Assembly (NCBI RefSeq): GCF_000621165.1
Contig: NZ_JHZA01000017.1
Coordinates: forward strand, 62,001 to 126,000
From: Enterovibrio calviensis DSM 14347
Lineage (GTDB): Bacteria > Pseudomonadota > Gammaproteobacteria > Enterobacterales > Vibrionaceae
Length of the DNA stretch: 64,000 bases
Direction of reading: 5' to 3'
Below are positions 1 to 64,000 of the stretch, in pieces. A program made the position numbers and the translations under genes. Under the pieces are notes generated by a model. The model was not told the origin of the DNA. It made no database searches and worked only from the letters and a program-made list of their open reading frames with translations. Within the stretch, counting starts at the first letter, position 1, and each line of letters begins with the position of its first letter.

Positions 1-631
1 CTTCATCAAACCATTGGGCACCAAATGAGTTCGCCATGGTTGTGACAAATGCTGTGTTGTCACCCCAGCCTGGCTTACCACGGAGACAAATTCCGTAAAC
101 GCCGTTGTCTGGATCATGGATGGCAGCTGCAACGTCTTGGATATGTCCCCATGAGGCGCGATCAGGTACTGTCATGCCCGCTTTGTCGACTAAGTCTTTG
201 CGGTACATCACCATCGAGCTTTCACCATAAAATGGCACCGCAAACAGTTTGTTGTCTACCGAGAGGCCTGCGCGCATGGCAGGTAAAAGATCATCGACAT
301 CATAAGCATCGTCTGTTTCGATTTCTTTTAACCAACCTTTCTTGCCCCAGATTGGCGTTTCGTACATACCGATAGTCATCACGTCAAACTGCCCACCCTT
401 GGTGGCAATGTCAGTCGTGACGCGTTGGCGAAGTACACCTTCTTCCAGTGTTACCCAGTTGAGTTTTATATCGGGATTTTGTTTTTCGAACTCTTCGCTA
501 AGTTTCTGCATTTCAATCATGTGACCGTTGTTGACCGTTGCAATGGTCAACTCAGTCGCTGCGTATGCAGACATTGAGAAAGCGGTACAGCATGCAGCAA
601 AGGCAGTTAACGTTTTCCTTGTAGACAGCAT
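1..631 (-). CDS. Sugar/polyol ABC transporter substrate-binding protein (partial)
   Basis: The reading frame runs open off the left edge, so about 210 N-terminal residues are seen. The ATG at 631 follows GAGGAACT. A Sec signal peptide ends near the Ala-Tyr-Ala at residues 22-24. The mature part (TELTIATVNNGHMIEMQKLS, then FEKQNPDIKLNWVTLEEG and FDVMTIGMYETPIWGKKGWL) is typical of family-1 solute-binding proteins, closest by eye to the sorbitol/mannitol type (SmoE/MtlE). It should bind a sugar or sugar alcohol in the periplasm and deliver it to MalFG-type permeases, which would lie beyond the left edge. The substrate is an inference; the family is firm. Confidence 0.85.
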   Translation of the reverse strand, partial: MLSTRKTLTAFAACCTAFSMSAYAATELTIATVNNGHMIEMQKLSEEFEKQNPDIKLNWVTLEEGVLRQRVTTDIATKGGQFDVMTIGMYETPIWGKKGWLKEIETDDAYDVDDLLPAMRAGLSVDNKLFAVPFYGESSMVMYRKDLVDKAGMTVPDRASWGHIQDVAAAIHDPDNGVYGICLRGKPGWGDNTAFVTTMANSFGAQWFDE

Positions 632-818
632 TTTTAGTTCCTCATGGTTATTAAGATGAACATCGGTTGTTGTTAACATCTGTTTAACAATGTAAGTACA
701 AAAAAAGGCGCCTGTGAATAAAAGCAGTGAATAAAAGTACTTTTTAGTATGAGGAATGATGATTTTTTTACTTAGAAAGTGTGCATTGCAGCAGGTTTGA
801 CAGGTAAACAAGACACAG

Positions 819-842
819 TGCTGTCTGTTATATCAGACAGCA
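819..842. repeat. Perfect 9-bp inverted repeat
   Basis: TGCTGTCTG and CAGACAGCA are separated by six bases. The element lies just after the MscS gene and about 190 bp upstream of the binding-protein gene. No T-run follows on either strand, so it could be an operator for the transporter operon as easily as a weak terminator. Confidence 0.4.
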
Positions 843-864
843 TTGTGAGGTGTATTAGCGAGAA

Positions 865-1764
865 TTAGCAGTGAAGAGCGTTTGAATCGAGTTCAGATAG
901 GAGATCATCAGCGATCGCAACCGGAGCTTGTTTTAGAATTCGTTCGCAATAAAGCGTCATGAAATCTTCCCTGATCATCTGCTCTAATTCTGGCGCACGT
1001 TCGGTCGGGCAGAATAAGCGTATGTGAACTTGTGGGTCGCCAAGATCGGTTGATGTGACGTGGATATGAGGATCTGCACCGGGTAAATCCACACCAGCGT
1101 GACGCTCAATCATGTGGTTGTATCGTGTGGCGACTTCGTAGAAATCTTCACAATGATCGTCAATGCGTGCGAGCAAACTTGGGACCATTGGGTAGAGGTT
1201 TGCGGTCTCTTTTACGGTTATCTTAAATTCATGATAAACATAGCGTTTCATAAAGTTTAGGTTTTTCACTGGTGTCGTGAAAAACAAGCTGTTAGGAAAG
1301 GTGACGGTCTTGCCCGTGTAGGTGTAAGTGCCATGGTGAAGGTCAATCTCTTGAATTTTGGTTGCCATTAGATTGTGTTCGATCACTTCACCACACAGTG
1401 AGCCCACTTCAATCCATTCCCCTATCTGAAATGAGCGAGAACTTGCTCGTTGGATCGAACCTGTAAAGCAAAGAATGATTTCCTTTGAAGCCACGACAAC
1501 TGCGACTGCGATGGCGGTGAGTGACAATGCGAACTCGTTGATTTCTGATCGCCAAACCAAAAACATGACGATGAGAAGAATCGTAAAAGAGCCATTTTTT
1601 GTCTGTGATATCCATTTACGTTGCTCTTCACTAAGGAAGTTGGTCTCGCCCCATATGAGCTTGATCATGATGCGCCGAATGGTCCAGATAACGAAAATGA
1701 TCAGTAAGGTGAGGAGAAATTTGTGTTCAGTAAAGAACGTGATGAGCGACTGAAGTTGTTCCAC
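865..1764 (-). CDS. MscS-family small-conductance mechanosensitive channel
   Basis: 299 residues. Three hydrophobic segments lie at about 16-29, 59-71 and 78-98; the last is Ala/Val-rich and leads into the beta domain (SFQIGEWIEVGSLCGEVIEH, 111-130), where MscS proteins have their F-x-x-GD/E-x-V/I signature. The C-terminal half is the cytoplasmic alpha/beta cage. These channels open on membrane tension during hypo-osmotic shock and release solutes, which suits a marine cell storing osmolytes. It is shorter than the large MscK/MscM members and close to E. coli MscS in size. It is monocistronic as far as can be seen. Confidence 0.85.
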   Translation of the reverse strand: MEQLQSLITFFTEHKFLLTLLIIFVIWTIRRIMIKLIWGETNFLSEEQRKWISQTKNGSFTILLIVMFLVWRSEINEFALSLTAIAVAVVVASKEIILCFTGSIQRASSRSFQIGEWIEVGSLCGEVIEHNLMATKIQEIDLHHGTYTYTGKTVTFPNSLFFTTPVKNLNFMKRYVYHEFKITVKETANLYPMVPSLLARIDDHCEDFYEVATRYNHMIERHAGVDLPGADPHIHVTSTDLGDPQVHIRLFCPTERAPELEQMIREDFMTLYCERILKQAPVAIADDLLSELDSNALHC

Positions 1765-2195
1765 TGGCGTTTCCTGTTATACGAATATATTCAATAGGTA
1801 GAAACCTTTTTTGCCACACTACTGACTATATACTGTCTTATCAAGAGAGGGAGGCGACTGTTTTGAGATCAGCGTAATTACGCCTATATCCATGTAACCT
1901 GAATCCTGCATCTTCAGGTTACATGGGCATAGGTTGTCGCATTCAATTAGCGTGTTCACCGAAGGTTTGCGGTGAGAGAGAGCCATCTCCTTTTCCACTG
2001 TGTTTTCTGGGGGCATCGACTAGAAATAACTCAAAAGATATTCGGCATCAAACGGTTGCAAAGAAGCCTAATTACTGGGCGATCAGCGAACAAAAAATAA
2101 ACCATGAGAACTGCTGTATCTGACTTTATCAAATCCAAAACCTCTACCATTATTAAATAGAGACCATATGTCTTATTTTAGATTCTGGTGGCTTA
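1765..2195. other. Intergenic region between mscS-like and protease genes
   Basis: This divergent promoter region of about 430 bp contains the best copy of the palindromic intergenic repeat (1884-1931). I see no coding sequence. The small ORFs here have no ribosome-binding site or recognisable content. Confidence 0.5.
1884..1931. repeat. Palindromic intergenic repeat, copy 1
   Basis: Perfect 14-bp arms CCATGTAACCTGAA (1890-1903) and TTCAGGTTACATGG (1913-1926) flank tcctgcatc. It belongs to a repeat family seen throughout the window, with its core intact. Confidence 0.75.
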
Positions 2196-4877
2196 ATGAA
2201 GATACTCCGGTGCCAATGCTTGGTGATACTTTCAGCAATACTCTCCATTGAATCAGCCAACGGGACCGTGGTGGAATCAGTTAATGGTGATGCTTCTTTA
2301 TTGTCAGATGTGCAACAGGGGCGTTATTCAACACAACGTTCGTCTTTCTCGGGTTTCGTACCAACAGAAACCGTCGTGCTTCCTAACGGCAAAGTTAAGA
2401 CCAAACACCAACAATATTATCAAGGATTGCCTGTGCGAAAAGGGCGGGTAGTGTCTGACAAAGACATTAATGGCTTCTCGAACGCACGAGGTAAGCACGT
2501 TGTAGGACTGTCCCAGAATTTAACGAAGACATCGCCTTCTGTTAGCCATCATCGAGCAAAACAACTGCTAAAAAATCAGTATCCCACCTCCGCACCATAC
2601 AACAATATCGTCGTGCCAGAAGACGAGTCGAGTGAGCTATTTGTATGGCTTGATGAAAACAGCCAGCCCCATCTCGTGTATGAAGTGAGTTTTTTCATGC
2701 CAACGAGAAAACCCACTCGCCCTCATGCTTACATTGATGCTAAGACGGGCGAAATCTTGAAAATGTGGGAAGGTCTGGCGCACGCGTCTGATATCGGCGG
2801 CGGCCCTGGTGGCAATGAGAAAACTGGGCAATACGTTTTCGGTTCTGATTATGCAGGCTTTGCTGTTGATAAAGTGGGTACGACATGCACGATGGAAAAT
2901 GCCAACGTGAAAACCGTCAACTTAAACCATGGTACTTCTGGGTCGACGGCTTATTCCTATACGTGTAATGACGCGAGTAATACCAATTCATACAAAACCA
3001 TAAATGGTGCTTACTCTCCGCTTAATGACGCGCATTTCTTTGGCCAGTTAGTGTTTGATATGTATAACGATTGGCTAAGTATGTCACCGCTGACATTTCA
3101 GTTGGTCATGCGTGTTCACTACAGCAGTAACTATGAAAATGCTTTTTGGAATGGTTCTTCAATGACATTTGGCGACGGCTACAGCACCTTTTATCCCTTA
3201 GTGGATGTTAATGTGTCTGCACATGAAGTGAGCCACGGATTTACCAGCCAGAACTCGAATTTGATTTACTCGGGAATGTCGGGGGGCATCAATGAATCCT
3301 TCTCTGATATCGCGGGTGAAGCGGCCGAATATTTTTGGAAGGGCACCACTGACTGGGTTGTTGGTTCGGACATATTTAAAACTGGACTTGGATTGCGATA
3401 TTTTGTCACGCCATCGGATGACGGACGCTCCATTGATCATGCAAATGAATACTATTCGGGCATGGATGTTCATTACTCTAGCGGTGTATTTAATCGCGCT
3501 TTCTATCTCTTAGCGACAACCTCCGGATGGGATGTCCGAAAAGCGTTTGAAGCGTTTGCGTTTGCCAACAAACTTTATTGGGAGGCAGACTCAAATTTCG
3601 ATGATGGCGGCTGTGGAGTGGTGCGTGCTGCAAGTGACCTTGGCTATAACACGTCGGATGTTGTGAATGCGTTTCAGCAAGTCGGTGTCTATGCGTGTTT
3701 GGATGCTACCGAGTTAACTGATGAGGTCCCTGTGACAAACGTCAGTGGTGGCGCTGGTTCAGAAACGTCGTTTTATTTCTCGCTTCCGGTTAATACGGAT
3801 AGTGCCAGTGTGACGCTATCTGGGGGAACGGGCAACGCCAATATGTTTGTGAAATACAATGATTGGCCTTCGCCGTCTGACTATGACTGTGCGTCGACTG
3901 GGTCTGACAACAATGAGGTGTGTGATATCACCTTCCAAGGCAGCGGTGAATATAATGTATTGCTTGTTGGAGACACGAGCTTTACCGGCGCAACTATCGA
4001 GTTGGATGTCGTACTGACTCCGCCTCAAGCGTTGTCGATTGGCGACAGTATTTTGAACCTTGCGGGGACACGTGGTGACATGCTGTTCTACACGTTCACG
4101 ATGCCAGAAATTGGTAATGACGTACGCGTCAGTATCGCCAATGGGAATGGCGATGCCGATTTGTATGTGAATAAGGGGAGCGCGCCATCTCAATCAGACT
4201 ACGATTGCAGACCTTATTACTATGGCAATAATGAAACCTGCCAAGTTACAGGTGACGCTGGTGAAATTGTCTACATTATGCTCCATGGGTACAGTGATTA
4301 TTCTGGTGTGACGCTGTGGATCGAGCAGGGGAGTGTGGCGTTACCTCCAGAAGAACGCGCAGAGCCCATTGATCCAAATTCACCGATTGCCAACCTTCAA
4401 GGCTTGGAAGATGAAGCGATCTATTATTCTTTCACCGTTACGAGCTCGGGTGTGTTGGCGTCCAATCAATCATCATTAAGCGCAACCGCATTAAATGCAT
4501 CTGCACTCTCTACAAGCACAGTCACTGTCTCGTTATCAGGAGGGATAGGTGATGCCGATCTTTATGTTCGGGAAGGGGTAGTGCCAACAACGACTGAGTA
4601 TGATTGTCAGTCTAAGGGGAGCTCAAATCAGGAATCATGCTCACTATCTGGGATGAGCGCCGGCACCTACTATGTGATGATATATGGCTCAGAGGCTTTC
4701 GAAGACGCAACATTGTCAATGTCTGAGACAACGTCGACTCAGTCGACCGTCGATTCCGGTGGCGGAGGTGGTGGCAGAGCGCTAATACTTTCTTTACTGG
4801 GCGCTATCTGTTTATGCAGCAGACAGCACGCCAAGTCAGCTCGTAATTTTAGGTCGTCATTAACTTCATGCAGCTAG
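2196..4877 (+). CDS. Secreted M4 metalloprotease, vibriolysin-like, with PPC domains and GlyGly-CTERM
   Basis: 893 residues. A signal peptide (about 1-23) is followed by an FTP/PepSY propeptide (about 50-190) and a thermolysin-fold catalytic domain. The zinc motif HEVSH is at 343-347 and the third ligand is Glu367 in GINESFSD. After residue about 505 come three pre-peptidase C-terminal (PPC) beta domains, recognised by repeated GxGxADLYV and YDC segments. The end is a Gly6 linker, a hydrophobic stretch (ALILSLLGAICLC) and basic residues. This is a GlyGly-CTERM signal, expected to be cut by rhombosortase after type II secretion. The enzyme should degrade extracellular protein. It overlaps the convergent kinase gene by 4 bp. 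Confidence 0.93.
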   Translation: MKILRCQCLVILSAILSIESANGTVVESVNGDASLLSDVQQGRYSTQRSSFSGFVPTETVVLPNGKVKTKHQQYYQGLPVRKGRVVSDKDINGFSNARGKHVVGLSQNLTKTSPSVSHHRAKQLLKNQYPTSAPYNNIVVPEDESSELFVWLDENSQPHLVYEVSFFMPTRKPTRPHAYIDAKTGEILKMWEGLAHASDIGGGPGGNEKTGQYVFGSDYAGFAVDKVGTTCTMENANVKTVNLNHGTSGSTAYSYTCNDASNTNSYKTINGAYSPLNDAHFFGQLVFDMYNDWLSMSPLTFQLVMRVHYSSNYENAFWNGSSMTFGDGYSTFYPLVDVNVSAHEVSHGFTSQNSNLIYSGMSGGINESFSDIAGEAAEYFWKGTTDWVVGSDIFKTGLGLRYFVTPSDDGRSIDHANEYYSGMDVHYSSGVFNRAFYLLATTSGWDVRKAFEAFAFANKLYWEADSNFDDGGCGVVRAASDLGYNTSDVVNAFQQVGVYACLDATELTDEVPVTNVSGGAGSETSFYFSLPVNTDSASVTLSGGTGNANMFVKYNDWPSPSDYDCASTGSDNNEVCDITFQGSGEYNVLLVGDTSFTGATIELDVVLTPPQALSIGDSILNLAGTRGDMLFYTFTMPEIGNDVRVSIANGNGDADLYVNKGSAPSQSDYDCRPYYYGNNETCQVTGDAGEIVYIMLHGYSDYSGVTLWIEQGSVALPPEERAEPIDPNSPIANLQGLEDEAIYYSFTVTSSGVLASNQSSLSATALNASALSTSTVTVSLSGGIGDADLYVREGVVPTTTEYDCQSKGSSNQESCSLSGMSAGTYYVMIYGSEAFEDATLSMSETTSTQSTVDSGGGGGGRALILSLLGAICLCSRQHAKSARNFRSSLTSCS

Positions 4878-5476
4878 ATGGTTTCTGTGTCAGATTCTCT
4901 TTCCATTTTTGAAGACACAGATTTAAGGCTGGTATCGGCGCCTTTGAATCCTGAACTGTTTTTCAAACTACTCAATATTTTCTGTGCACTCGTCGATGGA
5001 GAGACAGACGTGGTATCTAACTCAAGATCGTAATGCATGCTCGCATGGACGTGAGGGAATTCGCTTTCGGCTAAACCAATGGCCCGATCACCGCGTTGAC
5101 GCTCACGTTCATTTGCCGTTTTCAACTCGCATTTCACGCCGATTAGACAGACGTCAAATTCAGACAATGCTTCAAGCATGTCGCGTTTTTCATCGTCAGG
5201 AATCCACGCATTATCAAGGATCAGTTTGCAACCGGCTTTTGCAAGTCCCTTTGCTGCTTGGTGATAACCGCGCACTAGAGTTGGATAGTCATATCCTTGG
5301 CGTGTAATGGCTTTTCCTTCCATCATCTTTTCGAGATCACTGGGTGGTAGTGCGTACAGTACGCTGTCTATGCTGAAGTTGAGATACTGCACGGGTAGCA
5401 TTTCAATCAGCTCTTTCGCGATACTGGTTTTGCCTGAACTACCTGTACCATTGAGCAGAATGATTTGTGGATACAT
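4874..5476 (-). CDS. Chloramphenicol phosphotransferase-like P-loop kinase
   Basis: 200 residues. A P-loop (NGTGSSGKTS, about 9-18) is followed by FSIDSVLYALPP and later ERERQRGDRAIGLAESEFPHVH, the layout of the CPT (PF07931) family related to small-molecule kinases. In the family, CPT phosphorylates chloramphenicol, but most genomic members have unknown substrates, so resistance should not be assumed. The C-terminal 30 residues are Ser/Lys-rich and probably disordered. The stop overlaps the end of the convergent protease gene. Confidence 0.75.
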   Translation of the reverse strand: MYPQIILLNGTGSSGKTSIAKELIEMLPVQYLNFSIDSVLYALPPSDLEKMMEGKAITRQGYDYPTLVRGYHQAAKGLAKAGCKLILDNAWIPDDEKRDMLEALSEFDVCLIGVKCELKTANERERQRGDRAIGLAESEFPHVHASMHYDLELDTTSVSPSTSAQKILSSLKNSSGFKGADTSLKSVSSKMERESDTETI

Positions 5477-5643
5477 GGCGTTTTAACCTAGCTGGAATGA
5501 CATGGGGTGATTTAAACACACAGATTTTTCAGGTGTATAGGTACGTCACAATCAATTGAATAGGGAGTCGCAAATTTCTTAGGAGAGCGCCGATTTTTTT
5601 GCACTTACTTCTAATTTCTCCTGCTTTTTGCTTCTTCTATTTT

Positions 5644-5680
5644 TACCCAAACAAACGGCAGAAGAAGGATTCAGCGAGCG
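5644..5680. repeat. Palindromic intergenic repeat, decayed half copy
   Basis: CCCAAACAAACGGCAG and GGATTCAGCGAGC resemble the left arm and loop of the copy at 7833-7892. It abuts the codA stop codon. Confidence 0.45.
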
Positions 5681-6964
5681 TTACTGGCGTTTGAACGTCA
5701 CGTTTTCTGTGGTATCGAAGTAAACGGATGTTACTGAAGGTTGGGTCTGCGCAATCACCTTGCCTAAACGAATGGAATACCTAACGGGCACTTGCCGACG
5801 AACGGCATCAAAGTCATTCTCTGCAGGCAGAATGATAAGGTTGCCAGGTTTGCCAACGTCGATCCCATAATTATCTTCGATGTTTAGCGTGCGTGCAGAA
5901 TGGTGACTGATCAGATCAAGAGATTGGTTGAGTTGGTCGTACCCCATGATTTGGCAGACATGAAGGCCCATATGTAGCACTTGCAACATATTCGCCGTGC
6001 CGAGTGGGTACCAAGGGTCAAAGACATCATCGTGACCAAAACACACATTGATGTTCGATGCCAGCATCTCTTTGACGCGAGTAATACCGCGACGCTTTGG
6101 GTAGTCATCAAAGCGACCTTGAAGGTGAATATTAACCAATGGATTCGCAACAAAGTTGATTTCAGACAGCTTCAGTAGCCGGAACAAACGCGAGGTATAA
6201 GCGCCATTGTATGAGTGCATCGCAGTGGTGTGGCTGGCAGTCACTTTATTGCCCATGTTGTATTTGTGTGCCAGCGCGGCCACGGTTTCGACGAAACGCG
6301 ATTGCTCATCGTCAATTTCATCGCAATGCACGTCAATGAGACGACCATATTGATGGGCTAATTCAAAGGCAAAATGCAGCGATTCAACGCCGTATTCTCG
6401 GGTGAATTCGAAGTGGGGAATTGCGCCTACAACATCGGCACCCAGTTTGACTGCTTCTTCTAGAATGGCTTTTCCATTCGGGTATGAAAGAATGCCTTCT
6501 TGTGGAAAGGCGACAATCTGAATATCAATCCATTGTTTCATCTCATCTCTCACTTCTAACATTGCTTTCAATGCTGTGAGCGTCGGGTCAGAGACATCAA
6601 CATGGGTTCGGACGTGTTGAACGCCGTTGGCAATTTGCCACGTAAGCGTCTGTTTAGCGCGTACCTTTACGTCTTCACTCGATAGCGTTGCCTTTCGCTC
6701 TGACCATCGCTCAATACCTTCAAACAGGGTGCCAGAAATGTTCCAGCTGGGTTCGCCTGCAGTTTGGGTTGTGTCTAAATGAATATGAGGTTCACAAAAA
6801 GGAGGGAGAGCTAGACCGCCTTCAGCGTCAATCGTCTCAATATGTGATTCAACATCGATATCATTGGTGTCGATGGCGGAGATCACTCCCTTCTTTATCA
6901 ATATGTTGGACGGAGAGTTTTGGCCTCGAATGACGGCATTGGTAATAAGCAAATCAGTTGTCAT
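5681..6964 (-). CDS. codA: Cytosine deaminase
   Basis: 427 residues, the same length as E. coli CodA as I recall it, and nearly collinear with it. Diagnostic blocks are [77 protein letters not shown] and [19 protein letters not shown]. These carry the metal-binding His/Asp residues and the catalytic Glu of this amidohydrolase. It hydrolyses cytosine to uracil and ammonia for pyrimidine salvage in the cytoplasm. The usual partner, the permease codB, is not adjacent, so cytosine must enter by another carrier or come from internal turnover. Confidence 0.97.
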
Positions 6965-7020
6965 TAAGCAATCTTCCCTGTCATTGAATATTCACCGATC
7001 TTCTAGGGTGAAGCATTAAG

Positions 7021-7545
7021 CTACTTGGGTATAGGCGGAAACTCTTCGAACATTTCTTTAACCTGTTCTTTTATTAACGCGTTTTTACTCGAAGGCGTCA
7101 TTCTATCCGTTAGCTTTCTTTTCGATACTGCTCGCCAAATCACTTGATTGGACATTGGATCTACCATTTCAACAACGAGTTGTCCGTAGCTTCGTTCTTC
7201 ATAGCGTGTTGGCGTTTCATAGCCCATCCCGAATCGTCGTGAGCCATAACCAAAACGAACGGATGAGCCAAAAGCGACATTCTCGGTTTTGGGTTCTATA
7301 AAGTAACGAACGTTCACGTTTGGCTCGCTGTCAGTTTCAGTGAGTCCCATTGCCGCTAGCTCCGCACTCACCGCTTGCTTCACACGTCCATCGTCAAGCG
7401 ATGAAGGGCTTGAACCTTCGGGGCCAACAATCTCGTATGACTGAATGTCATTGTACGCATACTGTTGATCATAATCGGTATAAACATTTTTTGCGCATCC
7501 TACTAATGTCAGCATGAAAAAGAGTGAAATCAGACGTAAGTACAT
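7021..7545 (-). CDS. DUF4136 family lipoprotein
   Basis: 174 residues. A lipobox (LVGC) places the lipidated Cys at residue 17, so the protein should be membrane-anchored in the envelope. The mature domain (DYDQQYAYNDIQSYEI, NVRYFIEPK, RYEERSYGQLVVEMVD, VIWRAVSKRKLTD) matches the DUF4136 pattern of a small beta-rich domain. Its function is unknown. It lies 56 bp upstream of codA on the same strand, but no functional link is evident. Confidence 0.8.
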   Translation of the reverse strand: MYLRLISLFFMLTLVGCAKNVYTDYDQQYAYNDIQSYEIVGPEGSSPSSLDDGRVKQAVSAELAAMGLTETDSEPNVNVRYFIEPKTENVAFGSSVRFGYGSRRFGMGYETPTRYEERSYGQLVVEMVDPMSNQVIWRAVSKRKLTDRMTPSSKNALIKEQVKEMFEEFPPIPK

Positions 7546-7901
7546 AGTGTTCTCTCAGGTTCAGTGAAATCTTTGCTTCGCAAGTGCGAGGTTGCTAAGC
7601 ATGAGCGGTCTTCGCTTTGGGGGCGTGTCAGTGTCCTATCAAGCTTTATACTTCTTAGGATGGACGCTCACGTTAACATTTCGAATATTAACGTGACTTG
7701 AATAAGACCACCAAAACCCTGAAAAAGTTGCCAGAGAGTGCGTGATATTCAGCTGAGGGCAAATAGGAAAATTTCGACGATCGATGCATAGATACTCGCG
7801 TATTTACGCTTTGGGAAAGAAAGGATGGAATGTATACCCAAGCAATCTGAAGATGCTCGCTGAATCCTGCATCTTCAGGTTGTTTAAGTATAGTGCTTTG
7901 A
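7546..7901. other. Intergenic region with a repeat
   Basis: About 355 bp with no credible gene. It holds the upstream region of the DUF4136 gene and a full repeat copy at 7833-7892. Confidence 0.5.
7833..7892. repeat. Palindromic intergenic repeat, full-length copy
   Basis: A 60-bp element. It begins TATACCCAAGCAATCTGAAG and ends CTTCAGGTTGTTTAAGTATA, and the loop contains CTGAATCCTG. It is the longest intact copy and was used to define the family ends. Confidence 0.75.
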
Positions 7902-8564
7902 TTAAGCCTTGCTGGTGAGTGAAAGTGCTTTTTTGGTCATAGGATGTGTAGGAGCGAGTTTTTGCATGTTTTGGGCCCACATCTTGGCCATGTCGTTCTC
8001 TTTCATGTCTAGAGCTGCTTCAACTGCACCAATATGTATCCATGCTTGTGGTCCAAAAGGATAGTTTTGCAAATGTTCAGAAGCCATCATGTGTTTCAAC
8101 ATCTCATAGCCACGTTCTTTTTGATGGAGGTGCTCGGGGCTATTGACGAATGTAATGGCGGCAATTGAACGAATGAATATACCTTCGTTAAGTCCATAAT
8201 ATGGCTTGGAATAAGAATCTATGCTCAATAGCATTAGCGATTTATTGAGATTTTCAAAGCCAAGCTCAATGTATTCCTTTTGTTTCCAAGGGAACCAAGA
8301 ATCTCGCGCCTTCATGCTTAGCGTGCTGCCATAGTATGCGGTGAGTAGCGGATCGTTGGGGTATTGTCTCAATAGGCTAGCGACAGAGGTAAGAACAACT
8401 TCTCTCGCTTTACTCTCGCCAGAGGATGCGTCGATAAAAAAGTCTTGCAGTGTTCTAGGAGCAGGGTCGGCGTTGACCTGCGCGAACCAAATGGGAAAGA
8501 TGCTGGTTAGTACAACGATAGCGAGGATCAGTGACCGACCAAATAGATTGTTTTTAAAGGTCAT
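7902..8564 (-). CDS. Exported TPR-like protein of unknown function
   Basis: About 220 residues from ATG 8564, which has GGAG 8 bp upstream; an in-frame TTG 15 codons earlier is less likely. A signal peptide (about 1-30, ILAIVVLTSIFPIWFAQVNA) precedes helical repeats such as LLTAYYGSTLSMKARDSW, LGFENLNKSLMLL and PQAWIHIGAVEAALDMKEND, which resemble tetratricopeptide helices. It follows the LytS/LytTR gene pair on the same strand after a gap of about 240 bp, so it may be a target or simply a neighbour. I do not recognise a family. Confidence 0.65.
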   Translation of the reverse strand: MTFKNNLFGRSLILAIVVLTSIFPIWFAQVNADPAPRTLQDFFIDASSGESKAREVVLTSVASLLRQYPNDPLLTAYYGSTLSMKARDSWFPWKQKEYIELGFENLNKSLMLLSIDSYSKPYYGLNEGIFIRSIAAITFVNSPEHLHQKERGYEMLKHMMASEHLQNYPFGPQAWIHIGAVEAALDMKENDMAKMWAQNMQKLAPTHPMTKKALSLTSKA

Positions 8565-8807
8565 ATCCTTGACTCCATTAATATATCGTTGGCTTCTGAT
8601 TAGTACCAAGTGTGTTCAACATGCTTGGTCAGTAAGGTTACTTTATCGCCAGTTGTGATATTGAAAAGGGCTGTGCGACAAACGGTGAATCTTTGCGATG
8701 AATGGTAATTGCCTGTCTTATCACTTAGATAAATGCCCTTAAGGCCCAGAAGCAAAGGACATCTTGCTGGTGGGCATTAGCATCAAGGTAAGGGTATCGG
8801 TCTTTAG

Positions 8808-9557
8808 TTACATTTGTTTGAATAGGGTATTGGCATTGCGGCTGACAGGCAGTTTGATATTGCTGTTGTTGAGCTCAACAACCATTTTTCCAGTGATATC
8901 TCGAGAAACGCGATTGATTGAAGAGACCCTAACGACAATTGAGCGGTGTATTTGCCAAAAAGTGTTATTGCACAGACTATTGGATAGACTCTTTAGCGGT
9001 GTTCGAATGATATATTCGCCGTCTTCTGTGACCACAGTTACGTATTTGTCTTCGGCTTTAAAGTATTCGACATCATCAACATGAATGAGGTGAATATCTT
9101 CACCCTTGGCGGCTTTTAGCCAAGTTAAAGGCGTTTCTTTTTTTACTTGTACTTGCGCCAGAATGCTGAGCAAATCGTCACGATTTAGAGATTGCTCTTG
9201 CTGATTGGCAAGTCGCTCACATGTCTTTTGCAATCGAGCTTTGTCGATGGGTTTAACGAGGTAGTCTACCGCGCCTTGCTCGAAGGCCTCGATGGCATAG
9301 TGGTCGTAAGCGGTGACAAAAATGATATGGGGTAGCACATTTAGATCATTAATGATGCTAGCGACCTCTAGGCCATTTAGCCCTGGCATTCTAATGTCTA
9401 AAAATACCACATCGGGTTTGAGTGCTTTGATTTTTTCAACTGCATCAATCCCGTCCTTAGCACTGGCAACCACATCAATAGATGAGCTGAGTTCACCTAG
9501 TAATTTACTTAAATGATGACGCAGTAACGGTTCATCATCAGCTATCACTGCTCGCAT
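8808..9557 (-). CDS. LytTR-family response regulator
   Basis: 249 residues. The receiver domain (about 1-120) has acidic residues DDE at 7-9, the phospho-acceptor Asp54 in VVFLDIRMPG, and KP at the end of the domain. A LytTR DNA-binding domain follows (about 145-245: LIHVDDVEYFKAEDKYVTV, TFWQIHRSIVVRVSSINRV). Such regulators (BtsR/YehT, YpdB, LytR) bind imperfect direct repeats as dimers. The gene overlaps the kinase gene upstream by 13 bp, so the pair is translationally coupled. Confidence 0.93.
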   Translation of the reverse strand: MRAVIADDEPLLRHHLSKLLGELSSSIDVVASAKDGIDAVEKIKALKPDVVFLDIRMPGLNGLEVASIINDLNVLPHIIFVTAYDHYAIEAFEQGAVDYLVKPIDKARLQKTCERLANQQEQSLNRDDLLSILAQVQVKKETPLTWLKAAKGEDIHLIHVDDVEYFKAEDKYVTVVTEDGEYIIRTPLKSLSNSLCNNTFWQIHRSIVVRVSSINRVSRDITGKMVVELNNSNIKLPVSRNANTLFKQM

Positions 9558-10570
9558 AGAATAGAAATCCTCGTCGTGAAACCACCTCTGCTATGAGGAA
9601 TAAGTTCTAATTTCCCACCATCACCATAAAGAGCACAAAGACGTTGTCGCACGTTTTTCATACTTAGCCCATGACCATTTGATGCGTCATTGAAACCAAT
9701 GCCGTTGTCTGTTATTTCAACCGTTATCGTATTGCCTTCTTTGGAGAAATTCAGTTGAACATGCCCCCCTTTGATGGACGGTTCGATGCCATGCACGACG
9801 GCATTCTCAACAGCAGGTTGAATCAGAAATGGGGGTATAAGTGTTTGTGGTGAAATGGAATCATCCAATGAAATGGTATAGCCCATTCGGTCACAAAGGC
9901 GTATTTGTTGAATAGACAAGTAACTATCAAGAAGACGTAATTCATCTGTTAGCGAAATGGTGTCTTTGCGTTGTTGCTTCAGGCTTGCCCGGAGCAGATC
10001 CGTGATTTTTTCGAGTAATTTTTTTGCTTTTTGAGCGTCGCTATCAATGAGAACTTGGATGTTGGCTAAGGTGTTAAACAAGAAGTGAGGCTCCATTTGT
10101 CCCTGTAGGCTTCTCAATTGGCTATTGATAAGCGCTTTTTCTTGTTCAATTTGTTGGAGCTTAATATCCTTTAATTGTGACTCTGCTTTAGCAACTCGTG
10201 CCCGAGTAATGAAAAAGTAAGCCATACAAAAAGCAATGACCACGGTGACAGTCAGTGCAGGCAATATGCTATCAACTCGAGTTAAACCTTTGTGACTGTA
10301 CATCCAAAGCAACATATTTAACGTACCAATAGGCATTCCCACCAAAGTAGCTAAACCGATGTTCTTCCAACTATTTTTATTGGGATATGTTTTTGAGATG
10401 AAATTATTGGATATGGTAAAACTAACGCCATACCCGAAAGAGATAGCGACGTGGTAGAGATACGAGCCTTCAAATAGAAATTGGGTGAGATAAGCAATTA
10501 CAAGACATAAAAGGACTGAGTAACTGATATTGGAGATATCAAAATGTTTATATGTGGAATTATTAGTCAT
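9545..10570 (-). CDS. LytS/YehU-type sensor histidine kinase
   Basis: 341 residues. Four or so hydrophobic segments fall within residues 15-122, then a short coiled coil (125-155), then the His_kinase signature MEPHFLFNTLANIQVLID with His162. The ATPase part shows ENAVVHGIEP (N box) and EITDNGIGF (D box). There is no GAF or 5TM-5TMR_LYT domain, so the signal is sensed by the short membrane part. It works with the LytTR regulator encoded by the next gene. Confidence 0.92.
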   Translation of the reverse strand: MTNNSTYKHFDISNISYSVLLCLVIAYLTQFLFEGSYLYHVAISFGYGVSFTISNNFISKTYPNKNSWKNIGLATLVGMPIGTLNMLLWMYSHKGLTRVDSILPALTVTVVIAFCMAYFFITRARVAKAESQLKDIKLQQIEQEKALINSQLRSLQGQMEPHFLFNTLANIQVLIDSDAQKAKKLLEKITDLLRASLKQQRKDTISLTDELRLLDSYLSIQQIRLCDRMGYTISLDDSISPQTLIPPFLIQPAVENAVVHGIEPSIKGGHVQLNFSKEGNTITVEITDNGIGFNDASNGHGLSMKNVRQRLCALYGDGGKLELIPHSRGGFTTRISILCEQ

Positions 10571-10929
10571 TTGCCCGTGCCTCTTGAGTCTTAGACGATG
10601 TTAATTTTTATCAAGGCAAATCGATACATCTATATAGATGAATAAGAGTGATAATTGTCGAGGAAACTACAATTATCATCCTTCAATCGTTCGAATTGGA
10701 TTTCATTTTGGAATGTTGTCTAAAAAATAGGCGCAGCAAAAAATATGCGCGCCTTTCGATAAGGTATTTCGGATGCACAGTGGCTTTTCCGTCATGTTTG
10801 GGAAAACAATATGGAAAAACAACCAACACAAACACGTTAACAAAGAACGTGTTTGTTGTCAGCATGATGAGATAAACGTCAATATGTGACGATAAGTGGT
10901 TTTAAAAAGGTGTAGACGGTGAAGGTAAC
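10571..10929. other. Intergenic region with terminator hairpin
   Basis: About 360 AT-rich bases with no credible gene, holding the upstream region of the kinase gene and the hairpin at 10828-10856. Confidence 0.5.
10828..10856 (-). terminator. Hairpin terminator after the GGDEF gene
   Basis: Perfect 11-bp stem ACAAACACGTT / AACGTGTTTGT with a 7-base loop. On the minus strand it is followed by a T-rich tail (gttggttgttttt). It ends the transcript of the gene at 10930-12750. Confidence 0.6.
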
Positions 10930-12750
10930 CTAATTCCCATTCGATGTGCTCGAAGAAGAATGCACCGAAATAACATCCGACCGTGTACCATTCCCGCCTT
11001 TCCGCTCCGCATCAATTCGCATCATCTCGCTCGTATTAAACATGTGTTGAGGATTAATACGATCTTCGGTGCTTTCGAGTGAGGATAAACCAATGCTTAA
11101 TGTGATAGCACCTGTTTGCGACAGGATAAACGGGAGGCTTTTTTGCTTAAGCCCACTGTGCAATTTTTGACAGACGACCTGAGAGTTGTCTCGTGTGGTA
11201 TGTGGCAAAATGATTGCGAACTTTGCGTTTTGAAGGAAAGCGAGAACATCGGAAGAACGCTGGCATGTGTCTTTGATAATTTGGCTTATCGCTACCAATT
11301 GCTTGTCGGCATCTTCTTGCCCCTGCGTATTCACATATGCGTCAAATTGGTCAACGGAAATGAGCAAAAGGCTCAAAGGTGTTTTGTAGCGACTTGCGCG
11401 GCGTAACTCTTTGTCCAACATATCATTAAAATGACGAGTATTCCCTAATCCCGTTAGCTCATCAACGATATTGACCTCTTCTAACTGATGGGTGACGTCA
11501 TCCAACGCTTCTTGGTTTAAATCTAAGGCATGGTTAAGTTCAACATTTTCATCGCTGATCTGATGAATGGTTTCTGTTTGGCGTCTAGCGAGCAATACAA
11601 AGGCTAGCACCATCGAACTGAGTCCAAACACGATGACGAGTGTGGTCAGTGCTTCTGTTTTATATTCCTGCCAAATAGGCGCTTGGTAGTTAATGAAACG
11701 AGATCCTTCAGGGAGCTTCGCTGACTCAATTTGATGCTTTTCAACGGCCTCTAAATCGAAAAATAGTGAGGCAGGGGCAACTTGATCGGCAGGTAGGGGT
11801 GCATTGAGGTCTTGATCTAGCACCTGTAGGGCAAGCTGCGCCGCTGCTTTACCTTGACTGAATCCAGTCACGATTTGTCCGCCCACGGGACCATGACCAA
11901 TGTGAGAATGCCAAAAGGTATAAACCGGGAACGGGGTAACAGAAGCAAGTAGGCGTGCAGTTTCTGCTGGGCTGTAAAGGCTGCCATCCATCTTTGGAAT
12001 GGTATTACTCAATGCGAAGAGGAGCGTTTTGGCTGACAGCTGGCTGAGTGATTCATCAAGCTCATCAAGTGGTTTATCGAGATAGATTTCAATGTTCAGT
12101 TTCTTTGAAAGCGCAGGGATCACGTTGTCCCTAATGACATCAACCATATGCTGGTTGTGGCCTTCACGCTCTGAGCCAATAAACGCGATGGTTTCAGCTT
12201 CTGGGTGGAGTGTTAAGGCGATATCGACAGCATTGAGGTAGTCAGTAAATTCCGAAATACCGGTGATACGCGGGGCATCATTGAGTGTTTTCACTGAAAA
12301 GTCGGTCAATGCCGTATAAATGATAGGCTGACGTGGAAACAACGTGTCTTGATGAGCCAAAGCAAACTCAATGGCTGGTTTGTCAGAAGTGACAATAAGA
12401 TCAGTCGCGTCGTTAACTTTCTTTAACGCAAGAATGTCGGCAAGCTTGTCTTTAATTGGAGCCGCATCATGACGAAGCGTATCGAGGTATACGACGGAAA
12501 GTTCGATCGGCTCGGCTGAAGCAGCTAGCGTTTCTCTTAAACCATTCTCAACTTCGTCACTCCATCCATAACCTCGGTGGAATGAGTTGATGAACAGTAT
12601 TTTCTTGGCGCTCATTTCAGCGGAGACAGGCGTTGATGAGAGAGAGGTGGCACTCGCTGAAAGAAGCAAAACCATCACGACGCTTGCAAATTGAATATTA
12701 AAACATCGAGAGACTAGGCCTGTGACCTTACATAGAATGCGTTTGCTCAT
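10930..12750 (-). CDS. ABC-substrate-binding-like sensor with degenerate GGDEF domain
   Basis: About 606 residues from ATG 12750, which has AGAAGAG upstream; an in-frame GTG lies 16 codons earlier. A signal anchor is followed by a periplasmic ABC_sub_bind-like domain (ILFINSFHRGYGWSDEVENG onward), then a transmembrane helix (LTTLVIVFGLSSMVLAFVLL), a coiled coil and a GGDEF domain beginning DELTGLGNTRHFNDML. Where GGDEF should be, the sequence reads LQNAKFAIILP, so it is very probably not a diguanylate cyclase and may act as a c-di-GMP or protein-binding sensor. It appears to be a single-gene unit. Confidence 0.85.
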   Translation of the reverse strand: MSKRILCKVTGLVSRCFNIQFASVVMVLLLSASATSLSSTPVSAEMSAKKILFINSFHRGYGWSDEVENGLRETLAASAEPIELSVVYLDTLRHDAAPIKDKLADILALKKVNDATDLIVTSDKPAIEFALAHQDTLFPRQPIIYTALTDFSVKTLNDAPRITGISEFTDYLNAVDIALTLHPEAETIAFIGSEREGHNQHMVDVIRDNVIPALSKKLNIEIYLDKPLDELDESLSQLSAKTLLFALSNTIPKMDGSLYSPAETARLLASVTPFPVYTFWHSHIGHGPVGGQIVTGFSQGKAAAQLALQVLDQDLNAPLPADQVAPASLFFDLEAVEKHQIESAKLPEGSRFINYQAPIWQEYKTEALTTLVIVFGLSSMVLAFVLLARRQTETIHQISDENVELNHALDLNQEALDDVTHQLEEVNIVDELTGLGNTRHFNDMLDKELRRASRYKTPLSLLLISVDQFDAYVNTQGQEDADKQLVAISQIIKDTCQRSSDVLAFLQNAKFAIILPHTTRDNSQVVCQKLHSGLKQKSLPFILSQTGAITLSIGLSSLESTEDRINPQHMFNTSEMMRIDAERKGGNGTRSDVISVHSSSSTSNGN

Positions 12751-13067
12751 AGCGTTCTCTTCTACTTTTTTGTCATGTTTAATGATCACCTGACTCACAA
12801 GTGAGTCGATTAGCTAGTAAGTGTAGTTACCTTTTCAGCTGTTAAGTCAAACAAATAGCAGGTTTTGAGATGTGTGAGCAGTTAGCATTTTTTTGGATCA
12901 CGACTGGCAGCATTAATAACAATGATTGTTCTAAGCAATCATTCGCTTTCTCGATACTCGATTTTTTATGACAAGTCTGTGACTCAATTCGCTGTTTGCT
13001 TGAAGTAATGGAGCAATCTCTGTACTCTTGCGGCGTTTTGTATTCATAGCTCAGGATTGTAATCACT
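12751..13067. other. Divergent promoter region between the GGDEF gene and ybiT
   Basis: About 315 bp. It holds a perfect palindrome at 12792-12807 (GACTCAC aa GTGAGTC) and a small hairpin at 12921-12943 (AATGATTG / CAATCATT). The reverse-strand ORF here overlaps the start of ybiT and is not credible. Confidence 0.45.
12792..12807. promoter_or_regulatory. Candidate operator palindrome
   Basis: GACTCAC aa GTGAGTC lies about 42 bp upstream of the ATG at 12750. Its position suits a regulator site, but no factor can be named. Confidence 0.3.
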
Positions 13068-14660
13068 TTGATTAGTACAGCGAATATTACCCAGCAATTT
13101 GGCGCCAAGCCTCTTTTCGAAAACATTTCGGTTAAGTTTGGCGAAGGCAATCGTTACGGCCTCATCGGTGCAAATGGTTGCGGAAAATCAACCTTCATGA
13201 AAATCCTGAGCGGTGAGCTGGAGCCAAGTGGCGGTAACGTAAGCGTTGATCCTAACGAACGCGTGGCCAAGCTAAACCAGAACCAGTTTGCTTACGAAGA
13301 ATTTACGGTTATTGATACCGTCATCATGGGCCACAAAGAACTGTGGAACGTGAAACAAGAACGTGACCGCATTTATGCACTGCCGGATATGAGCGAAGAC
13401 GATGGCATGCGTGTTGCTGATCTGGAAGTGGAATTTGCGGAAATGGACGGCTACATGGCGGAGTCGAAAGCCGGTGAGCTGCTTCTTTCTGTGGGTATTC
13501 CATTGGAACAGCATTACGGTTTAATGAGCAATGTTGCACCTGGCTGGAAACTGCGAGTTCTTCTTGCTCAAGTCCTTTTCGCCGACCCAGATATCATGCT
13601 GCTTGACGAACCAACGAACAACTTGGATATCGATACTATCCGTTGGTTGGAAGATACCTTGAATGATCGCAACTGCACCATGATCATCATCTCGCACGAC
13701 CGTCACTTCCTAAACTCTGTGTGTACGCACATGGCAGATTTGGATTACGGTGAGTTGCGTGTTTACCCTGGTAACTACGACGAGTACATGACAGCGGCAT
13801 CTCAAGCGCGCGACCGATTGTTGACTGACAACGCGAAGAAGAAAGCGCAGATTGCTGAATTGCAAACCTTCGTTGCGCGTTTCTCTGCTAACGCATCAAA
13901 AGCAAAGCAGGCGACATCTCGTGCGAAGCAGATCGATAAGATCAAGCTTGATGAAGTGAAAGCGTCTAGCCGTCAAACGCCGTTTATTCGTTTTGAGCAA
14001 TCAAAAGAGCTATTCCGTAACGCGCTTGAAGTTGAAAATCTGAGCCAAGGTTTTGACCATGACTTATTCTCGAATTTCTCTGGTATTTTCGAAGTGGGCG
14101 AGCGCATCGCGATCATCGGTGAGAATGGCGTGGGTAAAACGACGCTGCTAAATACCCTTGCTGGTGTGCTAGAGCCGCGTACTGGTTTCTACAAATGGTC
14201 GGAAAACACTAATCTTGGCTACTACGCACAGGATCACGCGTCGGATTTCGAAGAAGATTTGAAACTGATGGATTGGATGGGTCAGTGGCGTCAAGAAGGC
14301 GAAGACGAGCAAGTTGTTCGTGGCTTCCTTGGTCGTATGCTGTTCTCACAAGACGACATTAAAAAGTCTGTGAAAGTCCTGTCTGGTGGTGAGCAAGGCC
14401 GTATGTTGCTTGGTAAGCTAATGATGCACAAGCCAAACATGCTGTTGCTTGATGAACCAACCAACCACATGGATATGGAATCTATTGAAGCATTGAACAC
14501 CGCCTTAGAACAGTTCAAAGGCACATTGTTCTTCGCCTCTCATGACCGTATTTTTGTGGATTCGTTGGCGACCCGTATCATTGAAATCAAAGATAACAAG
14601 ATCACTGACTTCAAAGGTACCTATGCTGAATTCCTTAAGTCTCGCGGTGTTGACCACTAA
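13068..14660 (+). CDS. ybiT: ABC-F family ATPase YbiT
   Basis: 530 residues, collinear with E. coli YbiT as I recall it. It has two ABC domains and no membrane segments. The first has Walker [10 protein letters not shown], a signature region altered to VAPGWKLRV, and Walker [22 protein letters not shown] charged inter-domain linker follows ([20 protein letters not shown]). The second has [18 protein letters not shown] and [16 protein letters not shown] proteins act on the ribosome, relieving stalled or poorly translated states. The start is TTG, with AGGA 11 bp upstream; the next Met would remove the conserved N-terminus. Confidence 0.95.
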
Positions 14661-14697
14661 TCGAGCTTAGTACCAATCCGATTGGTATTAGATAAAA

Positions 14698-14723
14698 AAC
14701 ACCCGCTTCGGCGGGTGTTTTTG
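14698..14723. terminator. Bidirectional terminator between ybiT and pepF
   Basis: aaaCACCCGC ttcg GCGGGTGttttt has A-runs and T-runs on both sides, so it can stop both convergent genes. A second palindrome (TACCAATC c GATTGGTA, 14672-14688) precedes it. Confidence 0.85.
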
Positions 14724-14740
14724 TTTGGGTGCGAGTTAAC

Positions 14741-16540
14741 TTATTTTAGTTTATTGACTAAGGCTTCAAACGCCTCAATGCGTTTTTCGGCGATAGAGAT
14801 ACTTTGCTGCCAGAAATCCGGCTGCTCTAGGTTGGCACCAAGATGTTTGAGTGCGACTTCTTCTGCACTCATTCGTCCTGTATCTTTTAGCAGCGATTTA
14901 TAGTCTTCATAAAAGCGCTCGCCTTTACTGGTTCGCTGCGCGTAAACGCCCGTGCTGAACAGATACCCAAACAAGTAGGGGTAGTTATAAAAGCTGATTT
15001 CCGCGATGCTGAAATGAAGCTTGCTCGCCCAGAACAAATCATTCGGTTCAGACATGGCGTCGCCATACCAATGCTTCCATGTGTCTGACATCAGATTACG
15101 CAATTGTCGTGGCGTGAGTTCGCCTTGAAGACGCTGCTCATAGAAAGCCCGTTCGAACTCAAAGCGAACAGGGATATTGAGCATCAGCGCGACGGCAGTT
15201 TGCGCTTCTTCCCATAGCATCAGCAACTTGTCGCTGTCACTCTCGGCTTCTTCCAATAACGCATCCCGTACCACATTTTCAGCGAAAATAGAGGCTGTTT
15301 CCGCCAATGTCATTGGGTAATCTGTTTCCACCATTGGCATATCTTTCATTACCCAATTGTGGAAAGCATGACCAAGTTCGTGCGCAAGCGTCAGCACATC
15401 GGACATACTGCCGCCAAAACTCATGAACACTAATGGGGTTCGCGTTTTCGCAATTTTCGTGCAGAAAGCGCCCATGACTTTATTAGGCTGTGGTGCGGCA
15501 TCGATCAAGTGTTGTTCGACCATCATATCGACGAACTCTGCCATTTCGGGGTGAACAGAGTTGAAAGCACGACGAATGATGGCTATAGCTTGCTCAAACG
15601 AGTAGCTAGTAGGCGCGCTGGCATCCTGCGAGGGCATAGCTGCCATTTCATCCCACGGCGCTAGTGAGTCGCTACCAAACATTTTGGCCATGCTCTTGGC
15701 TGCTCTACGTGAAAGGGCTTTATGTTTCTCTGTCACACCCATCATGGCATCAAGCGTTTTTTGCTCGATACGGCTTTGTTCTAGCGCAGGCGCTAGGAAG
15801 TGAAGCGGCTTAGTGTGGCTACGTTTTTGGTATTCGGCTAAACGCCCTCCCGCCAGTGCATTAAGAATGGCAACGAAGGTAATTTCCTGTTTTTCCATGG
15901 CGCTGTGGATTGCTCGCCACGCAGGCTCACGACGATAAGCGTCTCCGCCATACAGTAAGCTGGCAGCTTGCGACAGCCCTATGACTTCTTGGCTACCGTC
16001 TGGAAGCGTGAGAGATACCTTGGCAGTGCCAGTGATCGAATCATAGAGTCTTCCCCATGCGTTTCGTCCATCAACTTGAGTGGCGGATAGAAGTTGTTCT
16101 TCAGGCACGGATAATCGGAATACGCGATGTTGACGCATGCGCGAGAAGCGAAACGCATGGCGATCAAAGCTTCCCGTTTCGTCACTACCAGACATGACAG
16201 CGTCAAAAAACGCGTTATCACACACAGAGAGTTGGCTTTCGAAAGGACTGAACGCTTGTGTCAGTGCGGATTGCATAACATCGGTTTTAATCACCAATGC
16301 TTTGGCGGCCTCGTTTGTTGCATCGACAGCAGACTGACAAGCGGCGTAATTGGATACGGATTGAATAAGGGTATCGATGGAGTCATAAAGGCTTAGCGCT
16401 CGCTGGCATCCTTCTACCTCGTCGATAGATAAGTGTGCTAAAGCGTCTAAATGCTGCTTGCTGAGTAGCAAGTCATTATTGATTTCTGGGTCTTGAAGGC
16501 TTTGGTAAACAAATGAAAAATCCCAACTTGGCGCTGACAT
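14741..16540 (-). CDS. pepF: Oligoendopeptidase F family (M3) metallopeptidase
   Basis: 599 residues, the usual length for pepF/M3-type oligoendopeptidases. The zinc motif HELGH is at 387-391 within LTLAHELGHAFHNWVMKDMP, and the third ligand lies in TLAETASIFAENVV. The C-terminus has the family block FWASKLHFSIAEISFYNYPY. No signal peptide is visible, so it should cleave short peptides in the cytoplasm. It converges with ybiT across the shared terminator. Confidence 0.92.
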   Translation of the reverse strand: MSAPSWDFSFVYQSLQDPEINNDLLLSKQHLDALAHLSIDEVEGCQRALSLYDSIDTLIQSVSNYAACQSAVDATNEAAKALVIKTDVMQSALTQAFSPFESQLSVCDNAFFDAVMSGSDETGSFDRHAFRFSRMRQHRVFRLSVPEEQLLSATQVDGRNAWGRLYDSITGTAKVSLTLPDGSQEVIGLSQAASLLYGGDAYRREPAWRAIHSAMEKQEITFVAILNALAGGRLAEYQKRSHTKPLHFLAPALEQSRIEQKTLDAMMGVTEKHKALSRRAAKSMAKMFGSDSLAPWDEMAAMPSQDASAPTSYSFEQAIAIIRRAFNSVHPEMAEFVDMMVEQHLIDAAPQPNKVMGAFCTKIAKTRTPLVFMSFGGSMSDVLTLAHELGHAFHNWVMKDMPMVETDYPMTLAETASIFAENVVRDALLEEAESDSDKLLMLWEEAQTAVALMLNIPVRFEFERAFYEQRLQGELTPRQLRNLMSDTWKHWYGDAMSEPNDLFWASKLHFSIAEISFYNYPYLFGYLFSTGVYAQRTSKGERFYEDYKSLLKDTGRMSAEEVALKHLGANLEQPDFWQQSISIAEKRIEAFEALVNKLK

Positions 16541-16702
16541 TCCGTCTTCCTCTTGCTTGCTTGTGTGAGGTAACCATAGCGCAATACAGAGGGGGAACGT
16601 AACTGTGGTGGTTCAACACCAAGCTGGAAGTGATGACTGCTTCGAAATTTTCGGCAGCAGTCATCGATAACCAAGCGTCTTAACGTTGCTGGTTAGTTAA
16701 GA

Positions 16703-16912
16703 TCATGCGTTTTCTTGAGTGCCGGAATTTTCTTCAGCACCTGAGTTTTCAGCGGTTGATACTTGCGCTTCCTCGGCAGCTTGTGCTTCTAGTGCAAGCT
16801 TCTCACGATCAGCTTTTGAAACGTATTTTGGTTTGTTAGAAGTGTGCAATTTGGCCTTTTGCTTCTTCTCACGTTTCTTTAGCGTTTGAATGATTTTCTT
16901 TTTTCTGTTCAT
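16703..16912 (-). CDS. DUF2986 family small protein
   Basis: 69 residues. The basic N-terminus (MNRKKKIIQTLKKREKKQKA, then LHTSNKPKYVSKADREKLAL) fits DUF2986 (PF11661), a short protein known mostly from Vibrio and Shewanella relatives. The C-terminus turns acidic and is low complexity (AENSGAEENSGTQENA), probably disordered. Its function is unknown. Confidence 0.8.
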   Translation of the reverse strand: MNRKKKIIQTLKKREKKQKAKLHTSNKPKYVSKADREKLALEAQAAEEAQVSTAENSGAEENSGTQENA

Positions 16913-17247
16913 TAGGAATGACCGTCAATTTTTCGAGGGGGGATTGTAAGGACAAATAGCACATAGACTCAAGCACAAACACGGAACATGACGATATTAG
17001 TGTAAATAAGCAGCAATTGAATCTTGCTAGACTCATTCGCGCGATCAATGATTTGAGGTTTTGTTGGGCGTGATGCGTGTCACGTTTGGCGGGTTGTAAC
17101 CAGATGTTAACCGTGCTGACTTTGCGCTGACAAATGGCTGTTAATTGGCTGTTATTTGTCGTCCGTTCATGGCTATTTCTCGCGCTTTTAAAATGGAGAA
17201 TTCGCTGTATACTTCGCCAACTTTTTGAACTCTTAGTGTGTAAAACA
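16913..17247. other. Intergenic region upstream of the DUF3332 gene
   Basis: About 335 bp. I see no gene or strong hairpin. It must hold the promoters of both flanking divergent genes. Confidence 0.4.
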
Positions 17248-17769
17248 ATGAAAAAAATTGCGATTAAAGCTATTGCAGCTGTTGTGGTGGCTTCATCTTT
17301 AACGGGATGTATTGGTCAAATGGCAACGTCAGGTATGGTAATGAAAATGAACCTGACTGCTGTTGACAACCGTTATGCTCGCGCGGGTCTGTACTTGCTG
17401 ATGAGCCCAGTTTACGGTATTGCCGCGACTGCTGACCTTTTCATTTTCAACTCTATCGAGTTTTGGACCGGTACTAACCCAATTTCTGGTAAGTCTCCTG
17501 CTGTTGCGGACATGCCTGCTGATGCTATTTTCAGAATCAACCAGAAACTGGACAAAGACCTGACTACCGCACCGATCAAAATTTCTTCTGCTGATGTTAA
17601 GCAAGTTAATGACAAGTCTATCGAAATGTCAGTAGCTTACGCAGACGGTACAACTCAAGTACTGCGTGGCGAGAAGGACGGTGAGATGGTGAACTTCTAC
17701 TTGAACGACGAATTCATCACCACTGTTTCTGTTGAAGAATTGAATGAGTACGCGGCAAACCGCGTGTAA
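17248..17769 (+). CDS. DUF3332 family lipoprotein
   Basis: About 173 residues from ATG 17248. Longer in-frame starts add a non-signal-like N-terminus. The signal sequence MKKIAIKAIAAVVVASSLTG ends in a lipobox Cys. The mature part has a hydrophobic stretch (ARAGLYLLMSPVYGIAATADLFIFNSIEFW) and a beta-rich C-terminus (SVAYADGTTQVLRGEKDGE). This matches DUF3332 (PF11810), a conserved Vibrio/Shewanella envelope protein of unknown role. A terminator follows directly. Confidence 0.82.
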   Translation: MKKIAIKAIAAVVVASSLTGCIGQMATSGMVMKMNLTAVDNRYARAGLYLLMSPVYGIAATADLFIFNSIEFWTGTNPISGKSPAVADMPADAIFRINQKLDKDLTTAPIKISSADVKQVNDKSIEMSVAYADGTTQVLRGEKDGEMVNFYLNDEFITTVSVEELNEYAANRV

Positions 17770-17789
17770 CTTGCTCTAATTCGATATGC

Positions 17790-17822
17790 AGAGCCTCGTC
17801 CTTTTGGGTCGGGGCTTTGTTA
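17790..17822 (+). terminator. Terminator after the DUF3332 gene
   Basis: AGCCTCGTCC and GGTCGGGGCT form a stem with G-U pairs around ttttg, followed by tttgtt. Confidence 0.65.
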
Positions 17823-17825
17823 TTT

Positions 17826-17871
17826 GTACCAAAGTAACCTTAGATCCTGCATCATCAGAGAGCTGGGTATA
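17826..17871. repeat. Palindromic intergenic repeat, decayed copy
   Basis: It keeps the central GATCCTGCATC and the right end CTGGGTATA. The arms no longer pair well. Confidence 0.5.
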
Positions 17872-17918
17872 GGAAGCGTCAAACCACTAAGGGATGCTGA
17901 AATAGAGCAGGCAGGATT

Positions 17919-18269
17919 ATGATTAAAATTTTAACCACTGTACCTCCACTGGCTTCGCTGTCGTTAGCGATTCTATTCGAAATCATCGCTACATCTATGA
18001 TGCCTAAAACGCAGTCTTTCACGAATCCTGTGATCACTGCAATCGTACTGTTATGCTATGCCATATCATTTTATCTGCTCTCTATTACTGTGAAAACAAT
18101 GCCACTAGGCATTGCTTATGCAATTTGGAGTGCCGCAGGTATTGTGTTGGTGTCATTGGTCGCATGGCTATGGCACGGTCAACAACTTGATCTTGGCGCT
18201 ATCGTTGGCATGTCGTTGATCATTATTGGTGTTGTTGTCATAAATTTGTTTTCAAACATTGTGCACTGA
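17919..18269 (+). CDS. Small multidrug resistance (SMR) family transporter
   Basis: 116 residues with four transmembrane helices. The essential Glu (E21) is in LAILFEIIATSMM, the EmrE E14 position, and the helix-3 motif AYAIWSAAGIV is present. SMR proteins exchange cationic drugs or guanidinium compounds for protons as antiparallel dimers. AGGCAGGAT precedes the ATG. Whether it is a drug pump (Qac type) or a guanidinium exporter (Gdx type) cannot be decided by eye; the context is a single gene with no riboswitch seen. Confidence 0.9.
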   Translation: MIKILTTVPPLASLSLAILFEIIATSMMPKTQSFTNPVITAIVLLCYAISFYLLSITVKTMPLGIAYAIWSAAGIVLVSLVAWLWHGQQLDLGAIVGMSLIIIGVVVINLFSNIVH

Positions 18270-18374
18270 ACAGTGCTGAATGGTTATCGCTAGGCGCTGA
18301 AAGGCGTCTTGTTTTTCGCGATGCACCCCATGCTTAATCTTCGGTTTCTCGTCCTCTTTTTCTAGCTCGTGTTT

Positions 18375-19325
18375 TCAGGCCTTGGTTTTTAGCGCGAGGT
18401 TTTTCGCTTCGTCAAAAAGATTATCGAAGTCATAATCTCCTTCAACATCTACCCATGACACCCCTACATTGTAATCAAGCGTATAGGAAAGCCGATTTTC
18501 AACGGCATACCTATCCACTCTCTCCTTAAAACGATCCAAGATATCTCGTGTATTGGCAATCGATGTATTGGTGAGCAGTACAGAAAATTTATCGCTGGCT
18601 AGCCGAGACAACACATCTGAATCGCGAAACCCAAAGGTTAATAGCTCTGCAAAAATCATGAGAGCGTGGTCTCCCTCACTATTGCCTTGCTTTGTGTTTA
18701 TCTGCTTCACGTCTCTCACATCAAAATATGCCAATGCCGCGGGTGCCCGCAAACGTTCACACATATTGAGGCTGTTTTGAGACAGAACACGAAACCCATT
18801 GGCATTGAGAAGTCCTGTTAACCGATCTTGCGTGGTCAATTGAATGGCATGCAATTCGCTCTGAACTAACTCTCCCATGTCTTTAAGGCATTTAATGTCT
18901 TCGGCGTCAAAGCCTCTGGGTTCGTCATCCATGATGGATAGCGTACCGATGATTGCGCCATTGACATGCTTAAGAGGGTATCCGGCATAGAACTGTATAT
19001 TCGGCTCTGATGTTACTAAGGGATTATCGTGAAATCGTGAGTCATTAGCAGCGTGATTTACCACGAGTGGTTCTGCATTCAATATGGTGTGGGCGCAAAA
19101 AGAAAGGTCACGAGGGATGGTTCGATCAAGCGGTCCAATGCAGGATTTAGCCCATTGGCGATCGGTGTCAATAAGACTAATAGCGGCGACTTTGGTTGCA
19201 AACATTTGTTTCGCAAGCCGGCATATTCTGTCAAATCTCTCATCATCGCCAGTGTCCAAAATATTCAGGTCATGTAGGGACTTGAGTCTGATCGTTTCAT
19301 CAGCAGGCATCGCGGGCTTTTTCAT
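18375..19325 (-). CDS. GAF-GGDEF protein with degenerate GGDEF motif
   Basis: About 316 residues from ATG 19325. The N-terminal GAF domain (LNILDTGDDERFDRICRLAK, then VVNHAANDSRFHDNPLV and IGTLSIMDDEPRGF) is of the type common in cytoplasmic signalling proteins. A GGDEF domain begins at RLTGLLNANGFR. The active-site loop reads LSRLASDKFSVLL, with ASDKF in place of GGDEF, so the catalytic Gly and Glu residues are lost and cyclase activity is unlikely. It has no membrane segment. Confidence 0.85.
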   Translation of the reverse strand: MKKPAMPADETIRLKSLHDLNILDTGDDERFDRICRLAKQMFATKVAAISLIDTDRQWAKSCIGPLDRTIPRDLSFCAHTILNAEPLVVNHAANDSRFHDNPLVTSEPNIQFYAGYPLKHVNGAIIGTLSIMDDEPRGFDAEDIKCLKDMGELVQSELHAIQLTTQDRLTGLLNANGFRVLSQNSLNMCERLRAPAALAYFDVRDVKQINTKQGNSEGDHALMIFAELLTFGFRDSDVLSRLASDKFSVLLTNTSIANTRDILDRFKERVDRYAVENRLSYTLDYNVGVSWVDVEGDYDFDNLFDEAKNLALKTKA

Positions 19326-19489
19326 GAGCAATCCAGTGCATGAGTGTTTTCATTACTATAGTCCATCCCAATGGGGCGTGAGGATACGGATGAAAGAGGC
19401 TGGATCAAAAAGGGCATTTAGAATGCCCAGATCCACTTACTCTAGCGGCACTATTCGAAATAAGTGGTTCTGGGCTTTAAGACGTCGCG

Positions 19490-21463
19490 CTACGCGCGTG
19501 CCAATGGTGAGGTTGTTACGTCTAGAGTTTGGTCCCTGTGCGCAGAGTTTGTCTTACCAGAATAAGCGCCATCTCGTTTACCTGTGAATGTTCCGACTAG
19601 ACCATCCAATTCGTTGGCCAATTGTTCAATAGCACTCGCCGAATGATTTGATTTCTGCGCTGCTGAAGCGGTTTCTCCTGCAAGTTCAGCGATGATCACA
19701 ATGTTACGGTCAACGCTATCAGTCACCATGGTTTGTTCTTCTGATGCCGTCGCAATTTGCATGTTTTGTCCCGCAATATCTTCAATTTGTTCCACCATTG
19801 CACTCATTACCGACGCACCTTCTCGTGCTTGATTTACACTGATGGTGGCCATTTCACTGCTTTGATTCATGACCGACACGCTATGGCGAATCCCGTCTTG
19901 GAGTTGCTCGATGATCTTGGTGATCTCATCGGTAGATTGGTGGGTTTTCATCGCCAGTTCGCGCACTTGATCGGCGACAACCGCGAAGCCTCGACCTTGC
20001 TCACCGGCGCGAGCTGCCTCTATCGCCGCGTTCAACGCCAGCAAGTTGGTTTGTTCAGTGATAGAACGAATCACGTCGATCACCGAGCCAATATCTTCAC
20101 TGTCATCATTTAATCGCTGCATGTTCTCGCTGGCACTTCGCATACTTTCTGAGAGCTGGGTCGCTTTGACAGACGTTTCGCTGTTCACTTCACGGCCAGT
20201 ATTGGCAGACGACTGTAGCTCTTGGGCGACACTGGCAGCTCGCGCCACACTCTGAGCAATTTCTCGGCTGGTGGCTGTCATTTCATTCATTGCGGTTGAA
20301 ACCGAATCAGACTCCGCGCGTTGCTTTTCAGCGTTGTCAGCCGTTGATCCTGCCATCACAAGGCTGTGTCTGGCATTCGATGACAGCTCTGTGGAAATGG
20401 CCGATATTTTCTCCATCGTATGCTGGAGATTTCCTATAAATTGGTTGAAGTGGGAGGCAAGTTGGGACAACTCGTCATTCCCTGGGAGCTTCATGCGAAC
20501 ATTGAGCGAGCTGTTTCCTTTCGCAATATTGGCCATGAGGTGATTTGCCACAGCAATTTTCTGAGTGACATGGCGGATAACAAGTACCAGCGATAAACAA
20601 ACCAGCACAGCGAGAGACCCAGCTATTAACGCGAGCGTGGTTGTGACCTGATGCTCTCGTTGATCAATGGCGGTAATCAACTCTTCACTGAGCAATTTCA
20701 TTTGTGATTCTGTTTCTCGCACTGATGCTCTCAAACTGCCGTGCAAACCTTCTTGTGGCGTTAGACCAATTTCTTTCAAGCTCATCGCTAAGGAATTAAA
20801 CGCTTTGTGGTAGTCATTAAGCGAGGTTTCCATCAGAAGACGATGACTTGTTGGAATTTCACGAGTGGCGATCGCCAAGCCTACATTGGAAAATTGGGCA
20901 TTAAATTGGTCGATGTATTTCTCGTCTGCGCGCAGTAGAAAGTCTTTTTCGTGGCGGCGCAGCATAAGCAGCATTCGGTAAATGGTGTCATCTTCGATAC
21001 GTTGAATGGCTTGTTCCACTCTGTGCGACGCTGCTCGGGTCGTGCCTTTTAGCCCTGCGTCATACTCAACCCCAACGTTGACACGCTCTGTCACTAATGA
21101 ATCAAAATCCTGCTGATAATTGCGAAGCGTTGACAGCATGTTGCTGATAGCGTCGCGCCCGGGCATATTCAACGTGGTCAGCTTCTCCAACGCGCTAGAC
21201 AGTCGTATTCTGATCGCATTGTATTCTTGGTCAAATTTGTCTTTATATTTTACGTCGCTACGAGCCATAAAATCTTTTTCATGGCGGCGTAACATTAATA
21301 CTGAAGTTTGGCTTTTCAATATATCAACAGATGCGCTATCTAGCGTGCTTAGCTCTTTGAACGACAGCTGAAACGTGATGGCAAATACAACGACGGAGGC
21401 CAAAATCAGAAGGACAATACTGCTTAATTGCGCCTTGATAGTTTGAGGAATGGGCTTACGCAT
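19490..21463 (-). CDS. Methyl-accepting chemotaxis protein with helical bimodular sensor
   Basis: 657 residues. TM1 is at about 12-32 and TM2 at about 274-298. The periplasmic part is a duplicated helical module: [10 protein letters not shown] occurs at 57-65 and 167-175, and [14 protein letters not shown] / [14 protein letters not shown] close each half. This is the helical bimodular (HBM) pattern known from McpS-type receptors that sense organic acids. HAMP and MA signalling domains follow, with the conserved hairpin [20 protein letters not shown]. The ligand is unknown. A 15-bp tandem repeat lies upstream of the start. Confidence 0.93.
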
Positions 21464-21813
21464 TTTCGCTCCTATGATTTATTGGGTATCGCTACAGCTT
21501 TGATGACCACTGCTTAGATGACGACTGTTTCGATGACCGCTGCTTGAAGACCATGCTGTTAAATATGTTTGTCTGTACAATTTATGTCTTAAATGTAGGA
21601 CATATAAACGATACGTCACGGAAAATGTTGCAAAAATATTACATTGCGACTTTTTAATGCGATGCATTCTAATTTTTAAAGGGGCTGGGGTCGATTTGTG
21701 GCGTTTTGCTTGATTCAACGTCACATCTGACGACTTGCATTCGTACTGGCATAGAGTTCAGTGGCGAACTATGTTTAAAGGCATATATATCAATAATAAA
21801 AAGAGAGGATGTG
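21464..21813. other. Intergenic region with 15-bp tandem repeat
   Basis: About 350 bp between the chemoreceptor and the small exported protein. It contains the tandem repeat at 21502-21561 and is otherwise AT-rich with no credible gene. Confidence 0.5.
21502..21561. repeat. 15-bp tandem repeat, four imperfect copies
   Basis: The units are GATGACCACTGCTTA, GATGACGACTGTTTC, GATGACCGCTGCTTG and AAGACCATGCTGTTA, in strict 15-bp register, 39 bp upstream of the chemoreceptor start. Confidence 0.75.
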
Positions 21814-22128
21814 ATGAAAAAAATCATAATTGCAGTGGGAATGATGTTGGCTTCTTCTACCGCTTTCGCAGGCGCAATGAATAGTGGCGTTGATATGCGT
21901 GTGACCACTGCGGGTCAGGGAGCTTGGGCTCAACTGATGAAAAATGGAGAGCCTGTAAAGGGGGCAACGATTACGCTATCTGGTGAATTGGGAACTTACG
22001 TCACGCCAGAGAATGGTCGTGTATTTGTCATGACGTCTGCGCCGCAAACACGAACAGGTGTATTCACCGCAATGTTAACGGATGGTCAAGAGATTGAACG
22101 ATCTGTAGTGATCCCGCGTGATCACTAG
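21814..22128 (+). CDS. Small exported protein of unknown function
   Basis: 104 residues from ATG 21814, preceded by AGAGAGG; a longer ORF start upstream has no ribosome-binding site. The signal peptide is MKKIIIAVGMMLASSTAFAG. The mature domain of about 85 residues (AWAQLMKNGEPVKGATITLS, then TYVTPENGRVFVMTSAP and GVFTAMLTDGQEIERSVVIP) looks like a small beta-sandwich of the carboxypeptidase-regulatory-like kind. The role is unknown; a periplasmic location is inferred. A strong terminator follows. Confidence 0.7.
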   Translation: MKKIIIAVGMMLASSTAFAGAMNSGVDMRVTTAGQGAWAQLMKNGEPVKGATITLSGELGTYVTPENGRVFVMTSAPQTRTGVFTAMLTDGQEIERSVVIPRDH

Positions 22129-22182
22129 TGGGTTGCCACATTGAAAACCGCTACTCGACGTGATTCGTGTAGAACCGTTGAA

Positions 22183-22210
22183 AATCCTGCCTGCGATGGC
22201 AGGATTTTTT
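22183..22210 (+). terminator. Terminator after the small exported protein
   Basis: AATCCTGCC tgcgat GGCAGGATT followed by TTTTTT is a textbook intrinsic terminator. Confidence 0.88.
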
Positions 22211-22222
22211 GTAGAAATCCCT

Positions 22223-22302
22223 GTGAGTAGGAAGTTCTGTAAGCAGGAAGCCCAGTGAATAGAAATATTATTAATAGAAAGCTTATTAATAGAATGACTT
22301 TT
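22223..22302. repeat. 16-bp imperfect tandem repeat
   Basis: Five diverged units (gtgagtaggaagttct, gtaagcaggaagccca, gtgaatagaaatatta, ttaatagaaagcttat, taatagaatgactttt) keep a 16-bp period and run into the end of the next gene. Confidence 0.5.
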
Positions 22303-22579
22303 TAGATACATAGCACTGCTCATACCCGTCATTCCATCCGTTTGCATAACGTGCTTCTTTAAACATGCGTTCTGGATCTTGCCTAAAGCCCTCACCAATC
22401 GTTTTTGCTGCCGTGACTTTACTATGGCAACCGTCGTCGTAGCCTTCAAGGTAAGGCGTAGCAAACCCTAAGTCTGCGAGTTGGTCGTGTCGTGTACTCG
22501 TGCAAGCGCTGAGAGTGATTAATGCACCAAGCAAACCGACAATATATAACGTAGGTTTAATTCTAAGGAGAGTACTCAT
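22286..22579 (-). CDS. Small lipoprotein of unknown function
   Basis: 97 residues from ATG 22579, with AGAGGA about 8 bp upstream; a longer in-frame start is less likely. The signal sequence ends in lipobox LSAC. The mature part has two related Gly-Tyr motifs with Cys residues, EGYDDGCHS and WNDGYEQCY, suggesting a disulphide-bonded fold. The last codons overlap a 16-bp tandem repeat. I do not recognise a named family. Confidence 0.65.
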   Translation of the reverse strand: MSTLLRIKPTLYIVGLLGALITLSACTSTRHDQLADLGFATPYLEGYDDGCHSKVTAAKTIGEGFRQDPERMFKEARYANGWNDGYEQCYVSKKSFY

Positions 22580-22803
22580 GCCAAACATCCTCTTACTGAC
22601 ATGCTGAGGCAATATGCCTTCAATGACATATGGCTAGAGTACATGGGTGTTACGCTCGGAATCTGTCTCAATAGTAAGTGCAGGTGTAAAGTCTCTTTTT
22701 CGGTACATTTAGTCGTGATGCGGTGGGATTCAAATGACGTTTAAGCGGTCTATACCTTAGCTGATATGAGGGAGTCGTCATTGATGGGGATAAGGTACAC
22801 ATA

Positions 22804-23589
22804 ATGAAAAAAACATTGTTACTGATAGCATTTATGTTGAGCGCTCCAAGCCATAGTGAAATCACGATGAACGATGGACATGATCCAGAGCAGAAAGCGG
22901 TTATTCCTTCCGTGTCTTTGAAAACGTCTGGCGATCCTGAGTCTGATCACCGAATAATCTTCATTCACGGTTCACCCGGTAACAAAGAAGCCTATGATGA
23001 CTATCTTGGTCATCCCGCGCTGCAAGATGTGGATCTTGTCGCTGTTGACAGGCTTGGCTTTGGGCAATCGAAAACACCTGTTGAGACCTCATTGAAAAAA
23101 CAAGCACAAGCTTTGCTCCCGTTGTTACAAGAGAAAAAGAAAACCTTATTGGTTGGTCACTCTCTTGGCGGTCCGATTGCTTTGCAACTGGCTTTGCTTG
23201 CACCTGACTATGTGGATAGCCTGCTGCTGATCGCGTCTGCATTTGACCCCAAACTGGAAGCGCCTAAGTGGTATAACTACATGGCAGATACCTTATTGGC
23301 GAAATGGGTCATTCCAGACGATATGATTCGCTCGAATGAAGAAATGATGGTGTTAGATTCGGAATTGCAAAAGCTGGCGGCGCAAGATTGGCAAGCATTA
23401 ACCATGCCTATCGTTTTAGTGCATGGTGAAGATGATGATTTGGCTGACCCGAATAACTCGCTCTTTGCAAAAGAACGATTACCTCATGCCAATTTGAAAA
23501 TGTTAAAGGATGAGGGGCATTTCGTATTGTGGCAAAATGTGCCTGTATTAGTGAGTCAAATCAATGAAATGATTGCGTCGGCCCAGTAA
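22804..23589 (+). CDS. Exported alpha/beta hydrolase
   Basis: 261 residues with a signal peptide (about 1-18). It has the oxyanion region IIFIHGSPGNKEAY (51-64), nucleophile Ser120 in LVGHSLGGPIALQLA, a probable Asp in LVHGEDDDLADP, and His in DEGHFVLWQ. This is the alpha/beta-hydrolase fold 1 family, so it is an esterase- or lipase-like enzyme of unknown substrate, probably periplasmic. It is monocistronic. Confidence 0.85.
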   Translation: MKKTLLLIAFMLSAPSHSEITMNDGHDPEQKAVIPSVSLKTSGDPESDHRIIFIHGSPGNKEAYDDYLGHPALQDVDLVAVDRLGFGQSKTPVETSLKKQAQALLPLLQEKKKTLLVGHSLGGPIALQLALLAPDYVDSLLLIASAFDPKLEAPKWYNYMADTLLAKWVIPDDMIRSNEEMMVLDSELQKLAAQDWQALTMPIVLVHGEDDDLADPNNSLFAKERLPHANLKMLKDEGHFVLWQNVPVLVSQINEMIASAQ

Positions 23590-23685
23590 TGAAAGCCGCC
23601 TGTTTAAAATAGGGTTGTGCGCAAAGAGTGTAAATATCTGTAAAGTACCCTTGAAAAGTGCCAGTGCTAGGCGCATTTTAACACC

Positions 23686-23739
23686 TATACCCAAGCAACT
23701 TGATGCAAAGATGTTGGTGATGGCAGGTTGTTTGGGTAT
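23686..23739. repeat. Palindromic intergenic repeat, copy with intact ends
   Basis: The ends TATACCCAAGCAACTTGATG and GGCAGGTTGTTTGGGTAT pair well. The centre has diverged. Confidence 0.65.
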
Positions 23740-23776
23740 CTGAAGTCAATACGATTTTAATCCACGGGAAATATAC

Positions 23777-24046
23777 ATGAGACAAATCCTGATCGGTGTG
23801 GTTACACTTATTCTCGGCTTCTTTACCTTGATGTTTGCAGCGGTGTTTGGCTTGATCGTGTCAGTGAGCGCACTGATCGCGAAGCCATTCATAGTGAGGA
23901 AGCTACGCAAAGCACAAGCAGAGCAAGCAAATCGTTACCAAGAACAATACGAACAAAAAACGGAACAAACGCCGTTTGGCCCAAAGCAGCGTCATCAAGG
24001 GCAAACCATTGATGGGGATTATCAGGACGTCACTGATAACCGCTAA
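23777..24046 (+). CDS. Small membrane protein, hypothetical
   Basis: 89 residues. One long hydrophobic stretch (IGVVTLILGFFTLMFAAVFGLIVSVSALIA, about 6-36), possibly a helical hairpin, precedes a basic segment and a Gln/Glu-rich polar tail. It is probably an inner-membrane protein with a cytoplasmic tail. I do not recognise a family. A strong terminator follows. Confidence 0.65.
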   Translation: MRQILIGVVTLILGFFTLMFAAVFGLIVSVSALIAKPFIVRKLRKAQAEQANRYQEQYEQKTEQTPFGPKQRHQGQTIDGDYQDVTDNR

Positions 24047-24085
24047 TAGCGATTAGTCAGTTAATAGGCTTGACGCCAAGATCAA

Positions 24086-24117
24086 AAAAAGACGCCGGTG
24101 AGAATCGGCGTTTTTTT
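24086..24117 (+). terminator. Terminator after the small membrane protein gene
   Basis: An A-run, then ACGCCG gtgagaat CGGCGT and TTTTTT. The A-run allows bidirectional use. Confidence 0.8.
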
Positions 24118-24151
24118 GTATCTGAATGAACGTAGAATCTATGTTGAAGCC

Positions 24152-24202
24152 GCTTGGGTATAAAGCCCATAGCCTCTAATCTAAGAGGTTATTTGGGTAT
24201 AT
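24152..24202. repeat. Palindromic intergenic repeat, rearranged copy
   Basis: CTTGGGTATA and TTTGGGTATA occur in the same orientation, around an inverted pair AGCCTCTAAT / ctaAGAGGTT. It looks like two right halves joined. Confidence 0.5.
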
Positions 24203-24203
24203 C

Positions 24204-24995
24204 TCAAAAAGGAAAATATTCCCATTCGTAGTCTTCAAACATCGTTTTGAGCTTGCCAGAATGCAATAACTCCTCAAAACCTTCGTCATAGGCGCGGCGC
24301 AGTTCTTCACCTTGGGGAGTATTTGTAAATGCAGGGTAGAGCTTCAAGTCGGTGAAATTTGAAATAACAAAAGCATTTCTGTCTATGTTTACTTTTTCAA
24401 ATTCTTCTTCAATCTCGCTTCTCGCATCAATCAACGCATCGAGCCTGTCAGAGTAGAGCATGGTTAATCCCTGTCTGCGTGACTTAACTTCTCTAATATT
24501 TACTGTGGTTCCCATGTATTCGTTATAGTCATATCCTTTCACCCATCCTACCGTTTTACCTTGCAGTGACTGCTCTCCTTCCCATTCTGGAATCGCGTAA
24601 GATTTGTATACCGCAGCAACTTGCTCGGCATCAAAATGCCAGTAGGGATATAAGACGTCTTCTTGTTCATCGATGTATGAACCGAGAAAGGCATGCATTT
24701 TTTTTGTTTGAACTAAGTAAACACTGCGCGAATAGGTGGTTGTGAGGAAATTCAGTTTATAACCTAACGGCTCGAACACCTCGCGCATGATGTCAAAGTA
24801 GAGCCCTGAACCGTTTTTATTTGTTGCGTCTGCCCAAGCTTCACTGACGATGGTGACTTCTTGGCTGGGGGTTTGGGCATCAACCGTTGCATAGGCTGGT
24901 AACGGAGCAAAGAAACTGACGAGTAGCAAACTAATGAGTGTACGCAGTTTGATGGAATGCGTATTTAAAAGGGGCGTCCAGGTGAAGCCAGTCAT
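24204..24995 (-). CDS. Periplasmic solute-binding protein (SBP family 3-like)
   Basis: About 263 residues from ATG 24995, which has GGAG 7 bp upstream. A signal peptide ends near PAYA. The mature part (GSGLYFDIMREVFEPLGYKL, KTVGWVKGYDYNEYM, LYSDRLDALIDARSEIEEEF, GEELRRAYDEGFEELLHSGKL) has the order of SBP_bac_3 proteins. There is no permease or ATPase beside it, so it may be an orphan sensor or binding protein, as is common in Vibrio and Shewanella. The ligand is unknown. Confidence 0.78.
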   Translation of the reverse strand: MTGFTWTPLLNTHSIKLRTLISLLLVSFFAPLPAYATVDAQTPSQEVTIVSEAWADATNKNGSGLYFDIMREVFEPLGYKLNFLTTTYSRSVYLVQTKKMHAFLGSYIDEQEDVLYPYWHFDAEQVAAVYKSYAIPEWEGEQSLQGKTVGWVKGYDYNEYMGTTVNIREVKSRRQGLTMLYSDRLDALIDARSEIEEEFEKVNIDRNAFVISNFTDLKLYPAFTNTPQGEELRRAYDEGFEELLHSGKLKTMFEDYEWEYFPF

Positions 24996-25114
24996 TAACA
25001 TTCTCCAATACAAAAAAATGCCCATCATGTCTTAATATCGAGATGGTCACTTTAAAGCTATGCCAAATCAGGGCGTTCCGCGAGGAAACCGGAGATTGTT
25101 TTTGTGGATGATCA

Positions 25115-25159
25115 CGCCCAAGCTCGCCAAATTGAGTATTTTCAGGTTGCCTGGGTATA
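25115..25159. repeat. Palindromic intergenic repeat, decayed copy
   Basis: CGCCCAAGCTCGCC and TTTTCAGGTTGCCTGGGTATA keep the outer parts of the arms. The core is lost. It lies just after the next minus-strand gene. Confidence 0.5.
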
Positions 25160-25163
25160 AGTG

Positions 25164-26222
25164 CTATCGACGCAATCCGATCGTGACACTAACAATTGCG
25201 TGGTCACTGCTATAGGCATCTTGATCGAACTTGGGGTTGATAAGGTGGCTATCTTCACAATGAAAATCACCGACTTCTGCGAGGCTCGCGGGATCGCTGC
25301 TGTTAAATTCGTTTGAAAGTAAGATGTAGTCCAGCACAGAACCCTTGGCGTGAAAGTAGTGTGTGCTAGGGCGTTCTAATCCTGTTTCTCCCGTATTCTT
25401 AACGAATAAATCCCAACTATCATGGAGTTGATAGTGAGATAACGGCATGTCGGCCATGTCTTCGGTGATGGAACGTAGGCCGGAAACATGGAAAGCGCCT
25501 AGCACGTCTGAATTCATGTCGTCGTTAAAATCACCCATCACAATCGCTGGGTTGTTGGTTTCAAACCGGCGCTGAATGATGGCGGCCATCAGTTGGCATA
25601 CCTCAGAACCGCGCTGAATGGATGAAGCCCAAGAGCCTGCAATTTCAGCGCGCATGGATTCGTGCAGTGTTTTCTTGTTTTCTTCGCTTTGCTCACTCTC
25701 ATCTAAAATTGGGCGTTTGGATTTCAAGTGCACCACATACACATCGGTTTGTCCCAACGACGGTAATTCGAGCGTTGCGCAAAGCGGCAAGCGGCTGTAT
25801 TCAAAATCTTCAGTCATTCCGATTTGTTCAGACAACACAGGGTCAGCACGCAGTGGTAGCGCGCTTAAAATGGGGTAGCGAGACGCTAGGCAAACGACAG
25901 GGCTTTTGTATACATAGTCGTTCACGGAGTTGATGGGCTCTGGCTCGTCAACCACCGAAAAGAATCGGTAACCTAAGGGTTCAAGCAATGCCTTTAGTGC
26001 AGACGCACTGAAGACTTCCTGAAATGCAATAATGTCAGGTTGATAACTGCCGATATAGCGATTAAGCCACATCTTTTTTTGTCGCCATTGGTCTTCGCTG
26101 TAGATATTACTGAACTCGTAAAACGCACCAGGGGGTTCGATGAAGTTAAACAAATTAATGGTTGCGAGCTTGAGGCCAAAGGCACTGTGAGCGTATGAGC
26201 TTTTGCTATTGGTAGCGAACAC
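25164..26222 (-). CDS. Endonuclease/exonuclease/phosphatase family protein
   Basis: 352 residues from a GTG start. The EEP fold motifs are in order: KLATINLFNF, PDIIAFQEVF (catalytic Glu), VYVVHLKS, NPAIVMGDFNDDMNSD (catalytic Asp/Asn) and SDHAIVSVTIG (SDH motif). No signal peptide is evident. Members cut nucleic acids, phosphoinositides or sphingolipids; the substrate cannot be chosen here. Confidence 0.88.
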   Translation of the reverse strand: MFATNSKSSYAHSAFGLKLATINLFNFIEPPGAFYEFSNIYSEDQWRQKKMWLNRYIGSYQPDIIAFQEVFSASALKALLEPLGYRFFSVVDEPEPINSVNDYVYKSPVVCLASRYPILSALPLRADPVLSEQIGMTEDFEYSRLPLCATLELPSLGQTDVYVVHLKSKRPILDESEQSEENKKTLHESMRAEIAGSWASSIQRGSEVCQLMAAIIQRRFETNNPAIVMGDFNDDMNSDVLGAFHVSGLRSITEDMADMPLSHYQLHDSWDLFVKNTGETGLERPSTHYFHAKGSVLDYILLSNEFNSSDPASLAEVGDFHCEDSHLINPKFDQDAYSSDHAIVSVTIGLRR

Positions 26223-26301
26223 AATCTCGTCTCAATATTGAAAAAGATTTCTTTAGTATAGCGAAGAGTTTGAGGCTGATCGGTGAGGTGGGTAGGATAA
26301 A

Positions 26302-26326
26302 AATGCGCTTCGGGACGAAGCGCATT
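26302..26326 (-). terminator. Terminator of the proXWV operon
   Basis: AATGCGCTTC gggac GAAGCGCATT. On the minus strand it is followed by TTTTATCC, 31 bp after the proV stop. Confidence 0.85.
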
Positions 26327-26356
26327 GAATGGTGAAACAAGTCACTCAGTGTTTTG

Positions 26357-27628
26357 TTACGCTGATGCCTTGGTTTGATCAGTGCCTGTGCTGCTAGGTC
26401 TGCTGAATTTTTCTGCTTCAGCATTGCCATTAGCGGGTTGATCACTTAATACTTCAACAACACTTTCGCGAGACAGCTGACCTTGAACTTCACCGTCCTG
26501 ATCAAGCACTGGAAGCGGCAACTCATGCTCTATAGTGTCAGGGATCACGTGCTCAATCAGTGCATCGGATTGAATACCCGGCAAATCTTCTAGAACCTTG
26601 TCATCAATGGCATCGTCATGGCGAGATGAATCCACTGACTCCAGTTTATCAATGCTCAATGCACCCTGATAGCCCTCATCATTGACATAGTAGCCATGCT
26701 CTACCTTCGCGCTGCGCATTTGAGCCAGAGCTTCACCAATGGTGTCAGCGCTAATGCGAAGGCTTTGAGGCTGCATGACGGTATCCACTGTCAGTGCGCG
26801 CGCACGGTTTACATCTTTAACGAATGCTTCAACGTAGTCATCAGCAGGGTCAAGAAGGATGTCAACCGGACGACCTTGTTGAACGAGTTTACCGTCTCGC
26901 AGAATGGCGATGCGATCACCTAGACGAAGCGCTTCATCCAAGTCATGCGTAATGAAAATGATGGTTTTATGCAGCTTCTCTTGAAGCTCAATCAACTGAT
27001 CTTGCATTTCGCTTCGGATCAGTGGGTCGAGGGCCGAGAATGCTTCATCCATCAAAAGGATTTCGGCGTCCGTACACAATGCTCGAGCAAGACCAACACG
27101 TTGCTGCTGACCACCTGAAAGCTGTGAAGGATATTGGTGCTCATAACCGCCGAGTCCAACGGTGTCCAACCATTCAGCAGCCTTTTTGTCGCGTTCTTCT
27201 TTGCTGACTCCTTGAACCTGCAAACCATAAGCAACATTCTGTATCACTGTGCGATGTGGCATCAGGCCAAAGCGTTGGAAAACCATCGACATTTTATGAC
27301 GGCGGAAATGCTGAAGACCTTTTTCATCCAGTTTCATGACGTCTTCGCCTTCAACAATGATTTGTCCTTCAGTCGGATCAATCAAACGGTTGAAGTGGCG
27401 AATCAGCGTCGACTTACCTGAGCCGGATAGGCCCATGATGACGAAGATTTCGCCGCGCTCAATATCGAGGTCAATTTGTTGTAGGCCAACAGTGTGTCCA
27501 GTAGCAGCAAGAATGTCGTCTTTCGATTTTCCTGCTTTCACATCAGGGAGTACTTTCTCCGGTGTCTTACCAAAGATTTTGTACAGACCTTTAATCTGAA
27601 TCAGAGGGGTTTTGTCTCGCTTACTCAT
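26357..27628 (-). CDS. proV: Glycine betaine/proline ABC transporter ATPase ProV
   Basis: About 423 residues from ATG 27628, preceded by GGAGGT; a start four codons upstream is unlikely. Walker A is GLSGSGKS (66-73), then HKMSMVFQRFGLMPHRTV (Q loop), LSGGQQQRVGLARAL (signature) and ILLMDEAFSALDPLIR (Walker B). A tandem CBS pair occupies the last third (TVMQPQSLRISADTIGEALA and onward) and in relatives senses ionic strength. It powers uptake of betaine-type osmoprotectants. The start overlaps the end of proW by 8 bp. Confidence 0.95.
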   Translation of the reverse strand: MSKRDKTPLIQIKGLYKIFGKTPEKVLPDVKAGKSKDDILAATGHTVGLQQIDLDIERGEIFVIMGLSGSGKSTLIRHFNRLIDPTEGQIIVEGEDVMKLDEKGLQHFRRHKMSMVFQRFGLMPHRTVIQNVAYGLQVQGVSKEERDKKAAEWLDTVGLGGYEHQYPSQLSGGQQQRVGLARALCTDAEILLMDEAFSALDPLIRSEMQDQLIELQEKLHKTIIFITHDLDEALRLGDRIAILRDGKLVQQGRPVDILLDPADDYVEAFVKDVNRARALTVDTVMQPQSLRISADTIGEALAQMRSAKVEHGYYVNDEGYQGALSIDKLESVDSSRHDDAIDDKVLEDLPGIQSDALIEHVIPDTIEHELPLPVLDQDGEVQGQLSRESVVEVLSDQPANGNAEAEKFSRPSSTGTDQTKASA

Positions 27629-28520
27629 GGTGACCTCCACTCAAATGCTGCTGAGTGCGTTTTGCATAGCTCTGTGAAACCCTATCAAAAATGATAGCAA
27701 GGGCAACGATAGCGAGGCCGTTGATCAAACCGAGGGTAAAGTATTGGTTGGTGATGGATTTGAGTACAGGTTGTCCCAGCCCTTTCACACCGATCATAGA
27801 AGCGATAACCACCATGGCTAGTGCCATCATAATGGTCTGGTTAATGCCCGCCATGATGGTTGGCATTGCCAACGGCAACTGAACACCGAACAAACGTTGT
27901 GTCGGGCTAGCGCCATAGGCCGTGGCGGCTTCAAGTACTTCTTTGTCAACAAGACGGATCCCTAGATTGGTCAAGCGAATCACCGGTGGAATCGCGTAAA
28001 TGACAACCGCGATAACGCCTGGGATTTTACCAATGCCCAATAGCATGACGACTGGAATAAGGTAGACGAATGCGGGCATGGTTTGCATGACATCCAAAAG
28101 GGGAGTCACAGCAGACTGAATGCGGTTCGAACGCGCCATTGCGATACCAATGGGTATACCGAGGAAGATGGCCACCATGGTACACACCAATATGATGCTC
28201 ATGGTGCGCATCGTGTCCTCCCACATACCAAAATAGCCGATAGCGAGGAATGAGAAGATGACCGCGACGGAGAGTTTCCATGAGCGGCTGGCAACGAAAG
28301 ATACCCCAGCAAGAATGGCGATCATTAACCACCACGGGGTGCCAAGAAGAAGTTTTTCAAACCAGATAAGGAATTGGAGAAGCGGGTCGAAGAAAGATTC
28401 GATAGTTTCGCCATAGCTTCGCGAAAATTCGCGGTAAGCGCCATCGAGTGTTTTACGAATTGCCAGAAGGTCGGAGCGTGACATCTCCGGAAATTCGGTC
28501 AGCCAAGAATTGTCTGCCAT
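27621..28520 (-). CDS. proW: Glycine betaine/proline ABC transporter permease ProW
   Basis: About 299 residues from ATG 28520 (start MADNSWLTEF). An in-frame TTG 18 codons upstream lies in a small palindrome (ACCCTTC aat GAAGGGT, 28566-28582) and is less likely, though the ribosome-binding site AGAGGA is rather far from the ATG. Six or seven helices carry the OpuAB/ProW permease block (EAATAYGASPTQRLFGVQLP LAMPTIMAGINQ). It forms the inner-membrane channel with ProV. Confidence 0.94.
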   Translation of the reverse strand: MADNSWLTEFPEMSRSDLLAIRKTLDGAYREFSRSYGETIESFFDPLLQFLIWFEKLLLGTPWWLMIAILAGVSFVASRSWKLSVAVIFSFLAIGYFGMWEDTMRTMSIILVCTMVAIFLGIPIGIAMARSNRIQSAVTPLLDVMQTMPAFVYLIPVVMLLGIGKIPGVIAVVIYAIPPVIRLTNLGIRLVDKEVLEAATAYGASPTQRLFGVQLPLAMPTIMAGINQTIMMALAMVVIASMIGVKGLGQPVLKSITNQYFTLGLINGLAIVALAIIFDRVSQSYAKRTQQHLSGGHHE

Positions 28521-28655
28521 AACAGTACAGCGTCCTCTGCGTTTTAGAATAATGAGAAACTTTATACCCTTCAATGAAGGGTCAGTGGCGACTTTCTTTG
28601 AAATTCAGAAAGATGGGTCGCAAAGTCTTGCTAAAAAAGTGTTGCTTAATATGTC

Positions 28656-28688
28656 GCGAAAAATGGCGGGCTGGAAAACCAGTCCGCC
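28656..28688 (-). terminator. Hairpin attenuator between proX and proW
   Basis: GGCGGGCTGG aaaa CCAGTCCGCC forms a 10-bp stem with one G-U pair. On the minus strand it is followed by atttttcg. Sitting directly after proX, it should let most transcripts end there and give more binding protein than permease. Confidence 0.7.
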
Positions 28689-28703
28689 TTTATTACTTTG
28701 AGA

Positions 28704-29696
28704 TTAAAGTGCTGCTTTCAGTTTCTTAGCAACATCAGCGCTGACCCAAGAACCCCAAATATCTTCGTGGTTAGCAAGGAAGTATTCAGCGGCGATTTCG
28801 CCATCAGCTTGGTTTTCTTCCATCCAAGCCAACAGGCCGTTCAACTCAGCATTAGTGAAAGAGCGATTAGACAAGTAGCTCACTGCTTGTGGAGAGTTTT
28901 GCGCAAAGCTCTCGGTAATAACAGTATCAACCGCCGAAGGTGGATACATGGTCACCTTAGGGTCTAAACAGTCTGCATCAGTGGTACAAGTTTTGAAGTG
29001 TTCTTCATCAATGCCTGAACCGAAGTCTACTTTTACCATTTCGTACTTACCCAGTACTGCCGTTGGTGCCCAGTAGTAACCGAACCAACCTTCACCGCGC
29101 TCGTATGCTTTAGCGATAGAGCCAGAAAGACCAGCGCCAGAGCCTGGATCAATCAGTTCGAAACCTTTGTCTTCTAAGCCCATTGCGGTGAACAGGTTGC
29201 CAGAAGAAATCTGACAGTTCCAGCCAGCTGGACAACCGTAAAATGCAGATTTTGTTGGATCTTCTGGGTGTTCGAATAGCTCGCGGTTTGCAATGACGCC
29301 GTCAATAGTTGCTAGGCTTGGGTTCTTGTCGACCAAAAATTTTGGTACCCAAAAACCTTCTTCTCCGCCGTCTGAAAGAACAGCACCTGCAAAGCGAAGT
29401 CGACCTTCCTCAACACCGCGGTCTAGCGCGGCTTTCAGGGAGTTACTCCAGAATTCAGGAGCGATGTCCGGCTCACCTTTCTCAATCATTGACGTTCCGG
29501 TTGGCATGGTGTCGCCAGGAACAAGCTCAGCGTCGCAGTCGTAGCCTTCTGCGAGAATGAAGCGGTCAATATTTGCGATGAGGGTTGCGGAGTTCCAGTT
29601 CATGTCTGCGATGGTCACTTTGCCGCACTCTGCTGCAAAGCTTGTCATTGGCATTGCCGAAAGCAGCAGACATGAAGTGGTCAGAAGTTTTTTCAT
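28704..29696 (-). CDS. proX: Glycine betaine-binding periplasmic protein ProX
   Basis: 330 residues with a signal peptide ending at SFAA (about 22). The mature part matches OpuAC/ProX: VTIADMNWNSATLIANIDRF, DTMPTGTSMIEKGEPDIAPE, EGWFGYYWAPTAVLGKYEMV and VTMYPPSAVDTVITESFAQ. Trp and Tyr residues provide the aromatic cage for a quaternary ammonium or dimethylsulfonium head group. It is the first gene of proX-proW-proV, an order that differs from E. coli proVWX. DMSP is a possible ligand, given the ddd locus in the same window. Confidence 0.95.
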   Translation of the reverse strand: MKKLLTTSCLLLSAMPMTSFAAECGKVTIADMNWNSATLIANIDRFILAEGYDCDAELVPGDTMPTGTSMIEKGEPDIAPEFWSNSLKAALDRGVEEGRLRFAGAVLSDGGEEGFWVPKFLVDKNPSLATIDGVIANRELFEHPEDPTKSAFYGCPAGWNCQISSGNLFTAMGLEDKGFELIDPGSGAGLSGSIAKAYERGEGWFGYYWAPTAVLGKYEMVKVDFGSGIDEEHFKTCTTDADCLDPKVTMYPPSAVDTVITESFAQNSPQAVSYLSNRSFTNAELNGLLAWMEENQADGEIAAEYFLANHEDIWGSWVSADVAKKLKAAL

Positions 29697-30116
29697 GGAA
29701 GTTCCCTCTCATTTAAATAGTTACGATAAATGTATATAGCTCTAATCATTTATCTCGCTAATATTGCACTACGTTATCTATCCATTTGCAGTTTAAATAA
29801 CTGAAAAATATGTGCGCAATGACGTTAATCATAACAACTCTGCAGCAAAATTTCTTTAGTGCTGTTACTTAATCTGCCGAGATGGGTTCGAGTGATAATC
29901 GATTTTGCGGCGTGGAGCGAGAAGCTTGGTTTCAATAACTTAATGATTTGAAAAGTGAAACTGTCGGATGTCTGATACTGAATGTATGAAATGTAAGAAA
30001 GCGTAATCAGAACAAAGATTCATACTGAAATTTGCCAAAAATAGTCATTTCTGTGAAATAAATGCGCACATTGGCGGTTCTTTGATAAGAACGTTTTCAG
30101 CTGAGTGGAGCTTTCT
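29697..30116. other. Divergent promoter region between proX and the two-component genes
   Basis: About 420 AT-rich bases, holding promoters for proXWV and the regulator. I could not identify a specific operator or small gene. Confidence 0.45.
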
Positions 30117-30869
30117 ATGCAACAGTCTGTTTTGGTTTTAGAAGATGATGCCGATATTGCGGGACTCATTGCTTTGCATCTCAAGGTCATGGGCTTTGAA
30201 GTGACGAAAGGCACGTCGCTTGCCGCGGGGTATCAAGCGCTGGTGGAGAACAATATCGTTGCCGTTGTATTAGATCGTGGGCTGGATGATGGCGATGGAA
30301 AAACCTTCTGTGAATACCTTCGCCAAAAGCAAAATGGCATTCCTGTCCTGATGTTAACTGCCTTGGATTCTGAATCTGACATGGTAGAAGGGTTTGAATC
30401 TGGCGCTGATGACTACTTGGCGAAACCGTTCAGCGTGGTTGAATTCCAAGCAAGAGTACGAGCACTGATGCGACGAGCGGCAGTGCACAACCATTGGCAA
30501 AATGCCCCAGCAGAAGTGATGGAAGCAGAGAGTGTCCAAGAAAATGAAGCGTCTTTGATGTTCGATCACTTGGAAATCTCGACTGAGACTCACAGTGTGA
30601 CATTAGGCGGTAAAACCATAAACTTAACGCCCACAGAGTTTTCTCTTTTGTGTTGCTTAGCGAAGCGACCAGAACGCGTTTTTAGTAAAGACGAACTGTT
30701 GAGCCGCGTGTGGAACACTGACTATGACGGTTATCGACACACCGTCTGCTGCGCGATAAATCGCCTTCGTAGCAAACTCGAAAGTGACCCTGATATGCCG
30801 AAGTACATACATACTGTTTGGGGAGTAGGCTATAAATTCAGAGAGGCAAACGCACTACGACAACTGTAG
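30117..30869 (+). CDS. OmpR-family response regulator
   Basis: About 250 residues from ATG 30117, with GGAG 6 bp upstream. The receiver domain has LVLEDDADIAG, phospho-acceptor Asp in VVLDRGLDDGDGKTF, Thr in MLTALDSE and KPF. The C-terminal winged helix (LEISTETHSVTLGGKTINLT, SLLCCLAKRPERVFSKDELL, VCCAINRLRSKLESD, YIHTVWGVGYKF) is typical of OmpR/PhoB. It is divergent from proX and co-directional with a histidine kinase gene 67 bp downstream. Control of osmoprotectant uptake is plausible but unproven. Confidence 0.92.
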   Translation: MQQSVLVLEDDADIAGLIALHLKVMGFEVTKGTSLAAGYQALVENNIVAVVLDRGLDDGDGKTFCEYLRQKQNGIPVLMLTALDSESDMVEGFESGADDYLAKPFSVVEFQARVRALMRRAAVHNHWQNAPAEVMEAESVQENEASLMFDHLEISTETHSVTLGGKTINLTPTEFSLLCCLAKRPERVFSKDELLSRVWNTDYDGYRHTVCCAINRLRSKLESDPDMPKYIHTVWGVGYKFREANALRQL

Positions 30870-30936
30870 AAAACAGGTCGTCAGCGAAAAGGCAGTCCCG
30901 TTGAGTGGATGTTGAGGTGGTTTTTGGAGTGGGATA

Positions 30937-32607
30937 TTGACGTTTAAACACCGATTAATGCTATTCACTTTGGTGTGGTTTTTTATCAGTGCAACCATAC
31001 TGACAGGCTTAAGTGTGTCTGTGTGGCAAGGTAACGAGCTCAGAACGCAGCAAATCCTTCATCGAGATCTCGCTGTACACATGCGTGACGATAACCCTTT
31101 GATGGTGGGCGATGACTACAGCACAGAAGCACTCTCATCAATTTTTCATACTTTGATGCTGCTTGGCCCTGATTTTGAAATCTATTTTCTTGATCCACAG
31201 GGTAATATCACAACGTCTGGCCCGCCGATTGATGAGGTTTCACGTCGGCAGATCGATATTACGCCCATACAGCAGTTTTTGGACAATCAGCCATTTCCAA
31301 TTTTGGGCGATGATCCGCTATCTCAAGATGGTAAGAAGGTCTTTTCCGCGGCGCAGATTGAAGCCGATGGCAGTGTGGCGGGTTATCTGTACGTCTTGAT
31401 TGGCAGTTCCCAACGTAGCCTTCCATTAGACCCAGATACCCTGGTGCTTTATATCCCTGTCGTTATCGCCGCGCTGGTGGCTATTCTATTGTTTGCTTTT
31501 GGTGTGTATCGCATGGTTATTCGGCACATTATTACGCCGGGCAGACTCATGGTGAATCAGATTGAACAAGCCGCCACGTCCGAATTTCGCGTCACGCCCC
31601 CGCTTCAATTTTCCGCTGCCGAACTACAAGAAATGGCGACCCAATATCGGCGCATGATGGCGGTGATACAACAGCAATTCATTCAACTTCGGGTTCAAGA
31701 AGCGCAACGCCGAGAGCACTTGATGCAACTCAGCCATGATCTAAAAACACCATTGGCAAACGTGCTGGGCTATCTAGAAACGTGGCGCATTCAGCATAAA
31801 GAAGGTCGAAGCATGATTGATACGGCGTATCACAATGCTCAACGACTTCAGCGTCATTTAAAAGAGCAATTAGAAGCGGCACGATCGCCAACAGCAAAAA
31901 TTGTTTTGTCATACCAAGAGCTTGATGTCGACGCCTTACTTCAAGAAATCAAAGAACGCTTTACGTTGTCTGCGCAGCAAAAAAATATCGAGATTTTAGT
32001 TAATGTAAATGTCCCTTGTACCATTTTGGCTGATGAACAACTGATCAATCGAGTCTTTGACAACTTGCTTGAAAATGCGGTGCGTCATAGCCCTGCGCAG
32101 TCGACGATAGTGTTGGAGACGTTATCTGTTGGTGCGCGTCGCGTTGGTTTCAGAGTTTCAAACTCAATCGATGAAAATGCAGCCCCAGGGTCTCTGGGTA
32201 TGGGGACAAAAATTGTCGATGCCATATTAAGCCTGCATCAAAGCCAACTTGAGCACCTTTTTGAGCAAGAGGGAGGGCATGGTTTTTGTGCTTATTTTGA
32301 GTTGTCATCTCTTGCAAGTGCCTCTTCACGTCAAGTGCGCGCAGTGCCCGATACGGTGGTGTCTGCAATGGATGAAGATGACGAACCCAAAATCAATTCA
32401 TCACTGCCCAGGGTATTGATGACTGATGCGGACAATGGCCAAGACGCGCCAGTTAGCGCCCCAACGATGGTTGCTGAGGAGGATGTTGATAAGAATACGC
32501 CCTTACCGTCATTTGCAGCATCAGCGAAGCGAACCGATGAAACACATCCTGAGCCGGGAACTCACCAAGAAGACGGCAAATTCGATGCAAGATCCAATGA
32601 TAAGTAG
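30937..32607 (+). CDS. Membrane sensor histidine kinase with atypical ATPase and long C-tail
   Basis: 556 residues from TTG 30937 (GGAGTGGG upstream). TM1 is at about 7-27 and TM2 at about 170-195, with a periplasmic domain of about 140 residues between them. A HAMP-like linker and a HisKA domain follow (LMQLSHDLKTPLANVLGYLE, His267). The ATPase has the N box FDNLLENAVRHSP, but the expected DxGxG box is replaced by FRVSNSIDENAAPGSLGMG. After about residue 450 comes a low-complexity acidic tail of about 100 residues not usual for this family. It partners the regulator upstream. Confidence 0.88.
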   Translation: MTFKHRLMLFTLVWFFISATILTGLSVSVWQGNELRTQQILHRDLAVHMRDDNPLMVGDDYSTEALSSIFHTLMLLGPDFEIYFLDPQGNITTSGPPIDEVSRRQIDITPIQQFLDNQPFPILGDDPLSQDGKKVFSAAQIEADGSVAGYLYVLIGSSQRSLPLDPDTLVLYIPVVIAALVAILLFAFGVYRMVIRHIITPGRLMVNQIEQAATSEFRVTPPLQFSAAELQEMATQYRRMMAVIQQQFIQLRVQEAQRREHLMQLSHDLKTPLANVLGYLETWRIQHKEGRSMIDTAYHNAQRLQRHLKEQLEAARSPTAKIVLSYQELDVDALLQEIKERFTLSAQQKNIEILVNVNVPCTILADEQLINRVFDNLLENAVRHSPAQSTIVLETLSVGARRVGFRVSNSIDENAAPGSLGMGTKIVDAILSLHQSQLEHLFEQEGGHGFCAYFELSSLASASSRQVRAVPDTVVSAMDEDDEPKINSSLPRVLMTDADNGQDAPVSAPTMVAEEDVDKNTPLPSFAASAKRTDETHPEPGTHQEDGKFDARSNDK

Positions 32608-32649
32608 CGCGTTAACCATTGGTGTTGTCAAGACTAAAAGACCGTAGCG

Positions 32650-33714
32650 TTAAACATAGCTAATGTAACTCCAAAGCCATGTCCAAAAATCCAATAGTAC
32701 CTCACCAAATTCAGATTCCCTTGGATAAAAACTCACTGTCGCGAGCCCGCCATATCTGAGTGTGACGTCTTCAGGGATGTCAAAAAAACGAACATTAACG
32801 GGAAACCGCTGAGGGTATTGAATTTCCGTTGGTGAATCAAACAAACCTGTGGTGCTATCTATTTTAAGGCTGCCATTTCCGCTAGTTCCCCAGCCAATAG
32901 ACGTGACTTCACCATGATAGATCTCTCCGGGATACGCCTCAAAGACGATTTTCACGAGTGTCCCTTTGTCGATATAAACAAGAGATCGCTCTTTTACCAT
33001 TGCCGTCAGCCACAAGTGGTCAGTGTTTAGATAGGTCAACAGTGGGTGACCAATGTTCGCATAATCTCCCGCTGATACAGTGATATTTGTCACCACGCCC
33101 GCGGCGGGAGCCCTAATATCGGTATATGAAAGATTAAGAAGAGCTTGATTGAGTTCAGTCATTGCAACGTTTAACGCAAGATTTTTCGCCGCTTTCGGCC
33201 CCAGCGCCTCATGCAGTTCCTCAAGCGCTGTTGAGGATTCAGCTAGCGCTGTTTGGGCAGAAATCAGCGCCAGTTGACTGGCATCTAGGCTTGCTTGATC
33301 AATAACCCCTCTGCGTGCAAGCAAGGCGTTCCGTTCAGTATGTTGCCTAGCCTTGGCCCATTTAACGCGAGCGGTAACTTCACTGGCTTTCGCCAAAGCT
33401 ACGGATTCTGCATCTACTTTGAATGCCTTCAGCGCTCTTTGTAGCGTCAATCGTGCTGATTCTGCGGCTAACTCGAACGGCTGCTTCTCAATACTCAGTA
33501 ATGCTTGCCCACGACGGATTTCGGCATTGTTCATGACCGAAATACCAGATATCGGCCCCGATACCTGAGGACTAATGCGAATAAGCTGCCCGTTGACTCT
33601 GCCGTGTTTAGTCATGGGTGTGAAACGCTCCGCCCATTGTGCATAAACCCAAACTACGAGAGCAAATACGATCAAAAAACAGCTTAAACGGCGAGCCTTA
33701 TTCAACGCATACAT
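32650..33714 (-). CDS. HlyD/EmrA-like membrane fusion protein
   Basis: About 354 residues from ATG 33714; an in-frame TTG 4 codons earlier is also possible. One N-terminal membrane anchor (RLSCFLIVFALVVWVYAQW) is followed by a biotinyl-lipoyl half (GPISGISVMNNAEIRRGQAL), a long alpha-helical hairpin rich in Ala/Leu, the second lipoyl half (DIRAPAAGVVTNITVSAGDY) and a beta barrel. Such proteins bridge an inner-membrane pump to an outer-membrane channel. No pump gene lies next to it, so its partner is elsewhere. Confidence 0.88.
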   Translation of the reverse strand: MYALNKARRLSCFLIVFALVVWVYAQWAERFTPMTKHGRVNGQLIRISPQVSGPISGISVMNNAEIRRGQALLSIEKQPFELAAESARLTLQRALKAFKVDAESVALAKASEVTARVKWAKARQHTERNALLARRGVIDQASLDASQLALISAQTALAESSTALEELHEALGPKAAKNLALNVAMTELNQALLNLSYTDIRAPAAGVVTNITVSAGDYANIGHPLLTYLNTDHLWLTAMVKERSLVYIDKGTLVKIVFEAYPGEIYHGEVTSIGWGTSGNGSLKIDSTTGLFDSPTEIQYPQRFPVNVRFFDIPEDVTLRYGGLATVSFYPRESEFGEVLLDFWTWLWSYISYV

Positions 33715-33726
33715 CCTTATCGGCAA

Positions 33727-34116
33727 CGCCCTTAACGAGAGGGCAAAGTGAGGGGGATACTCAAGGAATGTAAGTCTATGAAGAGAAGAGAGAAGAAGTT
33801 GTCTAAGTTAAGAAACTTTTCTGCAAACTATGTTGTGCAATGCCAACAGCCGATTAACCGTCTTGTTGGATGTTTCAATTGGGTTCGGTGCAATTGTTCT
33901 GTGAGTGATGCTCGGTTAACTTAACTCTGTTTGAGATAAGCCGAATGTTTCCATATTCGTAAGGAGCGGAGAATTGGGAAATGATTGTGACGTCACTGAA
34001 GAATGAAAGGCGAGTCTATCTATTTCGTCATAGGCACGGCCTTGCCACTTTGCATATGTGGTCATCAAGCAAAAAGGCATTCAACTCGTGAATGCCTTTG
34101 AGCAAGCATTGCTCAA
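33727..34116. other. Intergenic region with terminator
   Basis: About 390 bp. Apart from the terminator hairpin at 34071-34099 I see no gene or regulatory pattern. Confidence 0.5.
34071..34099 (-). terminator. Terminator of the adenylation/flavoprotein/crotonase operon
   Basis: AAAGGCATTCA actcg TGAATGCCTTT is a perfect 11-bp stem. On the minus strand it is followed by TTGCTTG, 18 bp past the crotonase stop. Confidence 0.85.
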
Positions 34117-34881
34117 CTATCTGCCTAAAAACTGGGGCTTACGTTTTTCCACAAACGCGGACATACCTTCTTTTTGGTCGTGTGTGGCAAACAGGCCATG
34201 AAAGAGTCGACGCTCTATCCGCACACCTTCATTCACGGGAAGCTTTTCTGCATTTAGGACACATTCCTTTGCCAGTGCCACCGCAGGTTTGCTATAGCTT
34301 GCAATGGTCTTTGCTGCTTCAATCGTTTCTTCAAGAAGTCTGTAATCAGGGATCACGCGAGACACTAAGCCTGCGCGCTCGGCTTCAGTCGCATCCATCT
34401 TTCGGCTGGTTAAAATCATGTCCATGGCTTTGGCTTTTCCCACCAGTTTCGTCAGGCGCTGAGAACCGCCCATTCCGGGGATCACGCCAATGGTGAGTTC
34501 AGGTTGTCCAAACCGTGCCGATTCGCCAGCAAAAATGGTGTCGCACATCATCGCGAGTTCACATCCTCCACCTAGCGCAAAGCCCGACACTGCAGCGATG
34601 ATTGGTGTGCGAATGCGATCAATGGTTTCCCAGCCTGAGAAGTAATCGTTGGCAGCCATATCTTGATAACTCATGGCGGCCATTTCGCTGATGTCTGCTC
34701 CCGCCGCAAAGACACGATCGGACCCCGTCAGGACGAAACAGCCGATATCAGGGTTATCGTCATACTCCATCAGTGTTTGGGTTAGCTCGCGCATAAGTGC
34801 GTCATTGAGCGCATTGTGTTTCTCGGGACGATTTAGGCGAATGACGACGACGCCATCAGCCGCTTCTGTGTTGATAAACAT
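34117..34881 (-). CDS. Enoyl-CoA hydratase/isomerase family protein
   Basis: 254 residues. The crotonase fold shows an oxyanion-hole region AAGADISEMAAM and both acidic residues expected in a hydratase: Glu108 in ALGGGCELAMMCD and Glu128 in RFGQPELTIGVIPGMGGSQR. It should add water to a 2-enoyl-CoA or act on a related acyl-CoA. It is the last gene of a three-gene operon, 11 bp after the flavoprotein gene, so its substrate may be a product of the adenylation enzyme rather than a fatty acid. The family is firm, the substrate is not. Confidence 0.92.
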   Translation of the reverse strand: MFINTEAADGVVVIRLNRPEKHNALNDALMRELTQTLMEYDDNPDIGCFVLTGSDRVFAAGADISEMAAMSYQDMAANDYFSGWETIDRIRTPIIAAVSGFALGGGCELAMMCDTIFAGESARFGQPELTIGVIPGMGGSQRLTKLVGKAKAMDMILTSRKMDATEAERAGLVSRVIPDYRLLEETIEAAKTIASYSKPAVALAKECVLNAEKLPVNEGVRIERRLFHGLFATHDQKEGMSAFVEKRKPQFLGR

Positions 34882-34892
34882 AATGATTTTCC

Positions 34893-36230
34893 TTAACTGT
34901 CCCAGATAGCGCCAAAGGCGGGAATGCCTCGGCTTTCCATGCCATAGACCACTTGGCGCGTGAGTTTTTGATTGGAAATACAGATAACTGCCTCTGCGTC
35001 GAACGCATGGTAGGCGGCATAGGCGAGTTGAACCATGTCGGGCTTGCCCTCTTTGTCGGTGTCCCAGATGAGTGCGTCAGGCTGTGCAGCGAGAATTTCA
35101 TCCACCAGTTCGTCACCATAAGTTTTACGGGGATCTCGTGTTGACCACACCAATTGAATTGGCAGCTTCTGAGCGAGTAGGTGTGGCAAACATGGGCCAA
35201 TACCACTGCCAGTTGCGATATAAACCACGCGTTTAAATAACACTTCGATGTTAGCAACGCCCGCAGTTGGAATTCCCTTTACCCACACGTGGCTGGGTTT
35301 GTCGTCTATTAGTTTTCCTGTCCAATCTCCTGCTCGTGAAACCGTTAATCGATAACCTGGTTCGGTGGGAGAGGGAACATTGGCAAAGTGATGCCATTCA
35401 GATAGTGGCGAGCGACTGATTGCCATTGAAGAGCCCGCGAAAGGGGTAACGCCATAATTAAACTTGAGTAAGGCGACATGGCGAGAAGGCGTTGATATCG
35501 CAACGGGCACTTTGCGAAGGCGAAGCCAAGGCAGAATGATGCTAAATGTCATGGCGCATAGCAGCCAAACCGCAGGTGTCTCTAATGCGTGTTGCCAAAA
35601 CGTCCCGCTGGTATGTTGGTCAGAATGAATAGCGATGGTTTGCACCCAAAATAAGATAAGTACAGACCAACCAGCGAAGCGATGAGTACGCTCAAAGGCG
35701 TTGTGAAATTTCCGACGAATATTGGGCATGGCCATGGCAATGATGATGACCAACAACATTAAGATACCGAGTGTGGCATATAGACTGGTGTCAGACACTG
35801 AACCTGAGCCTTGTGAATCTTGATAGATTAAGGCTCCAGTAAACAGGGCAAACCAGAGTGAACCATTGACCGCGCAACCGCTGTGAAGACCACCGTGGTG
35901 ATATACCTTGCCTAAGTGCCAACGCACAGACAAAGGCCAAGTAACAGGTGCGCGCGTGGCAAGCCAAAATAGCAAATTGATGACGTATTGTTGGCGAATA
36001 ACAATAGCGACGAAGAAATTGGCAATCACCATGTTGCTGAGGCTAGATAAAGCCACGTTACCTTGAGTAAACCATTGCCCTTCCGTTAAGCAGTATATCA
36101 GCCAACCGATGTTGATGGCAGACACTAAGATGATTAATCGGACATAATGCTCGAGTGCAGGATTCTTCCACACGCGTTGAATCCAGCCCTGCTTGGCCGG
36201 TAATTCTGATTGTGAATAAGGTGCCATCAT
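34893..36230 (-). CDS. Ferric-reductase-like membrane flavoprotein
   Basis: 445 residues. About six transmembrane helices lie within residues 25-235, with His residues in HLGKVYHHGGLHSG and FERTHRFAGW that could ligate haem. A cytoplasmic ferredoxin-reductase-like part follows: an FAD-binding barrel (about 245-330, with ISRSPLSEWHHFANVPSP) and an NAD-binding domain with the nucleotide motif YIATGSGIGPCLPHLLA. It should move electrons from NAD(P)H through FAD into or across the membrane. It starts 3 bp after the adenylation gene. This layout resembles fungal TmpA-type membrane flavoproteins; that comparison is from memory. Confidence 0.8.
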   Translation of the reverse strand: MMAPYSQSELPAKQGWIQRVWKNPALEHYVRLIILVSAINIGWLIYCLTEGQWFTQGNVALSSLSNMVIANFFVAIVIRQQYVINLLFWLATRAPVTWPLSVRWHLGKVYHHGGLHSGCAVNGSLWFALFTGALIYQDSQGSGSVSDTSLYATLGILMLLVIIIAMAMPNIRRKFHNAFERTHRFAGWSVLILFWVQTIAIHSDQHTSGTFWQHALETPAVWLLCAMTFSIILPWLRLRKVPVAISTPSRHVALLKFNYGVTPFAGSSMAISRSPLSEWHHFANVPSPTEPGYRLTVSRAGDWTGKLIDDKPSHVWVKGIPTAGVANIEVLFKRVVYIATGSGIGPCLPHLLAQKLPIQLVWSTRDPRKTYGDELVDEILAAQPDALIWDTDKEGKPDMVQLAYAAYHAFDAEAVICISNQKLTRQVVYGMESRGIPAFGAIWDS

Positions 36231-36233
36231 GGG

Positions 36234-37853
36234 TTATTCCCCGTCCTTGAGGATGGATTGTTGATACATTTCGAGTAGTAAGCGTTTATCGATTTTCCCT
36301 CGTGGAGTCAGCGGCAATTTTTCGAATACCATCACGCCGACTGGCACGCAGTAATAGGGAAGGTGCGCGGCAACATGGTCAGTGGCAGTTTTCTCGTCAA
36401 CCGAAGAAGGAGTGACGAAGGAGACAAGGTGATCGTCATCCAATTTCAATGTCACAGCTAATTGGCAGTCAGGAAGGCTCTCTAGCATGGTGGAGATGGA
36501 ATCAAGCTCAACGCGGAACCCTTTCACTTTGACTTGGTCATCTGTACGACCATAGTGCTCGAGCTCTCCGTTTGCTGACCAACGCCCGAGATCTCGTGTT
36601 CTAAACATCACGTTTCCATCGCCTAAAAATGGGTCGGGGCGATAGCGTGCCTGACTGAGTTCTGCATTGGCTAAGTACCCTTTGGTGACACAAACGCCGC
36701 CTGCCCACATTTCGCCGACCTCACCAATGGAGCAAGGTTTGAGTTCATCATCCAAGATATATACGGTGTTGTTTGGGGTAGGTTTGCCAATGGAAAGCTT
36801 GTCTCCAGGGCGATATAACTTAGCTGTGTTGATGATGGTGGTTTCTGTTGGGCCACAGCAATTATAGAAATCACAAAATCCACCCCATGTTTCAGCGAGT
36901 GGCTCTGGGCATGGCTCGCCGGCTACCGCTACCACACTTACGTCTTGGCACTTAATGGGGTCAATTTGACCAAGAATGGACGGTGTGGCGACGATTACAT
37001 CGACGTTTGTCGCGGTGTTTTCAATCACGCTGTCTCGAATCAGCAATGTCGCGCCGTGGCAAAGCGCGACAAAAATTTCCCACGCTGCCATATCAAACGC
37101 GATGCTAAGAATTTGTGCGACCCGCATACCCGGTTTAACGCCAAGGTTGCCCGGTGAAGTCATCACAATATTGCAGACATTTTGGTGCGTTACCTGAACG
37201 CCATTTGGGTTTCCAGTTGTCCCCGACGTAAAGAGAATAAAGCAGTTATCGTTGGGTTTTGACGTACGCTTTTTGGTGACATTGAGATCATTAAACTCGC
37301 GGGTTTTCATTAAGCTATCGAGGGCGATAACGCTGCTGTTCTCGAAGTCGGGCAAGTACTTTTCATGACGACTGAGGGTTAGTACGATTTTAATACGAGC
37401 CACATTCGCAATGTGCTGCAACTGTGAATTAGGGGCAACACCAGCATGTTGAGGGACATAGTTTGCTCCTAGTTTTAAACAAGCAATAATCCCGACGAGC
37501 ATTGGCAAAGAGCGTGTGAGAAACAGACCAACAGAATCGCCGCGTTTGATTCCCTGATGATGAAGTAGGGTAGCGAGCTTTTCAGCATAGCTATCCAGTT
37601 CTTGATAGGACATGGATCGATTGCCATGAATGGCAGCAATAGCGTATGGCGTTTTAGTTGCATGATGTTCGAATGCACTGTTCAGGGTATTAAATGTGGG
37701 CTTTTCATTGGAACCACGACCAAATTCGATAAATTTTCGGACATCGCCCGCGTTGAGACTTTCCAGCGGTGAGATGTGGAATACGTTATCGTCGTTTGAG
37801 AGAAGTGAGGGTGGTGTTGGTGGAAATGCCATCGAGTTAAGTGTCACGGTCAT
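36234..37853 (-). CDS. Stand-alone NRPS-type adenylation enzyme
   Basis: 539 residues, an AMP-binding enzyme with amino-acid adenylation core motifs in order: LKLGANYVPQ (A2), LFTSGTTGNPNG (A3, about 208-218), FDMAAWEIF (A4, Asp254 and Trp258), NCCGPTETT (A5), RTRDLGRW (A7), GRTDDQVKVKGFRVELDSI (A8) and PRGKIDK (A10 lysine). The Asp in A4 usually holds the alpha-amino group of an amino acid. No carrier, condensation or thioesterase domain is attached, and no carrier protein gene is nearby. It is the first gene of an operon with a membrane flavoprotein and a crotonase. The product is unknown. Confidence 0.85.
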   Translation of the reverse strand: MTVTLNSMAFPPTPPSLLSNDDNVFHISPLESLNAGDVRKFIEFGRGSNEKPTFNTLNSAFEHHATKTPYAIAAIHGNRSMSYQELDSYAEKLATLLHHQGIKRGDSVGLFLTRSLPMLVGIIACLKLGANYVPQHAGVAPNSQLQHIANVARIKIVLTLSRHEKYLPDFENSSVIALDSLMKTREFNDLNVTKKRTSKPNDNCFILFTSGTTGNPNGVQVTHQNVCNIVMTSPGNLGVKPGMRVAQILSIAFDMAAWEIFVALCHGATLLIRDSVIENTATNVDVIVATPSILGQIDPIKCQDVSVVAVAGEPCPEPLAETWGGFCDFYNCCGPTETTIINTAKLYRPGDKLSIGKPTPNNTVYILDDELKPCSIGEVGEMWAGGVCVTKGYLANAELSQARYRPDPFLGDGNVMFRTRDLGRWSANGELEHYGRTDDQVKVKGFRVELDSISTMLESLPDCQLAVTLKLDDDHLVSFVTPSSVDEKTATDHVAAHLPYYCVPVGVMVFEKLPLTPRGKIDKRLLLEMYQQSILKDGE

Positions 37854-38217
37854 TGAATTCTCCTTTACATCGTCTTCTCCAATTTGCTGAGAGCAATATG
37901 AAGAGATACAGAGAATCTAACTGACAAATCTCACAAAATTATCGCAGAGGTTTCGCAATCTCCTATTAACGGATAACTGGTTGATTAATCGAAGCTGATT
38001 TGATTTCTACTCGCTTGATGATCAAATCTGACCAACGTTTTTGATTGAGAAGAAAGAGAAGGCGGCAATCACGCCTTATCTCAGTCTATTTTGGGTACAC
38101 CAATAAGTGACATTGTCACTTATTGGTGTGAGTGAACGTTGCTGATTTCAAATCAGTAGCCTGCTTGTCTTAGAGCTATGGGTAGGTCGTGTTTCGCGCT
38201 AACCGTGCAAAATGTTG
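37854..38217. other. Intergenic region with large palindrome
   Basis: About 365 bp between gntK and the adenylation operon. It holds the palindrome at 38097-38129 and must contain the adenylation operon promoter. I see no gene. Confidence 0.5.
38097..38129. repeat. 33-bp near-perfect palindrome
   Basis: 16-bp arms ACACCAATAAGTGACA and TGTCACTTATTGGTGT are separated by a single T. There is no T-run on either side, so it could be a gntK transcript-end hairpin or an operator of the adenylation operon. Confidence 0.75.
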
Positions 38218-38709
38218 TTAGTTCTGCAGTGCACGCATTACTGCATTGACCACATCTTCAGCGTTATGAGTAATATCGATGAAAATGGCTTCATCAAGTG
38301 TGGGTTCGACGAGGGTTTCGAATTGGCTTTTCAGCATGTCTTCCCCATTAAAATAGTGGTCGGTACGCTGTTTGTGACGTGACCAAATCGTATCGAAATC
38401 GCCGCGCAAAAAAACAATGATCATGTCTTCATTATTCTGGCGTAACGTCTCTCGGTACTCATTTTTTAGCGCAGAACAAGCGATGACGACCTCATCGTTG
38501 TTAACAAACAGCCTGTTAAGCGTGCGAAGCCAGCCCTGACGATCTGCATCACTCAAAGGGATCCCTTGGCGCATTTTCTTCACGTTTTTTTCTGGATGGT
38601 AATCATCGCCGTCATAAAAAGGGACTGCGAGCCTTTGAGCAATGAGGCTACCAATCAAGCTCTTTCCAGAGCCTGATACGCCCATCAATAGAATCTTCTT
38701 CGGTTTCAT
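38218..38709 (-). CDS. gntK: Gluconokinase
   Basis: About 163 residues from ATG 38709; a longer start adds 14 residues with no ribosome-binding site. Motifs are the P-loop LLMGVSGSGKSLIGSLIA, FYDGDDYHPEKNVKKMRQGI and PLSDADRQGWLRTL, all typical of GntK. It phosphorylates gluconate to 6-phosphogluconate for the Entner-Doudoroff or pentose phosphate route. It sits last in an operon with the TRAP genes, which points to gluconate as the imported substrate. Confidence 0.93.
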   Translation of the reverse strand: MKPKKILLMGVSGSGKSLIGSLIAQRLAVPFYDGDDYHPEKNVKKMRQGIPLSDADRQGWLRTLNRLFVNNDEVVIACSALKNEYRETLRQNNEDMIIVFLRGDFDTIWSRHKQRTDHYFNGEDMLKSQFETLVEPTLDEAIFIDITHNAEDVVNAVMRALQN

Positions 38710-38785
38710 CTGAATCGATATCCTCTGGCCTTGAGCCACCTGGCGAGACATGAAAAAGCGACGGCTTTACTAGAATTCACTCTCA

Positions 38786-40102
38786 TTATTTCCACCACAT
38801 AGCGAGTTGAGGGAATGCGATGGTCAGGGTCAGCACGCAGATTTGCAGCGCGATGAACGGCAACAAAGAGCTGAAAATCTCTCCCAGACTAATGTCTTTT
38901 GGGGCAACGGATTTGAGGTAAAACGCGGCTGGGCCAAATGGCGGTGATAAGAAAGACACTTGCATGTTGAGGCAGAACACGACGCCAAACCAAATCGGGT
39001 CATACCCGAGTTCGGTGATCATCGGAACAAAGATTGGCATGGTGAGCAGCGCCACTCCCACCCAATCCAGAAACATGCCGAGCACTAGCAAGATAAGCAT
39101 CATGATCAGGAGGGTGGACAGTGCCCCACCGCCACTGAGTGAGAAGATAACGTCGCCGACAAAATCAATCCCACCCATCAAGTTGTAAATGCCCACGAGG
39201 GCGCTGGCCCCAATGCCTATCCAAATGATCATGCCGCATGTGCGCATCGTGGCGATAGCACTGTCTCTCATCATGGGGAAGTTTAACTCTCCACGTATCC
39301 ATGCACTCGCCATGATGCCAATGACGCCAAGCGCCGAGGCTTCAGTGACCGAAGCAATGCCGGAATAGATACTGCCCAGCACCACTGCGACAGAAAGCAA
39401 TGGGAAAAACAGCGCCTTCATGTAGCTGATTTCTTCCTCTTCTTCTGCATCAAACTCCGCGGTGTCTGGGGCGAGGGAAGGGTCTAGATAACAACGGATC
39501 AGCACATAGGCGACGTAGAAACTTGCCAATAGCAAGGCTGGGACAAATGAGGCTTTAAACAAATCCCCAATCGAGACACTTGCAGTCATGCCGTAGATGA
39601 TCAACACGATACTAGGCGGCAGCATGGTGCCCAATGCACCGCCCGCGCAGGTTGTGCCGATCGCGAGCTTTCGGTTATACCCCAAGCGCAGCATCTGCGG
39701 CAAAGCGAGAATACCAAGCAACACGGTTTCGCCGCCAATGACGCCACTCATGGAAGCGAGAACAACAGCTACTAGTAGGGTTTGCACAGCGACCCCGCCA
39801 CGCACGCGGCGTCCAATTACCCGCATGGCGTTGAACAGATCTTTTGCGATGCCTGAACGGTCGAGAATCGAAGCCATGAGCACGAACATCGGCACAGCAA
39901 GAAACACATAGCCGGAAACAAAACTGTAGGTGCGGCTGGCAATGAGTGGCAATGCATCTGGGCCAAACCAACCTAAGGTAAAGAACAGCGCGACGAACCC
40001 AGTTACGAAGGCAAGCTGCATCCCCGTAAGCAACAACGCGATCATCATTCCTAGCATGAGAATGCTGCCCCAACCGAGGCCGATTGAGGACAATTCAAAC
40101 AT
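38786..40102 (-). CDS. dctM: TRAP transporter large permease (DctM)
   Basis: 438 residues, about 12-13 helices, DctM family. Typical blocks are GMLLPPSIVLIIYG-like TMLPPSIVLIIYGMTA, FLDWVGVALLTMPIFVPMIT and LNMQVSFLSPPFGPAAFYLK. It is the sodium-driven channel subunit working with DctQ and the DctP binding protein. It overlaps dctQ by 8 bp. An acidic cytoplasmic loop (EFDAEEEEEISYMK) lies mid-protein. Confidence 0.94.
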   Translation of the reverse strand: MFELSSIGLGWGSILMLGMMIALLLTGMQLAFVTGFVALFFTLGWFGPDALPLIASRTYSFVSGYVFLAVPMFVLMASILDRSGIAKDLFNAMRVIGRRVRGGVAVQTLLVAVVLASMSGVIGGETVLLGILALPQMLRLGYNRKLAIGTTCAGGALGTMLPPSIVLIIYGMTASVSIGDLFKASFVPALLLASFYVAYVLIRCYLDPSLAPDTAEFDAEEEEEISYMKALFFPLLSVAVVLGSIYSGIASVTEASALGVIGIMASAWIRGELNFPMMRDSAIATMRTCGMIIWIGIGASALVGIYNLMGGIDFVGDVIFSLSGGGALSTLLIMMLILLVLGMFLDWVGVALLTMPIFVPMITELGYDPIWFGVVFCLNMQVSFLSPPFGPAAFYLKSVAPKDISLGEIFSSLLPFIALQICVLTLTIAFPQLAMWWK

Positions 40103-40652
40103 CTTTGGATTTCCTAAAACTGCTGACTTCTTGAATGAGGTGTAACGTAAATTGAATCACCAACACGCATAACACAGCGAAGAGTAGACCTTTAAGCAAG
40201 GCTGGATAAGGGGCATTAAGCACAGAACCTGACGTTTCAAGGCGCAGGTCACCCCAAGGCGCAAACCAAGATTCTTCAGCGGTGAAGTAGGCCGAATAAG
40301 CCAGCATGCCAGCAAACGCGAGACCAACGATGTGATGGAAGATATTGAGGTAGCGTCGCTTTTTCGCAGATACCGCATCATAAATCAGTACCACGCGAAC
40401 ATGTCTGTTGGTCGCGAACGCATAGATGCCACCAAAAATGAAAAGTGAGCCTCCAATAAACGAAGCGGTCTCATGTACCCAAGTTGTCGGTGCATTAAAG
40501 GCATAGCGCATGACAACTTCGTAGAAAGAGATCAATGCAGTGACAATAAAGAGAAGACTGAGCAGATTGCCGATACGAACAATAGCCCGATCTAGCGCAT
40601 TACGGGGCGCGTTTTCATCTGCTTGAGCTGACGCGGGTGGTTTATCATCCAT
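40095..40652 (-). CDS. dctQ: TRAP transporter small permease (DctQ)
   Basis: About 185 residues from ATG 40652, with GGGAAG upstream. Four transmembrane helices carry the DctQ pattern (IVTALISFYEVVMRYAFNAP, then WVHETASFIGGSLFIFGGIY and ATNRHVRVVLIYD). It is the small membrane subunit that pairs with DctM. A hairpin separates it from dctP upstream. Confidence 0.92.
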   Translation of the reverse strand: MDDKPPASAQADENAPRNALDRAIVRIGNLLSLLFIVTALISFYEVVMRYAFNAPTTWVHETASFIGGSLFIFGGIYAFATNRHVRVVLIYDAVSAKKRRYLNIFHHIVGLAFAGMLAYSAYFTAEESWFAPWGDLRLETSGSVLNAPYPALLKGLLFAVLCVLVIQFTLHLIQEVSSFRKSKDV

Positions 40653-40671
40653 AACAATTCTTCCCAAAGAT

Positions 40672-40693
40672 GAAGAGGGCAAACGCCCTCTTC
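40672..40693 (-). terminator. Intercistronic hairpin between dctP and dctQ
   Basis: GAAGAGGGC aaac GCCCTCTTC, a 9-bp perfect stem about 36 bp after the dctP stop, with a weak T tail (ATCTTTGGG) on the minus strand. It could limit read-through or protect the dctP mRNA end. Confidence 0.6.
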
Positions 40694-40701
40694 GGGTCAA
40701 C

Positions 40702-40739
40702 CATGTGTACTTTCAACAAACATGTGTGCTTACAACAAA
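40702..40739. repeat. 19-bp direct repeat at the dctP stop codon
   Basis: catgtgtactttcaacaaa is followed at once by catgtgtgcttacaacaaa (17 of 19 identical). The second copy contains the dctP stop codon. Confidence 0.7.
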
Positions 40740-41746
40740 CCGTTGGAGGTTAGGAACGTCGTGACAGAGTCATAGACTTTTTGCGCGTTAGGAGAACGCT
40801 CTGCAAACACCTTCCATTGTGTCTTCGCGATTTCACGGAATTTCTTACGTTCATCGTCTGACCAATTGTGGATGGTGATGTTTGGATTGTTCTGCGCTTC
40901 GGTCAATGCCGCTTGGTCAGCAATTTTTAGTTGGGTGGTAATGTCGTAAGAAAAGTCCCGCACCGACGTTTGCAGAATTTGCTGAAGATCGGCGGGCATG
41001 GAATCCCATTTCTTCTGCGAGATGGAGACGTCAATAAGCGGCAGAGAGTGGAAGCCGGGTTGAACAGGATGCGTTGCAATGTCATTCATGCCCGCTTTTT
41101 GGTTGGTGGAGAACACCGTGTAATCAGCCGCGTCGATCACGCCTTTGCTCAAGCCTGTGAACACTTCGGAACCGGGGAGGTTAACGGGTGTTGCGCCTGC
41201 TGCGGCAAACACTTGCTGTACCAAGCCTTCAGGCGCTCTGAGTTTCAGGCCCTTAAGATCATCAACACCATCTAATGGTTTTTTCGAAATGAAGGATTCT
41301 ACGCCCGTGGTCGATGCGCCAATGAATTTCACACCATAAGGCGCGTAAAGCTCAGTCATTAACTCGTTGCCGCCACCGTAGTTCATGTATTGCAGCAATT
41401 GAGTGGTGTCTGACCACGCGCCAACCATGTTGCCAATTAAACCAAATGCAGGGTCTTTGCCGGAGAAATAACCTGTCGCGGTGATATGGCCGTCGAGGAT
41501 GCCTAATTTGATCGAACCTAATGTTTCAGTATGCTTAACAATAGAGCCGACAGGCAGCAAGTCGATATCGATTCTGCCATTCGACATTTGTTCGACACGC
41601 TCTGCCCAATCTTGCTGGATTTTGAAGTTAAGGTCGCCTGACGGATCAGAGGACTGAATTTTTAAATTAAAATCAGCGGCTAAGGTTGATGCAGAAAAGA
41701 GGCCAGTGACAGTAGCAGCTAACAAAGCTTTAGATAGCATGTTCAT
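40730..41746 (-). CDS. dctP: TRAP transporter substrate-binding protein (DctP), probably for gluconate
   Basis: 338 residues with a signal peptide (about 1-23). The DctP fold has the carboxylate-binding Arg170 in DLKGLKLRAPEG, so the ligand is an organic or sugar acid. AAGGAT lies 8 bp before the ATG. It is the first gene of dctP-dctQ-dctM-gntK. Two GntR-type palindromes about 80-115 bp upstream and gluconokinase downstream argue for gluconate or a close aldonate. Confidence 0.93.
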   Translation of the reverse strand: MNMLSKALLAATVTGLFSASTLAADFNLKIQSSDPSGDLNFKIQQDWAERVEQMSNGRIDIDLLPVGSIVKHTETLGSIKLGILDGHITATGYFSGKDPAFGLIGNMVGAWSDTTQLLQYMNYGGGNELMTELYAPYGVKFIGASTTGVESFISKKPLDGVDDLKGLKLRAPEGLVQQVFAAAGATPVNLPGSEVFTGLSKGVIDAADYTVFSTNQKAGMNDIATHPVQPGFHSLPLIDVSISQKKWDSMPADLQQILQTSVRDFSYDITTQLKIADQAALTEAQNNPNITIHNWSDDERKKFREIAKTQWKVFAERSPNAQKVYDSVTTFLTSNGLL

Positions 41747-41826
41747 TTCAGAGGTATCCTTATGGGTTCCACGTTGGAAAATAACAGCGTTTCCACTGAA
41801 GGTTTCTTGTTCTGTTTGTTACGAAT

Positions 41827-41861
41827 GTTACCGGTAACTTTGCAATAGTGTTACCGGTAAC
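41827..41861. promoter_or_regulatory. Tandem GntR-type operators
   Basis: Two perfect 12-bp palindromes GTTACCGGTAAC at 41827-41838 and 41850-41861, 23 bp centre to centre, upstream of dctP. They match the E. coli GntR/IdnR consensus (ATGTTACCsGTAACAT) as I recall it. No gntR gene is in the window. Confidence 0.85.
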
Positions 41862-42043
41862 TTAATTCCCTTCCGAGATCTAGATCCCAAATTCGGCCTT
41901 TGGTTAATTTTATGTTAACTAGCTGCGTGTGTGGCGCGCGTAAGAGGTGCGAATTATTGGCGGGGTAAATTGTTTAAAATTAGCGGCTTGTGGTGCTTTT
42001 GTTGTTGGTAGCTGAGTGGAAAAAACACAAAACAAGAAGAAAG

Positions 42044-42077
42044 AAAACGCCCAAAACCGGTTGAATGGTTTTGGGCG
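42044..42077 (-). terminator. Terminator of the dddTBC operon
   Basis: CGCCCAAAACC ggttgaat GGTTTTGGGCG is a perfect 11-bp stem. On the minus strand it is followed by TTTTCTTTCTT, 38 bp after the dddC stop. Confidence 0.88.
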
Positions 42078-42115
42078 CTGTTTATTTCTACTTGCTGATT
42101 AAGCAGGTAGTGCGG

Positions 42116-43609
42116 TTAGAGTGTTGGCATGGAGAACACCGCACCTTCGCGAACATTGGCTGATGGCCAACGCTGTGTGATCGTTTTTCTGCGGGTGTAG
42201 AACTTCACCGAGTCCGGACCATAGGCATGCAAATCACCAAACAGGGATTGCTTCCAACCCCCAAAGCTGTGGTAGGCAACCGGCACAGGTAGTGGCACAT
42301 TGATCCCAACCATGCCGACTTTGATGTTGTCTGAGAAGTATCTCGCGGCTTCCCCGTCACGGGTGAAGATGCAAGTGCCGTTGCCGTACTCATGGTTGTC
42401 GATGAGCGTCATGGCTTCTTGCATTGAATCGACGCGAACAATTTGCATAACAGGGCCAAAGATCTCTTCTTGGTAGCTCGTCATGTTCGGCATCACGTTG
42501 TCAATCAATGTTGGGCCAACAAAGTATCCGCTTTCATAGCCTTCTACTGCGGGATTTCTGCCATCAACCACAAGGGTCGCTCCGTCACTTTCGGCAGAAG
42601 AAATATAGCCGTTCACTTTCTCTTTGTGCTCGCGACTGATAACAGGACCGAAGTCGTTGTCGTTATCATAAAATGCGCCCACACGAAGTTCGTCCAGTTT
42701 TGGTTTGAGCATCGCTGCCAAGTTATCTGCCGTTTCTTGGCCGACAACAACAGCCACTGACAGCGCCATGCAACGTTCGCCGCTAGAGCCATATGCAGCG
42801 CCAACCAATTGATTCGCAGCATTTTCGAGATCGCAATCTGGCATGACGATCGCGTGGTTTTTCGCCCCGCCCAACGCTTGGCAGCGCTTACCGTTTTGTG
42901 TGGCTTGCTCATAGATATATTTGGCAATCGGCGTACTACCAACAAAGCTCACCGCCTCAATGCCTTTGTGCGTTAGCAGGCCATCTACCACAGATTTACC
43001 GCCTTGAAGAACCTGCATCACACCATCAGGAAGGCCAGCTTCTTTGAGCAACTTCGCAATGAACAACGAAGTGCTTGGATCTTTTTCTGATGGCTTGAGG
43101 ATAAAGCAGTTACCGCATACCAAGGCCATTGGGAACATCCACAGTGGCACCATCGCTGGGAAGTTGAACGGTGTGATACCCGCTACAACACCCAGAGGTT
43201 GATGCTCTGACCATGAGTCAATGGAAGGGCCGACATTCTTGCTGTATTCACCTTTTAGCAACTCTGCTGCTGCACAGGCATACTCGACGTTTTCGATACC
43301 GCGTTGCAGTTCGCCCGCTGCGTCGTGCGCAATCTTGCCGTGTTCTTCGCCAATGAGTCGGCAGATTTCATCTTTATTTTCTTCAAGCAACTGCTTGTAT
43401 TTAAACATGATGCGCGCACGTTTAATGGCGGGCTGGTCGCGCCATGCTTGAAACGCGGCGTTAGCGACATCAACCGCTTCGTTAACAAGAGCGTCGGGTG
43501 CGAGCATTAGCTCGCGGATCGCTTCCCCAGTTGCTGGGTTATAAACCGGTTGCGTGCCTGCGTTGTCTTCGCGCAACTCGCCGTTAATGAGGTGTCCAAT
43601 ATTTTCCAT
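42116..43609 (-). CDS. dddC: Malonate-semialdehyde dehydrogenase (CoA-acylating), DddC
   Basis: 497 residues, the methylmalonate-semialdehyde dehydrogenase (MmsA/IolA) branch of the aldehyde dehydrogenase family. It has Asn149 in GITPFNFPAMVP, Lys172 in LKPSEKDP, FVGSTPIAK (222-230), LGGAKNH, and catalytic Cys280 in YGSSGERCMAL. In the DMSP pathway DddC converts malonate semialdehyde with CoA and NAD to acetyl-CoA and CO2. It is the last gene of dddT-dddB-dddC, 16 bp after dddB, with AAGGAAG before the ATG. Without the context it could equally be called mmsA or iolA. Confidence 0.92.
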   Translation of the reverse strand: MENIGHLINGELREDNAGTQPVYNPATGEAIRELMLAPDALVNEAVDVANAAFQAWRDQPAIKRARIMFKYKQLLEENKDEICRLIGEEHGKIAHDAAGELQRGIENVEYACAAAELLKGEYSKNVGPSIDSWSEHQPLGVVAGITPFNFPAMVPLWMFPMALVCGNCFILKPSEKDPSTSLFIAKLLKEAGLPDGVMQVLQGGKSVVDGLLTHKGIEAVSFVGSTPIAKYIYEQATQNGKRCQALGGAKNHAIVMPDCDLENAANQLVGAAYGSSGERCMALSVAVVVGQETADNLAAMLKPKLDELRVGAFYDNDNDFGPVISREHKEKVNGYISSAESDGATLVVDGRNPAVEGYESGYFVGPTLIDNVMPNMTSYQEEIFGPVMQIVRVDSMQEAMTLIDNHEYGNGTCIFTRDGEAARYFSDNIKVGMVGINVPLPVPVAYHSFGGWKQSLFGDLHAYGPDSVKFYTRRKTITQRWPSANVREGAVFSMPTL

Positions 43610-43625
43610 GGGTGGCTTCCTTTTC

Positions 43626-44786
43626 TTAAGACCAAAGGCCTCGATACAATGATTTCATTTCTTCTGGGTCGGGAACTCTTGGGTTGTTCGCGGGTGATCC
43701 TGATGCCAGTGCTTGCTCGATCATGGTGTCGACCACTGATTCAAAGTTGTCACGCGTCACGCCAAACTCTTCCAATGTTGGGACTTTGAGCTCTTGATTG
43801 ATCGCAGCGAGTTCTTCCACCAAACGCGTATTAGCAACATCAATTGGATCTGCCGCACTGGCCAGCCCCATCGCGACGGCACACTGTGCATAGCGCTCCG
43901 GTGCTTCTTGAATGGAGAAGGCGGTAATGCTTGGCAAAAGCATGGCGTTTGATAGACCGTGAGGAACGTGGAAGAACGCACCAATCGGGCGGCTCATTCC
44001 GTGAACTAAGGCAACGGAGGCATTGGAAAACGCAATCCCTGCTAATGTTGCGCCTCGCATCATGGCTTCGCGGGCATTGGTATCGCTGCCGTTGTGGTAA
44101 ACCGTGCGAAGGTTAGGTGCAATCAATCGCATCGCTTCGAGCGCATTGAAGTCACTAAACGCACTGGCTTTGCGGCTGACGTAGGCTTCAATGGCGTGGG
44201 TTAATGCGTCGATGCCGGTATCTGCCGTAATGCGTGCGGGCAATGACATGGTCAATTCATAATCCACGATCGCCGCAGTAGGGGAGAAGCCTAATCCAAC
44301 ACACAGCATTTTCTCGTCGGTGGCGTCATCAGTGATCACGGTAAACTTGGTCACTTCAGAGCCGGTCCCCGCCGTGGTCGGAATGGCAATAATCGGTAAA
44401 CCTTGCTCATTCACAATGCGCGGGACTTTGTAGTCACGCATTTTTCCGCCGAAGTGAGCAAGAATCGCAATGGCCTTGGCACTGTCTATGGCGCTGCCGC
44501 CGCCGAGCGCAATTAAACAATCGAACCCGCCGTCTTTAGCGATTTGTACTGCTTCATCGACCGAACTCGCCGTCGGCTCTGGGATGGTGTCTGCATACAC
44601 GCGAGATTCAATATCTGCTTGGGTGAGCAATTGTTGAACCTTATCGGCATAACCAAACTGCACCATGGTTTTATCGGTGATTAACAGCACGCGTGATGCG
44701 TTTAAGTTCTTGACCAAATCAGGCGTACGAGCGATCGCGCCGCCGCCAATTTCCATCATTCTTGGTAAGGTGACTGATGCGCTCAT
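43626..44786 (-). CDS. dddB: Iron-containing alcohol dehydrogenase DddB
   Basis: 386 residues, Fe-ADH family. The NAD-binding GGGSAIDSAKAIAI and PTTAGTGSEVTKFTV are followed by the metal-site segment DTGIDALTHAIEAYVS and the His-rich GMSRPIGAFFHVPHGLSNAM. In DMSP users DddB oxidises 3-hydroxypropionate to malonate semialdehyde, the step between DddD and DddC. It overlaps the dddT stop by 4 bp, so the two are co-translated. Confidence 0.92.
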   Translation of the reverse strand: MSASVTLPRMMEIGGGAIARTPDLVKNLNASRVLLITDKTMVQFGYADKVQQLLTQADIESRVYADTIPEPTASSVDEAVQIAKDGGFDCLIALGGGSAIDSAKAIAILAHFGGKMRDYKVPRIVNEQGLPIIAIPTTAGTGSEVTKFTVITDDATDEKMLCVGLGFSPTAAIVDYELTMSLPARITADTGIDALTHAIEAYVSRKASAFSDFNALEAMRLIAPNLRTVYHNGSDTNAREAMMRGATLAGIAFSNASVALVHGMSRPIGAFFHVPHGLSNAMLLPSITAFSIQEAPERYAQCAVAMGLASAADPIDVANTRLVEELAAINQELKVPTLEEFGVTRDNFESVVDTMIEQALASGSPANNPRVPDPEEMKSLYRGLWS

Positions 44787-46351
44787 TTTGTCGCTCCTAT
44801 TACGTCTGGTTTTCCTGGAAGGGGTTCGCTGCGTAGCGCTCGGTAAAGTCCAATAACGGTCGCAATCACAACAAAGGAATAGGGCAAGGCGGCCACTATG
44901 GATGCGGTTTGAAGTGCGCCCAGTCCACCCGCAAGCAGTAGAACGGCAGCCACAAAACCAATCGCCATGCCCCAGAAGATACGGTAGCGGGTAGGTGGAT
45001 TATCACTGCCCATTGAAACGAGTGTACAAATAACCAAGGTCGCTGAGTCCGCAGATGTGACGAAGTAAGTCACCAACATAATGGTACAGATAGATGCCCC
45101 GATCGTGGTGAGGACAGTGCCGACGTCCATAAATTCTATGGTCTTAAATAATGCCAACGTGAGGTCACTGTTCACGGCGTCGACCACGCCTCCTTGTCCG
45201 AACAATTCAATGAACATGGCCGTGTTGCCGAAGATGGTGATCCAAAATGTAGCCAATAGTGTTGGAGCAAGTAATACGCCGAGAATGAATTCACGGATGG
45301 TGCGTCCACGGGAAATACGCGCAATGAAGATGCCACAAAACGGTGCCCATGCAATCCACCATCCCCAATAGAAAATGGTCCAAGAGCCCTGCCAAGTGTG
45401 CTCAGGATCAGGGTCAACCCAGAGGCCGAGTGACGTGAAGTTCAGCAAGTAGTCACCGAGATTGGTAAAGAACGAACCGATGACATAAGCCGTTGGGCCA
45501 AGGATGATAAAGAAAGCGAGCATCACGACGGTGAGTTGCATGTTGAGTTCGCTGAGAATACGAATGCCTTTGTTGACGCCGGTAATCACAGAGAAGGTGG
45601 CGATCATGGAGATCACAACAATGAGCACGACCTGAACCGTGGTGCTGATTTCAATGCCAAATAAATAGTTGAGACCCGCATTCATTTGTTGCGCGCCGAG
45701 GCCGAGTGACGTGGCAATACCAAATACCGTCCCAAAGACAGCAAGCAGATCGGCGGCATGCCCAATCGGTCCGTAGATTTTGTCGCCAAGTAAAGGGTAA
45801 AGACCGGAGCGAATAGAAAGAGGAAGACCTTTGCGATATGAGAAGTAGGCGAGTGATAGTCCACAAAGTGCAAATAAGCCCCAACCATGGAGACCCCAGT
45901 GGAAGATGCTTAGTCGCATCGCTATCTGAGCTGCATCAATGGATGATGTGCCTTCTGTAATGAAAGGGTTGCTCTGAAGGTGGTACATAGGCTCGGCAAT
46001 ACTCCAGAACAGAATGCCTATACCAATACCTGCGCCGAATAGCATGGAGAACCATGAGAAAAAGCCAAACTCCGGTTTTTCATCATCTTTCCCCAACCGG
46101 ATGCTTCCATAGCGACTGAAAACGAGATAGATAGATATAAATAAGAATATGCTCATTAATCCGACGTAGTACCAAGCCAAATTGGTTGCGATATAATTCT
46201 TTGACGCAGAATAAACGCCACTTGCGTGTTCTGGAGCTAACGTGGTGTAAATAACAAACAATATAATAAGAAAGGAAGACCCTGTGGCCATTACAGGGTT
46301 TACCCCCGCAAATATTCCTTTTTTATTATTCCTACTTATCTCATTGCCCAT
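44783..46351 (-). CDS. dddT: BCCT-family DMSP/betaine transporter DddT
   Basis: 522 residues, 12 helices, betaine-choline-carnitine transporter family. Signature regions are FGAGIGIGILFWSIAEPMYH, HWGLHGWGLFALCGLSLAYF and, in the substrate helix, FYWGWWIAWAPFCGIFIARI, which carries the Trp residues of the cation box. It lacks the long regulatory C-terminus of BetP, so it is likely a constitutive-activity importer under transcriptional control. It is the first gene of dddTBC and divergent from dddR. DMSP as the cargo follows from the cluster. Confidence 0.92.
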   Translation of the reverse strand: MGNEISRNNKKGIFAGVNPVMATGSSFLIILFVIYTTLAPEHASGVYSASKNYIATNLAWYYVGLMSIFLFISIYLVFSRYGSIRLGKDDEKPEFGFFSWFSMLFGAGIGIGILFWSIAEPMYHLQSNPFITEGTSSIDAAQIAMRLSIFHWGLHGWGLFALCGLSLAYFSYRKGLPLSIRSGLYPLLGDKIYGPIGHAADLLAVFGTVFGIATSLGLGAQQMNAGLNYLFGIEISTTVQVVLIVVISMIATFSVITGVNKGIRILSELNMQLTVVMLAFFIILGPTAYVIGSFFTNLGDYLLNFTSLGLWVDPDPEHTWQGSWTIFYWGWWIAWAPFCGIFIARISRGRTIREFILGVLLAPTLLATFWITIFGNTAMFIELFGQGGVVDAVNSDLTLALFKTIEFMDVGTVLTTIGASICTIMLVTYFVTSADSATLVICTLVSMGSDNPPTRYRIFWGMAIGFVAAVLLLAGGLGALQTASIVAALPYSFVVIATVIGLYRALRSEPLPGKPDVIGATK

Positions 46352-46390
46352 TGCAACACTCCTTGTTAAAGCATGTTCTTATGATTTTTA

Positions 46391-46404
46391 GTGACGATTG
46401 TCAC
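46391..46404. promoter_or_regulatory. Candidate regulator site between dddT and dddR
   Basis: GTGAC gatt GTCAC is a perfect 5-bp dyad, 40 bp upstream of dddT in the dddT-dddR divergent region. A LysR-type protein is one candidate binder. Confidence 0.3.
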
Positions 46405-46628
46405 GTTATGTTGTTATTGTCTGGTTTCCTTAACGTCTCTAATCTTTCCAATTTTCCATTGTTCATATTTAAAGCCAGCTAAACATCTACGTTCACGCTC
46501 ATTTAGACAATCAAAAAAATTACAGCCATTGGCATAAGAAAATTTATACATCTAAATAGACGCTTAATTTATTGCGCAAATTACGTTTTATTGAGTTACA
46601 TTGAAAAAGTACTTACAAGGACGTAAAC

Positions 46629-47555
46629 ATGAAAAAGAGACTTCCCCCATTGAATTGGCTTCGCTCTTTTGAGGCCGCAGCAAGGCACTTAAGTTTTACC
46701 CATGCATCGCAAGAGCTGCACATCACTCAGGCGGCGATGAGCCAGCAAATCAAAGGCCTAGAGAGCCAGTTAGGTACGGCGCTTTTTGTGCGTCTTCCGC
46801 GTGGCCTTCAATTAACCGAGGCGGGGGCGGCCTATATGCCTGTAGTGCATGATGCCATTGAGAAACTTTCTGAGGTTACTGAAGAACTCTTTGGTCAGGG
46901 TAGGTCTAAGCTTCTGAATATTAGAGTTAATCTGGTGTTTTTTATTCATTGGCTCGCCCCGAGATTAGAAGCCTTTACCGAGAAACATCCTGAAGTGAAC
47001 CTCAAAGTGACCAGTAATATCTGGGTGAACAATCGCCATGGTTCGAACGATTGCGATTTGGAAGTCACTCACGGAAATGGGCGCTGGCCGCACTTGACTG
47101 CACATCGATTAACGTGGGACACCTTAACCCCTGTGTGCAGTAAGCAATACGCAGCACGGCTTCCCGAAAACATTACTCCTGAGGCGCTGTTAAAAGAGAA
47201 ATTGCTGCATGTCATTGGTTATGAGGATGGCTGGGGGCACTGGTTTACCAGTATGGGATTACCCTATGCAGAGTTTCAACAAGGCAGCCAATATGACACC
47301 TTGGTAAATGCATTAGAAGTGGCTATTAATCATGGTGGTATTGCACTTGGTCGTAGTAGTTTGGTGAAAAGATATATTAATGAGGAAAGGCTTGTTCGCT
47401 TATTTGAGACAGATGTAACGACAAAAGAAGCTTTCTATCTTGTTAGTTCAAATTCAAGGGTTTTACATCCTCACGCCAAGTTGTTTATTGATTGGATGCT
47501 AATGGAAGTCGAATTGGATTCGACGAATAATGATTACAGGGATTTATATAATTAA
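46629..47555 (+). CDS. dddR: LysR-family regulator, probable DddR
   Basis: 308 residues. The N-terminal winged helix (LNWLRSFEAAARHLSFTHAS QELHITQAAMSQQIKGLESQ) is GcvA-like, and the LysR effector domain follows. AAGGA lies 7 bp before the ATG. It is placed between the divergent dddT operon and the co-directional dddD, as in other ddd loci, where DddR activates dddD and dddTBC in response to DMSP or a breakdown product. Its role here is inferred from position. Confidence 0.85.
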   Translation: MKKRLPPLNWLRSFEAAARHLSFTHASQELHITQAAMSQQIKGLESQLGTALFVRLPRGLQLTEAGAAYMPVVHDAIEKLSEVTEELFGQGRSKLLNIRVNLVFFIHWLAPRLEAFTEKHPEVNLKVTSNIWVNNRHGSNDCDLEVTHGNGRWPHLTAHRLTWDTLTPVCSKQYAARLPENITPEALLKEKLLHVIGYEDGWGHWFTSMGLPYAEFQQGSQYDTLVNALEVAINHGGIALGRSSLVKRYINEERLVRLFETDVTTKEAFYLVSSNSRVLHPHAKLFIDWMLMEVELDSTNNDYRDLYN

Positions 47556-47640
47556 AGTTGTCTCGTATTAATTTTTTATACGCCGAGCCCTAATTTTTAT
47601 TAATAGTCGTTTATTTTTATGCAACCTATCATTGCCTGTA

Positions 47641-47676
47641 ATGAAACTCCGACTCTGTGAGTAGGAGGTTTCTCAT
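47641..47676. promoter_or_regulatory. Imperfect dyad upstream of dddD
   Basis: ATGAAACTCC and GGAGGTTTCTCAT form an imperfect inverted repeat about 40-70 bp before the dddD start. It is a candidate DddR site or mRNA leader hairpin. Confidence 0.35.
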
Positions 47677-47712
47677 TTCAGGTAAACATCTCTATGGTAG
47701 GAGCATAAATAA

Positions 47713-50232
47713 ATGAGAAATACACTGCCGCTTGCAGGAATCAACGTTGTGGACTTTGGGCAATATATCGCAGGCCCTGCTGTAGCAATGATTCTTGCCG
47801 ATTTAGGTGCCAATGTTGTGCATATCGACCCACTTGGTGGCCCTATGTGGGATGATCCCGCAAATGCGGTTCTAAACCGAAACAAACTGTGTATTGAGCT
47901 GGACTTGCAAACCAGCGAGGGGCGAGAGAAAGCCCTGTATCTCTGTGCTTCTGCAGACATCATCATCGAAAACTTCCGCCCAGGAAAACTTCAAGGACTC
48001 GGCATTGATTTCGATTCACTTCGAGAAGCCGATCCAAGGCTCATTACCTTGTCTATGCCCGGTTTTGCTTCCAATGACACCCTAAGAAGAGAATGGAAAG
48101 CCACTGAAGCGGTGATTGCCGCCAGCTCGGGTGTTTATACCGACATGGGTTTTAACCGTGTTCTGATGGGCTGTAATCCAAGCTTTTCTCCGTTAACGTT
48201 AGGGTCAGCGTATGCGACAACGCTTGCCGCCAGTGCTGCATCGCTTGCCCTGTATGCACGCGAAAAAAGCGGCCGCGGCGATCACATCGAAGTCCCTATT
48301 GCTGCCGCTCTGATGGAAGGGCTGTCATATAACTCAATCGTGATTGAAGGGATGCCAGAGCGTTACCACACCATGCGTGAAAATGAGATTGCTCATCGTC
48401 GCGAACATGGGCTGGAAATGGATGTGACCTATGAGGAATTACAAGAATTTCTTGATCCGTTTTTCCGCACCTACGAATGCAAAGATGGCCGTTTTTTCTA
48501 CGTTGTTTGTCCGTCACACCGTAATCATGCAAAACGCTGTCTGGAGCTTGCTGGGCTTTATGATGAGCTGGTTGAAGAAGGGCTTCCAGATGTGGAGAAC
48601 TTGTACTTGCCTATCGCTGAGTGGGATGGTGAGACCTCAATCGGTGTGTACCCATTACCTAAAAAATGGGCAGATATTATTGCCGCTAAAATGAAGCGCG
48701 CTTTTTTGACCAAAACCTCTGAAGAGTGGGGCGTGCTATTTGGTGAGCATGGCATTCCTGGTGCGCCTCATCGCTCTACGCAAGAATGGATGCATAATCC
48801 ACATAACGTCGAAAGCGGCCTGACTGTCACTGTGAACGATGAAAACTATGGTGAAATGAAACAACCCGGGCCGCTCGTTTGGTTTGAAGGTATGGGCGAG
48901 GAGCTGTGCGACATGTCACCTCGTCAGTACGGTGATTTTAATGATGCAAAATATCTCTTTTCTTTCCGTTCAGAACCTACGCGGAACACCGCTTCTCTCG
49001 ATGAAGAGAATGGCCAACAAGACGGTACCAATCCCCTTTGGCTAGACGGTGTGCGTGTACTCGACCTCACCAATGTCATTGCAGGGCCACATTCAACAGG
49101 GTTCTTGGCGCGCTTTGGAGCCAAAGTGACAAAACTGGATCCGACCAAATCGCTTTACGATCCGCTCATTGGTGTATTGTTTAGCTTCTTGTCTAACTGC
49201 GGAAAAGAAAGCCTATTGATGGATATGCTGACTGACCAAGGTAAAACTATTTTTGAGCAACTGGTCAAAGAGAGCGACGTGGTTGTGATCAACGCACCAG
49301 AGCGTCAAGTTGAGGCGCTAGGGCTAAGCGATGCTCGGTTAAAAGCGATTAATCCCAATGTGATATTTTGTCGCTTAGATTGCTTTGGCGGCCCTAAGCG
49401 TGGCCTAAAAACCGATTACATTGGCTATGACGATATTATCCAAGCCAATAGCGGGATCATGAGTCGTTTTGGTGGGGCGCAAACCCCAGAGGAACATGCA
49501 CATATCGGCACTCTCGATGTGAATTGCGGCTTTGCTGGTGGTTTGAGTATTGCAGTGGCTTTGTATCACCGTGAGAAAACGGGCCAAGCGTTACGTGCTA
49601 GAACATCATTGTCTTCGACCACTAACCTTGCGCAGATAAAATATAGCCATGACTACGCAGGCCGCGCGCCGTTTAACGAGCCATCAGGCCGAGAGGCACT
49701 GGGCTACAATAGCCTGTCACATATTTATCCGACATCCGACGGTTGGTTGTATCTTGATGCGTCTGAAAAAGATCTTGCGACATTTGAGCTGCTTAAGCAC
49801 TTTCAAGGAATCTCATCACGTGATGATGCAGAGCGAAAAGCGTTTATCGCTGGCGCGTTGGCAAAGCAGTCATGCGATTACTGGATGAACACCTTCTGTG
49901 AGCTGGACATTGGCGCGGCTGAAATAAAGAGCATTGAATGGCTTCGCGAAAAGTACAGCCGAAAAAGTGACGGGAAAGTGGGTAGTGACCTAGGAAGCTA
50001 CGCATTCTCTGTTTATGAGGACCACCCAAGCGGCTTAGAAACCACCACGGTCGATCATTACGCTATTCGTCCTTCTCACGCAGAGATCATCGCATTGAAA
50101 CCGACGGAAAGGTTTGGCACGTCAAGCCGCGAGGTTCTCTCTCGTTTGTCGTTAGATGATGATGCGATTCAAGCCCTTATCAATGGCGGGATTGTGAGTG
50201 AAGGGTGGTCAGAAGCCTTCTTGCCTAACTAA
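47713..50232 (+). CDS. dddD: DMSP CoA-transferase/lyase DddD
   Basis: 839 residues made of two class III CoA-transferase (CaiB/BaiF) domains, about 1-420 and 445-839, each starting with a matching block (INVVDFGQYIAGPAVAMILA; VRVLDLTNVIAGPHSTGFLA). The catalytic Asp is present only in the second domain, in HIGTLDVNCGFAGG at residue 602, the number I recall for the Marinomonas DddD nucleophile. The first domain has Ser at that place (LTLGSAYATT). DddD transfers CoA to DMSP and releases dimethyl sulfide with 3-hydroxypropionyl-CoA/3-hydroxypropionate. It is cytoplasmic, downstream of dddR on the same strand. Confidence 0.96.
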   Translation: MRNTLPLAGINVVDFGQYIAGPAVAMILADLGANVVHIDPLGGPMWDDPANAVLNRNKLCIELDLQTSEGREKALYLCASADIIIENFRPGKLQGLGIDFDSLREADPRLITLSMPGFASNDTLRREWKATEAVIAASSGVYTDMGFNRVLMGCNPSFSPLTLGSAYATTLAASAASLALYAREKSGRGDHIEVPIAAALMEGLSYNSIVIEGMPERYHTMRENEIAHRREHGLEMDVTYEELQEFLDPFFRTYECKDGRFFYVVCPSHRNHAKRCLELAGLYDELVEEGLPDVENLYLPIAEWDGETSIGVYPLPKKWADIIAAKMKRAFLTKTSEEWGVLFGEHGIPGAPHRSTQEWMHNPHNVESGLTVTVNDENYGEMKQPGPLVWFEGMGEELCDMSPRQYGDFNDAKYLFSFRSEPTRNTASLDEENGQQDGTNPLWLDGVRVLDLTNVIAGPHSTGFLARFGAKVTKLDPTKSLYDPLIGVLFSFLSNCGKESLLMDMLTDQGKTIFEQLVKESDVVVINAPERQVEALGLSDARLKAINPNVIFCRLDCFGGPKRGLKTDYIGYDDIIQANSGIMSRFGGAQTPEEHAHIGTLDVNCGFAGGLSIAVALYHREKTGQALRARTSLSSTTNLAQIKYSHDYAGRAPFNEPSGREALGYNSLSHIYPTSDGWLYLDASEKDLATFELLKHFQGISSRDDAERKAFIAGALAKQSCDYWMNTFCELDIGAAEIKSIEWLREKYSRKSDGKVGSDLGSYAFSVYEDHPSGLETTTVDHYAIRPSHAEIIALKPTERFGTSSREVLSRLSLDDDAIQALINGGIVSEGWSEAFLPN

Positions 50233-50297
50233 TCGTTAGTTGGATATTTGGATATTCAGTTGTGTAGATAATGGTTTAAGCAAAATGTAGAAATGAT

Positions 50298-50325
50298 AAT
50301 GGCGCTCAATGAGCGCCATTTTTTT
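50298..50325. terminator. Bidirectional terminator between dddD and nhaC
   Basis: AATGGCGCTCA / TGAGCGCCATT hairpin followed by TTTTTT on the plus strand. It can serve both convergent genes. Confidence 0.85.
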
Positions 50326-50355
50326 GGTGACTATTTCTGCTTATGCTGACCGCAA

Positions 50356-51786
50356 TTATAAATCACGCTCAACACTCGATTCACGGGGTTCTTCGTCGTC
50401 TGTTTTCCAAATCGTCCAACCCATCACGCCAAATATTATGGTCACGATTGGAGAGATCCAGCAGAAGAAATTGAAGGGTAAATACGCAAGCGTCGCGACA
50501 CCCAATGTGGCTGCTTGATAGGCACCACCGGAGTTCCAAGGAACAAGGTTTGCGGTCACTGTGGCGGAGTCTTCAACCGCGCGTGAGAGGTTTTCTGGCG
50601 CAAGCCCTCGTTCTCGATAAGCCTCAGAGTAACTGCGCGCCGTCATTACAATCGCCATATATTGGTCACACAAAATCAAGTTTGCGCCAATGGCGGTTAA
50701 TACTGTCGACACGATCAGTGAGCCGGTAGATTTCGCAGCAGATAGGATTTTGTCCGCGATCACGCGAAGCTGGTTGGTTCGCTCCATCACGCCGCCAAAC
50801 ATCATGGCAACAATGATCAAACTGATGGTGTACATCATCGAATCCATACCGCCGCGAGAAAGCAGTGAATCCACATCGGAGACGCCCGTTTCTGAGGTGA
50901 AACCACCAAACGCAACACTTGCAATCGCGTTGTAATCTGCGCCTTGCAGGCTGGCTGCACAAATCGCACCCGCGATGACGCCCAGTGCAATGCCGGGAAT
51001 CGCAGGCATTTTCTTGTAAGACACACCAAGCACAATCAAAAGAGGCAGAAAGAGAACTGGGTTGATGAAGAAAGTGCTGTCTAACGTGGTGAGAATAGTG
51101 TCTATGCGTTCTATGTTGCTGCTGCTCGCACTGTATTGAAGCCCAAGCATGATCTCGATGACCAACGTAATACTGATCGACACGCCTGTAGTGTACGACA
51201 TGTGCTTAATGTGGGTAAAAAGGTCAGTGCCAGCCATCGCGGGGGCGAGATTGGTGGTGTCAGACAGTGGTGACATTTTGTCGCCAAAGTACGCACCAGA
51301 TAACACCGCTCCGGCCACGAGCGGCAAAGGGAAACCTAAACCACCGCCGACGCCCATGAGTGCAACACCAATGGTGCCCGTTGTGCCCCAGCTGGTGCCT
51401 GTCGCGAGAGAGGTGACGGCACAGATGATCACACAAGCAGGCAAGAAAATTTCAGGCGCAAGCACTTGCAACCCGTAGTAAATCAGCGTGGGTACAACCC
51501 CAGCGAGAATCCAAACCCCAATGAGTGAGCCTACAATCATGAGAATAATCATCGCGGGGAGCGCGTTGTATATGCCGTTCACCATGCCTGCTTGAATGTC
51601 CTTCCATTGAAAGCCACATCGAAGCGCGACAATACAGGCGACAATGACCCCGAGAAGCATGGGTATCTGCGGGTCTAATCCATAGATGACGATTGATATA
51701 CTGATACCAAACACGAGTGATAAGAGTGAGATGATGGCTTCCCATAGAAGCGGTGCTCTTGCACCTTCAGGAATATCCGTCTTCAT
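50356..51786 (-). CDS. nhaC: NhaC-family Na+/H+ antiporter
   Basis: 476 residues, about 12 helices. NhaC signatures are LATGTSWGTTGTIGVALMGV GGG, SGAYFGDKMSPLSDTTNLAP and LILCDQYMAIVMTARSYSEA. These antiporters expel Na+ (or exchange metabolites such as malate/lactate in MleN) in return for H+. It converges on dddD across a shared terminator. A link to DMSP use, such as balancing Na+ brought in by DddT, is possible but not shown. Confidence 0.92.
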   Translation of the reverse strand: MKTDIPEGARAPLLWEAIISLLSLVFGISISIVIYGLDPQIPMLLGVIVACIVALRCGFQWKDIQAGMVNGIYNALPAMIILMIVGSLIGVWILAGVVPTLIYYGLQVLAPEIFLPACVIICAVTSLATGTSWGTTGTIGVALMGVGGGLGFPLPLVAGAVLSGAYFGDKMSPLSDTTNLAPAMAGTDLFTHIKHMSYTTGVSISITLVIEIMLGLQYSASSSNIERIDTILTTLDSTFFINPVLFLPLLIVLGVSYKKMPAIPGIALGVIAGAICAASLQGADYNAIASVAFGGFTSETGVSDVDSLLSRGGMDSMMYTISLIIVAMMFGGVMERTNQLRVIADKILSAAKSTGSLIVSTVLTAIGANLILCDQYMAIVMTARSYSEAYRERGLAPENLSRAVEDSATVTANLVPWNSGGAYQAATLGVATLAYLPFNFFCWISPIVTIIFGVMGWTIWKTDDEEPRESSVERDL

Positions 51787-52321
51787 GTTACCTCCAGTTG
51801 TTTACATTTTTTGACCGGAAAATGCCGCATTCTTAATCTAGGTTCATGCATTTTGTGAACGGAAAAAGACGCGGTTTCTGATAAAGCACGGGTGTTATAC
51901 CAATCAGATTAAGTAGGCGATGGGTACTCGAAAGCCATGCCGAAGGCGCTAATGGCCTGACATTTCTATTCTCGTTTTGGCGGGAGATCGTATCCGTCAT
52001 AGGAAACCCACTACGATGAATCAAGCGCTTTCATCGAAGAACACTGCACATGCTTATTATTATTTGCTAAGGGCAAAAGCTCGCTAGCTATTCTTTAGCA
52101 AGGTTTGTTGCTTGCTTCATTCATCGTATGCGTCATGACGAGATAAGTGGTGTTGTAGATGCGAGACGTAGAGAGGTTTTGTTGCTATTTGATGACGCTT
52201 TGTTTGCAGGATATATCAAATACTGTTGAAACTGAGCGTTAGCGTCAAGCTGGCGCTGTATACGAACTGCCTGAATCCTGCGCCTTCAGGTTGCTTGCGG
52301 TAGTCAGTACGGAGAAAAGAA
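51787..52321. other. Long intergenic region with a repeat
   Basis: About 535 bp. It contains the nhaC upstream region, a weak inverted pair (TTGCTAAGG ... CTTTAGCAA near 52060-52105) and a repeat copy at 52258-52302. The small reverse ORF around 51833-52024 has no credible content. Confidence 0.5.
52258..52302. repeat. Palindromic intergenic repeat, core copy
   Basis: TGTATACGAACTGCCTGAA, TCCTGCGCC and TTCAGGTTGCTTGCGG: the core CCTGAA...TTCAGG is intact and the ends have diverged. Confidence 0.6.
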
Positions 52322-52762
52322 TTAGTGAAATACCGTGTGATTCGTGAATGAGAGACTCTCACAAATGTCGAGAGCTAGTGCGACGTCGGCTTCGTCATCC
52401 ACGTAGATACCTAACTGAATGTAATTGGTGTGCGAAAAAGCAAAGCAATACACGGACGCTACGCTGTAGTCGTTGGTTTCTTCAAACAAGCGATAACGAT
52501 AAAAGATAAGCCCCTCTTTTTCGGTCTGTTCAACGTCAAACGCTTTCTCAGCTTGCTCTTCAGCGATCCACTCTAGCGCTTCTTCGCGAGATTCTTCCGG
52601 TTCAATACCCCAAACCGAACACCATATCGTCAAGCCTGACTTCCATATCACTAAGTCTTCTTCTTCCATTTTGCTCTGGAATGCTGACGGTAGCGTGACA
52701 GTCCATTCATCAGTGAGTGCGGTGGTGCCTGAAACTGTCGAACTTTCAATATCATTGTGCAT
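52322..52762 (-). CDS. Conserved hypothetical protein
   Basis: 146 residues from ATG 52762. A longer in-frame start (52822) adds a hydrophobic stretch (MVGFAISYLVPCIYAGVFTH); neither start has a good ribosome-binding site, so the N-terminus is uncertain. The protein is acidic with a mixed alpha/beta look (EWTVTLPSAFQSKMEEEDLV, then LEWIAEEQAEKAFDVE and YVDDEADVALALDICESL). I do not recognise a family. Confidence 0.6.
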   Translation of the reverse strand: MHNDIESSTVSGTTALTDEWTVTLPSAFQSKMEEEDLVIWKSGLTIWCSVWGIEPEESREEALEWIAEEQAEKAFDVEQTEKEGLIFYRYRLFEETNDYSVASVYCFAFSHTNYIQLGIYVDDEADVALALDICESLSFTNHTVFH

Positions 52763-53007
52763 GTGAGTGAAAACGCCTGCGTAAATGCATGGAACAAGAT
52801 AAGAGATTGCGAAGCCTACCATTTAAGGCATGTTGGCGTCTTGTTATCACTTAATTTTGTGCACCACGACTGTCGGTATACAAGTCCGGTAGGGAGTCAA
52901 TTCTGATGATAAAACAGTCAAAAAACAGCAAAGGGGAGCGAAATTGATTGAAGCCGTTTGCGATTCGTTTTCAAATGGGTTTGAACAATCAACCTTGTGT
53001 TTTCCGC

Positions 53008-53061
53008 GCATCTTCAGGTTGTTTAGGTATATACCCAAGCATCTTCAGCTGTTCGGGTATA
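53008..53061. repeat. Palindromic intergenic repeat, two fused half copies
   Basis: GCATCTTCAGGTTGTTTAGGTATA runs directly into TATACCCAAGCATCTTCAG and GCTGTTCGGGTATA. It ends 22 bp before the patatin start. Confidence 0.6.
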
Positions 53062-53082
53062 CATGAAAATAGGGAGGTTTGT

Positions 53083-53985
53083 TTGAACACAGTCGGTGAA
53101 AGGGCGCTAGTTGTCGAAGGTGGCGCAATGCGAGGGATTTTCTCGTGTGGTGTGCTTGATCATTTCCTGGCTCACGGTTTCTCCCCGTTTGACAGCTTTT
53201 GGGGGGTATCTGCGGGTGCGAGTAATCTTGCGGCTTACCTTGCGAACATGCCCGGACGAAACCGTAAAATTTATCTCGACTATAGTCTTCGCAAAGAATT
53301 CATTCGACCGGGGAAATTTGCCTTGGGCGGTGATTTGATGGATCTCGATTGGATGTGGAATATCACGCTTAAAGAACTCGGTATTGATAAAGAGGTATTG
53401 CGCGCAGATCCAAGGCCTTTCTTTCTCGGCGTCACTCGACAAGATACGGGGCAAGCGGAATACCTTACTCCACATATCGACATGCTCGTCGAGACGATGA
53501 AAGCCAGTAGCGCGTTGCCCGTGATGTATCGACATGGCGTCGATCTCGAAGGTATCAGATATGTCGATGGTGGCGTGGCGGATGCAATACCCGTTGCTGA
53601 AGCGATTCGACGTGGCGTAACCAAAATCATGGTGCTCCGAAGCCGTCCAAACAGTTATCGAAAATCTGCCCCGAAGTTTGCCAGTCTAACCAAACGTTTA
53701 TTGAAAGATTATCCAAGTCTCATTGAACCCATGCTAACGCGTCATCTGCGATATAACGCCGCCCTGACACTGATCAATAACCCGCCAGAAGGTGTCACCA
53801 TCATAGAAGTGTGCCCGCCTGAGAACTTTAGCCTTAAACGCTTGAGTCGAAATGCGGATTCACTTGAACAAGCATATGGCATTGGTGTTGTTGCAGGGCA
53901 AGAAGCCATTGAACGTTGGAAGCAAGAACCAGAAGAATCGCTCGCTTGTTGTTCATCGGCTGTCGAAGATCAAACAAACGGCTGA
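53083..53985 (+). CDS. Patatin-like phospholipase (YjjU type)
   Basis: 300 residues from TTG 53083, chosen because GGGAGG lies 5 bp upstream; the longer ORF start at 52948 would translate straight through an intergenic repeat. The oxyanion loop is EGGAMRG (12-18), nucleophile Ser43 is in GVSAG, and catalytic Asp162 is in YVDGGVADAIP, the Ser/Asp dyad of patatins. It is a cytoplasmic acyl hydrolase of the bacterial patatin group that includes E. coli YjjU; the substrate is unknown. The C-terminus is Cys/Ser-rich. Confidence 0.9.
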   Translation: MNTVGERALVVEGGAMRGIFSCGVLDHFLAHGFSPFDSFWGVSAGASNLAAYLANMPGRNRKIYLDYSLRKEFIRPGKFALGGDLMDLDWMWNITLKELGIDKEVLRADPRPFFLGVTRQDTGQAEYLTPHIDMLVETMKASSALPVMYRHGVDLEGIRYVDGGVADAIPVAEAIRRGVTKIMVLRSRPNSYRKSAPKFASLTKRLLKDYPSLIEPMLTRHLRYNAALTLINNPPEGVTIIEVCPPENFSLKRLSRNADSLEQAYGIGVVAGQEAIERWKQEPEESLACCSSAVEDQTNG

Positions 53986-54062
53986 TAGCGGTTGGTTGAG
54001 TTGTTATTGTTGGAGGGAAGGGCAGGTATAATGCCCGCTTGTTAAATCGTTAGTATTTGTCC

Positions 54063-54959
54063 ATGAAGCTTGCCAATAGCCCTGTCACACAGCACATGTT
54101 TGAAGATATTCCGTTCTTTCTAAAACGGGATGATTTACTTCACAGCCAATTTTCCGGTAACAAGGCGCGGAAACTGATGTCGCTATTGCAGCATGATGAC
54201 CCGAATATAACGCATTTGATCGGCTATGGTTCGCCTCAAGCTAACTCGTTGCTTTCTCTGGCGGCGCTGGCGGCGATAAAAGGCTGGCAGCTAGAGTTCT
54301 ATGTTGACCGTATCCCAAGCTGGCTTAAATCACGTCCGATTGGCAACTACCGCGGTGCGCTCGACCTAGGTGCAAAAGTCATCGCCATGTCGGACATTTG
54401 CGCAGAGTCTATGCACCCCGAAGCCTTTATCAAGAAACACCGACAAGATGAACATCACTTGTTAGTGCCTGAAGGTGGTCGATCGCCCATTGCAGAAGCG
54501 GGTGTGAAAACATTGGCCGATGAAATTGTAGAGTGGTCGCGATTCAATCAAGACAAACCAATTGTCGTCGCTCTGCCTTCAGGAACAGGCACCACGGCGT
54601 TGTATCTGAATAAGCATTTGACTGAACATGGCATCGAGGTGCTGACGTGCCCGTGTGTTGGGGGCGAAGACTACTTAATCGCGCAATTCAATGAGCTTAA
54701 TGAAGCCAACCATCCGAACGTGTTAACACGCAACCAGAAACACCATTTTGGTAAATTGTACGAGGCGGATTATCGTGTCTGGCAATCGCTATTGGAACAA
54801 ACCCATATCGAGTTTGATCTTTTGTATGACCCGCTAATGTGGCGCTGTTTGCTGGAATGGTACCCACAAAACACGGATAAACAGCTGTTGTACATTCACC
54901 AAGGTGGAGTGCTGGGTAATGAAAGCATGCTGCCGAGATACCAGCGCAAGTTTGATTAA
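54063..54959 (+). CDS. PLP-dependent deaminase/D-cysteine desulfhydrase family protein
   Basis: 298 residues from ATG 54063. It is a tryptophan-synthase-beta fold type II PLP enzyme of the ACC deaminase/D-cysteine desulfhydrase group. The PLP lysine is K34 in FSGNKARKLMSL, and the phosphate-binding loop is ALPSGTGTTALYL. It is about 30 residues shorter than typical members (near 330). It may degrade D-cysteine or a related amino acid; ACC deaminase activity is not predicted without the specific residues. No clear ribosome-binding site is seen. Confidence 0.82.
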   Translation: MKLANSPVTQHMFEDIPFFLKRDDLLHSQFSGNKARKLMSLLQHDDPNITHLIGYGSPQANSLLSLAALAAIKGWQLEFYVDRIPSWLKSRPIGNYRGALDLGAKVIAMSDICAESMHPEAFIKKHRQDEHHLLVPEGGRSPIAEAGVKTLADEIVEWSRFNQDKPIVVALPSGTGTTALYLNKHLTEHGIEVLTCPCVGGEDYLIAQFNELNEANHPNVLTRNQKHHFGKLYEADYRVWQSLLEQTHIEFDLLYDPLMWRCLLEWYPQNTDKQLLYIHQGGVLGNESMLPRYQRKFD

Positions 54960-55003
54960 CACTGCTGGCGTGATTTGGTTGCATTGACTGGCAGACAGTC
55001 TTC

Positions 55004-55291
55004 TTATCGTCTTCCTGATTCACGCATCGTCATTGCGCTCCGGTGGCTGTGTTTCTTAGTCATGGCGACAATATCTTCTTGCTGTAATCCGATGTCCTCC
55101 AAAAGGTACGCCGGGTAGTCGGCCACTTCGCGATAGACATCTTCTTTTACTTTTTTTATCTGGTAGGCTCGGATTTTTCCGTCAACAGCATTGAACAATT
55201 TGAGCACGAGATGGCTAACCAGTGAGGACGTAGATGCGCTTTGATTAAATGGCATTACTAGCAATGTGTGTTTTGGATTCAGTGGTTTCAT
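55004..55291 (-). CDS. DUF1127 domain small protein
   Basis: 95 residues. The C-terminal helix REVADYPAYLLEDIGLQQEDI fits the DUF1127 motif (LxDIGL), known from YjiS-like small proteins in many proteobacteria, some of which bind RNA. The N-terminus has a short hydrophobic part (SSLVSHLVLKLFNAV). It is divergent from a LysR regulator 115 bp away, which probably controls it. Confidence 0.75.
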   Translation of the reverse strand: MKPLNPKHTLLVMPFNQSASTSSLVSHLVLKLFNAVDGKIRAYQIKKVKEDVYREVADYPAYLLEDIGLQQEDIVAMTKKHSHRSAMTMRESGRR

Positions 55292-55406
55292 GTTTAACCC
55301 TCCAGTGTAACTTGCGTTAGATTTTCTTATCTGTTGGTTGATGATGGGATAACCTGCTATGTTCTACAAACGAGTATTCCTTACATCGAATTAGAAAATC
55401 TTAATC

Positions 55407-56327
55407 ATGGAAGATCATTTACCTCCACTCAACGCGTTACGGGCTTTTGAAAGTGTTGCCCGACTACTCAGTATCAAGGCGGCAGCTGAAGAGTTGCATG
55501 TCACGCCTGCCGCAGTGAGCCAGCAGATTAAATCCCTTGAGAACTACTTAGACGTGCAATTGCTTGAACGAAGGGTGAGATCGTTAGCGCTCACTGAAGC
55601 TGGGGAGCAATTGTTCCCGTTCATGGAGGAGGGCTTTTCAAAACTTGAGGAAGGCGTCAGGCAATTACGGCGTAGACAACAGAGTAACGAATTGGTGGTC
55701 AGCGCATCACCGACATTCGCTGCTAAATGGTTGTTACCAAGGCTAGGGAGCTTCTACAAAGCCTATCCAAAGGTTCGATTGCGTGTGGACGCCTGTGAGA
55801 GTCTGGTTAATTTTCGATCTGATGGTGTGGATGTGGCGTTAAGATATGGGCGAGGTGGATATCCTAATCTTTTCTGCCAGACGCTGATACCTGAAGAAGT
55901 GATACCAGTGTGCAGCCCTGCATTGTTGAACGGCCTCAAACCTTTGCATAAACCGGATGACCTGAGACATCACATGCTGCTCCGTTCAGCGTGGCAAACG
56001 GGTCAGGAGAGTGCGCCGTGCTGGGGGATGTGGCTAAGGGCTGCTGGTCTTACGGATATCGATCCAGACGCAGGGCATCATTTTTCGTCGGAGTTTTTGA
56101 CACTCCAAGCTGCTATTGAAGGTCAAGGAGTGGCGTTGACCGCCAAGGCGTTGGTGACACAAGACATAGAAGCAGGCAAATTGGTCTATCCATTTGGTGA
56201 AGACTTTAACCAGCTTATAGCATTTAGCTATTTCTTCGTTTGCCCTGAGTCGCATCTGCGCTTAGAGAAAGTTCAGGCGTTCAAGCAGTGGATAGAAAAA
56301 GAGCTTCAAGATGCGTCTAAACACTGA
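55407..56327 (+). CDS. LysR-family (GcvA-like) transcriptional regulator
   Basis: 306 residues. The helix-turn-helix region is NALRAFESVARLLSIKAAAE and ELHVTPAAVSQQIKSLENYL, and the effector domain follows (VVSASPTFAAKWLLPRLGSF, then LRYGRGGYPNL). It is of the GcvA subgroup. Divergent orientation from the DUF1127 gene suggests a regulator-target pair, the layout found for many GcvA-like/DUF1127 pairs. Confidence 0.9.
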   Translation: MEDHLPPLNALRAFESVARLLSIKAAAEELHVTPAAVSQQIKSLENYLDVQLLERRVRSLALTEAGEQLFPFMEEGFSKLEEGVRQLRRRQQSNELVVSASPTFAAKWLLPRLGSFYKAYPKVRLRVDACESLVNFRSDGVDVALRYGRGGYPNLFCQTLIPEEVIPVCSPALLNGLKPLHKPDDLRHHMLLRSAWQTGQESAPCWGMWLRAAGLTDIDPDAGHHFSSEFLTLQAAIEGQGVALTAKALVTQDIEAGKLVYPFGEDFNQLIAFSYFFVCPESHLRLEKVQAFKQWIEKELQDASKH

Positions 56328-56343
56328 CCAGCATCGGTTGTTG

Positions 56344-56958
56344 TTATCTGCCAACGCCTACGTTTAACTTTTTCATGTGGTTGGCTAAAGCAAGATTGTC
56401 TAAATCACTTGAGTTTGAAAGGGCATCAAAAACGCCAACTTGATCTTCTTTTTTCCTTTGTTGGCCTAGCTTTAATTTACCTTCAATTTTGGAAAGTTCA
56501 ATTTTGAAGCCTACAATTCCGGATAGTAATTTATCTCTAAATTCATCCGTCACGATATCTCGTTTGACCAATAGCTCAGGCTCATATTTCTTTACCACTT
56601 CCTCTATTGCATTTAGTGTTTCTTCGTCGTCTAACAGAGAAACAACGCCATAAGCATGCACCGCTGAATAATTCCATGTCGGTACTCCTGGAGATTTAGC
56701 ATACCAACTCGGCGATATATAACTGTGAGGGCCGGTGAAAACGACTAGGACTTCAGCGTTATCAAACTCTTTCCAGTGGCTATTCACTTTTGCACAATGA
56801 GCATAAAGCGTTCCATTTTCACCTTCATTTTTGTGCAACACAAAAGGGATGTGGGTTCCCGTTAGTGATTTCGATACGATCAGGCCGAAACCAAACTCAT
56901 CAATGAAGTCATGCACGATTGATGGGTCATCCATTTTTATTTTGCTCGGAATATACAT
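56344..56958 (-). CDS. PaiB-like FMN-binding regulator
   Basis: 204 residues. Motifs are HIPFVLHKNEGENGTLYAHC, NAEVLVVFTGPHSYISPSWY, VPTWNYSAVHAYGVV and SGIVGFKIELSKIEGKLKLG, the order of PaiB-family split-barrel proteins. B. subtilis PaiB represses protease and sporulation genes; other members are flavin reductase-like. It converges with the LysR gene, with only 16 bp between. Its target is unknown. Confidence 0.9.
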   Translation of the reverse strand: MYIPSKIKMDDPSIVHDFIDEFGFGLIVSKSLTGTHIPFVLHKNEGENGTLYAHCAKVNSHWKEFDNAEVLVVFTGPHSYISPSWYAKSPGVPTWNYSAVHAYGVVSLLDDEETLNAIEEVVKKYEPELLVKRDIVTDEFRDKLLSGIVGFKIELSKIEGKLKLGQQRKKEDQVGVFDALSNSSDLDNLALANHMKKLNVGVGR

Positions 56959-57018
56959 GTGTTTCCCTTTCAGACTAAACAGTTAGCACCTGGATCATGA
57001 GCTTCGAAGACCTGCTGG

Positions 57019-57798
57019 TTAACTTGCTGTAATGTTGAAGTTTTTAGCTCTTCTCTTGAGTTGCTGCAAGCCCGTTTGATTTAGTATCGCTAAAATCGCT
57101 GCGATAGAAAAAGCCAAACCAAAACCTAAGCTTGGGGCAGTTAAAGCGACAATATAAAAATACAACCACATACTCAACAGTCCTTGTTTCATCGACTTTA
57201 AAGATCTGATTGTATGTAAGGCTGAAAAGTTTTTGTGAGTGAATATGGCAATCGTAGAACCTGCAATGGGAAACACTGTAAATAATCCACTATACGTTTC
57301 GCCCAATGCGTCAGAAAACCCTGTAATTAGGAAGACTAAGAAAAATGCCAATACCATACGGCACGTAATTTCTAAACTGGATGAGCGAGTAAGCAGAGAC
57401 TGACTCTTTATTTCAGGCGAGTAATAGATTTGCAAAATAACGACAAAAACCGAAAGCAATGCTGACGAATGAAGACTCAAATTTATTGTGCTGAGTATTA
57501 AGACTACCAAGCCATATGAGAAAAGAGACAGCGTGATCGTTGCCGGCCAAGTAAAGCGAGAACAAAGCCAGGAATACGTGAAGCAGAAGGTTGATAACGC
57601 CGAAATGCCCGCAATCGTTGCGTTTGCAGCTTCTAAGGTAAACTGACTTCCATTTTCAAGGTAGATAAACCACAAGATTGGTCCCGAAATGACGGGAAAG
57701 TCAGAGAGCACCCCAGCAGTTGCTGTACCTCTAAACCTACCAACGAGAGCAATTATCGCGATAAAAGATGGGACAAGAAAAAGCTTTAAAATCAACAA
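57019..57798 (-). CDS. Integral membrane protein, unknown function
   Basis: 259 residues with about eight predicted helices. Two related Gly/Phe/Pro motifs (GVLSDFPVISGPILWFIYLE near 30, GLFTVFPIAGSTIAIFTHKN near 170) indicate an internal duplication of two four-helix halves, as in some permeases. No substrate can be named. It lies upstream of the PaiB-like gene on the same strand but with a 60 bp gap, so coupling is uncertain. Confidence 0.75.
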   Translation of the reverse strand: MLILKLFLVPSFIAIIALVGRFRGTATAGVLSDFPVISGPILWFIYLENGSQFTLEAANATIAGISALSTFCFTYSWLCSRFTWPATITLSLFSYGLVVLILSTINLSLHSSALLSVFVVILQIYYSPEIKSQSLLTRSSSLEITCRMVLAFFLVFLITGFSDALGETYSGLFTVFPIAGSTIAIFTHKNFSALHTIRSLKSMKQGLLSMWLYFYIVALTAPSLGFGLAFSIAAILAILNQTGLQQLKRRAKNFNITAS

Positions 57799-58103
57799 AT
57801 CATGACCAAGGTATACGCATAAGGTGCTGTTTTATATTATTGGGATTTAAGCGAGTCGTTTGCTGTGCACAGAAATGCGACAAGGAGGGGCATTTATACA
57901 CAGCAGCTATTTCCAATGGAAAACGCTTCCCAAAGTGATGGTTTGAGTCATGACCAATTCGGATTGCGCTGCAGCGTTTTACTGCTTACCCTATATCGTC
58001 ACTACTAATACACACGCCGCATTGTGTGAAAACATGGGCATCTTTGCTTTCGACTAGGTCTTAACTTGCTACGCTTTTCGGAACATACAATGCGGACAAG
58101 GCC
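57799..58103. other. Divergent promoter region
   Basis: About 305 bp between the membrane protein and the EAL gene. I see no repeat, hairpin or gene. Confidence 0.4.
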
Positions 58104-60317
58104 ATGCCAATCGAAGCACGCTTGCAATCTCTCGCGACGCGAATACACGCTCAAATGCAACACCCTCTGTTTGTGCATGTCGCCATATTTTTTGGCACGT
58201 TAGCGAGTTTCTATTTTTCTTCATTTTTTACGTACCAACCGAAGCACTATTTTGTTCTTTCGTTCGTGAATGCATTTGTTGCTGCAGGAATGTTGCTTAT
58301 TGGGGCACGCGCTCTGCCCGCTATCATTTTGGCCTTGGTTGTTCATTGGGTATTGTTTGTCGATGTGACGATGGGGTATGCGGTTATGTTTTCGCTGACT
58401 CTTCCTATTCCGCCAATTCTGGTGAGCCTAGTACACCTTTCTGCCATCAAGCAGGTGAAACAGCAGAGCAGTGTTTTGTTGATGTCGAGTGTCTACTTCC
58501 TGCTGTTTGGTTTGGTTCTCCCTTTGCTACAAGCGGCGTTGCTGTTGCTGGTTTCTTCGCTCGGTAACGTCGATTTGAGCGCGGAGTTTATGCTGCTTTC
58601 ATCGTCGAGTGTTGCTTTGACGCACATGATCCTCACGCCGATCATTTTCCTATTGCTGAGCGTGTTGTTTGGTTCAGGGAAAGACAAATATATCGCGATG
58701 GATAAAGAGATATTCGAGATGAATAGCACGGTGTGGAGCTATCGTGTGTGGTTGGCATTGATCATATTTACATTGTCATCCATTGCCTTCTTAACCGAGT
58801 CACTGCTGCTTTATTCGCTATGGTTTTTATTCTTAGTGATTATATTTGTGGGGATTGGCCGTTTTGGGATCATTCGCCCTATGGTGCTTGGCCTAATGGT
58901 GGTGGGCGTGATGTTGTATAACGCCACGGCTAAGGTGAATGATGCGTGGGCATACGATGATAGGTACGTGGGTCTAATCGAGGTTCTCGTCGCTTTTGTC
59001 GTGCTTGCTTACATTCACGGGAGTTCGACCATACGGAGCTTCATTCTCGCTCAGGAAAAAATTCGTAGCGAACGAACGGACCCTTACACGGGGCTCTATA
59101 ATCTTGCCCAGTTGAGAGATGATATTGCGACCTGCCAGCAGCCCATTTTGGTGTTTCTTGATTTGTGGCCCACCTTGTCGAAATTGGCGGGAATTGGTCA
59201 TAGTGGTCAGACTCAGTTGCTGATTCAAATTACACGAAACCTTTTTGCCACCCGCTCAGATATCAAACGCGCCTATCGACCGCCTTTCACCACGGGTGTG
59301 TTATTCATTCTTCCTATGACAAACAACATCCAACGGGAGCTTGTTTCTGTCAGCGCGATGTTGGATGAATTTCAGTTTTACTGGAAAGGTACATCTATCA
59401 GCTTGGTCTCTCATACTTTGCATTGCTTGACGCTTTCCGATGACAAGGACTTGGATACCAAGATCTCGACCTTTTGTGATCAGCCATATTATGCACATCA
59501 GAAAATACTGTGGTTTGAGGATAACGCGCTTTCAGCGGCAAGAGTGTCACGTTTGGTGAAGGTACAGCATGCCATCAAGCACAATGAGTTTGTGCTCTAT
59601 TGCCAGCCATATCGCCATCTACAAGGGTCAAATTCAGCCAGCCACTTTGAAGTGCTGTTGAGGTTGCATCCTGCGGATGGCAGCCAGCTAGAGCCTGCGG
59701 AATTTTTCCCAATGATCAATGAGTTTGGGGTGGAAGAACAGTTGGACAAATGGGTGATTGAAAATACGTTCAAGCAGTTGTCTGAAAGTCTGTCTCACTG
59801 GGCGTCAGTCAACCGCTGCGCCATTAATTTAACGGCGAAGTCTCTTAATGACGAGGAGTTATCGTCGTTCGTGATCAAGCTGGCTGAGAAGTACGAGATC
59901 CCATTGGATCGCATTTGCTTTGAAATCACAGAATCTGCCGCGCTAGTGAATGAAGCACAAGCTATTGCCACTGTCGAAGCCCTCAAGTTGGCAGGGTGTA
60001 ACATCGCGCTGGATGATTTTGGAACTGGCTATGCGAGCTTTGCGTACTTGCGACGTATTCCTGTCACGGTACTAAAAATTGATGGGGAGTTTATTCGCGA
60101 TCTACTGACGAACCCAACGGATCGATTGATCGTTGAATCGCTGCACTTGGTGGCCAACAACATGTCGTTAGTCACGGTGGCAGAATACGTTGAGACGGAA
60201 GCACATGCTGATTTGTTGAAAGAGATTGGCATTGATTACGCCCAGGGGTTTGGTATGGCAAAGCCGCTTCCATTGAGTGAGCATATCAAAACCATGAATG
60301 CATCAATGAGCTACTAA
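58104..60317 (+). CDS. Membrane c-di-GMP phosphodiesterase: MASE1-like, degenerate GGDEF, EAL
   Basis: 737 residues. The N-terminal membrane sensor has about eight helices (MASE1-like, about 20-315). The GGDEF domain starts RTDPYTGLYNLAQLRDD but has no GGDEF loop (RPPFTTGVLFILP). The EAL domain is complete: FEVLLRL with Glu516, NLTAKSL, EITESA, DDFGTGYASF (Asp637, Asp638), KIDGEF and the final Glu of AEYVE. EVL in place of EAL is tolerated in known active enzymes. It should hydrolyse c-di-GMP and favour motility. A 19-bp tandem repeat follows the stop. Confidence 0.9.
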   Translation: MPIEARLQSLATRIHAQMQHPLFVHVAIFFGTLASFYFSSFFTYQPKHYFVLSFVNAFVAAGMLLIGARALPAIILALVVHWVLFVDVTMGYAVMFSLTLPIPPILVSLVHLSAIKQVKQQSSVLLMSSVYFLLFGLVLPLLQAALLLLVSSLGNVDLSAEFMLLSSSSVALTHMILTPIIFLLLSVLFGSGKDKYIAMDKEIFEMNSTVWSYRVWLALIIFTLSSIAFLTESLLLYSLWFLFLVIIFVGIGRFGIIRPMVLGLMVVGVMLYNATAKVNDAWAYDDRYVGLIEVLVAFVVLAYIHGSSTIRSFILAQEKIRSERTDPYTGLYNLAQLRDDIATCQQPILVFLDLWPTLSKLAGIGHSGQTQLLIQITRNLFATRSDIKRAYRPPFTTGVLFILPMTNNIQRELVSVSAMLDEFQFYWKGTSISLVSHTLHCLTLSDDKDLDTKISTFCDQPYYAHQKILWFEDNALSAARVSRLVKVQHAIKHNEFVLYCQPYRHLQGSNSASHFEVLLRLHPADGSQLEPAEFFPMINEFGVEEQLDKWVIENTFKQLSESLSHWASVNRCAINLTAKSLNDEELSSFVIKLAEKYEIPLDRICFEITESAALVNEAQAIATVEALKLAGCNIALDDFGTGYASFAYLRRIPVTVLKIDGEFIRDLLTNPTDRLIVESLHLVANNMSLVTVAEYVETEAHADLLKEIGIDYAQGFGMAKPLPLSEHIKTMNASMSY

Positions 60318-60320
60318 AAA

Positions 60321-60409
60321 CCCTGTGAGCAATTAACAACTATGTGAGCAATTAAAAGCTATGTGAGCAATTAACAGCTATGTCAGTAAATCACACCTAT
60401 GTGCGTATT
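60321..60409. repeat. 19-bp tandem repeat, about 4.7 copies
   Basis: The unit is ctatgtgagcaattaacag; the first three copies are nearly identical, the last two diverged. It starts 3 bp after the EAL gene stop. Confidence 0.85.
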
Positions 60410-60447
60410 GGAGATAGAAAGTGGGGGAGTGATTTGCGGAGGCGGAA

Positions 60448-60483
60448 TAAAAAAGCCCTAGAATAAATATTCTTAGGGCTTTT
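60448..60483. terminator. Bidirectional terminator between the EAL gene and the 120-aa gene
   Basis: AAAAGCCCTAGAATA aa TATTCTTAGGGCTTTT, one bulge, with A-run and T-run ends. It serves convergent genes. Confidence 0.85.
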
Positions 60484-60526
60484 ACGGTGCCAATATCTTG
60501 TGCATCACCAGCGAGTAGGGCGAAGA

Positions 60527-60877
60527 TTAGCTGCGTTTTGGCAGCTTGTAGATACGGCCAGCGGCAGCGTAAGTGTCACGGCCTTTAATGTCGAATTGAG
60601 TGTAGAAGAACCAAGCTACGAACACGATCACGTCTTCGCCCACGTTCATTACGTGGTCAACGAATTCTTCTTCTTCGCCATCGTCATTCATGTCAGTAAA
60701 TACATGATAAACGCGGTTTTCTCCGTCCATTTCGGCAAGAGAGAACTGGCCAGTAAGCGCTGTTGCGGCTTCTGCAACGTTCTCATCTTCACTTGCTTTC
60801 AGCATGTTGAGTGCATCAGGCAGGCTGGTGGTTTCGCACAAAGCTTTTACCAGCGTTTCAAAATCTTGTTGTTCCAT
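60527..60877 (-). CDS. Conserved hypothetical protein
   Basis: 116 residues from ATG 60877, with GGA 8 bp upstream. An in-frame TTG 4 codons earlier is less likely. It is acidic (DMNDDGEEEEFVDHVMNVGE), helical at the N-terminus and has a hydrophobic core segment (DVIVFVAWFFYTQF). It shows no signal peptide. Family and function are unknown; an open frame with balanced codon use and a ribosome-binding site supports it. Confidence 0.7.
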   Translation of the reverse strand: MEQQDFETLVKALCETTSLPDALNMLKASEDENVAEAATALTGQFSLAEMDGENRVYHVFTDMNDDGEEEEFVDHVMNVGEDVIVFVAWFFYTQFDIKGRDTYAAAGRIYKLPKRS

Positions 60878-60981
60878 TGAGGAATCCAACCTGTTACTTC
60901 TATGAATAAGAACGAATGTTCAGTCACGCTTGCAGCGCAAATTCATGACTGTCTACTTCATCTGTTTAATCGTGAAATCAA

Positions 60982-61010
60982 ACGAAAATGCCCGGTTGAA
61001 CCGGGCATTT
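60982..61010 (-). terminator. Terminator after the yebC-like gene
   Basis: AAATGCCCGGTT / AACCGGGCATTT hairpin, followed on the minus strand by TTTCGTTT, 18 bp after the stop. Confidence 0.88.
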
Positions 61011-61028
61011 CTATACGCAGGGGAGTAA

Positions 61029-61751
61029 TTACTCCGCGATTTCTGCGTTGTGGTATACGTTTTGTACGTCGTCGCAATCGTCCAACATGTCCATGAACTT
61101 GTCGAAAGCAGCAACATCGTCGCCTTTTACTTCAGTCATGGTTTGTGGAACGAAGGTGATCTCTTCAACGTCAAGAACCACGTCAGGCATTGTTTCAGCC
61201 AGTGCGTTTTTCACTTTGAAGAATTCAGTGGTTGGTGCGAACACAGTGATCACGCCATCTTCACACTCAATGTCAGTCACGTCTGCGTCTGCCATCATTA
61301 GTGCTTCAAGTACGGCTTCTTCGTCGTCACCCGCGAACTGGAATACAGCTTGGTGCTCAAACATGTGAGCAACAGTACCTGGGCCACCAATCTTAGAATT
61401 CGTTTTCACGAAGCACTGACGTACTTCCATGTAGGTACGGTTGTTGTTGTCAGTTAGACAGTCAACGATAACGGAGCAACCACCCGGGCCGAAACCTTCG
61501 TAGCGAGCAACTTCATAGTTTTCACCGCCGCCGCCAGCCGCTTTTTCAATCGCTTTTTCGATAACGTGGCTTGGCACCTGATCTTTTTTAGCTTTCTCGA
61601 TCATGCGCTTTAGCGAAAGGTTGGTATCTGGATCGCCGCCACCGTTTTTCGCGATAACGTAGATTTCTTTACCGTACTTTGAATACACCTTAACTTTGGC
61701 GCCTTGAGTTTTCGCCATTGCATTTTTGCGAACTTCGAAACTGCGTCCCAT
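61029..61751 (-). CDS. YebC/PmpR/TACO1 family protein (YeeN-like)
   Basis: 240 residues. Family blocks are [60 protein letters not shown] and [15 protein letters not shown], with the acidic C-terminal [11 protein letters not shown]. The shortened N-terminus and VYHN end resemble E. coli YeeN more than YebC. Members have been described as transcription regulators (PmpR) and as translation factors that help ribosomes pass stalling sequences (TACO1). It is monocistronic with its own terminator. Confidence 0.9.
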
Positions 61752-61895
61752 GGGGAGTTACTCTCTATAATTTACGTTTGTTGAAGTGGGTGGATTTTAT
61801 CAATCACTGGTTTGGTTTTTCCAGCATTAAAGTCATATCAGCACCACGAAATGCTGTCTCCGATCAAAACTGACGGCTTTTGCACATTTTATAGA

Positions 61896-61923
61896 CATAA
61901 AAAAGGCGGCTTTCGCCGCCTCT
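61896..61923 (-). terminator. Terminator after the GH16 gene
   Basis: GGCGGC tttc GCCGCC, followed on the minus strand by TTTTTTATG, about 56 bp past the GH16 stop. Confidence 0.85.
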
Positions 61924-61978
61924 TAGTTTCTAAATTGCTTTCTAGATTGCTTATATATTGCTTTCTATCGCAGAGCGA

Positions 61979-63544
61979 TTACTTCTCGTAGCGCACGTTG
62001 TCGATGTTCAACACCATTGGGCCTGTTGGCTCGATAACAAAGATGTTTTTCAACGCACCAATGTTAGCTTTCGCGCCCGGAGCAAAGCGGTTTCCGTTCT
62101 CAATCAACTCAGCAACGTTGATGCGAACTTCTGTCCACTGACCAATCGGTGGAAGCGCAACATCAATATCACTTGATGCAGGCCAGCCGCTGTCGACGCG
62201 AACCATCACGCCCACGTTTGGTGCAGTTTCTTCAACCATCATGTCAAACACGATGTCGCCGCCGTTCATCCAATCCGTCATGTTGACTTCTGGAGACTCG
62301 AAGTAGAAGTTACCGATCTCGCCAGTTTTCTTAATGGCTAGCACATTGCCACGACCCGCGACTTCTTTGGTCTCTGTGTAGACTTTGAATTGCGGATCGT
62401 ACTCTTTCGAACGAAGGTGCTTGTCTAGCTTGTCATCATACAAAGTAAACAGCGGGCCTTTCGCGTAGTCTGGGCCAGGAATAATAATCTCTGGCGCGGC
62501 GGTGCCGGCAACGAATTGGGCATCTTCTGATACGGTGGAACAACCTTTACCTGTGACCGCATCTTTAGAGCATTCGTAAACACGCACGAAATCAACTTCC
62601 ATGGTTTGCGGGAAAATTGAATCGTCAATGCCGCCTTCGTTGGCGTTCGATGCCCATGAACCACCAATAGCGAGGTTTAAGATCATGTGGAAGCGCTGGT
62701 TAAACGGCGCATCACTTTCGCCTGTTACCCATTTTCCGCCTTCTTTGTATTGGCTGTACCAACCATCAGAACGCTGGGTTGCGTAGTGATTGCCATCAAT
62801 GTACCAGCGCATTTCGTCCTTTTCCCACTCGATAGAGTAGGTATGGAAACCATCAGCTGGGTTGATGTGGCCCGGAAGTTCATATTCCGCAGCGGTGCTC
62901 ACATTGTCTGGCCATTCACGCCCATAGTGAAGTGTACCGTGAATTCGGCCTTCTTTTTTACCGGCTTCCGCACCGAGTTCATCGGTTGGCGTTTGCAGGT
63001 TAACTGCTTCAACGATATCGATTTCACCCGATGCCGCCCAACCGCCATAAACGTAATCAGTTGGAAGCATCCAAATAGCAGGCCATGTACCTTGACCGAA
63101 TGGCAATTTCGCACGCACATCAAAACGACCATACTGCCAATCACCTTTGTTCAAGGTTCTTAAGCGCGCTGATGTGTAAGGGAGCGTCGCTTTATGGCGA
63201 GTCTTACCTTCAGGATCAGATGGACCAGTGAACTGGTAGTTACGCGCAACGATGTGAAGCTTACCGTCTTCAACAAACGAGTTAACAGGGCGCTTGGTAT
63301 AACATTGACGTTCAGCATTACCGCCACCGTAACAGTTAACTTCGTGGCTCCACTTGTTCTTGTCAATGGCATTACCACTGAACTCATCATTCCAAATCAG
63401 TGTCCACGAATCGTTAGGCTGCGTTTCTGCAACGCTGGTGTCCGGGCCAGTTTGCACAGGTTGATACACTTTCGACTCACACCCGACCATTGCGCCCAAA
63501 ACGGCGGTGGCTAGCAGTACACGTCGATAAGGGAAATTACTCAT
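61979..63544 (-). CDS. GH16 glucanase lipoprotein with C-terminal binding domain
   Basis: 521 residues from ATG 63544, with AAGGAA 7 bp upstream; a longer ORF start has no signal sequence. The lipobox AMVGC makes it an envelope lipoprotein. The GH16 domain (about 45-325) has WTLIWNDEFSG, the catalytic GEIDIVEAV with Glu174, Asp176 and Glu179, and WPAIWMLP. The laminarinase/beta-1,3-glucanase subtype is most likely; agarase cannot be excluded. The last 150 residues form a separate beta-rich domain of carbohydrate-binding type (GNFYFESPEVNMTDWMNGGD). It lies 96 bp downstream of a porin gene on the same strand, pointing to beta-glucan use. Confidence 0.92.
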   Translation of the reverse strand: MSNFPYRRVLLATAVLGAMVGCESKVYQPVQTGPDTSVAETQPNDSWTLIWNDEFSGNAIDKNKWSHEVNCYGGGNAERQCYTKRPVNSFVEDGKLHIVARNYQFTGPSDPEGKTRHKATLPYTSARLRTLNKGDWQYGRFDVRAKLPFGQGTWPAIWMLPTDYVYGGWAASGEIDIVEAVNLQTPTDELGAEAGKKEGRIHGTLHYGREWPDNVSTAAEYELPGHINPADGFHTYSIEWEKDEMRWYIDGNHYATQRSDGWYSQYKEGGKWVTGESDAPFNQRFHMILNLAIGGSWASNANEGGIDDSIFPQTMEVDFVRVYECSKDAVTGKGCSTVSEDAQFVAGTAAPEIIIPGPDYAKGPLFTLYDDKLDKHLRSKEYDPQFKVYTETKEVAGRGNVLAIKKTGEIGNFYFESPEVNMTDWMNGGDIVFDMMVEETAPNVGVMVRVDSGWPASSDIDVALPPIGQWTEVRINVAELIENGNRFAPGAKANIGALKNIFVIEPTGPMVLNIDNVRYEK

Positions 63545-63640
63545 TATTGTTTCCTTACTCGTCGGCAATTCATACGAATTGCAAAATTCTCTTATTCTGG
63601 TGGCTACACATAGAGCGTAGCCATACATGACGTGAACGGC

Positions 63641-64000
63641 TTACCAGTAGGCATCAGCCTGAATACCGATGACGATGTCATCTTTGAGTGTCACCGTTGG
63701 ATCGGTTTCATCACCTGTTGTCCAAGATAATGGCAGGTATGTCGCGGTGAAGCGGATCTCGGCAGTTTTTAAGCCATCAGACAGCACGAACGTTGGCGCG
63801 ACAGTAAACTTGGATTGGTGCCAAGTGCTGCCGTTTGCTGTGTTCTCGTAGTAGCCCGTCTCTGTTTGAATGATAAAGTTGTCTCTTACTGGGAAGATGT
63901 TACGCATCATCACTGAGACCCAGTAGTTGTAACCGCCGTCATCAGCACCTGATACAGAGTTAGTACCTTCATCATTGTATTGCGCTTGAATGGATGGGAA
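63641..64000 (-). CDS. Carbohydrate porin-like outer-membrane protein (partial)
   Basis: The frame is open to the right edge, so only the last 119 residues are seen. Alternating beta strands (NYWVSVMMRNIFPVRDNFII, QTETGYYENTANGSTWHQS, KFTVAPTFVLSDGLKTAEIR) and a C-terminal aromatic residue (ADAYW) are typical of outer-membrane barrels. The WHQSKFTVAP and RFTATYLPLSW segments recall LamB-type maltoporins. It would pass oligosaccharides into the periplasm and is likely co-transcribed with the GH16 gene. Confidence 0.75.
   Translation of the reverse strand, partial: FPSIQAQYNDEGTNSVSGADDGGYNYWVSVMMRNIFPVRDNFIIQTETGYYENTANGSTWHQSKFTVAPTFVLSDGLKTAEIRFTATYLPLSWTTGDETDPTVTLKDDIVIGIQADAYW

What the first reader, a model, noticed from the sequence alone, without database searches (positions are those of the whole stretch)
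42116..50232. Complete DMSP catabolic cluster dddTBC-dddR-dddD in a Vibrionaceae-like genome
All five parts of the DddD pathway are present and contiguous: BCCT importer, Fe-alcohol dehydrogenase, malonate-semialdehyde dehydrogenase, LysR regulator and the 839-residue two-domain CoA-transferase. The second-domain Asp falls exactly at residue 602 of DddD, and the first domain has Ser at that place. The order resembles Marinomonas but with dddR and dddD co-directional. The cell is therefore predicted to release DMS from DMSP and grow on the carbon. DddD loci are sporadic and often horizontally moved, so presence beside housekeeping Vibrio-type genes is notable.
Basis: partly seen in the sequence, partly recalled or inferred. 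Interest (0 to 1): 0.85.

Follow-up and report, generated by a model that had tools for sequence, protein, structure and literature searches.

The report
DMSP-degrading gene cluster in Enterovibrio
This marine Enterovibrio carries a complete, ordinary-looking set of genes for eating the algal compound DMSP and releasing dimethyl sulfide; less ordinary are a matching pair of DNA switches before its genes that recurs in many DMSP clusters of this type, and the different chromosomal addresses of the set in sister species.

Summary
Window 42116-50232 holds dddC, dddB, dddT (minus strand) and divergent dddR-dddD (plus strand), all intact. The host is an Enterovibrio (nearest DddD: Enterovibrio sp. 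ZSDZ42, 92%). DddD groups with true DddDs, including an enzymatically tested SAR92 one; Asp602 is present in 92 of 92 rows. DMSP import, cleavage to DMS and oxidation of the C3 product is the best reading, by homology only.

It is not new in kind: DddD in Enterovibrio was reported in 2021 (PMC7876524), and the co-directional dddR-dddD layout is shared by a 24-row DddD clade.

Two things were added. A 40-bp element, trained on 16 copies, reads into dddD in 71 of 80 named DddD loci and into dddT/dddB in 48 of 66, with 4 other hits in 1.47 Mb: a candidate DddR operator. The window has a strong copy before dddT and a degenerate one before dddD; in Grimontia the dddD copy is not above chance. Second, within the genus the unit occupies three different sites, each empty in some relative, while DddD groups follow neighbouring genes: it looks inherited and relocated or swapped, not freshly imported.

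No binding or DMS assay exists for this strain.

The parts
42116..43609 (-). dddC: CoA-acylating malonate-semialdehyde / methylmalonate-semialdehyde dehydrogenase
   Evidence: TIGR01722 657.9 bits against cut-off 448.5; best solved relative 4zz7
43626..44786 (-). dddB: iron-type alcohol dehydrogenase, predicted 3-hydroxypropionate oxidation
   Evidence: Fe-ADH and ADH_Fe_C; His-containing motifs conserved in 65 DddB rows
44783..46351 (-). dddT: BCCT transporter, predicted Na+-coupled DMSP importer
   Evidence: PF02028 622.5 bits; matches solved BCCT chains including DddT 21ff and BetP
46508..46547 (-). candidate DddR operator reading towards dddT (40-bp element, strong copy)
   Evidence: PWM score 47.1, best in the window (this copy is in the training set); rank 1 of the whole genome, E 3.7e-7, with a model trained on it too
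46629..47555 (+). dddR: LysR-family regulator
   Evidence: HTH_1 and LysR_substrate; DddR rows of the co-directional layout form one group, SH-aLRT 95
47567..47606 (+). candidate DddR operator reading towards dddD (degenerate copy)
   Evidence: PWM score 4.2, below the threshold of 5, but 0 of 100 shuffles of the gap reach it, and it was not in that training set; rank 3 of the genome, E 0.033, with a model trained on it
47627..47632 (+). -10-like TATCAT of a predicted dddD promoter
   Evidence: TAnnAT stands exactly 20 nt after the element in 34 of 47 dddD-side copies (window letters)
47713..50232 (+). dddD: two-domain class III CoA-transferase/DMSP lyase, 839 aa
41908..50362 (.). segment present in the window and absent from the DctP-nhaC junction of G081
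   Evidence: homology to the empty site ends at 41907 and restarts at 50363
42046..42079 (-). terminator-like stem after dddC
   Evidence: consensus scan; sequence match only
50298..50320 (.). terminator-like stem between dddD and nhaC, found on both strands
   Evidence: consensus scan; sequence match only

Best explanation
The segment is a self-contained DMSP catabolic unit. DddT imports DMSP with Na+; DddD, with Asp602 as the CoA-carrying residue, moves CoA onto DMSP and cleaves it to DMS plus 3-hydroxypropionate (or its CoA ester); DddB oxidises 3-hydroxypropionate to malonate semialdehyde; DddC turns this into acetyl-CoA and CO2. DddR, a LysR-type regulator, most likely binds a 40-bp element in front of dddT and a second, weaker copy in front of dddD, and switches both units on when the C3 product (or DMSP) appears; dddD then has its own promoter inside the dddR-dddD gap. 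The unit probably entered an ancestor shared by Enterovibrio/Grimontia and a sister genus and has since been inherited, lost in some lines, and placed at different sites. Shown here: genes, residues, phylogeny, conservation of the element, filled and empty sites. Inferred: every biochemical step, the binding of DddR, and the effector.
For: Family models. DddD tree of 92 rows (quick, SH-aLRT): window with Enterovibrio/Grimontia and a g6 row, 100, among DddDs that include SAR92 strain H921, whose recombinant DddD makes DMS (PMC10746254 section 8). Asp602 in 92 of 92. DddD domains apart from three other class III CoA-transferases, 99 and 100. Model fold is class III CoA-transferase. Element: 33 of 33 Marinomonas-type gaps, none in training, carry a dddD-side copy that no shuffle of 50 reaches; 28 of 33 have two distinct copies. 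71 of 80 loci overall, 64 of 71 loci outside training, 4 other hits in 1.47 Mb, 1 hit in 3 shuffles of all loci. A LysR protein of Halomonas D47 (AcuZ) binds 3-HP and acts on dddT and dddC promoters (PMC13104084).
Against: No assay for this organism. BCCT substrates are hard to tell by sequence (PMC13270143 section 14). The window's dddD-side element is weak; in three of 13 held-out dddR-dddD gaps, all Grimontia-group (L030, L029, L140), the best hit is reached by 11, 6 and 22 of 100 shuffles. 18 of 66 loci lack a dddT/dddB-side copy at the threshold. The -10-like box is not at that place on the dddT side: 0 of 44 copies. Of the 71 loci with a dddD-side copy, 5 show no DddR in the fetched stretch; 6 loci have DddR without such a copy. 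A non-ddd place (C8) outranks the dddD copy in the genome scan. PMC13104084 names other AcuZ targets (AATTGATT, TATA-N8-GATA). AcuZ effector residues could not be mapped with confidence onto DddR.
Confidence: 0.87

Rival explanations
1. The cluster mainly serves another sulfonium or betaine substrate, for example DMSOP, with DMSP a side substrate.
For: DddD enzymes also cleave DMSOP, and Halomonas HTNK1 grows on it through dddD (PMC10686828 passages). BCCT specificity is hard to read from sequence.
Against: The same paper says that the DddD strains had higher activity on DMSP. DddD groups with DMSP-linked homologues and the gene set is the usual one.
Confidence: 0.07
2. The 40-bp element is not a DddR operator but an AT-rich promoter part or the site of another regulator.
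For: It is A/T-tract rich; 5 of 71 loci with it show no DddR in the fetched stretch and 6 loci have DddR without a dddD-side copy; no binding data; print names other motifs for AcuZ; no -10-like box at the same distance on the dddT side (0 of 44).
Against: Dyad symmetry above letter shuffles (8.4 of 17 pairs at the best of ten centres tried, against 4.9). On the dddD side TAnnAT follows at one distance in 34 of 47. In 80 loci it is almost confined to ddd promoters. 66 of 71 loci with it have DddR.
Confidence: 0.28
3. The cluster was recently imported into this strain from a Marinomonas-like donor.
For: It is absent from some congeners and sits at a site that is empty in G081.
Against: GC and GC3 like the flanks. 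DddD, T, B, C and R of the Enterovibrio/Grimontia rows each form one group. Branching within the genus matches 15 neighbouring genes, although rpoB DNA places G026 differently.
Confidence: 0.05

Closest known systems
ddd cluster of Enterovibrio norvegicus (PMC7876524; here L026)
   Same: Same five genes and same order; DddD 73%, DddT 86%, DddC 84% identical. Already noted in print as lying in a region like that of Halomonas.
   Different: Chromosomal site: next to UPF0149/dbpA there, between DctP and nhaC here.
dddTBCR / dddD of Marinomonas and SAR92
   Same: Same genes; dddTBC divergent from the dddD side; the 40-bp element before dddD, and in most of them before dddT.
   Different: There dddR lies beyond dddC and dddD is directly divergent from dddT; here dddR lies between and runs with dddD. 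PMC10746254 describes the arrangement as that of Marinomonas MWYL1.
dddD/dddT/acu cluster of Halomonas HTNK1 and D47 (PMC13104084)
   Same: DddD, DddT, DddC and a LysR regulator that controls transport and cleavage genes.
   Different: There dddA in place of dddB, plus acuNK, acuR and acuI in the cluster; here one AcuI-type protein above cut-off, unlinked.
Endozoicomonas, Colwellia, Pseudovibrio and Marinobacterium ddd clusters
   Same: Same co-directional dddR-dddD order and nearest DddD relatives outside Vibrionaceae.
   Different: DddD only about 61-63% identical; Pseudovibrio is alphaproteobacterial.

Membership tests
DddD | Two fused class III CoA-transferase domains in one chain over 800 aa | tested here: met
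   839 aa, two CoA_transf_3 stretches; model and PDB matches
DddD | Catalytic Asp in domain 2 (602), not in domain 1 | tested here: met
   D602 92 of 92, S165 in 91 rows; helix register; another alignment puts P/T/A/S/G there, not Asp. The catalytic role of Asp602 is recalled (Alcolombri 2014); no passage read here states it
DddD | Groups with ratified DddD, apart from carnitine and formyl-CoA transferases | tested here: met
   92-row tree with SAR92 H921; apart from 3 other class III proteins held here. CaiB and Frc themselves were compared by profile and fold only
DddD | DMS from DMSP with acetyl-CoA | not testable with these tools
   needs enzyme assay
DddT (BCCT) | BCCT family, clustered with dddD | tested here: met
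DddT (BCCT) | DMSP uptake; type of Na1 site (BetP-like or Psychrobacter-like) | not tested
   best PDB matches are TMA and choline transporters and BetP, ahead of Psychrobacter DddT; Na1 residues were not aligned
DddC | CoA-acylating MMSDH subfamily | tested here: met
   TIGR01722 above cut-off
DddB | Fe-containing ADH linked to dddD | tested here: met
   below the cut-off of every NCBIfam model that it matches
DddR | LysR family, orthologous to dddD-linked regulators | tested here: met
   tree; 48-60% to the best DddR of the non-Vibrionaceae named loci that have one
DddR / AcuZ | 3-HP effector residues as in AcuZ (Ser130, Tyr174, His208, Glu232) | tested here: inconclusive
   Thr128-Ser129 and Glu230 are plausible counterparts; the AcuZ sequence was not held, so numbering could not be fixed
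LysR-type operator | Bound by the regulator | not testable with these tools
   only conservation, dyad and spacing

The most novel reading that the evidence does not exclude
The 40-bp element is a general DddR operator: one copy per transcription unit, same orientation to the gene it serves, kept from Pseudovibrio to Marinomonas, Pseudomonas, SAR92 and Enterovibrio while the surrounding DNA and even the gene order changed. It makes the ddd unit a self-regulating cassette that works wherever it lands, which is why it can occupy three chromosomal sites within one genus.
Probability: 0.55. Interest if true: 0.5.

Novelty: new member of a known kind. Interest (0 to 1): 0.42.

Why it matters
DddD bacteria are key users of DMSP carbon in coastal water (PMC9327192, title, start of abstract and passages). 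A cis-element that marks most DddD clusters would let DMSP-responsive promoters be recognised from sequence, help tell true ddd clusters from stray CaiB genes, and turn the open question of what DddR binds and senses into a simple binding experiment. The three-address pattern with empty sites gives a natural series for asking how a catabolic unit is lost and regained in Vibrionaceae, and which Enterovibrio/Grimontia can release DMS.

Tried and rejected
Recent foreign import: rejected as the main account because composition and trees do not show it. rpoB protein and rpoB DNA were weak or contrary on the place of G026: rpoB DNA joins norvegicus/baiacu with the window pair (97/99), against 15 neighbouring genes (100/100). 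Those 15 genes all lie near sites A, B or C, so they are not independent of the region. The conflict is left open.

A fixed partnership with the neighbouring nhaC or TRAP genes: rejected, because nhaC stands without ddd in norvegicus, baiacu, G046, G051 and G067, and TRAP stands without ddd in G081.

Pseudogene claims for dddD of the sister genus g6 (G006, G016): not made, because several neighbouring genes in those stretches are also split, as in an error-prone assembly.

First regular expression for the element was one base off and useless; corrected. My first anchor for dddD-side copies missed 8 of 19 rows; the PWM scan replaced it. A shared promoter layout on both sides was expected; the -10-like box holds on the dddD side only. 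Mapping AcuZ effector residues failed for want of the AcuZ sequence. DddT Na1 site not resolved. Plasmid search by DNA gave nothing. No dedicated search for insertion sequences at the junctions was made.
Full report
WHAT IS THERE. The dddT-dddR gap is 277 bp and the dddR-dddD gap 157 bp. Family scans: DddC passes TIGR01722 well above its cut-off; DddB is Fe-ADH, DddT is BCCT, DddR is LysR, and DddD matches CoA_transf_3 in two stretches. DddT passes the general BCCT model TIGR00842 but not the betaine equivalog; the NCBIfam models matched by DddB, DddR and DddD are below their cut-offs among those shown. Terminator-like stems stand on both sides (a consensus scan only). GC and third-position GC are within the range of the nine neighbouring genes measured.

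WHOSE GENOME. The window lies in a 5.5-Mb genome, G000. Its DddD is 92% identical to Enterovibrio sp. ZSDZ42 and 70-73% to E. norvegicus, E. baiacu and the Grimontia group. In a draw of 296 genomes of its family, 13 have a DddD at E <= 1e-150: 10 of the 18 same-genus genomes listed (own included), two of genus g6 and one of genus g7.

IS IT TRUE DddD. In a quick tree of 92 rows (SH-aLRT supports) the window lies with Enterovibrio/Grimontia and one g6 row (100), inside a 24-row set (99) with Endozoicomonas, a Salinisphaera record, Colwellia, Pseudovibrio, Cohaesibacter, Marinobacterium and Neptuniibacter. The wider tree holds SAR92 strain H921, whose recombinant DddD made DMS from DMSP with acetyl-CoA (PMC10746254 section 8). 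The DddD of the g7 genome stands apart on a long branch and has the Marinomonas-type arrangement, so Vibrionaceae may have received dddD twice. D602 is Asp in 92 of 92 rows; residue 165 is Ser in the 91 rows with a letter there. The AlphaFold2 model (mean pLDDT 75.7, pTM 0.83) has helices of equal length at 161-186 and 598-623, which sets Ser165 opposite Asp602, but the stretches 125-159 and 572-596 are of low confidence. One MAFFT alignment of the two domains (17 DddDs) put P, T, A, S or G there, not Asp. The best solved relatives of the model are class III CoA-transferases such as formyl-CoA transferase, SUGCT and CaiB. DddD domains 1 and 2 each form one group apart from three other class III proteins found in the fetched loci, one of them the window genome's own paralogue. 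That Asp602 carries the CoA is recalled from Alcolombri 2014; the passages I read did not state it.

HOW IT WORKS. DddT's best solved relatives are TMA, choline and BetP transporters, ahead of the Psychrobacter DddT; the DddT paper warns that BCCT substrates are hard to tell by sequence alone (PMC13270143; abstract, first part of section 6, and sections 10, 11, 14 read). One acryloyl-CoA reductase (AcuI/YhdH) homologue above cut-off exists elsewhere in the genome.

THE REGULATORY ELEMENT. Aligning the dddT-dddR gaps of loci with this layout showed one conserved block in otherwise poorly alignable DNA. A regular expression finds it in 16 of 17, and the later matrix finds it in the 17th, L033, too. 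In 11 chosen loci 52% of block columns reach 80% identity against 4% in either flank. The dddR-dddD gap holds a like block, in the same orientation relative to its gene. A weight matrix from 16 copies of this layout group was then run on 33 Marinomonas-type dddT-dddD gaps that took no part in training. All 33 have a copy reading into dddD that none of 50 shuffles reaches, and 31 of 33 a hit reading into dddT; in three of those 31 the two hits are one palindromic site read both ways, so 28 of 33 have two distinct copies. In 13 held-out dddR-dddD gaps, relatives of the training rows, 10 beat all 100 shuffles; the three of the Grimontia group (L030, L029, L140) do not (11, 6 and 22 of 100 shuffles reach them). 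On all 80 named loci (1.47 Mb, both strands, score 5 or more): dddD-side copy in 71 of 80, dddT/dddB-side copy in 48 of 66 with that arrangement, 4 other hits, and 1 hit in three shuffles of everything. Two of the 4 other hits score 42 and 33 (L045, L098) and may be real copies before genes that my search did not recognise. Of the nine loci without a dddD-side copy, L034 has only 36 bases before the gene; L097 and L100 have 469 and 736; four are Enterovibrio/Grimontia (L025, L028, L029, L030); the others are L040 and L062. Outside the training loci the count is 64 of 71. On the dddD side TAnnAT stands exactly 20 nt after the element in 34 of 47 copies; on the dddT side in 0 of 44, so the promoter layout is not shared. 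Dyad symmetry is above letter shuffles (8.4 against 4.9 of 17 pairs, at the best of ten centres tried). In the window the dddT copy (46508-46547, in training) scores 47.1; the dddD copy (47567-47606, held out) only 4.2, under the threshold, though no shuffle of 100 reaches it. In the own genome they rank 1 and 3 with a sequence model trained on both (150 of 1505 candidates scored); a partial hit on contig C8 ranks 2 and was not followed. No strong further site is indicated. At E <= 1 the seven empty-site or comparison stretches L135, L137 and L149-L153 have no hit; nor have the g7 stretch L143 and the more distant DddD loci L017, L018 and L020-L024, of which, L143 apart, only about 1.5 kb beside the gene was searched. 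A DddR orthologue lies in 66 of the 71 loci with a dddD-side copy, and 6 loci have DddR without such a copy. I therefore propose a DddR operator. Print: 'DddR, LysR, DMSP' gave 3 papers and 'dddD, promoter, operator, LysR, DMSP' gave 1. PMC13104084 (abstract, sections 4, 6, 8, 9, 12, 13 and passages) reports AcuZ targets AATTGATT and TATA-N8-GATA in Halomonas D47 and LysR-like motifs in others, not this element; its supplementary figures were not read. PMC7174347 and PMC4994080 were read in passages, PMC3017554 only as a listing. Subscription papers are not in the library, so absence from print is not established.

WHERE IT SITS. Site A, between the TRAP gene dctP and nhaC: filled in the window genome, ZSDZ42 and G026; in G081 dctP and nhaC are neighbours, and homology to the window stops at 41907 and resumes at 50363. 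G081 is a poor assembly (87% complete, rpoB in five pieces), so its lack of dddD elsewhere is less sure than the empty site. nhaC also stands without TRAP or ddd in norvegicus, baiacu, G046, G051 and G067. Site B, beside UPF0149: filled in norvegicus and baiacu, empty in ZSDZ42, which has the same right-hand genes. Site C, between an SBF-type transporter and dbpA: filled in Gr. indica, Gr. celer, G078, ZSDZ35 (left side only; its contig ends after dddD) and, without SBF, G051; empty in the window genome, G067, G081 and norvegicus. The unit is not always whole: Gr. celer and G051 lack dddT and ZSDZ35 lacks dddC there. In G067, a near relative of G051, only 56 bp separate the two genes; since its neighbours on the tree carry the unit, loss or allelic replacement is likely there. 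DddD groups match the sites: A (98), B (100) and C (100) are each one group, and 15 neighbouring genes give the same branching for window, ZSDZ42 and G026 against norvegicus and baiacu (100/100). rpoB DNA disagrees for G026 (97/99 for norvegicus/baiacu with the window pair). No repeat or insertion sequence caught the eye at the junctions, but no dedicated search was made; mechanisms such as natural transformation with flank recombination are inference.

AGAINST KNOWN WORK. PMC7876524 (passages) found DddD at about 54% identity to a Halomonas query in Photobacterium, Grimontia and Enterovibrio, and noted that the E. norvegicus DddD lies in a region like that of Halomonas. Searches for Enterovibrio, Vibrionaceae or Grimontia with DMSP or DddD listed 6, 4 and 3 papers; of these only PMC7876524 was opened. 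So the cluster is a new member of a known kind. The co-directional dddR-dddD order is shared: in the 24-row DddD clade 23 rows show dddR just upstream on the same strand, and one contig (L034) ends before it could be seen. A different co-directional arrangement occurs in some Pseudomonadaceae (L093, L094, L102, L104). T and R trees also hold the layout rows together (99, 95); B and C trees do not.

VERDICT. Observation and main interpretation stand; the cluster itself is ordinary for its kind. The element shared across DddD loci and the three sites are the parts worth following.

Noticed in passing
window 41826-41862, upstream of 38218-41746 (gntK and TRAP genes): Two TGTTACCGGTAAC palindromes (no shuffle of 100 has as many matches) before a TRAP transporter plus GntK-type gluconokinase: looks like a GntR-type gluconate system. 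G026 and G081 have a LacI-family gene beside gntK that the window lacks.
   Followed up: partly
window 38218-41746 against L137, L144, L146, L148: The TRAP-gntK block is itself absent between the AMP-binding gene and nhaC in norvegicus, baiacu and G067, and stands elsewhere in G078: a second unit that changes address.
   Followed up: partly
L028 (Grimontia celer) and L139 (G051): dddT is missing from the cluster, leaving the element next to dddB; no close DddT elsewhere in G075 (celer) or G051. Import by another BCCT would be needed.
   Followed up: partly
L029 (Enterovibrio sp. ZSDZ35), left of 4836: dddC is missing between the SBF gene and dddB; whether a copy lies elsewhere was not searched.
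   Followed up: no
L141 (G006) and L142 (G016), genus g6: dddD is split into two frames in both genomes; neighbours are split too, so assembly error is possible.
   Followed up: partly
L143 (G114, genus g7, same family): A separate, long-branch DddD with divergent dddD/dddTBC and dddR at the far end; no hit of the element model.
   Followed up: no
plasmid records: 42 plasmid records carry a DddD-like protein (E <= 1e-100), mostly Agrobacterium and Rhizobium, 25 predicted conjugative, and two Pseudomonas plasmids at about 61% identity.
   Followed up: no
genomes G002 and G021 (2.1 and 2.6 Mb, same genus): Small genomes of the same genus have neither DddD (E <= 1e-150) nor a BCCT match at E <= 1e-60; they look reduced.
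   Followed up: no
window 34893-37853: An amino-acid-adenylation-like protein (539 aa, just under the TIGR01733 cut-off) next to a 445-aa protein without NCBIfam match, together in G026, norvegicus, baiacu and G067 too.
   Followed up: no
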